DNA of 64,000 nt from Lycocorax pyrrhopterus obiensis (Eukaryota > Chordata > Aves > Passeriformes > Paradisaeidae): positions 50,370,717 through 50,434,716 of the forward strand of contig JACSVZ010000002.1 in NCBI GenBank assembly GCA_014706295.1, read 5' to 3'. Position 1 is the first letter of the stretch; each line of letters begins with the position of its first letter. Shown here in pieces: positions 1-64,000 of this stretch. Both the position numbers and the translations under genes were made by a program. The notes under the pieces were generated by a model. That model saw only the letters and a list, made by a program, of their open reading frames with translations, did no database searches and was not told where the DNA came from.

Positions 1-3000
1 TTGGAGAAAAATACATCCTTTATTTTTTGTGACTATCTTGAGCTTTATTTTTTGACTCCACTGCAGCCGTTTTTAAGTTAAAAGATACTACCAAAAAGAG
101 AGAAGCAGATCCCTCAGACAAACAGATTTCTCTTTTTGTTGTTATGGTTACTGGGGGGAGCAGTCTTTTCAGCTAGTCTTTTCTGTTATGTTTCTGTGTA
201 CCTATTCATGTGACTCTATCACTGTATTCATAGCTGAGGATAAGAACAGAGGTTTTCTAAAGTGTGGCTGAATTATTTGGTCCTACTGAGATAAGACACA
301 GGTACTTGCTAACTAAATATGCTCTAAACCTGTTTTAGCTTTGTGCCTCTCTGTAGAGAAGGTGATGCTAAAATAGCAAGTTTTTCTAATGTACATCTCT
401 TTACTAGTTCGTACTGACCCATTCACATCTTAGTCTTCCTAAATATGTTTTGGAGTAATTGGAGTATGGCAGAACAAGAGCATCTAGTGGGTGGAAATGC
501 TGGGATTCTGGTATCAGATCCATGTGTTACTGTCTCCTTTCCTTTTGCAGAGGGGAAAGTTTGGTAGTGATTCTTCTTTGGACAAGCAGACTGAGGCCTT
601 CTAATGGCCTTTATTCCTCTAGCAGGTACTGCAGGTGTAAAGGATGTTCACATCTTCTCTGTGCTCCCCTTGGGAGTATATGCATTTAAAAGTGGATTTT
701 TATTTTGAATGGCCCAGATTAGATATGTCCGTAGATTTACGTGTTCTAGAAGCACTGTCTGCCTCTTCTCAGAGCTGTGATGCTGCGGTGTGTGCGACTT
801 GAGTGACCCTGAGGCAGTTTTGATTCACATTTCGTTTTACAGGTAGCACTTCTAGCAGCACTGTTTTCTGTCTTGTGGAATATCACCAGTCTTCCTTCAG
901 TAATTGCTTGTTGCATTAGTTTTTAGCTTCTTGGAGGGTGTGCAAGTCTAAAACCACTACCCAATCTTTGTTTTTTCTTCTGGGGAGATGCAGTCTTCTG
1001 TGTAGCAAGGATAAACCCGTGTGCAGGAGGTGGCTGTTCAGGTGGAGTCTGAGGACCCAAAAGGGACTGCAAGGGGGTCTGTAGTCCTTACACTTTCCTA
1101 CTGCACTTGGCATCCCTGTTGAAGGGATGTGTTTCCCTTCTGCCTTAACAGGGGACTGTCCCCCACTGTTAACAACCCACACAGCAAAGCATAACTATCA
1201 GATTATTCTTGCAGAGGTGTATGGGACTGCAGAAAGGCTTTCCCTGAATTAATGGTTTAGCCAAAGCTAGTGAACAAAGCTCACCAGCGGATGACGAATG
1301 AGAGGGACAGTATAAAATCTCCTGGGAGTGCTGGGGTGTGCCTGAATGCTATTCAGCTCCTGTTGTTTATCGGCAAAGGCTGGGAGATGCTAAGCAGCTA
1401 AGTATTAAAGCAGTGTCATCATTTACCTCAGGCTCTGGCATTGTCCATCTCCTCTTTTCACATTAGAGGCCTTTTTTTTCCTACTGTCCTTAAGTGGACA
1501 GATGCCTGTTAAGCTTAGGCAGTATTTCACTTACAAGATTCTTACCAGGTAAAGTGCATTATGTTCCCATCTACTGCCATTTCTGTTTGCAGCTCTTCTG
1601 TAGAGCTTTCAAAAGCTATAATCTATTCTAAATGTGTTGTGCAGGCAACAGGAGCGAGATCAGACTTAGCTGAGCACCAGAGGTGATTTTTTTCAGCTTT
1701 AGAAAATATACATACAAGCCAAGTAACAAGTTCTGTCCTATCTGCCAGTGTTACTGACTCAGTTCTTCAAAGAAGTAGGCACAGGCTTTTAAAATCAGTT
1801 CTTAAAACATAGTTCAGGTTCTGTCCCTAAACAAATACCTCACACAATGCTGTGGGGAACTAAATTGCCTCTCCTTGTTAGTTAGTTACAGAGTTGAAGG
1901 GTTTTATTCCAAAACAGATGCTGCCTAACTAACAGGAGGATATGGATAAATACAGAACATGTAGAAGGGAGGGTGAGGAGTCCCTTATTGGGGGTGAGGG
2001 CTACAGTCAGGGCTGAAGCACCATTCTCCTTGGGGCAGTAAGGGTTAAAGTTGAGCATGAGTGTTTCTCACGTGTCTTCTGACAGGTGCTAAATTATTAA
2101 CATTGTCATTGCCAATGCTGTACTGTTTCTTTAAGCTTCTTCCTCCCAGCAGGAGCCAACACCACTCTGGGTTGAAACCTCTACAGCCTCCAGGGAGCCC
2201 CTGTGGCAACAAAAAGACACAAGGCCCAGGGGAGTGTCCTAGATGTGCTTGCTCAGTGCTCCTGCCACCTCTCTCTTCCTTGCCTCCACAGGTGGAGGCA
2301 GCCTGGTACATAAACAGTTACTTCAGTGCTGTGCTGAAACACCTGACTCTTGTTCTGGAGCAGTAGTGCTTAAGTCAGAGCTGAATAAGGAACAGGAATA
2401 CAGTAGCTATAGTACTGCTTACTGTTTCTTGACAACTGTGAGCTGCAAGAGCAGGCAGTGTTACCCCCAAGTAGGTTATGGGTTTAGGTTATGAGTAGTA
2501 GAGGGAATGAGGATTTGTTCCATCCTTACACTAGAGTCACCTGGCCACATTTCCTGTGAGTCCTTGGCTGTGCCACACACCTTGGCATCTGCATGTCATA
2601 ATAAATGCATTTATCACTTCCCAGCAAAATGAGGATGCTGTTGCCTCTAAGCTTTGGGCAGAGTCATACTGGAAAGCAAACTGCTTTCCTTAGTTCCAGT
2701 ATCCTATCCTTTGCTGTGTGCACTATCAACATCACATCAACTTTCTGTGAAACTCACTGGGATGGATACATCATGAGGTCTGTTATCTCTGTACAGAAAG
2801 TGATATTAATGTGACTGATGCATTCTAAGGAGAACAGGTCATACCATCTTTTGGAATTTGTTAAATGCATTATGCATGCCTGCTTTTCCCTTCCTGATGC
2901 ATTAGGATGCTTTCCTAAACATCCTAAATTCTTTTATTAAAAAGTTACCTAAGTGCTGCTGATCAGCCTTGGTGTTCCCTTCTTACAGAAGGAAAAAAAA

Positions 3001-6000
3001 ATGCATGGTGCAGGAGAATAAGGGAGCTCCCCTTGCTTGCTCTTAGCCACAGCTGCATGAGCATATGCCATCATTTCTGATTATGGTTCCAGGTGGAAGA
3101 GATCCTGCAGTTTATGCTTCAGCACAGGACTGATTTGTGTAGTATTTACAGTCCATGAAGCCTGGCCTGGTGTATCTCCCACACATGCATCATCTCAAAA
3201 ACTTATTTCTGTAAACTGTAGTACATCTTAAAGTAGGGAGACTTGAGACATCTTCGGGGTCAGCTCCTTTCCCTGGAGGGTCAAGAGCTAAGGTAGGCAG
3301 CAACTGTAGCACAGCTGGTGCTCCTTGAGGAATGAGTTTGTCTTTACTGTGTCTGGGACGGTAAATACTGGCCTGGGATCTTGATACTTCATTAAGTGCT
3401 AGTTTTTTTGGTACTGAAGGAGATTTCTTAACAGTAGAGGGTTTGCAATCAAGGTTATTGCCTCGTTTCTATTCTCAGCAATTTTGTATGTCCAAACTGC
3501 TAATTATGGTAGTGCCTGGGTATGGCCCAGGATTTGGCTGGTGGCAAGCAAGCAAGGCACTGCAGACCTGGTGCCACAAAGTTTTATCTGCCCTCTTGTA
3601 CATGAGGATATGCATTGAGGAAACAGGCTTCTGGAATTAGAACATGAATAAATGATACAGTTTAAAGGCTTCTCAGAAAGCAACATTTACTGTAGTGATC
3701 AGACTGCTGTCCTATCTTTTTTGGCAGGCAAGAGAAGCCACTGCAAACAGTTCATGCTCCAAAAGGCCTTTTGCTGACAGCCTGCATTGGTGATGGACAC
3801 TGGTCAGAGGGCTGAGTGTTGCAGTCTGTATGCTCAGCCCTCGATGTGGGTAGTAAGTCAGGCCCTGTGCAAACTGTGTAATCTGCTTACTGGTATAGAC
3901 CCCTGTATTTGTTATGCAATTTGGCTTTGGTTTCCTCTGCTTGAGTTGCAAAACTCCCTTTGTCAGTGCAGATCAGGGATCTATGAGCAAGCCTAGCCAA
4001 ATTAAATGCAGTAGCATCTTGGCTCGGTTGCCAGGTGTTTCTGAGACTTCAGCACAGCTTGAAATGTCACAGGAATCACTGCACATCACTTCAGTGCATT
4101 TGCCAGGGGAGGGCTCTCAGTTGCTGACCATGAAGGGCTCCCCTTTTTTCCTGTCTGGAACCATGGTAGGTTGTGTGAAGCCATGCAGCCATGGGCAGAA
4201 GAAGTGTTCTTCCACTGTGCACGACCTGTCTTGACATCTGCCCAGAATCCCACTCACAAATAAATTGTTTTCCTTCAAGATCCTTGGAGGTTCCTCTGCA
4301 CTGAAGCCAGTTCCTCTAGAAACAACTCCGCCAGCTCTCAGGCCACGGGCTGATGTCATGTTAACATTAGTGTTGGACTTTCTGTGTCAGGAGCAGCTGG
4401 TTTTTGTGAAGCCATTGTGCTGTAATCTGTCTGAACAAGCTCTATATGTACCGTGAAAACTAAATTATCATGTCTTTGCAGAGGCTAGGTGAGACTGCTT
4501 GGGTCTGGAAGGACATGACCACTCTCCAGTTTCATTTTTGCATCTAGGGAGAAAGAGGTCTGATCTATGAACTTCTCCAAATCCTTACATTAGAAAGGTG
4601 GGAGTTTCAGTTTCAGAAATGCTGTTCACTTCTCAAGCTGTGTGTGACTTAACAGAAACATAAAGGAGATAAGCTATATTTAATCCAACCATGCAAATAA
4701 AACCCTTATCACAATCAGTAACCCAATCCTCTGAAGGATTTCCACAGGCTGGGGTTTTGAACAGCCAGTTGTTTCTTCATACTGAAAGCTGACACTTGTC
4801 AGCCTGCCCTGCATTAATACCCTCCTACTTGCCTTTGTCTAAGTTATAGTGGCCATCCTGAAATCTAGTATGTTTTGCCTTACAATAGGAGAGAATTATT
4901 CTGCAATACAGCCTGGTAAAATGCTGCTCAGAATGATAAAAGCAGAGTAAAAGAAAAATACAGCAGAAGGTGATTTCAGGGGAGGAGAAAAAGGTAAATG
5001 ATAAATTTCCCTAAAGTTAGAGAAATCAAGGCTAGACAGGGCCATTTACTCAGCTACCCTTGTTGGTTTACATATCAGACCACAAGTTCGCAGCTGTTTG
5101 CTTTCCATATTCAGCCTAATAACTTGCATTTAACCTATGGGCCTGTTCCAAACAAAAGTATGCAAGACAAAGCTCCACAGCTCTGCTAAGTGCTGCTGCT
5201 GCTGCACTGGTTTCTGAACCACAGAATGCATTCAGGAAATGGGACGTGCCACTAGAAATTGGTATTACTGCTTTGAGTAAGGAAGGCAGTTTTGCATTCA
5301 CTTGCCATGTGAAATATTTCATATGTAACTTTTGCTGATGCCTTTGGACCGTGGATTTTAGTGGTGTATTTTCATGTGGGGGTTGGCTCTTCTTTTGTGA
5401 TTTTGAGTTGGTTTTGGTCTTTTTCAGTCTCAAGTTGATATTAATACTAAAAGATAGCAAGTAAAACTCCACTAGTTTAATTAAGCTGTAGCTTTTCCCA
5501 GCCAGCAGATCTTCACAGAGGGCCTAGTGACAGGTGGGTTGAGCTTTGTTTAAACTCCTTTCCCTGAGTCTGAAGGAGCAGTAATAGAGCACCTGACTTC
5601 AGGAGATGCAAATTGAGAGAGCTGTTTAGGGCTGTACTAATGAGTCCATGGAAATGTAAGTGGCCTTACTATAATCTGCCTGCCTCTTTATTTTTCTCAG
5701 AGATCGCCCTTAATGTTCAATTTGGACAAACTATCCAATCTTTAAATAGAAAAATCACATTTTAAATAAAAAAGGGTCACAGTGGGCTTTGTTTTTTTCA
5801 TTTTTTCACTTCCAAAGTGCACCGTAAATGTTAATGACGTCCTTGAAGCATGTTGTTTTCCACAGCCACACAGCAGTGGGTATAAGGGTAATGCTTCCTC
5901 ATACAGGAAAATGTCCAAAAGAACCGGTAAGGATCAAAAAGTCCTTCTTTGATCACAGTGCTGTGGTAACAGCTTCAGTGATAGGATAAAATCAGTGCTT

Positions 6001-7551
6001 GTTTGGAGTTATTTTCCTAACAATGTAGCTCGTTTTGCTGAGAATTGTAGGAATGGTCAAATTTCATCGTCACAAGGCATCCAGTGCTTAAACACTTCAG
6101 CCTGAAGAGGAACTGTGGATATGTAAGGAGCAAGTCATCCTCTTGTCCGTGAAGCACTGCAGTTTGAAAGGCCAGACCTAAGTCGCTGATGGAAAACATA
6201 CTGCTTGGAAAGGAAAGAGGAAATTAGGACAATGTTGTGAAGATCACTACACGTATGTAAACGAATCACAGGCAGTACCAGGCAATACAGCCAATCACCT
6301 GTATTTGCCACTAGTAAATACAGATCAAGAACTATATGAGAGAAAAAAAACGATGAGAAAACATTTAGCCTGAGACATGCATCAGCTCAGATGTCAAATA
6401 AGTAGAACTGTACAAAGATGTTCTAGTGGCAATTGTAGATCTTGGGCTACTGTTTGGAGGGGGAAAAAATAACATTGCCACAAAACTGTTTTGGTTTAAA
6501 ACCTTCCTCGCTTTCGTCTTGTGACTGGCTGAAATCAATAACCAATTTAGACCATGCACTTTATAGTGATAAAAGAATGAATGAACGTTTCCTGACTCAA
6601 CAGAGTCTAACAGCAAAATTTAGTTTCTTTAGACACTTTGACTTCAGAGAATCTATCAAAGGCATTAATAAGTGTCCTGCTGTACTACTCATTTGTTTGC
6701 CACACGAAAGATGTGGTTATTATGTGGTTCTCTGCTGTCTATGACCTTTCCTTTTTCCTAGGTCAAGTTTTCTTTCTTCTATTAAATTGAATCAAGTGTT
6801 AATCTTTTAAATTAAGCAAGATCCATCCAGCATTATGGAGGCAACAAAGTTTTCCTCATCCCAAACCATGATTTATTAAATCCATTAAAAGCTTCAGTAT
6901 CAAAAAATTAGGTGCCTGGCACCTGCACTGGAATGTAAAGCCTGAAGTTTGGTATCTGGGATGCACCTACAGGGGAAAAATCTGCCTGGAGGGGAAGAAT
7001 GAAACAAGATCCAAAACAAACAGGGTGGTGAGTAAAGCCCAGTGAAGCTCCAGCCAGCAGAAAAGGCCCTGAAAGCCACCTCTCTTTCACATTTAGGCAG
7101 ATTTCTTGAGGTCACAGAACTGTGCTTGCAGTCTGTCGTGATCATCAGCATAAAATTCTCTCTGGAAAGCAGGTGTCTGACATGCTCCATCAAAGAATTT
7201 ATCTTTGAGGAGGAGGTGTGACCTTCCATGGTTTTACAACAGTGGTTAGACCTTCTGCCCAAGGCCAAGGAGCCTCCTCTCTCTTCCTAAAAATGCTCAG
7301 ATGTGCATCATTTCAGACAATGCTTTAGCTCTCTGCCCATCAGAGACAGCTAGGCTGTCCCTTCTGCCACCTGGGTTCTGCTGCACCTGTCTGACCAGGT
7401 GTAGTTTCAAAAATGAGGCTCCTATACTGCTTTTCAAAAATACTTAGCAACACTTAATTGTGCTAAGTGGTATGCATTTATAAATGCATTGGTATTCATA
7501 AAAAAGTAGGAGTAAATTTTCAAGAACGAATTAACTACTTCACATATTTCA

Positions 7552-7600
7552 TTCTTCCTCAGAAATCCTTTGTTGTTTTTTTTTTTTTTCTGAGGAAGAA
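7552..7600. repeat. Perfect 14-bp inverted repeat with T-rich loop
   Basis: The arms at 7552-7565 (TTCTTCCTCAGAAA) and 7587-7600 (TTTCTGAGGAAGAA) are exact reverse complements, separated by a 21-nt T-rich loop. Either transcript would fold into a hairpin. The T-run on the plus strand could itself stop Pol III. No flanking duplication or promoter is apparent, so this may be a chance or replication-slippage structure. Confidence 0.75.
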
Positions 7601-8408
7601 CAGACAGTTCTCTTCCCATTATTTCAAAATAAAAGAACCAGACCCAAACAAAAAAAAAATTTACATTACATCGCTAGTTCTTTGCCTTTCTCCAAACCCC
7701 CTTAGCTTAGAAATGCCCTGAATTCTTTGGTCTGCAGCTCTCCTGAGGTGTTGTACCTAAGGAGGTTTTACCTTTACCTCCTGTTGTACCTAAGCCCAGG
7801 TTTTGGATCATCCATAAACTTTCTCTTCCCACAAAAACCTCACAGCTTCTCCTAACAAATCTGATGCTCTTGGGCTTCCCCTGGAGCTCTAAACCCCTGC
7901 ATGTTAAACCCTTCACATGCAGTCGAGCCTGATTTGGCACCAGCACTACATGCTCAATTTGCCTCTCTCATTTCCCCACTCACAGCCCTGGGCAAAGGGA
8001 TGCAAAGGCCAGTGGGCATTTTGGGTCCTGTACTCTGCCTAAAAGCAGGGTAGTGACTGCAAGAAATGCACGGGGCCTTCATGGCTGAGCACTCTCCATC
8101 CCCTCTGTCACCCTGCTCTCCAGAGAGGCAGGAGTGACGCCGGCCCCTGTGCATTGCCTTTGTCCATCCCAACACATCTGCGAGCTGTAAGGTGCTTCAC
8201 GGCACCTCTATGGGCCAGCTCTGCTCAGAGCGCCCTGCCGTGCTTTTGGCGTGTCACCAAGTTAATCTAAATTAGCCGGGTTATGTTCAGTGCTTTGAAG
8301 GCTGCAGGCAGCCCCCAGCAAGCTGAACCACCAAGAATTTGGCTGGAAGTGTGGATATTGCGATGGCAGGAGCTGTTATAAACACTTATAAAAGTTTTTT
8401 GGGGTTTT

Positions 8409-8432
8409 TGTGTGTGTGTGTGTGTGTCTGTA
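8409..8432. repeat. Short (GT)n microsatellite
   Basis: About nine GT units followed by an interrupted TGTATGTGTG tail, lying about 80 bp beyond the 3' end of Y1. A typical avian dinucleotide repeat with no assigned role. Confidence 0.85.
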
Positions 8433-8512
8433 TGTGTGCTTTTCCTTGCACTAAAACTGAGGGACTGGTGGCGGTGACGAACAAAGGCCGCAGGACGGTC
8501 TACTCCCGGTGC

Positions 8513-8516
8513 AAAA
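8513..8516 (-). terminator. Pol III terminator of Y1
   Basis: Four A on the plus strand give the TTTT at the end of the Y1 transcript, directly after the lower stem. Only four T are present, the minimum usual for vertebrate Pol III, and the next minus-strand bases are GC, exactly as after Y3. Confidence 0.85.
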
Positions 8517-8624
8517 GACCAGTCAAGTGCAGTAGTGGGAAGGGGGGAAAGAGAGAACGAGGAGATCAATCTGTAACTGACTGTGAACAATCAATTGAGA
8601 TACCCCACTACCTTCGGACCAGCC
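8513..8624 (-). ncRNA. RNY1: Y1 RNA (Ro60-associated small cytoplasmic RNA)
   Basis: Y RNAs bind Ro60 (TROVE2) through the lower stem and La through the 3' U-tract. They act in RNA quality control, and their upper stem is required for initiation of vertebrate chromosomal DNA replication. Read on the minus strand, the gene starts GGCTGGTCCGAAGGTAGTGG and ends GCACTTGACTGGTCTTTT. It is 112 nt, the usual Y1 length. The internal segment CTCAATTGATTGTTCACAGT matches human Y1 as I remember it, and the C-rich loop before the 3' stem is kept. The bulged C of the Ro-binding stem is present. In the upper stem, human GUGAG/CUCAC has become GTGGG/CCCAC, a compensatory pair change. That, the intact promoter and the terminator argue for a functional gene rather than one of the many retroposed Y pseudogenes. 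Confidence 0.97.
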
Positions 8625-8856
8625 GAACAGTCCGTTTCACCCCAGAGGTATTTATACCTCCCTCGGAAAGACACCCTCGCAGTTATGGCTACCCGCGGCA
8701 CGGCGTCTCTCGTTTTCCGCTGCCCAGGCGTTCGGCTCTCTGATCCCGAGAGCGCGGTGAAAGCCCCGGTGGCAAAGACACGCCTTTAAGTGCAGGAACA
8801 ACCCTTTCTTTCCCGCTGGGAGGCCCCGCCGCATCTTGGGAAAGCAGTATGGAAAT
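8625..8856 (-). promoter_or_regulatory. Type-3 Pol III promoter of Y1
   Basis: All parts are read on the minus strand. The TATA box TATAAATA is at 8649-8656, 25-32 bp upstream of the start. The PSE at 8674-8691 reads TAGCCATAACTGCGAGGG and fits the vertebrate consensus TYACCNTAACTKKKANRG closely. The distal element holds an SPH/ZNF143 core (CCCAAGATGC, 8831-8840) and an octamer with one mismatch (ATTTCCAT, 8849-8856), 207-232 bp upstream. This is the U6/7SK/Y-type arrangement, in which SNAPc binds the PSE and Oct-1 and ZNF143 bind the distal element. The region is also CpG-rich compared with its surroundings. Confidence 0.9.
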
Positions 8857-9126
8857 CACTAGTCCCGCCCCTGCTCCCAGCGCCACCTCCCACCGCCCTT
8901 CCCTGGGAACGGCGCAGCGCTGGAGAGTTTCTCCGGGAGCCTCCTAAGAGCTGGCTTCCCCCCCCCACCCCCCCCATCTCTTTACTGCGTTTTCGGAAGA
9001 AAATTGAGCTTCCCGTGTATACACACAATTACGGCTTGTTTGCATCTCCCTACTTCGGCTCGTTTTAGTGGCTTTAATCGGTGGAATGGCAAAAATAATT
9101 CCATTTCTAACAGCTAAGGGAAGGAG
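8857..9126. other. GC-rich flank upstream of Y1
   Basis: This stretch runs from the Y1 distal element to the GGAA repeat. It contains a C-rich run at about 8959-8978 and a GC box at 8865-8873 that could extend the Y1 control region. I see no gene in it. Confidence 0.5.
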
Positions 9127-9200
9127 GGAAGGAAGGAAGGAAGGAAGGAAGGAAGGAAGGAAGGAAGGAAGGAAGGAAGGAAGGAAGGAAGGAAGGAAGG
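9127..9200. repeat. (GGAA)n tetranucleotide microsatellite
   Basis: An almost pure run of about 18 GGAA units. GGAA is the core ETS-factor site, and GGAA arrays can act as ETS-dependent enhancers in mammals. The tract lies about 270 bp beyond the Y1 distal element and abuts the probable LTR, so an influence on Y1 is possible but unproven. The length is likely to vary between individuals. Confidence 0.97.
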
Positions 9201-9205
9201 AGCTC

Positions 9206-10002
9206 TGATACACAGGACTCCTTTAACACATGAAACATAGAACTCTTTTGACATAGGTGCTTTATTATAAAGTACAGATTAATAAAAGCTGGGTGTTGGC
9301 TGCTATGCTAGACTGCAACTGCTTTTACAAGACAAGAAGCCTAGCCCTGGAAAGGGGCTATGATGATAAGTGAATAGGAGATGCTGTGCCTAATGCTAAC
9401 TGCTCTTGAAAAAACAAACCTAGGATGGTAAAGGAGTGGAATGCAAGCTAATGGGTTTGGCTAAGCACTTATCTGCAGAACAAGGGCCTAGCCCCTATGG
9501 GCTAAGCAATAAGGAGGAAGACGCAAGCTAACTGGAGTTCTAATAGAAAATAGAGGAACTGTCACAAAAGGGCAGAAAAATAAAATAGGAGAATAGGAAT
9601 CTAATCAATACACAATTATAAATAACGTATAACTAATATAACAACAAAGTGTGTAATAGTAGAATTAAGTGTGCATTAGCAAAATAGATGGGATAAATGT
9701 ATTAAGAATAGTGGGCTGTGTTTGTAACCCTAAGATAAGGAAACCGCAAGTCGTGTGAGACCCCCTAGGACTGTAACTTTAGATAAGTGACCAAAGCAAG
9801 GGCAGATGACGAACTTGTAAATGTAGAATGACAAACTTGTAAATGTATAAAAAACCTCTGTAAGGTGACCATGTCGGACACACATTTGGAGGTGTTAACC
9901 CCTGCGTGCTCCCAGCCTGGCCAATAAAGGTGTGCTTTACTTTACAGTACCTTGCTGTGGAGTAGGTTCCTTTGAATCAGCTCCTACTCACCCTGACGGA
10001 GA
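9206..10002 (+). mobile_element. Probable solo LTR of an avian endogenous retrovirus
   Basis: The plus strand shows LTR order. A U3-like AT-rich part ends in two tandem 22-bp units (9806-9827 and 9828-9849) that abut a TATA box (TATAAAAA, 9846-9853). About 70 bp later comes AATAAA (9923-9928), giving a plausible R region, and then a short U5-like tail to about 10000. The segment around GGAGGTGTTAACCCCTGCGT resembles passerine retroviral LTRs that I remember. The block is flanked by a 10-bp direct repeat, AGGAGCTCTG (9198-9207 and 10002-10011). The expected TG...CA ends do not fall cleanly against that repeat, so the exact borders are uncertain. No primer-binding site or coding region follows. 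The element starts 350 bp beyond the Y1 distal element and points away from Y1. Confidence 0.65.
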
Positions 10003-10011
10003 GGAGCTCTG

Positions 10012-13000
10012 CAGTTTCCAACCAAGGTGTTTCAAAGAATGGCCTGGAATAGGCTTCGTTGATTCAATGTACTCGTGCTTTGGGCCAATGCTGAAAATTT
10101 GTATCAGCTCACTGAGAAACTTCATGAGCTCTAGAGGTAGCCCAAAGGGAGAGGTAGCAACACATGTTTAGGATAAGTTAGGAAATGGAAGCATCCCCAC
10201 CTGCCAGAAGCAAACTCGGCTGCAGAAGAGAACTTCATGTCTGATAATTTCCCTTCAGCCTATTTTTCGGCTTCTTCTGCGTGTAATGAATGCAGACATC
10301 CATAAGCACTGATTCATCTGATTTATTTTCCTTTGGGCTTCTCTCTCCTTTCTCAAGAGGGCTGCTTCAGTTATGGGAATTCATAGTCTCTTCTGCCTAG
10401 TGGAACCCTGACCCAGGCACAGCAGCATTCTCTCCTCATGTAATAAGCAGAAGGAACTGGTAGTTAATCTCTCTGATTGCTACATTTTTCCTTCCCCAAA
10501 GGCTTGTCATTACTGAAGGAAGCTAGGTTTTCCTGGACTTGGAGGAATTCTTGGGTTTTCTCTCAAGGCCTGTAGGTACTTGTCTCCACGGCTGATGGTG
10601 TAATTCTTCATTGGAAGTGTTTCCATAATTGACTTTGAGGAATGCTTTGCAGCTCAGTGTCTTTTCAAACTCCTGAAAGTTTCCTTGGGTACTAGCATAC
10701 ATGCTGGGAAAAATCTGTCCTGGCTAAATAATCAGCAGAAGAACACAGAGTTTTATCCCCCTAGTCCTACTCTGGTGAGTGTACAGTGAAATGCAACATG
10801 CCCAAGCTGCGTGGGATTTTACTGCTCACCCCAGAAAAGACACAAGTATTTGGTTCTTGAGTTTCTGATACATATTCAGGAGGAGACTATCTATCCCTCA
10901 CTCATTTCTATGTTTCTGTCATGCCTCCTCCTTAACCCTTCCCAGAGATATGGCATCAGTTGCTCTTTTCCTTCTGTGGCCTTGCAAACTGCTACTGTAG
11001 TTGTCATGGTGTGACCCATGGGGAGGAGCCCCAAAGAGATTGGTGAAGGAGGCTGTGAAAAAAACTGGTGGCTCCCTTGGATCTGGAGGACATGTGATTA
11101 AGAAACCTGAGACAGGTAAAACTGGCTGTAACAGGAAGGAAATTCATTACTCTGTCACAAAGACAGCTTTCAGAATGGTTCTGTGTCACATACAGAAATC
11201 AGCTAGATGAACTATCTCAGCAGCAGTAAAACCTGAAATGCAGAATGTGTTAAAGCAGAGAGAAATCCTCCAAGGGCTGCACTTGCTTTATTTTGCATGG
11301 AATCATATGATAAATGTTCCCTGCATTTTCTCCTGGATGTTCATTTTTTGTAATGCTGAAGATGCCCATCTGTAAAGGGGAGAAGTAGTGAAAGGGTGGG
11401 AATTAACAAAGGATCGGTGCTTAAATGTTTGGGTGGATTGCTGGTAGCAATGTTTTGAACTTTTTTTTTTTTTAAGCAGGAACGGCAGCATTATTAGTTA
11501 CCTAAAACCTCAAACCTTCATATCTGATCTTTACCTTGCATTTTCAGAGGATTGGTGACAATTAAATACAGTCACAGATGATCACTGAGATGTTAAACTC
11601 CCGCACTTTGATATAAATTTATTCTCTCTTCTTTTCTTCTATCAAAGTTTTATTATATGTCACTACTACAAATTGAGTAAATTCTGGTCTGTTTGATTTA
11701 GCCTGAGTTTCTTTTTTATTTTTTCATTAGAAGATCAAGAACTCAGATTTTTATCTGACCAGCTTTCTCTTTTGGAACCAATTACAGAAACACAAATAAG
11801 ATCAGACTTGTTGCCTAGTCCTCCTGCTTAGGGTGAGAACTCTAGAACAGCAGGAAGTATTGAAAATTATTCGGAGGCCACAGTGCTGTTCATTGTGGCT
11901 ATAGAAATTTCCATGAAAAAAGAATTGTTTGCAAAATGGTTTATTTTATCCATACTGTATGGCTTCTCTGAAACTTAGGAATTTTTTTCAAGGGGGTGTT
12001 CTACTGTAGTGTAGCTGTTCTATTTGAGTTAACCTGTATGATAAGTTTCCATTCCATTTTATTTTTATGCTTGCTGTTAATTAGGTCCATGCCTTCAGTA
12101 AGTGTAAAAGAGTATTGCTTTATTAACATCAATTACTGTTAGCTCTTATTGACATCGAGAGAGCACCCACACGTCTCAGCACAACCAGCTCCCCCTCTGA
12201 CAGATGACAGTACCAACAGCAGGCAAGAGACATTTCCCTGCAAGCTCCTTAAGGCATGGAATTAATGCATTCTGATTTACAGAGGCTACGGTCCTTGGAG
12301 TACTCACAGGGCTAGGGCAGTGACAGGGAATGATACACACTTACTGCAGCACATTCTGAAAGCATACTTCCTTTGGATGTGTAACCCAATGTTGTTTCGA
12401 ATTGGTGGGGAACAACATCTTAAATTATAGATCTGTGTTTTCAAGACAACAGAGAAAATTATTTCATGTGACACTGTTAGCAGCTTTTCCTTCTGAGGCC
12501 AAGTGAGATGTGGTTTTCCCCTTCTTGGGGTATCAGTCCTAAGAGAGATAACCTGTATCACCATGAAAACATTTTGTGTTTTCTGGGGTGGAACAAAACT
12601 GTGAAGTATCTGAAATTACACACCATGTCTTTTTTTTTTTTTCTTGAAGAGCTTTCATAAAATTCAGAGATTGGGAAGACTCTCTCCCCCTTGGGAATTA
12701 ATTAAAATGACTTTATTTAATCTCTGCAGACTATAGGTATTTGTATATTCAGTCTTCTAACATCCCTCCCTAGAGAATGCTTGCTAAAGAAACAGCTCAG
12801 CTTTTTCAGCAGAGGTAACAATGTTGCACATTTGCAATTACTATTTCTTACACTAAGCATCTACGTTAATACTTCCAGAAATCAGTTTAAACAACATAAC
12901 AAACTTCTAGTGAAAGGATAACTTTGCCTAGAGAGAAGGTACTTTCTCTAACTGTACTTTGAGCTGTGTTCTCTTCAAAATGTTTGTTTTGCTTTAATGA

Positions 13001-15214
13001 GACAATGTTGTAATCTGTTAGCCTTAGAGTACTTTTGTAAAACTCAGCTAAAAGAAATTGAGCAAATTTCACAAGAAACTTGGTCATGTTGCAAGGAAGA
13101 TAATTTTTATCTATTTTCCTTTTTCACATTTGACTCTTGCAGGTTTATGGTGTAGATGTGGCCAAAATGATTGCGGTTTGGTGTCTAAAGACTGTTGTGG
13201 GAGCTGGGAAGGCAACAGTTTTCCTTTTGCGGCTTGTTTGGGGACGACCTTCTTCCCTCCTGCACAGGTGTAGGCTACCTTTTGGCAGAAACACAGCACT
13301 GTTTCTGTGACACACTGTCCAGCAGAAGGTAAAGGTACTCTGCCAGCTGCAGCAGGTGCCACACCTGTGCAGGGGGACAGGGATGCATGGAAAGCATCAG
13401 CTGCAGGTCTGAGGACCCCCATCACCCTACACAAGGGCTTCCCCCCGTGAGTTACTGTCTCAGCAGGCAGAGTGGCTCTGCTGCAGTGTGGTGCGACTCC
13501 CTGGTGCTGCAGGAGGGAGGATATTTCCTCTTCTCCAGAGGAAAGCAGCTCTCTAACATGCGCCACTGGGACTAATTGCTGATGACTGGATTTTGTCTTC
13601 CCCATGGAAATTTCATTGGTCTTAATTAAGTTACCTTAACCTTTCTTTCTTGGTCTGCTGAACTCCGGGGGCCTGAGATGTAGAAAGACAGTGGCTCCAT
13701 AAATAAGCTGCTCTGATCATAAAAAGAACTATGAGCCTGGGAGAAGTGATTAAAAATTCCTAATGAAAATTCCACTTGGGTGAACAAACCAAGAGCAAAT
13801 GATTGCTATCACTGTAACTGACCTTTCTATCACATTCAGTTGTGTGAGACTCAGCTGTTGCCGTTTATATCACAGTAATAAAAAATTCACTAGAATTTGC
13901 TTTACAATGTTCTAGTAACTAATATTCTGTTAATTGATACCCTGGGTGATTAATAAAACCAGCCTATAAAATTCCATTTGAAACCTAGCACCTGGATACA
14001 AATTTTGCAGGTTCAAAGTGGTATGAAGACAAGAAATTTTCTAGAAAAAATGTCATCACACATATGTAAAAGGCACTTGATGTAATTTTTACTTCCTCGC
14101 ATAAGGTACCGTGTTTTAAAATGTATCTTGAGATGAGAGTTGTATATAGTAGGAATTTATCTACTGATCTAGTGACTGCAAAGCCAACCAGGAGACGTAA
14201 TCAGCAGAGCTGGCTGACATATTCTTAGTGGACTCCCAAATACTTCAAGTCAGAAAGTCTGTTGCATCTTGCTTATTTAAAAGGTTTCTTTAAAAATGAC
14301 TCTGCTTGCCTAGAGGATGCAGCAAGTGATAGGAAGAAGCTGTTAGAAACCAGAATCAGGGGTGTGTTTCCAGAGTGGGAAAACCAAGAGAAAATTCCTC
14401 ATGAAAGCAGAACGGACTAGGATCCTATACTGTAAAATAGTAGAAAAATATAAATGCGTCTGGATGCAGTGATGAGCAATGCAGGTGTCTTTCCTGCAAG
14501 ACTGTGGGGACGCAGGCAGCACCCCAGCTTGGGACAGGCTCCAGTCACAGCCGAAAGAGTGGCTGAAAGCTGGGAAGAGGCAGGGAAGAGAAAATGGCAT
14601 CGAGGCCTGGCTGCCCAAGAGCGATGGCGGCTTCCAGCAGGACAGGTGGGCTGGTGGCACAAGCCGGGAGGAGGCATGATGGCAAAAAAGGCCAATGCCA
14701 AAAAAGAGATGGGTGCTTCCTGCACCTCACAGAGAGGCCCCTCAGCTCCCAGCTGCCCACACATGGGCCTGGCCATTCGGCCATGGCTGCCAGCAGCGCC
14801 GGCTAAAGGAGCAGGGCCTGGCGTGAGGGCAAGGAGGGGCTTTCCTCAGGCATTTGCAGCCCTTTCTCCCCGAAAAGGTGCTGTTGAGTTTGGAACCAGC
14901 TTCGTAATTTGTGCCCGCTTGGCAAAAAGCCTTCCAGGACACCTGTTGGGCAAAGGTGGGTGTCTCAACACTGAGGGAACAGGCAGGCTCTCTGCTGGGA
15001 TCCCAGCGGGAATGTGCAATGAATGGCTCGGTGGAGGTATGCCTCACATATTAAATCTCATAATTTAACCCGGCTCTCAGCATTATCCCTGATGTGCACA
15101 TCCCTTGGGATTTGGAAGGGCCCTGTCCTGTGGCAAGGATGGGAGGGCTCACTCTGTGATTCGGACAGAGCTGAGTGTTTGCAACCACCACACCCACTGA
15201 CAGGAAAGGGAGCA
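10012..15214. other. Intergenic DNA between Y1 and Y3, first part
   Basis: Mostly AT-rich single-copy sequence. I recognised no exon, RNA gene or named repeat. A GC-richer patch at about 14450-15000 carries long overlapping open frames on both strands (the longest at 14454-15068), but without homology, codon pattern or splice context. A patch at 13110-13600 is similar. Both look like base-composition effects. Confidence 0.5.
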
Positions 15215-15407
15215 GAATGGAATGGAATGGAATGGAATGGAAAGGAAAGGAAAGGAAAGGAAAGGAAAGGAAAGGAAAGGAAAGGAAAGGAAAGGAAAGG
15301 AAAGGAAAGGAAAGGAAAGGAAAGGAAAGGAAAGGAAAGGAAAGGAAAGGAAAGGAAAGGAAAGGAAAGGAAAGGAAAGGAAAGGAAAGGAAAGGAAAGG
15401 AAAGGAA
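15215..15407. repeat. (GGAAT)5-(GGAAA)~33 microsatellite
   Basis: Five GGAAT units (about 15216-15240) pass directly into about 33 uninterrupted GGAAA units (to 15407). Together they make a 190-bp pure polypurine strand. All three plus-strand frames, and the polypyrimidine complement, stay open across it, which produces long meaningless frames rich in Lys, Glu, Arg and Gly or in Phe, Leu, Ser and Pro. The purity suggests a young, unstable array. Confidence 0.98.
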
Positions 15408-16770
15408 GCACAATTATTACCAAGGTGATTAACTGTGTTAAGTTAAATATTAATCTATGGCAAAGGGGTGTTATTGGAAGGTTATCTTTAGCCCTCATTA
15501 GGAAAAAGCTTCCACACCCTTGGAGAAGGCTTGTAGTAGCATACCTGTAACAGGGAAACTTGGAACTGGTAAAGAAAATCCTGAAGGCGAGAAATAAAAT
15601 AAAAAATATATCTAGGATTTAATTTTATTACAGCATGCATGTTTCTAGCCACATATTCATGTCATTCGGGTTTATGAAGAGGTAGATGGCTCTCAATTTC
15701 CAGAGCTGTGCCTGCAGATCCTGTGGTGCAGTCGCAGTGTGTGAGCACAAGAGAGCTGTCACTGCCTTTGTGTGTTCCGCCTGTGGACACGGTTGGAGGC
15801 AGGTTGTGGAGGTGGTCATAGAAGTACACAGTACAACTTTGCCTCTGTGGCTCAGTCCACAAAAGGAGCCTTTTGTTCACAGGCTATGTGTTTGTGGGGC
15901 TGTAAGGCATTTGTGAGGTAGCTGTAGCTGAAAGGATGGCTGTGGAAAAAACCCAAAGGGGAATGGAAGAGAAAGGTCAACAAGAACAATAGCATTTTAG
16001 CCAGAAGGATTTAATAATTAAACAATAAATGCAGATTTCAAAACGATGACAACTGCTGATTAAAGAAGCTACAGGAAAATGAATCTCTGGTGGCTGAGGA
16101 TATATTCCTCTCAGCAATTTACATCTCACAGCTGACTTAAAAAAATCCCTGGCACGTTTCCCCCAGTCTAGAAAGAGGGGCCTAAGGTGGCTCAAGGAAA
16201 TGAGCTTTGAGCCACCACCTGTGGGAGTGATCATTAAAGAAATGTTTCGGGCTCACAACAACCAAAAATTAAGTACCTTTCTGCACGAAGCAAGGACCTC
16301 CACCTTGTTCGGTTGCTGTATTCTCTGGCAATCAAATGGCATGTTGGCCTGAAGGGCCTAGAGCAGAAATTCTTGTGTTTTGTAGGTGAAAGGTTTAGGC
16401 AGTCATCATGTGTTTCTGCTATTTATCCTTTTGACTATTTCGTTAATCTGCGAAAAGCATGCTGTGTATTAGAAATCAAAACCATATAATTAAAGCAGAA
16501 TCTCGGGTAAGTGACTCCTCTTTCCTCCGCTGCCCCCAACAGTGAGTAACACTGCTGTTGCACAAATGCCTTTGAAGCACAGTGCCTGTGTTGTTAACAG
16601 TGGCAAAAATCAAGTAAGTAGCAGGTACTGGCTGTTCCGTGAGGGATTAAGATTAAAATATATACGCTTGACTCGATTCTCATTTATTCCAGAAAATCAG
16701 AGGCTAACAAAAGAGACTGTCAGCTTGCAAATTAAAGGGAATATTAAAAAAAGAGAGGACCTTCAGCAGC
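15408..16770. other. Intergenic DNA between Y1 and Y3, second part
   Basis: AT-rich unique sequence with no gene or repeat that I recognise. It ends at the Y3 terminator. Confidence 0.5.
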
Positions 16771-16774
16771 AAAA
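16771..16774 (-). terminator. Pol III terminator of Y3
   Basis: A four-T stop on the minus strand directly after the lower stem, followed by GC as in Y1. The shared TTTTGC context suggests common descent of the Y1 and Y3 3' ends. Confidence 0.85.
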
Positions 16775-16868
16775 GACCAGTCAAGTGCAGCAGTGGGTGT
16801 GGAGAAAGAACAAAGAAATCTGTAACTGGCTGTGATCAATTATAAATACCACTGCCATCGGACCAGCC
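16771..16868 (-). ncRNA. RNY3: Y3 RNA (Ro60-associated small cytoplasmic RNA)
   Basis: The minus strand begins GGCTGGTCCGATGGCAGTGG and ends CTGCACTTGACTGGTCTTTT. It is 98 nt, slightly shorter than human Y3 (about 101). The segment TTGATCACAGCCAGTTACAG followed by ATTTCTTTGTTC is the Y3 signature and separates it from Y1. The lower Ro60-binding stem with its bulged C is intact. The upper stem pairs GGCAGTGG with CCACTGCTG, the element known to be needed for Y RNA function in DNA replication initiation. The promoter and terminator are complete, so this should be the functional locus. Y3 is the most conserved Y RNA in vertebrates. Confidence 0.97.
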
Positions 16869-17099
16869 GAAAGCTGCTGTGGCAGGAGAGGCATTTATAG
16901 CTCTGAGAAGAGAACACTGTCTCTCTTACGATGGTATACCTAATACCCCAGTCTCGCAAAACCAAACGGTTGTGGGTTTCTCTTTCAAAACCAACAAGCG
17001 GAATCTCTCCTCGAGTCCCATATGTGTTACATTTCGTGCGGGCATTCTCCTGGAAGCATCCCCGGGCAGCGCTGCATGCTGGGTTGGCGCTATGCAGAT
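16869..17099 (-). promoter_or_regulatory. Type-3 Pol III promoter of Y3
   Basis: Read on the minus strand, the TATA box TATAAAT is at 16893-16899 (25-31 bp upstream). A PSE-position element at about 16919-16936 has the ACCAT core but matches the rest of the consensus poorly, so it is the weakest part of the assignment. The distal element has a perfect SPH/ZNF143 core CCCAGCATGC (17074-17083) and an octamer-like ATCTGCAT (17092-17099). These lie 206-231 bp upstream, with the same spacing as at Y1. Confidence 0.85.
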
Positions 17100-17237
17100 G
17101 AGCCACGGGCTGGAAGCTGCTCGGGGAGGGTGCTGTGCTGCAGCTCTTCCTCCCGGCGGCGGAGCTGGCATCGCAGGCGATCTCCGATACAAGAAAAAAG
17201 GCTGCTCGCGGATAATCTTTAACGAGTGAAGCGTGCA

Positions 17238-17263
17238 GAGTTTACTGTGTGAGTTTACTGTGT
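17238..17263. repeat. 13-bp tandem duplication upstream of Y3
   Basis: GAGTTTACTGTGT occurs twice back to back (17238-17250 and 17251-17263). This is a small slippage-type duplication about 140 bp beyond the Y3 distal element, with no known role. Confidence 0.9.
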
Positions 17264-17945
17264 GGGCAGAGGCAAACAAGCCGTCTCACAGATACATCTG
17301 AGCGATTATGTTCTTTCAGTTCCGTCTGCTGTAGCTCGTAACAAGCAGCGCACACCTTTCTCTGTTCGGGAGCGGCTGCCGAAGCCTTGGCTCTCTGCTC
17401 CACTCCACATCAGGGCTACACATGAGGAGATGGAGAGGCCAGGAGCAAATGGGCATGGGTGGGATCCGGATCTCAACAGCTACTAAGAAACTATTATTGT
17501 AAAATAGAACTTTTATATTAGGGGTAAAATAAACACCTAAAAAAAAAAGTCGTGGTGAGTTTTTTTGTTTTGGGTTTGGGTTTTTTGGTGTTTTTTGTTT
17601 ATTTGTTTGTTTTGTTTTGTTTTCCCTTTTCTGACAATATTAGAGCCAAAGGGCATCAGTGAAAAAACAAATCCAAAAGGTAGCGTTTCAGTGAAATTCT
17701 CTCCTTGCAGACAAAATCAGCTGCAGAAGACTATTCCTCTTGCCCCAGGCATTCCCACATCCACCTGCCCCTCAGCAACTACTTCTGCAGCAAACCCTCA
17801 CACCCTGGGAGAAAGTGATCTCAGCTTTGCAAACCAAAACTCCCATGTAATATGTGGAGGGTCCTGGTTAGTGCAGACCAGCTCAGCCACACAGTTTAAA
17901 GTCCAAAAGAGCACAACTGTGAGGGCAATGCACCGCAGCGCTGGG
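17264..17945. other. Intergenic DNA between the Y3 promoter and the ERVL LTR
   Basis: Contains AATAAA followed closely by an A-run (about 17527-17549), which looks like the tail of an old retroposed transcript, though no source gene is recognised. A T/G-rich low-complexity stretch follows (about 17555-17625). No gene is visible. Confidence 0.45.
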
Positions 17946-18479
17946 TGTAAAGGTTTTGAGCGGGATAGGGTAGATTTTATTCCTAGCAGCTGGTACAGTG
18001 CTGTGGTTTGGATTTAGTGTGAGAATAACACTGATAGCACACTGATGGTTTAGTGGTTGCTGAGCAGTGCTTACCCTAAGCCAAGGACTTTTCAGTTTCC
18101 CATGCTCTGCCAGGGAGCAGGTGCACAAGACAGAACAACTGACCCAAACCGGCCAAAGGGATATTTTTTAGCAGAGAATGTCATTCCCAGTGTATAAACT
18201 GGAGGGAGTTGGCAGGGAGCCACTTATCACTGCTGGGGGATGGGCTGGGCATAAATCAGTGGTGGGTAAGAAATAATGTGCATCACTTCTTTCTCTTGGG
18301 CTTTTTTCCTCTCTCTCGTCTTCTCATTATTAACTTCATTTCAATTATTAAGTGGTTCTTACCTCAACCTATGTGTTTTATTTTTCCCATTCTCCCCACC
18401 CCAGGGGAGGGGTGGAAGGGTGGGGAGTGAGCAAGCTGTTGTGTGGTACTTTGTTGGCATCTGGGGTTAAACCTCAACA
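17946..18479 (+). mobile_element. ERVL solo LTR with perfect 5-bp target duplication
   Basis: The 534-bp element begins TGTAAAGG and ends CCTCAACA. It is flanked on both sides by CTGGG (17941-17945 and 18480-18484), a 5-bp target duplication as expected of ERVL. The body matches the common avian ERVL LTR as I remember it, including the CTAGCAGCTGGTACAGTGCT segment near the start, a TATAAA at 18193-18198, the CATCACTTCTTTCTCTTGGG block and the GGTTAAACC near the end. No internal sequence remains, so it arose by recombination between two LTRs. It has diverged moderately and is probably an old insertion. It lies 0.85 kb upstream of the Y3 distal element and faces the opposite way to Y3. Confidence 0.95.
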
Positions 18480-21206
18480 CTGGGACAGAAGGTCTTCCAC
18501 CTTCCAAAACCAGCGTCTCACTCATTGCTGTTTAATTGTGCTGCAGTTCTTTTCATGTCCCCTTTCTGGTCACCTCACAAAGATGACCTTTTGAGCAGCT
18601 CTACAGCCTGTTCTGCCGACCTATGGCTGAGCTCCTGAGGTCACACCTTTGGTTCCTGATTTCTCACCTGCAGTCCCACCCTCTCCCTTGTATCCGCATA
18701 TCTAATCTTGGAAAGCTATACAGTGGCAAATAGAAGTTCAAATGTTACCTTTTCAGCTCAAGAGTGCACAGTAGCAGTGAGGAAAAGAAGGAATTGCCCT
18801 GGAAAATCTTCAGGAGCCTGATTTTAGATTGTCTTCAAATTGCTGTGTGCACAGTAGCTCACTGTCTCATCTCAGGAGTAGGTTTAATAATCCTAAAGAG
18901 AGTAAACATCACTCCTAGTGATTTCAGAGAGATTGGCTTAAAATATTCCAGAGACTCAGTTCAGCTTGAAGTCTGTGATCTATCAGGTTTCTTTGGGCTA
19001 AGGAAAAAGGTCAAAATACAGTCATTCCTTGCTCCAAAAAGAGAATAGAAAATGAAGTTATTTTCATAAATTTGGAATAATGTCTGCATTTTAAAATTTG
19101 GGCTATTTGGCCTCTGTATTTATAGCATTAGTTTGGAACCAGAAGAAAAAGTTTTAGGTTGGGGTTTTTTTGTAGAAGAATACTGATATACTGATGGCAC
19201 CATGATTAATGGATGGATTTCTTCAGAACAGTGCTGCACTTTCATTCCAATACCCACTGAGTGCCAGAATTTTTATATTCTGAAACCAGATAAACCAGGA
19301 AGTGAAGAGTCAAAGCTTCATCCAATTTGTTCTTTTTGGAGGCATAACATTCTGTTGTGCTTGAGGCCCAGCAGGTTCAACCTGGCTCTGAGGAAGCTTG
19401 AAATAAAACAAGCAGGGGCACCAAAGCAGTGTCTCTTTCATGGGAAAGTAGTTTCCAGCCAGCACCAAAAGCCAAATCTGTCTTTGGTCTTCCTCCTTAA
19501 ACTGAAGACATTATTACCTTTTCTGATTTATCAGAAAATCAGAAGTGGTGGGGTTTTTGGTTTTTTTTTGTTGTTGTTGTTGTTGTTTGTTTGTATTTAT
19601 TTTTATTTTTGTTTGTTTGGGTGTTTGTTTCCTTTTGTTTGGTTTTTGTTTTTAAGTCCTGCAGAGTTCTTTTTGGGTATATAAACATACTGAGCATAAA
19701 GGGAGTCAGGAAAAAAAAAGAGCATGTCATTGTATAAAATCAGTTAAAATGCAATGCAAGGGATGCACACACAATTTGGAACGATCCCTGAGATTTTTTG
19801 CTACCTCTCGTTTTTGTCAAATACTTTGGTAATGCTGCGAAAATGTTTGGTTAGGGATTTGTTTATGCAACGCAGCCTGTTTGCACATGTTTTACATCAG
19901 TAATATTGTATCCAGGCTTTTTCAAACAAGTTCCTAATCTGACAACAACTTTTTGGACTTTATCACAGTTGGAATCCATTTCACTTGCTACTACTTCAAA
20001 ATTGGTGGGGATTTTTTTTGTGGAATTTATTTTCTACAAAAAGTTGCAAAATTGGGCCACTCTCAGCTGTCTTTCAATGCTTTTGTGCCATTGTTGCAGC
20101 AGGCTCCAGCACGTGAATATGACTGGAAGTTATCTCTTTTCCCCCTTGAGAGGAACTGTGTATTTTCCTTGAGTTTTCATACCCTTTTCTCATGTGTATA
20201 GTTTTACAACAGGGCCCTGCTTACCTTCACAGATACATCTTTTACCTATTGCAGAGATTTACAAGGGATTAAATCCTTGATTCTAACAATCCCTTATCAT
20301 GAAAAAAACCCCAAAATATTTGTAAACCCTGGTAGAAAATGGGAACCTTAAATCAGCCCAGAGCATTGTTCTGAAGGCTTTGTCTTTGCTCTCCTTCCAG
20401 CCACATCCCCCAGGCCTCCAATTTTGTATTATTTTATCACACTAATTACATACCCAGCAGTATGAGCTGGGCTTCAGGGTTAGATTTTGGGGTATGTGTC
20501 ATCTTCTATACCACCTTTTTAAATGTACATTTGAAAATACAGGTTGGAGCCTTGCTACATGTTCCAGAAGAACTCATCTACAGTGGAGACCCACTCTGAA
20601 TGTAATAAGCCAGGTTTTTCTAATAAGAGCTCAAGAGGATTTCTTTATGTGGCTTGTGTTAATTTGCTTGCTGTGAGACACTGCTCTTCTGACTAGCCTG
20701 TTTAATGCTGACTTCTTGTCTCTTGTGACCCACTGTCTCTGTGTTTAGCTGTGTCTTCAGAGGCTTAATACACAGCCAAAATATTTGACATGTTAAGTCA
20801 GAGGGTTAATGTTGCTACAGGAACCTTTACGAGCACTTGTGTAAGGTTACTTTTAATTAATTTTTACAGACTGGAAAAAAAGGTGACAAAGATTCTACAA
20901 TGGGCTTCAAATACAGTGTGCTACACAGCACTTAAAAATCCAGTGTTAGTGGTGGCATTCGCTAAAATGATTTCATGTGACATTTCAACACATACTGTGG
21001 GCAACATTCCTAAGAGTGTTTGAGGAATGCAAGAGGACACACGATTCAATGAGCATCTTCACATCATCTTTACACCTGCCAACATAAAGAAAGAGAGGTG
21101 TCTCCTTCCACTGTGTAGGAAGAGAAAAGTAACTTATGTTAGTCAAAGCATTTTCCTCATGAAAAGTAAATTCTAGAAAAGAAATGCTTGATGAATTTTG
21201 CTGATT

Positions 21207-21304
21207 TTAGCAAACAATAGTATAGTATCTATTAGCAAACAATCTATAGTATCTATTAGCAAATATCTATAGTATCTATTAGCAAACAATACTATAGTAT
21301 AGTA
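21207..21304. repeat. Degenerate minisatellite, unit about 28 bp
   Basis: The motif TATAGTATCTATTAGCAAA recurs about three to four times with small gains and losses, giving an AT-rich tandem array of roughly 100 bp. No function is indicated. Confidence 0.85.
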
Positions 21305-23384
21305 CCAGTAATAGCTGGTATCTCAGAAAGGAATTTTGTTAATCAGGATACTCATTTGAAACACTGAGAACTAAAACTTCCTTGATTTCCATACAGCTCT
21401 AATCTATCAAAAGAAAATAAAGAAAGCAAATGACCCTGCCAAGGGATTTATTCTGGATTTTTCCAAGTGAACTAATCTGGCAATAGGGTTGCACTGGGTG
21501 GAGAAAAGATCCCAAAACCATCTCCTTCCTCCTTTACCTTGTAATTCCTAAGAGAAACATGGTTTGGTTTGTGGGTGGAGGCATTTTTTTGGTTGGTTTT
21601 TGTGGGTTTTTTCCTCAATGTCCCTGAATTCATAAAGTTTTAAAAAGCATCATAAGTGTAGCCAAGAAGCAGTAGTAAAACCAATGTTTGGCCACTAAAA
21701 TTTTTCCCACTGATGGCTGAGTTTTCTGGTCAAAATAAACTAAATATTGCGGTATGGCATTCATTTTCTTTGAAATAACTTCTTTTTGTTCTCTGTAACA
21801 TAAGCTCTCTAATTCACTGCAGACTTGCAAGTGTCCACTGAAGACAGAGTGATTTGCTGAATAACTTAATTTCTTGCGAGTGTATACTGCTTCCACCTTC
21901 TTCCCAGGAGTTTCAGCAAGACCATAACACTACGGAATTATCAGAAGCCATACGTAGCAGCAGAGCAACTGCTCTGCTGTTCTGCTTTTGCTTTGTGTCT
22001 ATAAATGCAGCAGTAAACGGCAGGATATTTCAGAGATTGAAGAAGGGATCAGACAGGGACATGATGAGTTGGGCAGGGAGTCTTTGTTGTTTCACTTAAG
22101 GGAAAAGCCATTTATGGCATTTATGTCATTAGAAATTTGAATACTACTTTTCAAGCTTTTCCAGACATGGGGAAAAATTATTTTTCTCTTTCTGTTTAAA
22201 AGGTACTGCACAATTTAGTAAGATGAGTAAACTAAATGTTGCAATTTATTAAGAGTATCAAATGGAGCAACAAGTTTTCCCACCTCTACAGGCAAGAGAT
22301 CATAAGCAAAATATTTAAAGGCTTGTGATGTTCATGGTTATTAGCTGCTTGAAAATTATCTTCTCAAGGATTAAGCCTAATTTTATTTGCTTCTGTCCAG
22401 ACAACTTCAGGAAATGTCACCTGAAAATTGATTTCTATCAATTTCAAGTAAGAAAATGATTATGCTCTTTATTTTCTTCTGACAGCCCTGGCCAAGTCCA
22501 CTCAGAAATCTTTATTGAAGTTTAAACTGCCTACCAAGAAGTCTCTTGATAGTCTCTGCACTTCATCTTTCTAATTCAACTTGTTCTTCCAAAGCTAAAT
22601 TGATATTGCAATTTCCTAATTTATGATGTCATGTCGTCTTATTCAGGAACTGACAGATGCTGAAATCTTAATGCAGTAGTAATGTTATGTCCTGTATAAA
22701 CTGGTACATCAATTACATTTGTCATTTGGAACATCTCAGCTGAATTGCTTTGGATGGGTCTGGTCAGGGAATAAGACTCTGTTGAGGTGAGAACAGGAAT
22801 TTAAATATAAAAATATAAATGATTGGCAGGGATGCCAATACAATCATGTTCCAAAATATCTCTGTTCCAGCTAATAAAGGTTTAGGGCTGTCCTTGAGAA
22901 GTGCTTAGTATATCATGGTTTTAACTTAGTGTTTCAAATAATTTTCACCATCAGTCCTTGGCACTCAGCTGGCTTTCAATAAAAAAAAAATAATGGATGC
23001 CTCTTTGCATTTATTGTGTATTTATTTATTTACTGTTTTATTTACACTACATGTTCTTATTAATGTTGCCACCTTTTACTGTACAGGCAGTTTATGACTG
23101 TATGCAATAGTTAAATGGCTCATGGCAAAGCGTTGCTTAATCAAATCTCGTTTAGCCACAGTGTCAGCTGAAGTCCCGATCCAGCAAAATATTTAAATAT
23201 TGGCAGTACTGTAAGCATGCAGCTATTCCTTTCAGTTTTGAAAATATGGTGCATGAGCTTAATCCTGAATCAGGGCCTAATAATGTTTCATCTGTGCTGG
23301 TTGTCTAGACTCTGTTACAGATGTTTTCCTGCAAAGGCTTTGGCATGTTGCATATTTGTGCCACAAGTGGAAGCCCGTCCTCCT

Positions 23385-23468
23385 CTTGCTGTTTTCACAG
23401 CACCCCTACCCAGGGGATTTTTTTTCCTTGCTGTTTTCACAGCATCCCTTCCCCAGAGGATTTTTTTC
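23385..23468. repeat. Two-copy 42-bp tandem duplication
   Basis: CTTGCTGTTTTCACAGCA begins both copies (23385 and 23427). Each copy continues into a C-rich part and a run of seven or eight T. The copies differ by a few bases. A simple local duplication. Confidence 0.9.
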
Positions 23469-25287
23469 CTTCCCCAGAACCACAGTGTTAGGAAAGGTCC
23501 AGGCTTAGACACACAAGAAAATTAGGATAATTCAGTCCTCAGCAAGCAGATGTTGAGCACTTCCTAAATTTTGTATGCCTAAATGTCTCTGCAAAAGTGG
23601 GTCCCAGTGGGTTCCTGAGTGGCTGTAATGTAAACAAAACAAAAATAGCTCTTATTTCTCCTTTCCTCTTATCTCACCTGCAGCTTAGGTTTATTATTGA
23701 CATCAAAAATAAGACATCTGGTATTCTAGAAACCTAAATAACAGCTACTTTCTACACTTCAAGGAAGCACTATGGAATACGAAAGCAGTGTATTTTGACA
23801 GACTGCAGTGCACTAGCAAGGAAGGATTCAAATTTTAGAAAGATACCACTGTGTTTTTGTATCAGGGGAAAAGTAATAGTCAGTATTTTACCCTTAAAAT
23901 AACAGCTTCATTTAAAACCTTTTTATTCTAAGGAGTCAGTCAAGGCTAATGAGGAAATTTAACATTAGTTGAAGGTCCTTGAGAAAGATAAAGTTACGTT
24001 ATCCTCGAGAATGTACTTCCATAAGGCATTGAATAGCATTGGGCAAGCACATACACACACATTACTGCATATATTCAAGCACAAGTAATGTTTATATTGC
24101 TACAACACTCAGGAACAACCCAAGGAGGCCTCATTTGGATTCAGTTTACTTTTCTAGTAATGTAGACTGTTATCCAAGTTTGAGCCAGAGATTCTTATTC
24201 TGAAGGTTTTCCTTCCAGACTTTCTTTCCTTGTATTGTAAATATTATTTTTTTTCCCAGATCAGTTACATTAAATTGAACGAGAAATTGAAGTTCCTTCT
24301 GAGTTTCAGGATTGCGATTTCTGCTGTCTTGCACCACTGTTGCAAGGGGGGAAAAAAGACCCCAAAACTTTGAGATATTGGATATGTTTTAAACTACTAA
24401 CCACGAATAATTTTACTTTATGTGTTTGTATTTCATTTTCCCCCCTACCTAGCAAATGCTACCTGACACTCAACTGCTGTGAGGACAACCAGGTTAATTA
24501 AATAATATACTCAGCTCATTCTACTGACAGTTGGAAGTTTTCATTAATTTCACATGGTGGCCCCTGAATCTTCCTGACTTCTGGAGAACAATGTAAGGAA
24601 TTCTTACATTCTTGAATTCTTACCGTTTGAGGAATTCTCCAACTAAAAATCACTGGAAAAAATCAAAATGTGTCTGAGAAAACAAAGATATTGAGAAACA
24701 AGAAAAGTTTTTCTCAGAGATCCACAGAGAATATTTTTCTGGTATGATAACTCCTAACCCAGGCAAATAACCTAGAGACCAGTTCCTACAGAAGCAGGCA
24801 AGAATCTCTAATCAATATAAAGATTTTTTTTTCCAATCCTCAGCTTTTTGTTGTTGTATTAAAAAAAAAAAGTCTTCTGTGCAAGATAATTACCCACATA
24901 AATGCCACATCAGTATTGTACCCCTGATTCTACTTTGGTCACAAAGCCAGATTTATCATCTCTATTTTTATGTAGTCTACTTTTTTGACTATTATGGCCC
25001 AAGTACCTAGAATCATGGAGTTATTACTTCTGCCAAAGAACCATAGAAACTTGGAAATTCTGTGCTCCTTACACCGTATGTAGAACTATTATTCTTTTTT
25101 GTTGCAGAGGCAAATGTACCGCACAATGAATTTTTGCGTTCTGTAAATATCACAGTAGGTTAAGCGGGACTTGACAGTGGCAGCACAGAGCTCACCTGGG
25201 AAGCTACAATCTCACTTTAACTTCAGATTGATAGACGTGACCAGCAGCTGCCAACCTGTTAGGAAGAGCAGGTGTGTAGAAGGCTTT

Positions 25288-25292
25288 AAAAA
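25288..25292 (-). terminator. Pol III terminator of Y4
   Basis: Five T on the minus strand after CTGGTC, followed by AAAGCC. This is a stronger stop than at Y1 or Y3. Confidence 0.85.
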
Positions 25293-25384
25293 GACCAGTC
25301 GAGGTTAGCAGTGGGGCGGAATATAGAAAGGTTAGTTTCACTAACAGTAATAATTTCTTTGTACCCACTACTATCGGACCAGCC
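25288..25384 (-). ncRNA. RNY4: Y4 RNA (Ro60-associated small cytoplasmic RNA)
   Basis: The minus strand starts GGCTGGTCCGATAGTAGTGG and ends ACCTCGACTGGTCTTTTT. Length is 93-97 nt depending on where the U-tract ends, as for human Y4. The upper stem GTAGTGGG pairs with CCCACTGC. A central hairpin GTTAGTGAAACTAAC has a perfect 6-bp stem and corresponds to the human TTAGTGTCACTAA hairpin. The loop diverges more from human than Y1 or Y3 do, and the last unpaired bases before the lower stem (CTC) differ from human (TTT), but the Ro60 stem and bulged C are intact. A full external promoter supports function. Confidence 0.95.
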
Positions 25385-25609
25385 ACGACTTACCATGCCC
25401 TGGTGTTTATATAACTCTCTCAAATCTCCGTTCCACTACAGTTAGGATGATCTATTCACTGCAATACAAGCAAAGAAGATGATTAGCCGAGGGTATATAC
25501 TTTGTGTCACGAGCACCGGGAAACCACGTCCCTGTCCCCTCTCCACATGTCTTTGGCAGTTCAGCGAGCAGAACTTAGTTCTTGGCTTGCAACAAATTTG
25601 CATGATGGG
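25385..25609 (-). promoter_or_regulatory. Type-3 Pol III promoter of Y4
   Basis: Read on the minus strand, the TATA box TATATAAA is at 25406-25413 (22-29 bp upstream). The PSE at 25433-25450 reads TCATCCTAACTGTAGTGG, a good consensus match. The distal element combines a perfect octamer ATGCAAAT (25596-25603) with an SPH/ZNF143 core CCCATCATGC (25600-25609), which share the four bases ATGC. At Y1 and Y3 the same two sites are separated by 8 bp, so the Y4 element is arranged differently. Confidence 0.9.
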
Positions 25610-28600
25610 AAATATAAGCAAATGACTGAGTTGTAAACTCTCCTGTGTGTGCTGCGAAAACATCGTTTGAGTTGGCCGAGTATCGAGAGAGAGGTTTAGT
25701 TACCGAGTTAAAAAGGCTGCTTTGAAACTGCTGCGGAGAGATGGATTTTGTGGGGCTCGTTCTACTTTCTGAGCTCTTCCGCGTATGATTAAGAAAAAAA
25801 CTCACTCCACGAGCCTGCTGATGAAATGCAGCAGATGGCAGCAATGCACAAAGGAAACATGGCCCTCGGCTTATCTCGGGATTACTCTGAGCACACAGAC
25901 TTCACCCTTCCTCACACCGACCGCCTGGCCCTAAAGCTACTAAATGTCTCCATTTTACTGGTCTGGATTTCAACTCGCTCTAGTCTATTTGTCAGCAAGT
26001 GTTTTAAATCAAGAACCAGACAGGAAGATTCAAAGCTGAGTGCCTTTACAAGTTCAAAACAACGTCACTGAGAAGTTGCCATTATAAATAAATAACCTGA
26101 AAAGAAAGAGCTGCTGACATTAAGGCACACCTACTCGGAAAAAGAATGTCATCTTGACTTCATTTTAGTAATATTTTTGAAGCACCTGTGCCAGCAATTA
26201 AAAGGGTGAAGCAGATAAATTCAATTTTATGGCTTTTGAAAAACAGTACTTTATGGATTCGTGCTTCTTTGAAAAAGAGCAGTACAGCTCTCCTCAATGC
26301 TGTCAGTTACAGAATTTCATTACATATTTCCTGCAAAAAAGTATAATAATTTTCAGCAAAATAGGGCAAGTCTTACAGAGAAACATTAAGTATTATTGAC
26401 GTGTTGGGAGATTTATTATGTAATTTTTAGAAATATTTGACTAAAAATCAAAGGAGAAAAAGAAAGCATCCTTTTGATACCACTTAGAAGACCTTCAGCA
26501 GGGAGGTGTCCGAAGTCATTCCCACTCCCGGTTTCCATGCTGTCCCTGCTCATTCTGTATTCTGTCAGATTGGTAGCTCTGGGCTCCAATGCACAGCTTG
26601 CACTGGAGCAGTGCATGACCCAGCTTTATGGTACAGACAGATTTAGAAGAACTAGCTGAATGGTGCTGCATCTGATTTTCAGCCACTGCTGAAATACGTA
26701 TCAAACCTGAGATCAGCGATGCTCTGCGTTTAAATGTTGGGTTGTGACCTGTGACAAGAGGGTTGTGGCCACCCTGGTGATTTGGCTGTGGAGTGGAGAG
26801 AGCCAGCACTGCCAGAGGTGATGAGCTGCAAGGTGGCTTTGACATGAGTTGTCAGGAATCATGAATTACGGGCTTGTATCTGCTCAGATTTCAGCCACTC
26901 TGTAGCTGCCTTTTCAACTGCCCATGATTTACACCCTGGCAAGTCTTACAGCACCACTATGATCTCACTGCACATGTAGGCAATTGCTTTCAGCACAGCA
27001 GTGCCTGAAATTCCCCATAGAGGGATCCATGTGGCCAGTCCCAGAAATAAAACTATCACCAATCTGTCTCCAAAAAAAGCACAAGCACGACTTTGAAATC
27101 AGGAGCTAGGAAGGAAATGGGTTAACTGTATGTACTGCAGATTTCTGACCTCTTTGGGCCCCTGATTTTGTCTGTGTTTAGGATGGAAACAAACTGTTGT
27201 GAGCTGGCAAAGCCCAGGCAGCACCTAATGGAGGATACTGAAGGTCCCTTGCTTCTCCCCAATGAATCTGCCCATGATTTTAACCAAGTGGTCGAGAAAT
27301 GAGGTTTAGAAGAAAAGGCAGATGAGGGTCACTGTTAATCACAGCTCTCATTAAAAAGCACCCACGAGGAGTTAACTTTCTCTCCCTGCCTCTCTTCAGC
27401 ATTCCTGCGGCCCAACTGCAGGGTTTGCTTTGAGTTTCCTCTCTCTCGGGAATGCCGTCTGTTACCAGTGTTTGAGTAAGGTGCCTTAACACCTGGAAAT
27501 GAAACCAGTTTTGGTTACTGTATTTCTTGAGATTTATTTTTTCTTAAGGAACAATAATTCTTCTTTCTCTTTTTCAGTGGCCAGGAAAGTAAATGAACAG
27601 AAAACAAAAGCTTTGTTCCTTTTTCTTTTTAAAATGACATCCAGAATTTTTTTGCCTCAATCAGCCAACTCCACTGCAAAATAGACAAACTAATTAAAAT
27701 CACTAGGTGATAACACTCATCTCCTGCAAGCCAGTGGTGACTAAGATATGCCAACAGAAACTATGCTACAGGTAGAACTTATGAGTATAGAGCTGATTTT
27801 CATTGGTTCTATCAAACCTAGTAAGTGCAATACTTAGAATTAAGTTTAGGCAAAAATATTTTGATAAAAAGAAGCTGATCTGGAATAGTCCTGCAGAATT
27901 CAATGCCTTTTAGAAGGGAACCAAGCAGAGCCCAGTCCCGGAAACTTCAACACAGAAAACCGCGTGTCTTTTCTGTCTGTCTGGCATCAGCTCAACTCAC
28001 TGGCAGTTCAGCTCACTGTGGCGTGTGACACTTTCCTTTCCACAATTTAAAAAAAAAAAAAGTGTTCTTACAATGAGTCTTACTTTTCATATATCTACAT
28101 ATTGGTTGCAACTCGTCAGAAAAGCAATTTCTGGAACAAACTAGTCAATGAAAATGAAAGTAATTATTTCATGACTCTAACAATAACCTGGAGGCCAGCC
28201 TGTTGGCATCCCATCTAATTACTTCATATAACATCTTTTATTCTTCAGGAATTATTTGCTTAAAAATTTCACTGTAATATTATTCACACTTAGAGAGAAG
28301 CAAAGCTCTAATTTCTGCCACTATTGTGATGGATGTAAAGCAATACTACTGGCTGTGAAATAAATTAATTGAAATTATGTACAACCCTGTCTTGTTCAGA
28401 TCTGTATTCAGAATGAATATCTAAGCATTTATGTGAAATCATCTACAGGCTTCACATGAAATAAAACAGCAACTCTTTAGCCTTTACAAGAAAGATGCTA
28501 CTATACCATGTATATCAAACAAACACAGGGAAGATATGAAAATTACTCACATAACCTCAGCTATCTTGTATGTGTCCTTAACATAGAATTTTATCTTCCC

Positions 28601-29500
28601 ATTTGTCCCGGCCAACGAGGCATAGAGAGTATGATCTGCTGCTGCTGGGCAGAATGCTGAGGTACATCTGTGTTAAGAGGAAGTGCTCTTCCCACATTTT
28701 GGGGATTTTAATTTCAAGTTATGACTGTCACTTAACCTTAGTGTCCTTTTATGGCCTATGTTTTATTTTTATGGGGAGCATTGCATGATGTTTTCTCAAA
28801 ACCCCAAACCAATTGTATTCACAGAGGTCTCTGAGACAAATTCACTGTCTAAATGCTTTCAATTTTTTAAAAATAAAAAATTCTTAATTTTAGCTTTCCT
28901 TTGAATATGGTAAAGCAGAAATGATTTGCCAGTGATAAGCCATACTGCAGAGTAGGTTCTCTGGGTCATTCGGTGTGTAAAAAATAAGGCAGTGCTCAAT
29001 TTCCTCTGCAGATGAATCCAGAGATATTAGAAAGGCTGACTACAAGAAATGGTGACTCAAAGCAGGAGAATATATTCTCTTAAATACACCAAAATACCAA
29101 AACGACAATAAAAACCCCCAAATGATGAAACAAAAAATGTCAAGTTAAAAAAAAATAGGATCCTAGAGTATATCGTCTTCTTGTATTTAAAATTACTTAT
29201 TCCTTCTCTGCAGGAAGGAGGGGAAGAAAATAAAAACCACGAAATATATTGGCTTGCAAGAATTTGTTCTGTGGGTGTAAAACGTATGCATCATATGGAA
29301 ATTCTACCTGCTTATTTTATTACTGTTTAAACTGTTTTACTTTAAGTCATGGCATGTACTATTTATACAGGCTTAAACAGAATATTAATTAGAAGTGACG
29401 GTTAAGCCTGAATATAAATCAAGATGTTAAGTGAGTAGTCTCGGCGGACATCCATAATTAGCATTCGAATGTATAAGTAGATATTAATTGCAAGTGAAGA
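25610..29500. other. Intergenic DNA right of Y4
   Basis: AT-rich unique sequence with several poly-A and poly-T runs. The first few hundred bases upstream of Y4 are somewhat richer in CpG and may belong to its control region. No gene or named repeat was recognised. Confidence 0.5.
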
Positions 29501-29519
29501 GCTGTAGAAAAATCTATAG

Positions 29520-30045
29520 TTTTGAGTACGCAGGGGGTTGGATTTTACATGACTGCGCTCACCCGTGCAACACATTGGGATAAACATGGATTCTCTCGGC
29601 TCTCAGTCCCCCCGAACCCACAGCGAGCAGATTTTCTTCACGCTCGTCCAGACAATGACTGGGGTTTTTTTCTCAGTCAAAGAAGAGTCTGGCTGGGATT
29701 CCCTTGCCCGCGGGATGCTGGATGGCCTCTGGACAAACCCCGCGCCGAGCGCAGCTGTGCGTGCGCCAAGCGGCATCGGAGCGACGCGTCCCAGCAGCGC
29801 CCGGCTGGCTGCGCCCCGAGCAGGACCGAGCCGCGCCGCGCCTCGCCTCGCCTCGCAGCGTCCCTGCCGCCGCACGGCCCTGCCTGCTGTGGCCTGACAG
29901 CGATCCCGGCACTCCCTCTGCTTCACCTACTGCCGCCGGCAGGGAAGGAATTGGGATTTAAATGGTATATTTCATTAGGGATTCGTAAGTCTCAGCAGAG
30001 CCCAGCTGACTCTCCACCAGCTCTGCAGCTCTGTAAGTGCTAACA
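29520..30045. promoter_or_regulatory. Orphan CpG island between Y4 and EZH2
   Basis: A compact CpG-dense patch with its core at about 29690-29945 stands out sharply from AT-rich flanks. A consensus splice donor GTAAGT follows at 30033-30038 on the plus strand. Island plus donor suggests the first exon of an unannotated transcript, or an enhancer or alternative promoter for the EZH2 domain. The open frame across it (29522-30043) has no recognisable domain, and frames on both strands are open, as composition alone would give. No coding call is made. Confidence 0.55.
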
Positions 30046-30049
30046 AGTA

Positions 30050-33000
30050 GTTAAGGGTACAGTTTTGTCAGCGGTACAGGGATGCAAAATTCAGGGGGAG
30101 ATGAGATACCTCATGTAGCAAAATGACATTTTAATATTTTGAAAACAAATACTTTAAATCCCTTATATTGTCTAAATATCTATATTATAAATACAGTATT
30201 CTAAAACTAGTATTTTAGTTATGAATACAAACATTTTAACTGCATTTTTGGGAAACTATTATTTTTCTAAGTAGAAACCTGCTTCCCAATCAATTTTTTA
30301 ACACTATGTTTTTGTCTGCACTAACAGAACTCAAACCAGAAAATATCACTATTATTAATTTAATCCGTTGTCATTATTACCACTGCATAACTTGCAGTAA
30401 TTCACCATAGATGTTAAAAATTCTACTTAGTATAGAAGGAATAGATTATAATATTCTGCTTAATTTTCCTGCATAAACCAGTAACCAAAATTTACATGAA
30501 GTCAGTCTGAGCGTTTGCATTCTGACATATATCTAAATTTTACTTGCATTAAAAAGAGCTAAAAATAACAACAGGAAAAAATTTAAGTGCAGTGAGCTGT
30601 GAATTTTAATCATCATCATTGCTATTATTATTACCACTACTGCTACTACTATTACTACTACTACTACTATCATTTTTGTAGGGAATATTTGGTATTAAAA
30701 AATCATGTTGGAAAACTAAAATATTTTTTTAGCTGATAGGCTAATTTTTAAACTAATTATATTTCTGATGTTCTGCCAGCCAAGGTTTATGAGGTGTTTT
30801 ATAAAAGTCTGCATTTCATCTGTATTCTCAGATAAAAAAATAAAGAAAGAAGTGTAAAAACTGTGAATTGCTCCAAAAGCCAAATACGTCTGGGAAAGTG
30901 AAGAACAAACCCAAAGCCTCTTGACTTGCATCCATCTCCTTTGTTGTGTCAGCAATGAAACAGAGCACCAGTGAGAAATGAAAAGGATATGTAGGCTTTA
31001 TGTTTCTATTAGTGGATTTGAACAGGAGGTAGTAGTGAAAGAGTGCTGGAACTTATTTTCTTTATGCTTGGTAGATAACCCGGTGGTTTTCCTAAAGCCC
31101 ATCAGCACAGACATATTATCAACTAGAGAAAATAAGACCAAAAGCAAAGAGAAAATAATCGAGCAGTGCTAAACTCCACAAGTAATCTTCCGAAGACTGA
31201 AGTGCTACTAAGATGCTATATTTAGGACAGAAGTCTTCAAGGTATTTTCTAGCTTATCAGGTCTTACAGTGGCTACCGTAAGCACTACATCTTGCAATTT
31301 ATATTTAAACTCTAGCTGACTCCATAACTCTTTCTCCTTTTGCCTATTTACAGCCTACTCAACATCTCGATGCCCTCTGCTCCCCTTTCTGTCCATACCC
31401 CCTTTTCTCTGGTTTTCACAGATTTACACTCAGATGTTTGTATTTCCTTCTTCTTTTCCACACTGACTTCCTGACAGGGGTGCAGAGAAATCCCTCCCTT
31501 CCTCCTGCTGCTTACTTCTCTCTTTTGTCCTGAGCCCTTTTTGGTTGCACCAGGGCAGCTCCACTTCAGGGAAAGCCCTGCACAACATTTAACACTTCAA
31601 TGTATTTGAGGAACACCAGAGCCACTTAAATATGCTGAAATGCTGGAAATCCCCAGCTACATAACTAATTCTTAAATGTGTATTTGTACTAGACAAAACT
31701 TACCTCAGATGGCTTTCCTTGTACACTTTGCAGCTGAAGTGACATCTCAGTTATCTATGGGCTCAATAAAGTCGGAGTTACTTCACATTTACCTCAGAAT
31801 AGAGTCTTATGATTTATCAAATGAATTAATTTACTGCTAAGTAGAGTTTTATTCCACCAGTTAAAGACAGACTTTATTTAGAATTTATTTGCATTCATAC
31901 TAAATTAGAAACTAGACTGCTAGTTTATCTACTAACTACAAAAACAGGGCCTATAATAAATGTCCTTTTCTGTTTATACCTTCACTGATACATACAGGTA
32001 CACAAAAACATGGCTTCTGCTAAAAATACCTTCTCTCTAACATTAAGATCCAAGTTTTGATATTGTTTCCTGATCCCCTACAAGTATGCAGTTTTCCTGT
32101 CTTCTCCTGATCAGTTTGGGACTAGCAGAGATCTGGGCAGGTCTCAGGATCTGGAGCCCAAAGTCTGGGCATGTGAGTAAGGTACTGGCTGGCTCTTCTA
32201 ATAAAACAGGTGAAGGCGAACAACCTTGATTCTGTAACTTAGAAAGCAAATCAAATGGTAAATACCTCTTTCATTTTCCAACAAAATCTGACAGCCTACA
32301 ACTGTTTTAAATCTGCTGCACAGCAAATGTGTGCTTCATACTGCAAATAGTCTTTACAGTTTATACACTTTGTCAAATATCAAAGTTGACCAGCTGTACT
32401 ACAAACATCTTCAACCCTTTCTGGTCTATTATACATTTTATTGCATATTTTGAATGTGTATGCAACATATGGAAGCAAGTAATAGGTGTTGGTTCCTTGT
32501 TTCAGACCATAGTGTAATCACATCACTGTGGTCCTGAAGGTCTCGTTGACTTGCTAAGCCTGAGCCACAGTGCTCAAGAGCTGATTGTGAGGATACTCAG
32601 GCAAGAGAGAAAAGATAATGTGTGGATTCATCTATGCTTGGGTAAGCCTAAGTAAAACACACCCGGAAACAAAATCGGGGAGAACTAACTGGAAACCAGT
32701 GATTAGAAAGGACAATAATTCAATAAAACAAGAAATCAGTGAAAAGCATCAGTAGTTCTAAAACTGTGTCTATCATCCTCATTTACCCATAGAACGAAAT
32801 ACTTCATGAGAGCATCATACAATCTGACAAAATCATAGCTTTCGATGTTTCAGACCACACTGGTTTTGTAAATTTTATTTTTAATGATAAATGCTGTTCC
32901 TCTTGGCTCTTCCTCCGGTACAAAACAGTGTGTGCGTGGTTTGCACAGGTGTGATAATCCTGCCAGGAAATGGGCCTAACAGTGCAAAAGCTCTTGAAGA

Positions 33001-36000
33001 GATTAGTATACAAAAAAATTGTCAAATGGTAAATGCTACTAAAAATACTTTTATTCATAACTTGGAAGATATTTTTGCTTGCTATCCAAAAAGCTTAAAT
33101 TAGTTAATACTTATAAAACAGGTGTAGGTATTAGCACAAACCACTTAGCCAATAAACCCATGAAACTCTTGGATGAAGAGAAGTGTCATAATCTTACAAT
33201 ATAAAAATTCCTATCAAATACCAAGGAAGACAAATATTTTATATTGGACACAATATATTTGTAGTTTTACAAATTTTGACATTTCAGCTGGTTGATCTCA
33301 CACAAAAACTGAGGCATTTGGAAACAATCCAGAAAATTATTAGGATTGTTCCATTTGTACAGCACTAAGTTTTTATTGAAGCAAGGCAGATACCAATAAT
33401 TTAATTAAATTTTGGAAGATACTGAACTAAACTGCTGCATCTATTACTGTTTTCCAGTAATAAGGAGATGCACAGTCCTTTCCAGAGTTTGTCTTGGTGT
33501 CTTTGACTAACAAATATATTGCTTTCTTTTTTTTTTAATAGGTTCTGTAACTAGAAATAAGCTGCCCCTTTCATTACAAAGATATGCATGCTTACAGAGA
33601 ACGCTATTGACCTCAAGGATAGAAAACATGCATTATTTTTGGTTATTCCCAGTGTTAACATTTCGGTCTAATCCATTTTAGATCTCAGGCAGACATTATT
33701 TCCTAAATCAGGACACTAGCAGCTTATGAGGTAGGATCACATCTCACTGCCACATGCGATGCTAAAAGAATTTAAAATCAGACTGTGATTTCATGACAGC
33801 ATAAACTCGAGTTTAACACTTAGACCAGCGCTGTATGAAAACCACAATGGCCGTTGCAATTTGAAACACCAACCCAGTATAAACTCTCTCAATGTTTCAA
33901 GAGTGTTGGTGGCCTCGGATGAAGAACTTTGCAGTGGCAGACTTTAGTGCCATGGCAGGGAGTCTCTCTCTGAACTATTCTGACCTTGAGGTGTCTTATG
34001 GAGCCTCTGTTTCACCACGGCTGATGCAGAGACTGCACAGAAAACAGAGTCAGAATAGGCACAGCTTCTCAGTAAGCCAAGAGCAACGCGATCACGGGCC
34101 CGTTCACCTGGGTCGAACACGCACTTGTGGAGACAGCGCAGTGAACTGATGAGAGAGTGATGGCTGATTTTGGGCGAACCACTGCTTCACCAAAAAACAT
34201 ACTCAGTTCAACAGCTGCTCTTCTGAAAATAAGATTACAATCTTAAGTGTTTGCAAGTCTTTCTATGGCCTCTGTCAAAAGATTGCAGCGCTAGGGAAAA
34301 AAATAAATTGTTTAGGCTTTTTTATATATAGAGAGGAAAGAAAATAAGGCCAACCAAATACGATTTGTCTTGAGTTGAATTTTGCAGGGCAGATGTTCTC
34401 TGTCCCCCCTGGTTTTCAGTCATAACAAACAGATTTTTAATAAAACAGAAAACTATCCTGTAAAACTGTAGACTTCTTTCTGCAGGTCTACACTATGTTG
34501 CGTATATTACATATGCCTAATGTGGCAGACAACTCATAAAGAAATCACAACAAGAACCTCTATTAATTTTTCATTTACACCCAACTATCCACTTTTACAC
34601 TCATATTTGTATATTGTATATATATTATTGATTTTGTATGGTACAGGGACTAAGTCTGAGCATGTTCCAGCCTACCAAAGCAGCCTCTACTGATGATACG
34701 ATCTAAATTTCATCTAGTCAACTGGGACTAAATCCTCTTCTCATCCCTCCTTCTACTACTCTGCGGATGGCAAGAGCATAGGCTTTAGTTTTCTTTTCTT
34801 TCAATAAATGTGAATTCTAGCTGTTCTTCCTCAGGGAAGATCAGATTTCTGAAACAAAACAGAAAAAAAATGTATTGTTATTGGTAAATTGGTGTATTCC
34901 ACAGCTTACATGCATTATAAAAAGGAACTGACTCCTTTACACACAGATCATGTTTTGAAACATACAGGTAATTAAAACTTTAGAAACTATAGAATGATGC
35001 ATAAATGGAAAATAAAGTGCTCTTGTACAAGTTCTTACATTACTAATCCCATGGGAAATGATTTGGGTTCATAAACATTTTGACTGCCATTGATTATGGA
35101 CAGTGAATACTGAATGGCCAAATAACAGCAAGGTCTTCACTTGCTTCTGCAAGCTGCATTTTTCTTTACTCAGCAGACTTACACAAGAAGCTAGGGACTA
35201 GCTGTTAATCTGAAACGTTCACATTTACAAGGCAGGCTTATTTGCAAGCTAGGTTGCAAATCCAGCTCTAACATATGACTTTTTCTTCTAAACAGACCAA
35301 AAAGATGTGATTCTTGGCAGACTTGACTACAACTAGAAGACAGGACTCTAAGTAGGTTTTAGGATCAGCAGAGCAGTGCTTATCCTAACGTAATTGGGGA
35401 TTTTTTTTACATGCTATTTCTATTGGTCCTTTCAGTCAAATGAAATATCCACTATCAAATTCAAAATAATAGTAAATAGTAAAGGTTCAGATGTTTCCTC
35501 CCTTAAAAAACTTAAACAAAACCAGGGACCACACTCCCCCCGGGGGCTACCCTTCCCCCCAATATCTTCTTATAAACATACAACATACACTGGACTAAAC
35601 CAGTTAAAGTCAAATTCTTCATATATTTGGCATTGTAAAATATTGGTGATCAATCGTATTATAAACATGCTGTAGAAAAATTGTTAACCAGTTAACTCAG
35701 GTCTCAAACATTTATTTATACATTATAGTGTTTGAAAAATTGTTCACATAATAAATTGACAAATACCATAGATTTTTTAATGAACAACATGCTAATTAAT
35801 AAAGATATTTCAGCAGTCCTTAGAAGGATATATATTTTGAAGCTCCTTCAGCAGAGAGGTGCTGGAATTCCTCTCTTTGTTAGTAACTTGCTGGATGTTG
35901 TTCACTTTAGGCTAATGAGTAGAAGATAATTAAAAAACCCAAATCTGACAGCACAGAATTGTTCTCTAATTCACTAATGCAGGATGTTAGCAACTACAAA

Positions 36001-37499
36001 ATGCAAATATCAAGCTTCTACAACAATATTGATTTGATCACAATGTACATCTGGTTTATTTTACAGAACACATTACACAGTAGAAGAATAGCAATTAATG
36101 TATTGAGTTAATTTTATTAGAGTTTTATTTTATTATTAAGCAAAGGCTTAATCACATTTTTCCAAACAAGTGCGGGCAGTTTATTTGGTTTGATCCAGGT
36201 GTTAGTATTTTTTTCTCAAAAACTGTGGAGTTTCTGCAGTTTGAAAGGGGCCACAATCTTGAATAAATGTAACAAGGAAAACAAGAGGAGAAAACTGTCT
36301 CCATTCAGTGCAGCATTGCTGACATAAGAATATTAACTTTTGCATTTCCAGACTTCTTACATTTTAACTAGGTAACTGTATGTGTGTATGAATGTAGGGC
36401 TTCATTTATTTATTTTTGCATGCAATTACCTAAGTTTGATGTTTTTTTAAATAAGAAGGAAAGCGAATAAAAACACAAAGCCTTCTGTTTATGCAGTCTA
36501 ATGAAGGTGATTTGGTGCTTTTGATGTGGTATTCTCTGTGTACTGGGTAAGGCACACAGGGATAAGTGTTTCTCAGCTGTGCAGTTTAGAAAAGCCCTCT
36601 GAACAGCCAGTGGCCTTTGGAAACAGCTTGAATCTCAGGATTAATAAAGTTTCTCTTTACCTGCCTTCATAGAGTTTCTCAGGAAAACACTGTACATACT
36701 ATAAATAATTGAGCTGCAGCTCTGAGAACATGCAAAAAAGCATGGATCTGAAGCTGTTCACGCTGGACACTCCTGCAGCATTGTACAAACGGGTTTTAAT
36801 GATGCAGCTTCTGTAGCAGTTTTCTTGTCCCTTGAGTCTATACACAGAGAATGGCAGCAAAAGCTGGTGAAATAAATTTGGATACTCATAATATGTGTCA
36901 ATGAGCAGCTGTCAAATGACAGCAGTTCTTTATTATTGATCCTCTCTATCTTCACAGTGATGTGAACTTCTCGACCTGTGAGAGGCACTTTGTGAAAGAG
37001 GGGCTGTGAGAGAGCATGTGATGTGCAAAGCCTACGCATTCAACTTCCACGCTCTGAGGAAGCACGAGGAGAATTCTGAATAGGTTACATGAAGTATGGG
37101 CTAAGAAGGTGGAAAAGTGCAGCACTTCCAGATGGTAGTCCATTATCTTTAGTGACCTCATGCACAAAAGTATTCATGAGGTTCTCCTTTTGTGCAGGAA
37201 ATACTGTAAGGCCAAATATAAAAAACAGAATTAATCACTCAGATTTTGATTTATTTTTGTCTATCAGTCTAGTTTAAGAAACAGAGTGCAATCTGATAGC
37301 TTGTCACCAGAGGAGGAAGTAACATGTGCTGAAGAGGCCCCACTGCGTAATAAATTATAAGAAAGAGAGAAGCAAAATACCCTGTTTACTGGTGGGTCCT
37401 GTCACATTGTAGGGAAGCATCAGAGATGGAAAGCAGTTGTAGAGAGTTCCCTGTGACAAGTCACAGAAACTGCTGAAGGAGAAGGTTTGCAGATGTGAA
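30050..37499. other. Intergenic DNA between the orphan CpG island and the ERVL fragment
   Basis: AT-rich unique sequence. It includes an interrupted trinucleotide tract (CAT, ATT and ACT units) at about 30608-30672 and a short CpG-dense patch at about 34085-34145 in otherwise CpG-poor sequence. No gene was recognised. Confidence 0.5.
30608..30672. repeat. Interrupted trinucleotide repeat
   Basis: ATC, ATT and ACT/CTA units follow each other for about 65 bp, ending in (CTA)n. Simple sequence with no other role seen. Confidence 0.9.
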
Positions 37500-38681
37500 A
37501 GCTATCCAGCCGGCTTTAGGTATTGCTGAATGAGAGAAATGGCCAGCATTTTATCTCTACACTGACACATGGATACTGAAAAATGCTCTGTGGGAGTGGC
37601 TGCAGTGATGGAAGCAGAATAACTGGCTGCACTGCCATTGTGGCATTGACACTGCTGTGGCAAGATACTGCTGCCTGGGTGGAGAACCTGTGTTTGAAAA
37701 TACATCGTGCAGATGCTCCAGTATCCAAGAGTTGGGTCACCAAAGAAAATCAGAATAACCAGAAGATGGATTAGGCTGCTAAGATTAAAGTGTCCAAGGT
37801 GGATCTGGATTGGCAACATAAGTGTGAATTATTTCAAGCTCAGTGGGCCCATGACACCTTGGACCATCAAGGAAGGGATGTAACACACAGATGGGCTCAT
37901 GACCGAGGGGTGGAACTTATTCATGGACACTCTTACAAAGGTTATCCATGGATGTGAAACATGAGCTGCAATCAAGCAGGACAAGCTTGTGTGGAGGATG
38001 GTGTCTGCAGTAAAACCTGGGAGGGCCTGGCAGATTGGCCATAATACACTCCCACAAACCCACCAGGGCCAGGGCCATGTGCTTGCAGTGATGGAAGCAG
38101 CCACTGGATGGCCAGACAGAGATCCTGTGTCCCATGCCACTGCCCAGAACACTGTCCTGGGCCTTGAAAAGCAAGGCTTATGGTGACATGATACCCCAGA
38201 AAAAAAGTGAGTAAGACAACGGGACTCATTTCTAAAAGAACTTCAAAGACACCTGGGTAAAAGAACATGGCATGGAGTGGCTGTATCACACCCCCTATAA
38301 TGCACCAGCCTCCAGGAAAATCTACTGATACAATGGACTGTTAAAGACGAAACAGAACAATGGGTGGTGGGACCTTCAAACATTGGGAGACACTGATCCC
38401 TGCTGGGAGATAGGCTGGGCATCAAGCAACAGGGGGTGAGCAAATATGTTGTGCATCATTTGTTTCTCTTGGGTTTTATTCCCCACTCTCTCTTCTTTTC
38501 ACTACTATTATTATTATTATCATCACAATTATTATCAACTTTATTTCAATTATTTAATTGCTATTAACCCATGGAGTTTATCTTTTTTTCCACTTCTCCT
38601 CCCCATCTCACCAGAGAGGCAGGGAAGAGTGAGCAAGCTGCTGTGTGGTATTTGGCTGCTGGCTGAGGTTAAACCATGACA
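37500..38681 (+). mobile_element. Broken ERVL fragment: pol 3' part joined to an LTR remnant
   Basis: From about 37500 to 38386 the plus strand encodes scattered pieces of an avian ERVL pol: an RNase H-like tail, the zinc-binding region of integrase and part of the integrase core. The window shows, for example, GHVLAVMEAATGW within 37989-38186. The reading is broken. Stops at 37606-37608 and 37962-37964 lie in different frames, so at least one frameshift separates them. The second stop replaces the last Cys of the integrase zinc-binding motif, and another stop falls at 38184-38186. At about 38388 the pol sequence passes directly into the 3' half of an ERVL LTR, which ends ACCATGACA at 38681. 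The end of pol and most of U3 are therefore deleted, and no 5' LTR is present. This is an inactive relic of the same family as the solo LTR at 17946. Confidence 0.9.
38503..38535. repeat. (ATT)n/(ATC) tract inside the ERVL LTR
   Basis: A short run of ATT and ATC units, typical of the middle of avian ERVL LTRs. It is expanded here compared with the solo LTR at 17946. Confidence 0.8.
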
Positions 38682-41600
38682 TAACTTCATGAAGCAAATG
38701 CTCTTCAGTTAACCTCCATGATCAGTGGTAGATGTCAAGCCACAGCCCAACTCTGACCTTTTGAAGATCTGCAAGAATTACATGCAGAAAAGCATTTGCT
38801 TGCTCCATGGTGCAACATTGCCCTTTCTTATCTGAAAAGTTGATCCAGCTGTGGGCAGGGTTTCTCTCTCCATGTATTTGGTCACCGAAAATAAATATGT
38901 CATGATTTAGCTCCTACTTATCTTCCAATACTGTATTTCAATGTTGCATTCAAATTGTCCAATACAGAATGTACTTTGAAAATAATTTAAATGTTTCACA
39001 AGTAAGTTTCCACTCTAACAATCATATCCTGAGATCTAAAGCCTCCTTTTCTCTTGGCATGAAAAGCACTTTATAAACATTCATTAATCCCATCCTCATC
39101 TTGAAAATGTGAGAATTAGCACATGCAAATGTAGTTGCAAAAAACCACAAAGTAAACTAAAGGAAGAGTAAATCACATCTGTTCCCTGGACCATCTACTC
39201 CTCATACCTCAAGCTCCCAGCAATTAATCCTAAACTGAAGAACTAGACTGAAATAACTCACAAACCTTCTCCTTTGAAACACAGTACATTTCATAGAAAT
39301 GTTGTTCAGCCTTCTCTATTCAGTAGCCCTGTTTGGAATTGGTAGAAGGAGACTCAGAGTCTCAGAAGAACATCAGCCAATTTTCAGTTCTTAATAAAGT
39401 GGCTGCTAATGGTAGCCTTAGATAGCAATACATGTTTTGATTGAAGAAGATTTTTACCCTTTATTGATCAGTTTATAACATAGACTGATAATTCACTGTT
39501 TTCTATAAAACAGTTTTGCCATTTAAAACTTTCTCAATAATTTTAACCTTTGTTTGTTCCTTAGTTTGATCCTTTTTGTCATGAGACCTGAATGAAATCC
39601 TATCCTCGTTTTACCACTGCCTGGATAACTAGGACACGTTCTACTTCCATCAGAGCATAAGTCACAAATTTTTACCTTTGGCATTGGGCTTGAACACACA
39701 CCAGTGACAATTTTTCTTGTAAAGTCAGGTAACTCTTTTGGCTAGGAAAACCCAAGAGAATCTGAAAACTGTTACTCTCTGTAAAGCTAGCCACATAGTC
39801 TAAGGCATTCAAATCAAGACCAAATACACTTGGAAAAGATGGCAGCATATGCAGAACATCAGCATTTTGCTAAATCACTTTGTTTGCCAAATCATGTCCT
39901 TCTCTGGAGGACTGCCATCCAAACCTGGAGGATGAAAAAGCAAAGGATTCATGCTTTTTAAAGAATGGCAAAGTGTTGTCAGATCATAAGATATATGAAA
40001 AAATACTGCCAGCTGCTCAATTTACTGAAACATTCTGAGAGAGTGTAGTGCAGATGAGAGGGCAGAAATTGGCTTAGGATCAGGAAATATCTTGTACTGG
40101 AACAATCAGCCAACATACAAGAAAGAGCCTGAAAAAACTGTAGGATTAATTATGTAATATACATATGTTTCCCATAAACTTGACTTTCAAATTCAGAATA
40201 ATTTACAATAATTGAAAGCATTCCCCAACTCAGGTCAAGACATCAGAGTTGTTGAAATGCTGGTAACGACTAATGCTTGATATATTTTCTTTGACCGTTT
40301 CTACCACTGGAAGTTACATTTCTTTTTATTTTTTTTAAATCTTTTTTTATCCTTTTTTTTTTTGAGAGAAAAGGAAAGATAAGCAAGCCTTCAGGAAGAA
40401 AAAAAAAAGCTATAGAGGAAAAAAACGGTAAGTTTTTCAAAATCCTAGACCATTTCTTTATAACCCCTTATCATACCTATGATTTGATTGGATTTTAGTA
40501 TAGTATTGACTCCTGTTCTCTTAATTGCATGCAGCTATTGAATGAAAAGTGACAACAGAACATGATTTATATATGACATAATAGAACAAGGTTTTATTCT
40601 TCTTCTGTTTGTGCTATTTGAAGGAATGAGCTTTTAGGGTGCCAAAATTATTGCTGGCCTTGTTAACTACTTTGGAAGCAAAATAGTTGACATAAGGACA
40701 ACCAAATCTGTTCTTTTATGAAAGTGTAATAAGACAGAAAATCATTTCATTGTCAGATAATGCTTCAGTTTATATGACACAATTAGATTTGCAATAAACT
40801 ACAAACAGATCTGATAATGTCACTTACAACAACAATCCTGGAAGAAGCAATAGTGCAGCATTCAGCTCCCTGACGCCAATGAGCTGGAAGCACCCCGCCA
40901 AGGAGCAGCTGATTACCCAATCCAGAGTTACATGTATGGAACCGAAAACAGATTTTGACAGGCTATAGATCATTTTTTTTTAATTTGTCTCCCAACTACA
41001 TAACAAGTTTAGCTCCAGTCTACGTGCATTAATATTCCAAACACTCGGCTCATTAGTCTAATCAAGGGATGGGAAGACCACACAAATGTATGGATTGTTC
41101 AGCAACCCTGACCCCACTCATTCACACACATGTAATAGCCCTGCCATTCACTCATGCATAGAAATGATCACAAAAGCAAACAATGCTGTGCTCACTCATT
41201 CACTTAATTAGTTAGTCACTGTTTCACTCACTTGGTTGACTCAGTCCTTCATACTTACAGCCTTAGAATCTCATCTCACTTTCCCAGTGAGTAATGCCAA
41301 TTAAAATTCACTTAAGGCCCACATAGATTGAGAAAATCAGAACTACACCCTCAGTCTGACAGATACTAAACTTCATGAAGCAATCCCTCAATGTGACTTG
41401 GAGTATTTTAAGATCTTAAGTAGAAATTTAGTGCTGCACAGGCCTTGCTTAGCCTTCTCTTTTTCTCCTCTTTAACACTCTTGCTTTGAAAGCAAAATAT
41501 GGGTTTCTGCCCTCAGTATTATTCAAGCAAGCATTACTGAGAGCAAAATCAGAGTTTTTGTATGCAAATCGCAGACAAGTTTTCAACACTTATGCAGTTG

Positions 41601-44600
41601 TCAGCCATCCATCCTTCAAACAACATTTCCCAGCATCAGTCTGCGCGCTCAGTTATTTTATAATTTTCTTGGCTAAGGTCCAGCTCCCTTAATTTCTCTT
41701 AATTTTATGTTTTGTACCCAGCATGAAGACTTCAGAGAGGAAAGTGATATGTAACATTTTTAAATTGTTAAACCAACGAACTTTTTTATTCTATGATACA
41801 AGTTGGACACAAATTCAGATTGGTCATTCTTTCCATTACATATCTGACCAGCATATTCAGTTGACACCTAAAATGTAATGTTGTCTGTCAGTCTCTTGGC
41901 CAAGTCTTGCATCCCCGCATGACAGAGTTTAATGTACAGGTCTGTCTGTATCTGTACATACACATAAATCACTGCAATGGTGATCCTTTCATAAAGCATG
42001 GTCATAAAGCATGAAAAGCTTACTGTCTTCTGATTTTAGAAATAGATTATTTTCCCAGTAAAAGCTTTCTCAGACCAGCAGAAGAGTGTACTTTTTTTTA
42101 CCATTTTGATCTTCAGAGATGTGTGTATCACAAAGAACTGCATATTTGGCAAAAAATAATTAAAAATAACTAGAAATCCTTATACCTAGGAAGTAAACTA
42201 ACTGACACAATGTCACAATAGTGAATGGGTCTGTGTAATCCCTTTTCTAAATCTGCACTGATTTGGATGTTTTTATTGAGGGCTAAGACTGGAAAAGAAA
42301 AAGGCTGGGGTGCAAAACGGATAGATATTTTGTACTTTGTACATCTCCATAAACTTTTGTGAACATCTTATTTTCGTGACTTGCATTAGACAGTCTATTT
42401 AATGGGTGGATGAGTATCATTATCCTTTTACTTTCACTGTGAAGTCTTTACCATACATTTTTGTAAACTGATTTTTGACGATATAACTTACGAGTCCTGG
42501 CTAGATTAAACAGTTTATCAAATCCACTTTCAAACTATAGGTATTCCTAGTCTTCTCCCATAAAGGCAAGAAGACTGGGTGTTTTTCTTTCAGTTTAATC
42601 AAGTTTATGTTGATAAACATTGTTTTCATTTTTACATTTATGAATTTACTAACCTTGAATATGTCAGATCTCATGTGTATATATATATATAACATAATAT
42701 ACATTATTGTAAAACAGGCATGTAGGGTTGGCATAAGTGCAAATACCTCCTACTATTTTAGATGTCGGGATTAGGTGACTCTAGGACAGAACAGGACAGG
42801 ACAGTACCTTTACAAAGTAGGATCTGAAAGTAGACATGGCACAAATATCAAAGAGAGAGCAAGGAGGGGCAAATGATACTAAAAATGGAGGCATATGTAT
42901 GGCAAATTCACACAGAGACGGAAGGGTGGTTACATTTGGAGGTATTCCTTTGGATGTGAAATGATGAACAGAGGAAAGATTTCACAACTGCATTTGCTTT
43001 TGCAAACAGTCTGATTTATCACTTCGTGTATGTTGCACGTGGCTTTCTGAAGAAGTACCTCCTGTAGCCAAACATGAAGATTTGATTCTAGTCAGTGAAC
43101 ACTGTGCATCTGCTAGGGTAATTTAGCCACTGCCACTGGAGAACTTTAACACATCAGAAACACAATATTCAAATAGAGCTCAGGCTTTTAATCTTGGATG
43201 TGGCCTGATGGGAGACCATCATCCATCAACACTCATTGAATACCCACTCGAACCTTTAGATTTGCAGCAAAATTCTCCCCTGTGAGTGGCACACTCAGCA
43301 GTATCATACAGCTACACTGCCAAAACCACCTGGAAATGAGGCCAGGGCTTTGCAATTTAAGTTCTCAGGCACATGTCTTTGTAGCAATTTTGTGATATGA
43401 TACCATTCAGACCTTTAAGGGGTTTGAATATAGGAGTAAATGAAGGTCACATAAGGAATAAAAAGAAAAGGAAAATACAAGCAGACAAGGATGAGAAAGG
43501 ATTTTTCTCACACAACTTGAGCAGCTTGTGTGACCACATAATAATCAGAAGTAGATTCTTTGAGGTGAAAGACTTTCCTATAGATAGTCTTAAAGGCCAG
43601 TTCATTTCCAGTTGAAGGCAGGGGAAGCCAGTTAATCCCTTTCACAAACCAAAATGGATGATCACATGCAATAAGCTTCATCTCTGCATGTTAAAGAAAG
43701 TTAATGGAAAATCACTTATATTGCTTCAGTTGTTGTATAAAAACAACACTGGAGCTTTCCTTTCAGCAACATTTCTGCTTAGCCAAAAGGATACTGTCCT
43801 GCATTTAATATATAACCACAGTTTGTGCCAGTTGTTTGCATCACTCTTGCTCCCACCTTTATTTGTCTTGCATCCCCAGTAAAATCGCTTTGAACACAGT
43901 ATGACAGCTGAGGTGGCTTGGTGGTATTGAAAGATAAAATATATTGAAGTATAAAATATATTACATACCTTTATCATGACGCACGAGGCAAACATTCAGT
44001 GAAAGGTCAGGTAGCGTTCTGTTACTTGGGGGTGAGTGTGAGGCGTGTGTGTGCGACCGATGTGTTTGCAGAGCTAGGAACCAGCTGCGTGTGTTACCGT
44101 CCACGGCATCAGACGCAGGCAGCCTGTAAATATCACAGAAATCTGTGCATTTTCCTGTAACAGCACTGCATCAAATCCTGGCTAGGTTTAGCAATGTACT
44201 CCCCATTAAACCTTTTTTCATGCATGCAGTCTGTCTAATTGTCATGGTGCTCCAGTGTTAGACAATACACCCACACTTGCCGCTGAACACATTTTGTACC
44301 GAGACTGAGAACATCTCCTTTGGTTGGGTGAGTTTCCAGGTCCTGGCTCTTGTGACAAGTGCATCAAGTGATTTGGCAGCGACTCCTTTAGCTGCACAGC
44401 AGGCAGAGTCCACAGCAGGAGTAACTTCTGCTAGCAGGGACCCTTAGAGCATGGTGTGGTACTTCTTTCGGGGCGCGCCTTTGGTGGTGGCTCTGTGCTG
44501 CTGTCCTTTCCAGGCCCCAGGCCCCGTGCCTTCAGGCCACAGCACTCTACTTTTGAGTGTGAGGGAAGCCAGAAAGGACAGTGCAGGACCCTCAAGCACC

Positions 44601-47479
44601 ATTCCTGAGACGTGGCAGGTCTGACAGACACTGGTGTACGTGTTTGCAGGGTTTGCATGTTTGCAGTGGCTCGTCTCCTCCTCATTTACCCTAATGAACG
44701 CCATACCCAAAGTCACGTTGGCCTGTTTTCTGGTTATTAAATTCAATTCTGCAGAGAAGCATATAGCAAATGGGGAAAAAAAGAGGTCAGCAAGGGTGTG
44801 CAAAACAGTTTATAAGGTTGCATTTCTTTCAGGGAAATTGGTCCATAAGTACCATTAAGATATTAATGGAAAAACATTTTAAAACATAGCTGATCTCAAA
44901 GTGGCTAGTTACAAAATATAGTCCTTAATTGCTTGTTAAAAGTTAACACAAACCCCCTGCTTTTTTATAATGATGTTACAAGAGGCCAATTCTTAAAGAA
45001 GGGTAGGGTAGGCTGATTTCTGTGTAATCATTGCTGTGCATAAAAGATAAACTTTATTACAGATTTAGACTGTACTTACTTCAGATTTTAGAATGTACTT
45101 ACATTTCCGTATATGTAAACATTTTGTAAAATCTTGTCAAATTCACATGGACCAAAATGCAGAATTTCACAACAAGCTGGGGTATCAGGAAAAGTACAGA
45201 GTTAGGAAACGAATGATTAATGTACGGATGGCGCTTTTTGAATAAATAAGATATATTAAAAAAACCCAAAACACAAAGAAACAAAGACCATGCTCCTTAA
45301 ACGTACTGCTGGATGAAATGTTACTTGCAGTGCTACCGGCTTTGACTGTAGAGGTAGGTGTAACCAGGACAGGGTGTGCATCCTCCTTCCCTCCCCTCCA
45401 CCGAGAAGGGAGCTCAAACACAAGCAGACTGAAGCTCTCGTGGCTGTGTGACGAATCCGTGGAGCCCACCAGCCCGCGCCACAGAGGAGACCCAGCCCAA
45501 AGCTGCACGCAGCTTTGTTATGCTGCCATTCCGGAGCACAAAGGAAAGCGACGCTGCCATCAGCAAGTCACCAGCTTATCTACGAGAATTACGGATGCAG
45601 CTACCGGCGTGTCTGCTCCGGGCTGCTGGTGCTGGGGGCAGCCTTGCTGTGCCTCTCTTGAATGAAACCGGGTGGGCAAGGGGAAAACTGGCCAACATCT
45701 CTTGTTATTCCAGGCCAAGGTAGTTCCCAGACAGGTCTTGCGTGGTTCCCCCAGCCAGCTATATGAAAAAATACCATATGATTCTGACTACAAGGAAATC
45801 TTAGGATAATAGTGCATAAAGAAAAACCTATGCTTTGGAAATACCGCCTTATTTGAGATGTTAAAAGTATCTAAGAGAAACCAGTTAACTGTTAATTTTG
45901 CTTTGTAGCAAAATTTTGTTCGTACCTTTTTTTCTCCTGGACTCAAATGCCACTCTTTTAAAGGGTGAAAAGAGGCACATAAGTATCCCCCCATGGAAGC
46001 AATCATAGTTAGGAACATTCTCTGATGCTGTCAAACAATAATTTTTATGTCTAATTGATGCTGGTGATGTAGCACTGACAAATCCTTATTCTACTGTTTA
46101 GTCATACACACAATATGAATGTACATGTTACATTCATGAGTTGGGAACATGGAAAAAGCTCTTCTACAGTGTGTTAGCTATAAAAAAGGTCAAATGCTTT
46201 CAACAGTTCCAGAAGGGTCTAAAACTGATACTTTTTTCTTGAGCCTGATTTTATTTCATTGTCATGTAACACGTGTATATTTCTTCAATGTTACTCACTT
46301 TTCTCAAAAACACTGTTCCATGCTGTCACTCCTTTCAGAAGGGCTCCTCAAAATACCAGGTTTTGTAATTCTTTCAAAAATTGTTGCACTATTTTTGCCT
46401 AAAGATCCAATCTGAATGTCTCTGCATAACACAGATCCTTGTTCAAATAGCTGTTCTTCAATCACACAAATACAGCAGGAACAGAAAATCACTTCGGTGG
46501 TTTACTCTGTGAAAGCAGAAAGTCTGTATGGAGCTCGTTGCAGCATTAAACCCCTGTGTAGAGACTCAAACAGTTGCTAAAATTCTCATGGATTTTTGAG
46601 ACAGCCTGAACTATAGATCAGGAAATCAGCACCTCATGGAGTTTCTCGACTGGAGTTCATCAGTTTTAGCGCCTAGAATGGAGCCTTGGTGGAGAGGCTG
46701 TTTTGCTACAGTGCAAAGGAGAAAGAGTAACTCAGTTCAAAACATGTTAAGTTTTCTAGTTTCAGGTATAGCAGACGAATAACCTTTTGTGCAGGAGAGG
46801 AAAAGGACGTGATCAGTGCTGAGGTCTAGTTCACAGGGTAGGTTCTACAACGCAGATTTTTCCACCTTAGACTGAGTGTACTTGTTACATTAAGTGACCT
46901 CGCGCTTATATAGCAATTGTTATTTTTCTTGCTGACTAAAACCAGATCACATGAAGTGTAACTTGAAGGATCAAAATAAATTACAAAACCTAAGTTCTGA
47001 AGGTTGTGAATGACTGGGTAGCCATTTTGGTGGTGGCAGCCATCTTGGGGCAGAATAGATTCAAAATAGCTGAATTTCCAGAAATGACTAATATTTTTCA
47101 AATGTAATATTTTAAAGACAGCCTTCTCAATTGTCAGCCAATTCTAGTGTCACTCCACTAGAATTAGAAGAAGGTTATAGCTATCTACGACCCTACGACG
47201 TGTAACCGTAACAGAAAATAATTTCTGCTGCATGTTTTTTGCTCATAACTCACGGAACCCCAGAGATTTAAAAAAAAAAAATAAAATGAGCTATTATTAG
47301 AAACTCCTTTTCAAGGCCATGAGGTAAATCAAGAACATACAGTGCAGGAATGCCTACACTTGAGATCTCACTCCAAGTTTAATACACAATGAAGTCTGGA
47401 CATTTTAAGTATTTACACATAGAGATTACAAAAACACACGAGCACATTTCCTTTAAGCAGAAGAACACCAAGCCTCACT
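38682..47479. other. Intergenic DNA left of the EZH2 promoter region
   Basis: AT-rich unique sequence. It includes T-rich followed by A-rich runs at about 40320-40430, a short (TA)n at about 42678-42690 and a perfect 9-bp inverted repeat at 46115-46137. GC-richer patches at 44430-44690 and 45340-45660 have open frames but no recognisable protein. They may be regulatory, but nothing specific is visible. Confidence 0.5.
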
Positions 47480-47833
47480 TGACATGTAAGCCAACTGCAT
47501 TATTTGGGAATGAAGGTGCATTTGTGATATATTTCCCCCGCAAGAGACTTTTATCACTCAGGACCTCATTACAGTGGCCACTGCTCATTTTCGGAGCTTT
47601 GAGCCTGTAGAAGCACTAAGGTATTCACAAGGAAAAGGGGAGCTGATATTTGGGGAGGAAGGATGACGGAGCAAGGATGTGTCGATTGCTCCAGAGGACA
47701 TCGGAAGTGGCACTCGATGTGGGACGCATCGGAAAGGGATCTAGTCACAAGGGAGGTCCAAAGTACCCATTAGAAAACTTATCTTGGCATTTTTATTTTT
47801 CGCTGCTGAAGAGGAATAAAGGCTGGAGCGACC
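47480..47833. repeat. Duplicated 355-bp block, copy 1 (outside the island)
   Basis: This block aligns from end to end, in the same orientation, with 48333-48689. By eye the first 90 bases agree at roughly 86 percent. Shared segments include CATTACAGTGGCC-like and GGGACGCATCGGAAAGGGAT sequences and the AAACTTATCTTGGCA block near the end. Many differences are CpG in copy 2 against TpG or CpA here, the pattern left by methylation and deamination. It is probably a former part of the promoter region that is no longer protected. Confidence 0.9.
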
Positions 47834-48332
47834 AGAGAGCAGGACGACAGCCGAGTAAAGGTACACGAATCCTCCAGGTTTAAATACAACCTCGGCAACA
47901 AGATTGATGAGCATGGTTCGCGGATTAGAAACGAGGGAAAACGATAGCAACCTTAGAGGCTGGAGACAGCACGTAGCAAGCAACAGACTCCGAGCCTGAT
48001 GCGGAGCGAGCACTTTGCTGCTGCTGCGATTTATGACATCCCCCCACGACAGGGGGAAACCGCGCTGGATGCGGAGCAGCGAGGGAGAGGAAGCTGCCGG
48101 TGCGATGCACAAAAGGAAGGCTGGTGGCGGTAAAGTTTGGGCAAGAAAAGGTCAAACACGCGGACACGAGGCAGCAGCGCTGCGAAGTGACTCAGCCGGC
48201 CGAGACATCCGCCGGGGAGCGGCGGGGCTGCCCCGCGGGCGTCTGCGGGGGTGCGCGGGTTGTCCCCTGCCTCCAAGGCTGATACATCCTCGTTCTCACT
48301 CATTTCTGATCTGTGAGCCACGCTCGCGGATC

Positions 48333-48689
48333 TGACACGTAAGCGTACGGCATGATTTGGGAATGAGGGCGCGTTGGTGATTTATTTCCCCCGCGAGAGA
48401 CTTTTACCAGTCAGGACCCCCTTACAGTGGCCGCCGCTCATTTCTGATCCCGAAGATGCTCTGAGGTAGCCACAAGGATGAGGGGAGGTGATATTTGGTG
48501 AGGAAGGATGACGGGACTTGTGGAGGCAAGGATGCGGCGATTGCTCCAGTGCATCTCGGAAGCGGCAGTCGATGCGGGACGCATCGGAAAGGGATGCGGT
48601 CATAAGGGAAGGGCTAAGTACCCGCTAGGAAAACTTATCTTGGCAATTTTATTTCTCCCTGCTGAAGATGGAGAAAGGCTGGAGTGACC
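48333..48689. repeat. Duplicated 355-bp block, copy 2 (inside the island)
   Basis: Direct-repeat partner of 47480-47833, separated from it by 499 bp of unrelated sequence. This copy keeps its CpGs (for example GGGCGCGTTGG and GGCCGCCGCTC where copy 1 has TG or CA) because it lies in the unmethylated island. Sequence before and after the two copies does not match, so this is not a simple longer tandem duplication. Confidence 0.9.
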
Positions 48690-49023
48690 TCCAGTGGCTG
48701 AGCTCCCGCGCCGGGGGAGCAACAGGCGGAGCGGCGGCGGGGACGGAGGGCCCGCTCCGGGCATTCCCGCCCCCCCCCCCCGGGACCGTTACGGCCGTTA
48801 CGCCTCTCCCGCTCTCGGACCGATTCAAACTCGGCAGCGGCGCCGAGCGGGAGCGGCGGCGCGGCCCCTCCCGGTGCCCGCCAATCCTCTCGCCTGCCTC
48901 CCTCCCCTTTCCCCTCCCTCTCCCCACTTCTCCACGTGAGGCGGCCGGAGAGTTTCAAGCCTCCCCGGCGCGGCGCAGCCCCGGGCCCGGCCCCGCCGCG
49001 CGGCGCGGGGGAAGCGGGCGCGC

Positions 49024-49052
49024 GGGGGGCGGGGGGCGGCGGGAGCGGGGGG
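49024..49052 (+). other. G-quadruplex motif upstream of EZH2 exon 1
   Basis: Four G-runs of six, six, three and six on the plus strand, separated by loops of one to four bases, satisfy the standard intramolecular quadruplex pattern. The motif lies about 170-195 bp upstream of the probable transcription start. Confidence 0.8.
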
Positions 49053-49156
49053 AGCGCGAGCCCCCCGTCCCCCCGCGCGGGCAGCGCGAGAACAAAGAGT
49101 TCTCCCCACCCCTCCCTGCCCCCCCCCGCACGTGGGGAGCGAGGCCACGCCCCTCG

Positions 49157-49286
49157 CCCCGCCCCTGCCGCTCCCGATTGGCTCGGCGGGGCCCCGGCCG
49201 CGTCCGTCCGTCCAATGGGGGCGGCGCTCGGCGCTCGCCAATGAGCGCGATGGCGATTGGGCCGGCGCGTTTGGCGCTCGGTCCGG
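49157..49286 (+). promoter_or_regulatory. EZH2: EZH2 core promoter (GC box, CCAAT boxes, E2F site)
   Basis: A GC box CCCCGCCCC is at 49157-49165. CCAAT boxes in either orientation are at 49177-49181, 49212-49216, 49238-49242 and 49256-49260. The E2F consensus TTTGGCGC is at 49270-49277. There is no TATA box. Multiple NF-Y sites with E2F is the pattern of cell-cycle promoters, and control of EZH2 by the pRB-E2F pathway is established in mammals. The segment 49247-49286, containing GCGATGGCGATTGGG and CGCGTTTGGCGCTCGGTCCG, is nearly identical to the human EZH2 leader as I remember it. This is the main reason for naming the gene. Confidence 0.9.
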
Positions 49287-49401
49287 GAGGGTGAATCCGG
49301 CAGCCGGAGGCGGAGGGAGGCAGAGCGGGAGCGCCGAGCGGAGCTGGCGGCGGCACCGGCGGGAGCGGCGGCGGCGCGGAGCCGGGGCGGCGGGGGGGCG
49401 G
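49219..49401 (+). other. EZH2: EZH2 exon 1, non-coding 5' UTR
   Basis: EZH2 is the histone H3 lysine-27 methyltransferase of Polycomb repressive complex 2. In mammals its first exon is untranslated and the start codon lies in exon 2. The 5' end here is placed by analogy with the human transcript, which begins about 40 bases before the conserved GCGATGGCGATTGGG segment, and could be off by tens of bases. The 3' end is set by the donor GGTGAGTG, with the intron starting at 49402. An ATG at 49250-49252 lies within the conserved leader and opens no recognisable protein. The product is not encoded in the window: no sequence matching the conserved N-terminus was found downstream. Confidence 0.82.
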
Positions 49402-49514
49402 GTGAGTGAGCGGGCGAGCGAGCGACACCTCGCGGGCTTGAGGCGGCGGCGGTGCCGGGAGCGGCTATTTATACCCGGGTCCTTTGTCATGGGGGAGGGG
49501 AGGAGGGGAGGGGG
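49384..49514 (+). other. G-rich, quadruplex-prone start of EZH2 intron 1
   Basis: G-runs at 49384-49402 overlap the exon 1 donor. A second dense set at 49491-49514 has runs of five, four, four and five G with one- to four-base loops. The non-template strand is strongly G-skewed just downstream of the start, which is typical of promoters that form R-loops. Confidence 0.75.
49466..49473 (-). promoter_or_regulatory. TATA-box sequence facing left in EZH2 intron 1
   Basis: The minus strand reads TATAAATAG inside sequence that is otherwise almost pure G and C. It would place a start at about 49436-49443, with transcription leftward through exon 1. It may equally be a MEF2-like site (CTATTTATA on the plus strand, lacking the final purine) or have no role. 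Confidence 0.35.
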
Positions 49515-52500
49515 CGGCAGGGAGGGAGAGAGGGGAGGATGGGGGCGGTGGCGGTGGCGGCGGCGGCGGCGGCTCCCGAGGAGCAGCCGCCCCCCGCGTC
49601 CGCTTCCCGCGGGGCGCCGGCGGGGAGACACGCGCGCTCCCGGCCGGTGACAGCTGGAGGGGGGAGACATGGAGTCTGGAGTGCCCTTTGTCTAAGTTGG
49701 CTCCGTCCAGCCCGGCTGGCGGCTCCGATCCCCGCCTGGCGGGGCGCAGACCCGGGCTGGGGGCGAGCTCGCCGCCACTCCTCCGAAGGGCGGGGGGCGG
49801 CGGGCGAGTGGCGAGAGGGAGAACGGGGGGCAGACCCGGCGATTCCCTTCCCCTCCTCTCCGCTCCAGCCGGCGGCACGCGGCGGCGGCTCCGGCGCGGG
49901 CAGACGGAGGTGTGTGTGAGCCCGGCGCACGCCGGGCAGGGGAAATCCGTGTGCCCGCCGTGGGCAGCGCGGCACACAGCTCGTCCCTCTCCTCCCGGGA
50001 GGCTGGGACAGGTCCGCCCGGGCTCCCGGAAGCCGGGGCGAGCCGGGCGGGGAGGCTGAGCGCGCCCCGGGCCGCCCGCCCGCACCCGCGGGACGGCGGG
50101 GCTGGGCTGAGGGCTCCCGCCCCTGCCTTTGCGGCGCTCCGGGCTCAGCGAGGGAGCTCGGGAGGGGCCAGGGGGTAACTCAGACTGGCGGCCGCTCCGG
50201 CGAACCTCCTAATCGTGAAGGACACCGTGCGATCCCGATCTTCCAGAGCGCCGCAAGAAAGTTAATAAATAGCTGAAAATTTTGGGGGTTTGGGTCTAAT
50301 GTCGCCAAGCACGGCGATACGGAGCGCTGTCTAAAACTAGGGTGTCTGGGGAGGTGCGAAGGAGGGCAGTGGGCTGAGCCGTCCCTGAGCAACAAATGGT
50401 TGGCTAAACAAATCGGTGTGTTGTGGCATCACGCGCATGTATTTAACATTACCAGGTCTTCATGGTGATTCAAAAATTGTTATTCATACACAAAAGAAAA
50501 GGAGTGCATGCTTAGGTGTGTGGCAGGAATGGGATAACAAACTTGTATATTGCTCGAGATACTTATTTCTAGCTTACAAAACACCACACTGATTTTCTTG
50601 GAGCAAGAGAAAAGTGTTTTGTATTTTTAAAGCTGGAAGTTCAGATTCTTGGTCTCTCTGATAAGAGCCATTTAACAGTTTGGAGAATGTAGTTTAATTC
50701 TAGCAGGATAGGTTTGTTTTTGCTTCAGTCTAGGAACTCTACTTTCAGCTATTATGAGTTTGGTTCTTACTAACACAGATTTCAGGGACGAGTTTTTACC
50801 AGCACATTTAGTGTAATCTTCACTTTTAAGTGGAGATTCTTCTCGTAGATAGGTTAATATTTTTTAGGGGTTGGCACATTCAGATTCTTTATGCAATTTA
50901 TAAAAATTTAAAGGTCATTCTTTGTTTGTCCCCAGTGTCTATATCAAATTGAGAGTCCGGGGAATGTTTATTTGTGGTAACAATAAAGCATCTTCAGAAG
51001 GGTGAGTATTACTTGTACATAGTGTACTATAACTAGTCTCACTAGTGTCTATTGAACTGTGAATATTAGAAAGCTACAAAGTCTTTCAGAAAACTTGGAA
51101 TTCCAGTATTTTAGGAGATGTGACTCAAAAGTTTTCTGTGATGTGTTGAATGTTTTTAAGAGCTAGTACTTTATGAAGTACTGGGTAAAAAACGTTACAT
51201 TTATTGTTCTGGAGTTTCCTTTACAAGAAAAAAAAGGCAGAAAAGGAAAAATATTTTTTTCCTTCCTCCAGCTCCATGAGAAATGAAAGTAACAATTAAA
51301 GTTCAAAAACCTGTGGAGAAATCTGTGACAGTATAATATTCCATGAGATGCCAACTGCTATTTTCGTCTGGAACTTTGGAAGAATTCAAGACTTTAATTT
51401 AGGAGAAAAATTGAGAAAAACTTTCGGGTTCTGTCATAGATTTTTTTGATATGGAATTTCACCTGGAAAAGTGGCAGACACTGGAAATCTGCACCTTCAA
51501 AAAGTCATAAAATGTCACTGCTCAGTTTAAAATGAGCTAAAGTGGTGGTGTGTAAACTTAGGCCAGAGACTTGAAATTCAAGCTAGATCTTTTTGCCTCC
51601 TGCTGTGTTTTTTTCCTTTCTTGCTAAAATTGCCAACAAGCTGAAATATGGTGATTTCTTTGAAGATATGTTGTCAAATTGGTTTTTGTTTGTTCTGTAA
51701 CATTGCAACATTCATAGGTGAAATGTAAATATTCCTGCACTACTTCTAACCTGCAAAGAAACTTTGGCTTTGGGAGAAGGGAATTTTTGTAGTGCATTAT
51801 TGAATGCATGAGCTGTATTAGATATAGAGAGAATGCAAGTCCTTTTCTGTAAAGCAGCTTATGTCAGAATAACCTGCATCTAGTATCCAATGCAGGCCAA
51901 CAGTGCTCCCAGGAAAGTTGGTGCACTCTAAAATTCCTCTTGCAATTAGTCAAAAGAAGTGTTCTGTCACCATTCACGAGACAGTTCAGCTTCCTTAGCC
52001 ATATAGATCATGGATGCGTTAATAAGTTCACAGCTGTAATGTTAAAACTGAAGAACAATTTTAGATGACTGTTCTATATTCATGTGATTGAACAGTGAGA
52101 GTTAAGTTTTCTAAAACATGGCTGCAATACTGACAGAAGGCACATTTAATAAATGTCTGCTTTACGTTGTGTTTGAGCAAAAGTGCTGTGGAAAAACTTT
52201 AGTGTTGGCTGTAATCTGGAACTTCTGTAATTCTACTGTTAACACTTACAGATGGATCTTAGCTGACTTCAGGAAAAGTATCTGTGAAGCTTTAGAGGGA
52301 ATAACATTTTCCCCAGCAGGGATGCTGAAAATCTCAGGAACAGAACCTGGCCTTTGCTAAGCAAGGAAGTTCACTGAGTTGAGAAAGTAATTTTGGCAGT
52401 ATTACTTATCCAAGCTAAATTCACTTTACCAGATTTTTTAAAGAATGAAGGAAATGGGCTGCATACTGTAAATACAATTCTTAATGATTTGATGGAGGTG

Positions 52501-55500
52501 TTTGCATAATACTTACATTAACAAACAAGACCACTGTGAACAGAAGCTGTAGGACGGTAACAGGAGGTTTATTTTAATGTTAAAGCTGCTTCCAACCTTC
52601 TGTTCCTTCCGTCAGCAAGGTCCATGGAGAGCTGTGCTGGGCCTGTTGAAGTGGTGTCTGATTGAAGACAGCATCTGTAAATGTATCTATCTATAAATGT
52701 ATCTACACATTTAACACCTAAGTGTATGACTTGTACAACTGTTCTGGGGTGGCTAAGTCAGTCTTTAAATGGATGAGTTACTCCTGCCCTGACATAGTTT
52801 AAGGAATAATTTTAGTTAAAGTAGCTGTGTCCCTGAGGAGAACAGTGAGGCAAACTAAAATCTTGTATAAAGTGTATGCAAACCAGCAAAATCTTGTACA
52901 AAAGGTATGCTGAAGAGAGAAGGGTGCTTCACAGGGGGATGGTGAAAACACTTGTTACAAGTTAGTCAAATGCTCAGGTTTGTTTTTTAGCTCTGAGTAT
53001 ATGCCCAAGGGTTTTGTTGAGCTAAAGATTAAAAGGAAAACAATGTACAGAATTACTAAGTAGGTATCCTATCTGTTCTCACAGAGATCAGTTCAAGACT
53101 TTGGGATGATGCTGTGTATGTCTGTTTATGGATGAGGTGAAACCAAAAATGAAATTTATTGAGGGACGGTTCTATTGAGCTCCAAGCAAGAAACAGGGAA
53201 GTTTTCTAAAACATGCTGCTTTCTGTAACTGATAGTAGTAGGCAGTTTGATTGTCACAGTCTGTTTCTAATTGTACACCTAGATTTCCACTAAGATGGGT
53301 CAGACTGTGGACTTGGTTCTGAATTAAGAGGTATAATAACAGTAGTAAACTTGAGTAGAGGCAACTCTCAAGAAGAAGAGTGAAAAGTATAATTTGCATA
53401 TAAAATTGGCAAAATTAAGCTTCTCTTAAAAATACTAAAAAAAAAGGAATTTTTAAATATATAATGAATCATTTAGCCACAGGTTTGTAAATTGATTATA
53501 ATTTTAAAATATTGAGAGAGAAAAGGATGTCTATTAATGCCCCTGCTGTGTCCAAAAAAAAATGTAAACAAACAGTGCTCACCCCAGATTAGTGTGGATC
53601 ACACTCTTATTTACAAAACCTTTTGGCTACCTGGCTGAAGCTTGGATTTGGATTTTTCATCTATTGTGCCTCTGCTCTGTTTGTGAAAACTACTGTTGAC
53701 TTGGAATGATTTAGAATGCATTCTGTGCTTCCTATCTAGTGGCAAAATCAGTAGTACTCTTAAGGTAAGAAGGCCATTTGGACATTTAGATAGATACTGC
53801 GCGTGATCTGAATGCTGTGGATAAAAATAACAGTGTAATGATGTGAGTGGATCAGCACAGTGTTGTCATTTGCTTGAAAATGTGATGTAGTACTGCCAAA
53901 GCTTCTAATTGGGATGTATATGATTTCATTAGCGAATGAGGTAAAACTGGTGTCTTACTGTGTGCAAATAAAGACTTCCTTGATACACAATTACAGAATA
54001 CTCCGGAATTTGCTATTAGTTTTCTTTTTTTGTATATACATATGGTGCCTGCTTGAATAACGTTGTTTGTGTAATTATGCAAGCAAAGTAGTACAAATTG
54101 CAGTCCACTTCCTAGGCTTTCTTAGATATGAACTGAAAACAAATCTTTACAGGAGGGTATGATTTCTTTATATTTTTAAATTGTTTTTTGACCTAGAACC
54201 AGGCCTATTTCCCTTGTCAGTTTTTTGTTGTATCTGGCTCCTTTCCATTCTGCCTTTAACATGGTTAGTTCAGTTTTTCCTGCCATGCATTCTCTTTTCA
54301 CAAGCCTACATGTTCAGTTTAAATCCCAAAGCCATCAGATGTAATTTAAAGAAACAAAGTATTTGAAAGGAAGGAAACTCAAATCTTGCAACTCACATAT
54401 AATTTCAATTTTTTTTAATGTGTGCTGGTTTCCTTTCCATGTTTCTTAGCGTGAGTGGATCTGGCAAGCTTTGTATTTTTGGTGTGTAGTCTGATTTCGT
54501 TTTTACTACTAAGATAAAAAATTCTAGAGCTGGAATTCATTTTGCTGCTTCTGTCAGAAGTCGTATGGATGTGTGTTACAGATACTTGATTTACCCATGG
54601 AACTGTACCGTGGCAAATGGATTAAAGTCGTTATTATCAACTCTTTTTTAGTGTTGCGGTATATAACAAGGACAGTGTAAATTCTGTCCTTTGTGATGAC
54701 TTCTTCCTGTTGTATGTACACTAGTTTGTGCCATGTTTCTAGTGAGTATTTATTGCCAATGTGTTTAGTGCAAAGCTAAATCCAGTAATTATTGGAAGAG
54801 ATCGACATATGTTGTTTTATTCTTAACATAGTTTAACCATTACTGGTGTTCAGTACATGGTTGCTTTGAAACTGGGAGACATAAGGTTCCAAGACCTTAC
54901 TTAGTATTTGCAGTTGTCTTCCACAGCCTAAGGGAGATGTTTTCTTTTCAACTGGAGAGTAGTGGATTTTTTTGTGTTTGCATACTGTTTTTTTTTCGTT
55001 TTGGCTTTTTGTTTTCAAGAATAAACTGTTTTTTTCAAGATAAACTGTTTCTAATTAGTTTTCTGCGTTAAGTCAAGCTTCTGGAAAAGTAGTATGTGTG
55101 GTTTTTTTTTTTCCTTTATAAGCAACATCTAATATAATGTGCAGGTGGATTAATCATTGTATTCTTTACAGAATAGGGATGCCATATAATAGACTCAGTT
55201 ATTTTGTGAAATTTAAAATGATCATTTTAAAAATAACTCTTATGGTTACTTTTATCATTTGAAGCTCATTTTGGAGTTATTCAGGCAAATGGCAAGTACC
55301 AGTTCAGCTTCAAATTTGCCAGACTGCTCTACAGTAAATTCTGCATACGTGAAAGCATAATGTCTTTCAAAGTTTAGGCTATTTGCCTATGCAGGGAAAG
55401 AGTATGGAATAACTATTGAACCTGAATTGTTGTGCATCAGGGTTTTTCCTGTATGGACTGTGTGTTGCTTTTGCAACTATGGATTGAACAGAAGAACCTG

Positions 55501-56963
55501 TGGCTATTTTAGTTTTTAGAGTATAAAAGGTGTGTCCACAAAACAAGTTCAGGTGGCATAGTCTGTGCTCTTCAAATTCACATCATAAATTATTTTGCCT
55601 GTGGAGACATGCAGTGTTACTTTTTCTGCCAGATTTATCCAGGATATCAAAAAGCTAAATTTTCAAGAGATGGAGGTGTTAGGCAACAGAAGTTAATCGG
55701 AATGTGTGTGGGAGTCATCGAACTCCTCTGGGTGTCTGTGAATGAGTGTGAAGAGAGAAATTCCGGAGGTACGCATGTGAGCAACTCAAAGGTGAAGCTC
55801 AAGTTTTATGCATAAAACTCTGCTTTCTCCTGACAAATAGCCAGGCTTTGTCTGCTGTGAGGAACGTGGGATGGTTTTAATTGTGACTTGTAAAAAGTAT
55901 GATCAAATTCGGGCTTGAAACTTTTTGTTGCTGTGGTGCTGCTTGGAGTTTTAAAATGTTTTATTTGTTTTTTGAGCCAAATAGTCTTACTCATGCATGC
56001 AAATGTTAGAAGTATTTATAGATGCAGATATCCAAGAGAAAAGCAAATAGTTGCATTACCTGCTGCATGGTGTTCAGCTCATGTTGCCCAAAGTGAAGTG
56101 AGATCTTAGTCAGTTTCAATTACTGCCGATTTGGTTTAGCCTTTAATATAAAATAATTGGTTATGGTCTCCCTGTTCCCTCTTCCCCCTCCCCCCACTCA
56201 AATGGATGAGTACTTGAGCTTCTTATTTTTATTTCCAAACCGGTATTTTTCTAAAAGTATCGAATGTTGAAATGTGCTGGAAGAAAGTGGTAATGTAGGG
56301 AATTTAGAATTTTTTTCTTTGAAATGGGTTACTCTTACTCCTTAAGTGGTATTCAGTAATGATTTCATGTCTGTTTTTGTTTCTCTAAGTCCTGAAGTAG
56401 AGACACAGAAAGATTTTTTTGATGGGAAGAACAGCTTTGAAAGTTGCAGGCTTGCTTATACAGATAGACAGAACACTCCAGTACGGATTTATCTTTTTCT
56501 TTTAAGGGCTGTCTGAAAACAAATTATGCTGTGTTAGTTTTTGTATTCTACTGTTATGTTTGTTTAAGGAAATGTATGGAAAAACTAATTATTTGTATTG
56601 AAATCTTGTTTTCTTATAAACAGACATAACATTTTTCTTTTTCTCTACTGAAGAGAATGAAGCATCCATACCACTGTTTCTTGATAAGTAAATGTTCTAA
56701 ATGAAGAACTCCCACAAAATGAGATAATGTCAAAATAAATCCAAAGGCAGTGTGCTATTAGGAAAAAAGAAGTCATCAAACTGATGCCCTCCTTCTTTGT
56801 CTCATAGAAAATCTGAAATGAGCTTGATTTCTAGAACAGTGCTGGTGTGGGATCTTGCTCAGGTACTTCATGTTTAATCAACCTATAATTAGTTGCAAAA
56901 ACTTTTAAAATTATTAGGGTGTTTTTGTCATGACCAGGTGAGTTCTTGTGGGGTTTAAAAATT

Positions 56964-56979
56964 ATTATTATTATTATTT
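56964..56979. repeat. Short (ATT)n repeat
   Basis: About five ATT units inside the presumed intron 1. Simple sequence only. Confidence 0.9.
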
Positions 56980-59900
56980 AAACTTCTGAAGCAGATTGAT
57001 TAAAATCATTTTAGAAGTTAAGGAACACAAATTTGACTGTATTTTCTGAAGTGCTTCTGGAAGATCAAGCGTTACTTACGAACTGTGAACTGCAAAGTTT
57101 TTAACATGCTGGCAGATAGAGTAAGGGGTGTTGAATACTGGCAGTTGCTTTGCTTTGAGTTAGTTTTCTAATGCAGAAAAATAAAAAGATTCTCATTTAA
57201 AAAGAGCAAGAAGATAAATTAAGATATCTCATGTTTTTCCAGGAAGCAAAAGGGAGTGAAGCACCATTTCTTTCTATTTAATATCCAAGAGCTGCTTGAC
57301 TTCTCATTCTTTCCTTTCTTTCTTCCTTGTCTGTGGGAGTTTTTAGTATCTGCCTGGTCAGTACATAATAACCGTAGAAACTCCTGAGAAGGATTTTAAT
57401 GCAGCATAGTGTTAAACTATGTATTGGGAATGAACTGTTAGGGGAGAAGGCAAGAAATAAAATGCTATAGGAGGCAAACTAATATTTATATTACAAAAAA
57501 AAAAAAAATCAGGTGGGGAGCATGATTGAAGAAAATGTGAGTTCTGTGAGCCCTCCAGCTGACGTGTTTCCCTCCTGTCTTGTATGTCAGTAAACTGAAC
57601 TGCTCTAAGTGAGGAGAGCATTTCAAAAAATAAGTGGTATGAACTGCGCACATCCAGAAACTGGTCTGCAGACGTAGGCATTTAGTACTGTCACAAGGAG
57701 CTGAAAATGGAATGCCTAAGGCCGTGGGTCAGTGTCTTTAGGTGGGGCCAGAGTGGCTGGATGCTCACTTTCTTCAGTCAAAAGCAGCAAGGTGTTTTCA
57801 GCCAGAGATCTTCCTTGCTTCTGTCAATGGCTGTGGAAATGCTCCTTCTGTTAGGAGGGAAATGATAGCACAGGTGCAAGTAAAAGTGCTTCTTTTTGTA
57901 GCAATGCCAGCATAAAGTAGGGGTGATGCTTGAAAGTCAAAGCTGGCAGTTTTTGTCTGGTATGTTTGGGCAGTAATGAGGAACTGTGTTTGGAGAGATT
58001 GCTTTAACTGTTAAAAACAGACTGGAAACAGTAATTGATGAAGGAAAGTACCTGTTGTGATCACGGCGAGCCAAAGTCAGGAGTTAAATAGGCGGAGGGG
58101 AAACAGGTGCTCCTACGAAATCTGGACCGAAGGTGAGAATTGCTAATATCTAAGATAGGAGCATTCTTTAGCAACATCTAGGCATACAGTGCAGGATTGT
58201 AGCGGCAGTAGAATACTGTATGTAATTATGTTACATACTGGAGCAGAGAGCAGTGACAGTGAGCCTTTGGAATGGTGACTGGCTGCAATGGCATTGCTTG
58301 GGGAGGGGCTGCTCTCTGTTGACACATCAGTGTCTGCAGCCCTAAGTGGTGTTTCTCCCAACTAATTTTCTTTTTAATGCCTCCCCCCATCTTGAAGTGT
58401 TTTATTTTTTATGGGATATATGTTCATGCTGGAGCTTTTCATAATGCCAGAGCACTTGTAGTCCTTTATGAAACTGTTGCAGAACATATATGTAACTTAG
58501 TGGACGGTAAACCGTGTCACATTTGGCTTATGTTTGTCACTTGCATCAGCAGTTCCTGTAGAGGATGTACGCAGAAGGGTGCATCAGCCTTGTTATCACA
58601 GGAAGGCTAAAAATCAGCCATTTTTAGAGGAAATTCTGGCACACTGCTTAGCTCAGATTCAAGGTATTGCCTATGTTATAATAATTTAATAAACCCTCCA
58701 GTGGTAACTAGTTTTAGTTTGGAGAATAATACTACAAATAAAAATATAGTCATTACAGTTAATAAGTTAGTTTCATAGTAGTACTACTACAAATAAGTAG
58801 TTTAATTGGATTAAATATGTCGTGAGACTGTACTCTTAGTTCACTGATAGCCACTCTTACATAGCTGTAAGAGAAAAGGCTGTGCATAGTCATTTTGTGT
58901 ATGATAGATCAAGGTAGCATGTGATGACCAGGTGTGAATTTGCCACAAAATGGGGATTTTTTTTTCTTTAAGCCTGTTTTGAAATTAGCTGAGACTTTTA
59001 CTCAAAAGACACAGGAAAGCATCTCATTAGTCTTGAGTATCTTGAAGTATGAATTGAGAGCTATTAACTTAAAGAGCCATTGGGGTAGTAACAAGGCCCA
59101 AAAAACTGTTGTGTTTGGGAAGAAATAATTGAGACGGCACATCTTTCAAGGTTTGGGGAAGCAAATCATAGACTAGTTGCTTATTGTGAACATGTGTGCC
59201 ACTTGACTTGCTTAGTGATTTCTTCTAAAATACGTTTAAATTTAAAAATAATTAAAAAAAAAGGTGGAAAAAAGCCAGAACAAACCCCAAACCAAAAGGC
59301 TATCAACCATTTAATGTTCCAGGGTAGAGATCAGGCTTCTGATCTTAAGTATGACAAGTGCAAGCTAAGGCTGTAGTTGCTTAAATGGCAGAAAGTAAAA
59401 AGTCTGAAAAGAATGACACTTCAAACACACAAAGGTCGTGCTGTAAGAGAAGCAGAAACCAGTTAGGATAAGAAGACAACTAATTTGAAAATAACAGCCC
59501 TTATATGTGGTCTTTTATTTATTTTATACATAATGTTAAGTTTAAGCACTCTAGTTAGACTGCTTTCTTAATTAGTGAAGAGCTTTCCAATCTGTCTTTT
59601 TAAATTACGGTTTCTAAGAGAGAGAGTTGGAAGTTCCAACTGTACTGTTAACCAGACAAGGGATCTTTCAAGTGAACCAACACATGGAATAGTAGTGGGA
59701 AGGAGTATGTGAGCTAGCTAGTCGATGGAGATGTTAAAGGAGACTAATGTTTCTACTGATTGTAAGAATTGGTGATTGCACACCAAACTGAAGAGTTTAG
59801 TCTGATTAAGCTCTTAAGCATTTTAATTCACAAATTATTGTTCCTTTAATGGTAGTGTTTTGCACAGTGTGTCTGTAGCAGATTGGAATACTGGGAGTAT

Positions 59901-60029
59901 TAGGGCTGGTTGTTTTCATCTTTTGAATATTAACTGAAATTTAAAAGGCAAACAAACTCCCTAGCATGAGCTTTAGAAATAGTGTGGTCCTTGTTTTTGA
60001 GATGGTGGGCCTAGCTGAGAGATGCGTTG

Positions 60030-60265
60030 ACTTGTAGAATACTTTTAGATCTAGAAGTCATCTGATCTAGTCTCCCACTTGGGTTTGGCCAACATTGAAA
60101 TCATGTTTTCCAGACCACTTTTAAAATGTTTTCAAGAGCAGAGATTCTATCACCTCTGCTTAATACATTCCTATGCTGGACCACACTCACTGGGAAGAAT
60201 TTTCTTCCAGTAATGAAATGAAATCCCTTGCTGAGTCTTGTCTGTTGCCTCTTGTATTTTCCTTT
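60030..60265 (-). mobile_element. Decayed CR1 LINE 3' fragment
   Basis: The plus strand follows the order of the reverse complement of avian CR1 3' ends. A degenerate block like AGATCATCTAGTC occurs first (about 60047-60075). A segment comparable to CCTCTNTGGGCAACCTGTTCC comes next (about 60150-60180), then GAAGAATTTTCTTCC and TTGCCTCTTGTATT (about 60245-60260). Many substitutions are present and the 3' terminal 8-bp repeat is missing, so this is an ancient truncated copy. CR1 is the dominant LINE of birds, which supports the host assignment. Confidence 0.75.
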
Positions 60266-63200
60266 TAGCGTAGATTAGAATGTTTCAGTAGAAGAGCTAG
60301 AGCAGTGCTCCAGTTCTGTGATTATCTGGGTTTAGCTCTGATTTGTGTGGGAAAGCAGGCTATTCAGGGAGTTAATTCCATTGTGTAGTGGTTGAAATTC
60401 TCGGAGGGACTTGTCCAATTTTGATAAGGCCCAGAAACAGACAAAATTATGACACATTCCTAAGAGTGTGTTCAGGAGTTTGGGGAGCTTACATGTGGTA
60501 TTCTAAAGAATATTGTTAAGAATAAATAGAACATGCCTTGAAGCCTTTGACTTGTGCTAATACTCGTTGAGTGGCTGTAGTGGGATGTGGAATGTACGAG
60601 GCAGAATGCAATTGAAGGAACCTACACTAGCTTTTCATTTGTCTTACACTGGCAAGTAATCTAGACAAGTTTGCTGCTATTGTTTGCCACTGACTACATC
60701 TTTTCAGAGCAATCTTTAGTTGATCAAGAGATAGCAGGAAACAGCTTCTTGAAAGCTACTCCTGCAGGAGTAGTTAACACATTAACTGCATTGATTGTGC
60801 AAAGTGCTGTAAAGAACAAAAAACTACAGTGTGAATAATATGTTTTACATGGTGTGGAAGATAAATGTTCTAGTTTAAGTCAAGTGGATGATATGCCGTA
60901 ATGGTTTGCTTGCATTGAAGAGGAGAGGTTTTTCTGCTTTCCTTTGACTCTGGTTTCATGGTTCCGCTTCTTCCTTGCCGGTTTGGATATTTATGATGCC
61001 AGTATGCACAGCTTTGGTCCGGTTAGAAAGCTCTGCTTCTTTTGAGTGCAGAAAAGATATGAAATAACTGATCAGCACAATCAAACGTACCGTATTTGCT
61101 GTGTAAAGTCTGTCTGAGATGCTAAAGCAGTGTAGACAGACAAAGAAGAGAGGAAATGAATGCCATTTTAAGATCCCACTTCCTTTCCCGGTTCTAGTTG
61201 AGAAGTACACTAGGATGTATTTGTCATCAGCTTCCAAAAGCAAAGAGGTAAGTGAAGGTGCTGTTTAGTTTTGGGTGAAATGTTCTTCTTATGAGCACAA
61301 TTCTGTTAGGTAATTGCTAATAAGCTAGTAACCATTGATTGCATCAGAAAGGAGAAAGTACGCTGGCCTTGGATTTAACAGCAGTTCCAGTGGAGGCAAA
61401 ATCTTCAGGTTGTTGGTACATAAACAACCCCACAATATTGTAGTGACAGAGTATTGTAAAAGGGGTTCTACTAATTGAAATGTATTTTAGTGTTGCAGAT
61501 AGTAATTGCAAATAAATAGCTGTCACAATAATAGGAGCTTACTTGTAATGAGACTGCTCATAATAAAAGCATGCCTATTTATAGCAGCAGACCTTCTGCT
61601 TTGGGAGCTGCTGTATTACCTGGAAAGCGTATAGCCACCAACAGTCTGTGTTGGTGTTAGGGCCAACACTAAAATGTCTTGGATGTGGTTGTTACCCACA
61701 CTGCAGAACAGGTTTTTAATTCTACTTGCAAGCCAGGGGTTTTCTACTAACTTGAGGAGGAAAAACAGGAAATATTCTGAATTTTCACACACAGTCATTG
61801 CTCTTCAGTTTGGGGGTGGCATTGGTACATCTGAGGCTGTTGGTGGTTCTCCTCCTTCCATCAGATTAGTTAAAGTTAATAGTTTTGTCTTTAATAATAG
61901 CTTGTAAAAGCTTCCATCTCTTGAGCGATCAAGAACATTCTTGCAGAACATGTAATCTTGTCTGAGTTGATCATGAGTGTTTAGTTAACCTACATCATCC
62001 ACAACCTCTGATGCCTGTCAGAGTGAGGAAGGACGGATGAATTGTTTGGAGTTACCTGCTTAGATCAGTTAACAAACTGATCCTTTTCTTTCAGATGCTA
62101 CCAAAGAGAACCCAGTACTGGTTAAGCCTTTGTAGGCAAATACAAGCTGCTGGTCTTTATCTGCCCAAAGAGTGGCACAGCTGGCATGGATGGCTTAGTA
62201 AATGGTTCCTGTTTCTGGTTTTTAAGAACTATTTTTCTTTACTCAGTAAAACTGAGTGTCAGAGTGACTGCATGGTTTGACAAACACTTCTGTTGAAGCC
62301 TGAACTGTTGCTCTCTCCAGTTTTAGTTCTTTACCTCTTGTTTCTGCCCCAGTGTCGCCCCTCTGTCCCTTGTGTGGATTTAAGAATTCATGACTTGAGC
62401 AAACTTGAACAAATCTGTGGCTGCTGAACAAACCAGCATGTGGAGCTGATTTTGTTGAAAAAATGTATTTAAAAACCAAGTATGTTCATTTTCTGGGCTG
62501 TTCAGACAGATTTTTTTTTCTCCTTGACCTAGTTTGATTACAGAATCATAAGCACTTAAGCACTCACAGTAGAGAAGGCTGTGTAGAAGTGGAAATGAAT
62601 GACCACTGATGCAGTGGACAGATGATGTCTTTTCCAGGTCAAACTGACACCAAATAGCATTTGAGGAAGGTAGTTGAACTGATGGTAGCATTTGATGTAA
62701 CTTCTTTCTCAAAATTTAAACTGCCTTTAATGATACAGTAGTTCGGCATATGGAATAACAACGTGATACAAACATATAAGTATTTTTAGATATTTTTTGT
62801 TTAAAAATAGATTGAACTGTACTACAAACTTAAAATACCACATTTCTGTGATATGAAATAAAATCACACTACAGTTTACTCTCATCTATTTCTCTGATTA
62901 TTTCTGTAAAAGATTAAATGTGCTGTATTTTTTTGGTGTGAAATATTAATAATAAACTACATTAATCCTTCTTATGTTGTATTTCAGAGATAGGGATTTT
63001 TGTTAGTTGGTCTAGTTTGGGATCTGAAATACCCAAGTTGACAGTGGCCTTGGGAATATTTTTCTTCCCATGGAAATGCGAATGTGGTATTTTACATAGA
63101 TAAGTTTGAAAGAAAACCATGTTTTGTTTTGCTTTAGAAAATCCAGAAGGCAGAGTGGCAACTATAAAACTTGTAGCCATATCTTTTTGTGTGTTTTCTA

Positions 63201-64000
63201 TAATAGCACAGGTAAAAAGCCCTTTGAGATTCTGTGAGTGTCATTTCCCCCCCCACACCCGCAGCTTGCATAACTTAATGTGGAAAGACTTAGCAGCTCT
63301 GAAATCACAGCAGTGAACAATTTTTCTTACTTAATCCAAAAGAAGAATATTGGGTTTTGACCATTTTTTCACCAAGAATCTCTCTGTGATATTAACAAAA
63401 GTTTGGTATAAATGTAGAAGACAGATCTGGTAGATTAGAGCATTAATTTATAATTAATTTTCAAGTTAGCTTTTTTGAAGTCTGGCAATATGTATGTGTT
63501 TTATTGGTTTGGTTGTTTTTTCCAGGTGCTTGATAGTTGTAGTAAGAGTGCTAGAAACTGCTTACTCTGGAAGGGTTTAGGATAGGTTCATAGACTGTAT
63601 TATCTTGTTTGCATTTAGGATGCACAAAGTAGAATACTAAAAGGAAATTTCTAAGAGTTTCTAAGCAGTAAAGTTTAGTTTAACATATCTGAAAAATAAG
63701 TAGCTGCAGTTGAACAATCATTTTGTTGTATTGTGCTGTGTAAAATCCTGTAACGAAAAGATGATATAAGTTCTTTATGAGGTAGTTTGGTAAAATTAAC
63801 AACTTCAGCTCTAAGCTTAACGCATTGAGTTTGATACCTGAAATGCATTCTTTTTGGGGGTGTTTGGTTTTTTTCTGTTTTCTAGCAAGTATTTTTGCAG
63901 GCTTGTGGAAAAATCTTGTTAATCCCTTCTGTTACTAAAATTCTGCTTTTTTGGTTGAATATGAAAGTTGTCCTAAATTCTGCTGCCCAAGTAAAAATTT
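60266..64000 (+). other. EZH2: EZH2 intron 1, continued to the window end
   Basis: AT-rich sequence with no recognisable exon. Pyrimidine tracts ending in AG at about 62080-62095 and 63120-63135 resemble splice acceptors, but the following bases do not encode EZH2 sequence that I know. They could be cryptic sites or minor alternative exons. Confidence 0.6.

Follow-up and report, generated by a model that had tools for sequence, protein, structure and literature searches.

Does the bird-of-paradise DNA analysed here, a 64-kb stretch from Lycocorax pyrrhopterus obiensis called the window below, hold the avian form of the conserved vertebrate Y RNA cluster, and is Y5 truly missing from it? The survey of 48 bird genomes by Gardner et al. 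2015 (PMC4378963), which cites Mosig et al. 2007, reports in its available portion that the Y4-Y3-Y1 cluster is conserved and that every bird genome surveyed lacks Y5, which alligator and turtle keep. The same portion gives a median of three Y RNA matches per bird genome, RNA-seq confirmation of two of the three chicken Y RNAs, breaks in the cluster in some assemblies, for the most part where contigs end, and unlinked copies, most or all of which are considered pseudogenes. The present locus is almost certainly the orthologue of this vertebrate cluster in its bird form, with Y1, Y3 and Y4 and without Y5 (probability about 0.95), and its gene content, as read from the sequence, fits an avian assignment.

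A cmscan search of the window against Rfam 15 (4227 families) gave three matches at or above the gathering score, all to the Y RNA family (RF00019; gathering score 38 bits) and all on the minus strand. Each spans positions 1-96 of the 96-position model, so all three genes are full length. They lie at 8513-8624 (112 nt; 78.2 bits, E = 1.2e-14), 16771-16868 (98 nt; 85.2 bits, E = 1.8e-16) and 25289-25384 (96 nt; 64.8 bits, E = 3.9e-11), and their 5' ends (8624, 16868 and 25384) are spaced 8244 and 8516 bp apart. No fourth Y RNA was found in the 64 kb with permissive filters and E values up to 10; that search returned ten matches, namely the three Y RNAs and seven to other families, each of the seven being rejected as falling under its own gathering score. 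A preliminary description of this DNA had claimed three full-length Y RNA genes with these spacings and had named a search with RF00019 as a check; the three hits fall where it had placed the genes.

The genes were named individually by comparison with human Y1, Y3, Y4 and Y5 sequences, which, like the other human queries used here, were typed in rather than taken from database records. The gene at 8513-8624 is closest to human Y1 (92.9%; 138 bits versus 65.4 for human Y3), that at 16771-16868 to human Y3 (87.3%; 108 bits versus 61.1 for human Y1) and that at 25289-25384 to human Y4 (76.3%; 72.5 bits versus 34.0 for human Y3). Y4 is the most diverged of the three from its human namesake. This one-to-one best fit gives the same identities and order (Y1, Y3, Y4) as had been proposed at the outset.

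In a Y RNA, the lower stem would carry the bulge that binds Ro60 and be followed by an upper stem and a variable loop, and the U tail is a possible La binding site. Both stems are retained through compensatory change when the three window genes are aligned with the four typed human sequences: 96.6% of the 119 stem cells in this seven-sequence alignment are paired and 4 of the 17 stem pairs show changes on both sides, values that none of 500 shuffles reached for either measure, although these pairing statistics are favoured because the structure was derived from the same alignment used to score it. One changed pair lies in the upper stem of Y1, where A-U in human is G-C in the window gene. A measure of further pair types was equalled by 86 of 500 shuffles, and pairing drops to 25-61% when the stem partners are slid by 1 to 3 columns. 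Folded as single strands, all three RNAs contain the lower and the upper stem, with z-scores of -2.20 (Y1), -1.01 (Y3) and -3.58 (Y4); 3, 31 and 0 of 200 shuffles, respectively, fold as well, and the Y3 fold taken alone is unremarkable.

The three genes end in TTTT (Y1), TTTT (Y3) and TTTTT (Y4), and with their common minus strand these T runs agree with the shared strand and terminator type described earlier. By analogy with the known family, the genes would be transcribed, their RNAs may bind Ro60 and La, and they may take part in RNA quality control and DNA replication. A local variant was seen at 25294-25303 (minus strand) of Y4, which reads CTCGACTGG where Y1 and Y3 of the window read CTTGACTGG. 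The site adjoins the lower-stem bulge to which Ro60 would bind, and under the presumed pairing the Y4 variant would replace a G-U pair by G-C.

One or more of these genes might instead be retroposed pseudogenes inserted near EZH2. Y pseudogenes are common in mammals: according to the accessible part of PMC5745555, retropseudogenes number about 1000 in mammals and are few in most other vertebrates, mammals being the exception. The preliminary statement that most Y-like sequences in vertebrates are retroposed pseudogenes thus holds for mammals and not for birds, as far as the available portions of PMC5745555 and PMC4378963 go. Against retroposition, each of the three genes is preceded at the proper distance by a TATA box, an element outside the transcribed part that retroposed copies of the RNA would lack. 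The boxes start at -32 (Y1), -31 (Y3) and -29 or -27 (Y4), which is the distance of Pol III type 3 promoters, and all fall inside the range of -32 to -25 that PMC4702372, in the part available, takes as one of the signs of a genuine Y gene. Furthermore, three distinct paralogues stand in the order published for birds (PMC4378963, available portion), and the 1500 bases flanking each gene on either side show no mutual similarity at E 1e-3, save for some 36 promoter bases and a few just beyond the 3' end that Y1 and Y3 have in common. Retroposition of any of the three is therefore extremely improbable. A recent duplication of the Y loci was likewise rejected, the flanks being without homology beyond the genes at the same threshold, bar the short Y1/Y3 stretch.

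The external promoters differ in how clearly their elements can be recognised. The Y1 promoter (8625-8856, minus strand) has its TATA box from -32 and a PSE-like core, GCCATAACTG, from about -65; its distal part contains CCCAAGATGC from -216 and an octamer-like element with one mismatch at -232. In the Y3 promoter (16869-17099, minus strand), the TATA box from -31 is preceded by a weak PSE-like stretch (matrix window from -66), and the distal part has CCCAGCATGC from -215 and an octamer-like element, again with one mismatch, at -231. The Y4 promoter (25385-25609, minus strand) combines the TATA box TATATAAA from -29, a PSE-like core, CCTAACTG, from about -62, and CCCATCATGC from -225, which overlaps an exact octamer, ATGCAAAT, at -219. 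Scored with a PSE+TATA matrix built from four TATA hexamers and the PSEs of human U6, H1 and 7SK, all typed in, the three promoters rank 3 (Y1), 32 (Y3) and 5 (Y4) among 127966 positions on both strands. On sequence grounds, Y1 and Y4 have a clear PSE and Y3 a weak one, because 31 window positions outscore Y3 on this matrix.

The distal elements are less distinctive. An octamer-like element stands near -220 in all three promoters (1, 1 and 0 mismatches for Y1, Y3 and Y4), and the pattern CCCANSATGC, starting at -216, -215 and -225, respectively, has its only three copies in the window there. At least three copies occurred in 5 of 100 shuffles, and the count is weak because the pattern was composed after inspecting the three promoters; more weight falls on the common position near -220. 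The Y1, Y3 and Y4 promoters match the 18-base Staf consensus only with 4, 3 and 5 mismatches, and matches of that quality are not rare, the window having 29 places with 3 mismatches and 153 with 4. Distal sequence elements of the octamer and Staf/ZNF143 kinds are thus only suggestive for the Y genes. Of the common promoter type claimed earlier, the TATA box in all three genes and the PSE in Y1 and Y4 stand, whereas the Y3 PSE is weak and the distal elements do not go beyond suggestion. As to the accompanying claim that complete promoters identify the functional genes, an intact promoter is no proof of expression: in the rodent Y5 genes the promoter elements are conserved and expression is undetectable (PMC4702372, in the part available).

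To the right of the cluster, human EZH2 exon 1, likewise a typed query, aligns with plus-strand positions 49247-49374 (E = 1.1e-14; 74.8% over 131 columns). This stretch is presumably the non-coding first exon of EZH2, provided that the query is right. The match is partly CGG-rich, with a non-repetitive core that starts GCGATGGCGATTGGGC. It lies within a CpG island at 47751-50500, the presumed EZH2 promoter, in which 500-base windows have a GC content of 0.57-0.80 and an observed/expected CpG ratio of 0.87-1.04. Right of 52 kb, G exceeds C and T slightly exceeds A on the plus strand, which fits plus-strand transcription. Because of the exon 1 match, the CpG island and this skew, EZH2 most likely starts at 49247-49374 and runs rightwards, in the opposite direction to the Y genes, the 52-64 kb region being most likely its first intron.

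A tblastn search with the whole human EZH2 protein, typed in, detected no EZH2 coding exon in the window (best E 1.6), and one with a single typed C-terminal piece of PDIA4 did not detect that gene there (best E 0.47). The PDIA4-Y1-Y3-Y4-EZH2 arrangement proposed in the preliminary description is thus supported in its order and by EZH2 exon 1, but not in its PDIA4 end or by an EZH2 coding exon. The window contains 767 stop-to-stop stretches of at least 40 codons; none of the ten that were scanned against Pfam passed the curated cut-off. Searches with typed CR1 queries, tried because CR1 would mark a bird or reptile genome, found neither CR1 motifs nor a CR1 3' tail in the window. Long purine microsatellites occur between the Y genes, (GGAA)20.8 at 9119-9201 and (GAAAG)38.6 at 15215-15407.

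Human Y5 is located between RNY4 and EZH2. Between Y4 and the presumed EZH2 exon 1, the window sequence (25385-49246) contains no N, and no Y5-like gene was recognised in this interval: RF00019 gave nothing there under permissive cmscan settings (E up to 10), and blastn with human Y5 gave nothing above 24.0 bits. A further model, R1, has human Y5 among its sequences and was searched unfiltered at E up to 10. It matches the three Y genes by construction; the next-best match reaches 12.2 bits (E = 1.6), and all eight weak matches lie outside the interval. As a control of sensitivity, mutated copies of human Y5 with 3% indels were scored on their own against 29.7 bits, the best human-Y5 match anywhere in the window; 98, 93 and 61 of 100 copies exceeded this score at 25%, 30% and 35% substitutions, respectively. 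The earlier claim of no Y5 between Y4 and EZH2 is borne out: nothing was found in a gap-free interval, and in the control 93 of 100 copies with 30% substitutions outscored every human-Y5 match in the window. Two PSE+TATA-like arrangements, at 42428 (plus strand) and 29404 (minus strand), outscore all three Y promoters. The idea that they are orphan Pol III promoters left as a trace of Y5 was rejected, no Y-like sequence being recognised downstream of either.

There is only a slim chance that Y5 is still there, diverged past recognition or relocated. What speaks for this is the 29.7-bit match itself, at 63242-63281 on the plus strand, which resembles the 3' half of human Y5 (78% of 41 columns, blastn E = 0.004); its score was reached in none of 60 shuffles (best 28.3), and the reversed window gave at most 24.0. 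However, the 5' half of Y5 is missing nearby, its score being equalled by 439 of 2000 random places, as against 0, 0 and 3 of 2000 when the same test is made at the three Y genes. The match is also on the opposite strand to the Y genes and inside the presumed EZH2 intron 1, R1 reports nothing at the site up to E 10 with filters off, and mutated Y5 copies mostly score higher than it does. The reported absence of Y5 across all bird genomes surveyed (PMC4378963, available portion) likewise counts against a retained gene. Because the 5' half is absent and the human Y1 query gives a match of 28.3 bits at an unrelated position, 53247, the resemblance at 63242-63281 is probably due to chance.

By eye, the sequence AGTTGGTCTAG at about 63005, some 240 bases upstream of 63242, was seen to resemble the 5' end of Y5. 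That it forms, with the 3' half at 63242-63281 on the plus strand, a decayed and broken Y5 remnant in EZH2 intron 1 is very improbable. If true, it would mean that the removal was not clean, and it would reveal the way in which Y5 disappeared from the bird lineage.

The three-gene Y cluster without Y5 is thus real and ordinary, and both its arrangement and its lack of Y5 are already published for birds. The finding repeats published knowledge in one genome, since the 48-bird survey gives the same cluster and no Y5 in the portion available (PMC4378963). The missing Y5 need not do harm, because, for DNA replication in vitro, the individual Y RNAs show functional redundancy, and rodents do without detectable expression of Y4 and Y5 (PMC4702372, in the part available). 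The locus could be used for dating the loss of Y5 against alligator and turtle, which are reported to keep it (PMC4378963, available portion). It is a gap-free example of the known fact that, of the four vertebrate Y RNAs, birds retain three, linked at a single locus, and can serve as a reference annotation.

Compared with human 7q36 (RNY1, RNY3, RNY4 and RNY5), Y1, Y3 and Y4 are orthologous and EZH2 is a neighbour in both, whereas Y5, which human has between RNY4 and EZH2, was not found in the window. The avian Y4-Y3-Y1 cluster of Gardner et al. 2015, as far as its available portion describes it, is alike in paralogues, order, linkage and Y5 absence, and no difference was found on these four points. 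The rodent Y cluster, in which Y1 and Y3 are expressed and Y4 and Y5 are called fossil, resembles the window in being without a detectably expressed Y5 (PMC4702372, in the part available). Rodents differ in that Y4 expression is undetectable too, and mouse and Chinese hamster keep the Y5 sequence together with its promoter elements (PMC4702372, same part).
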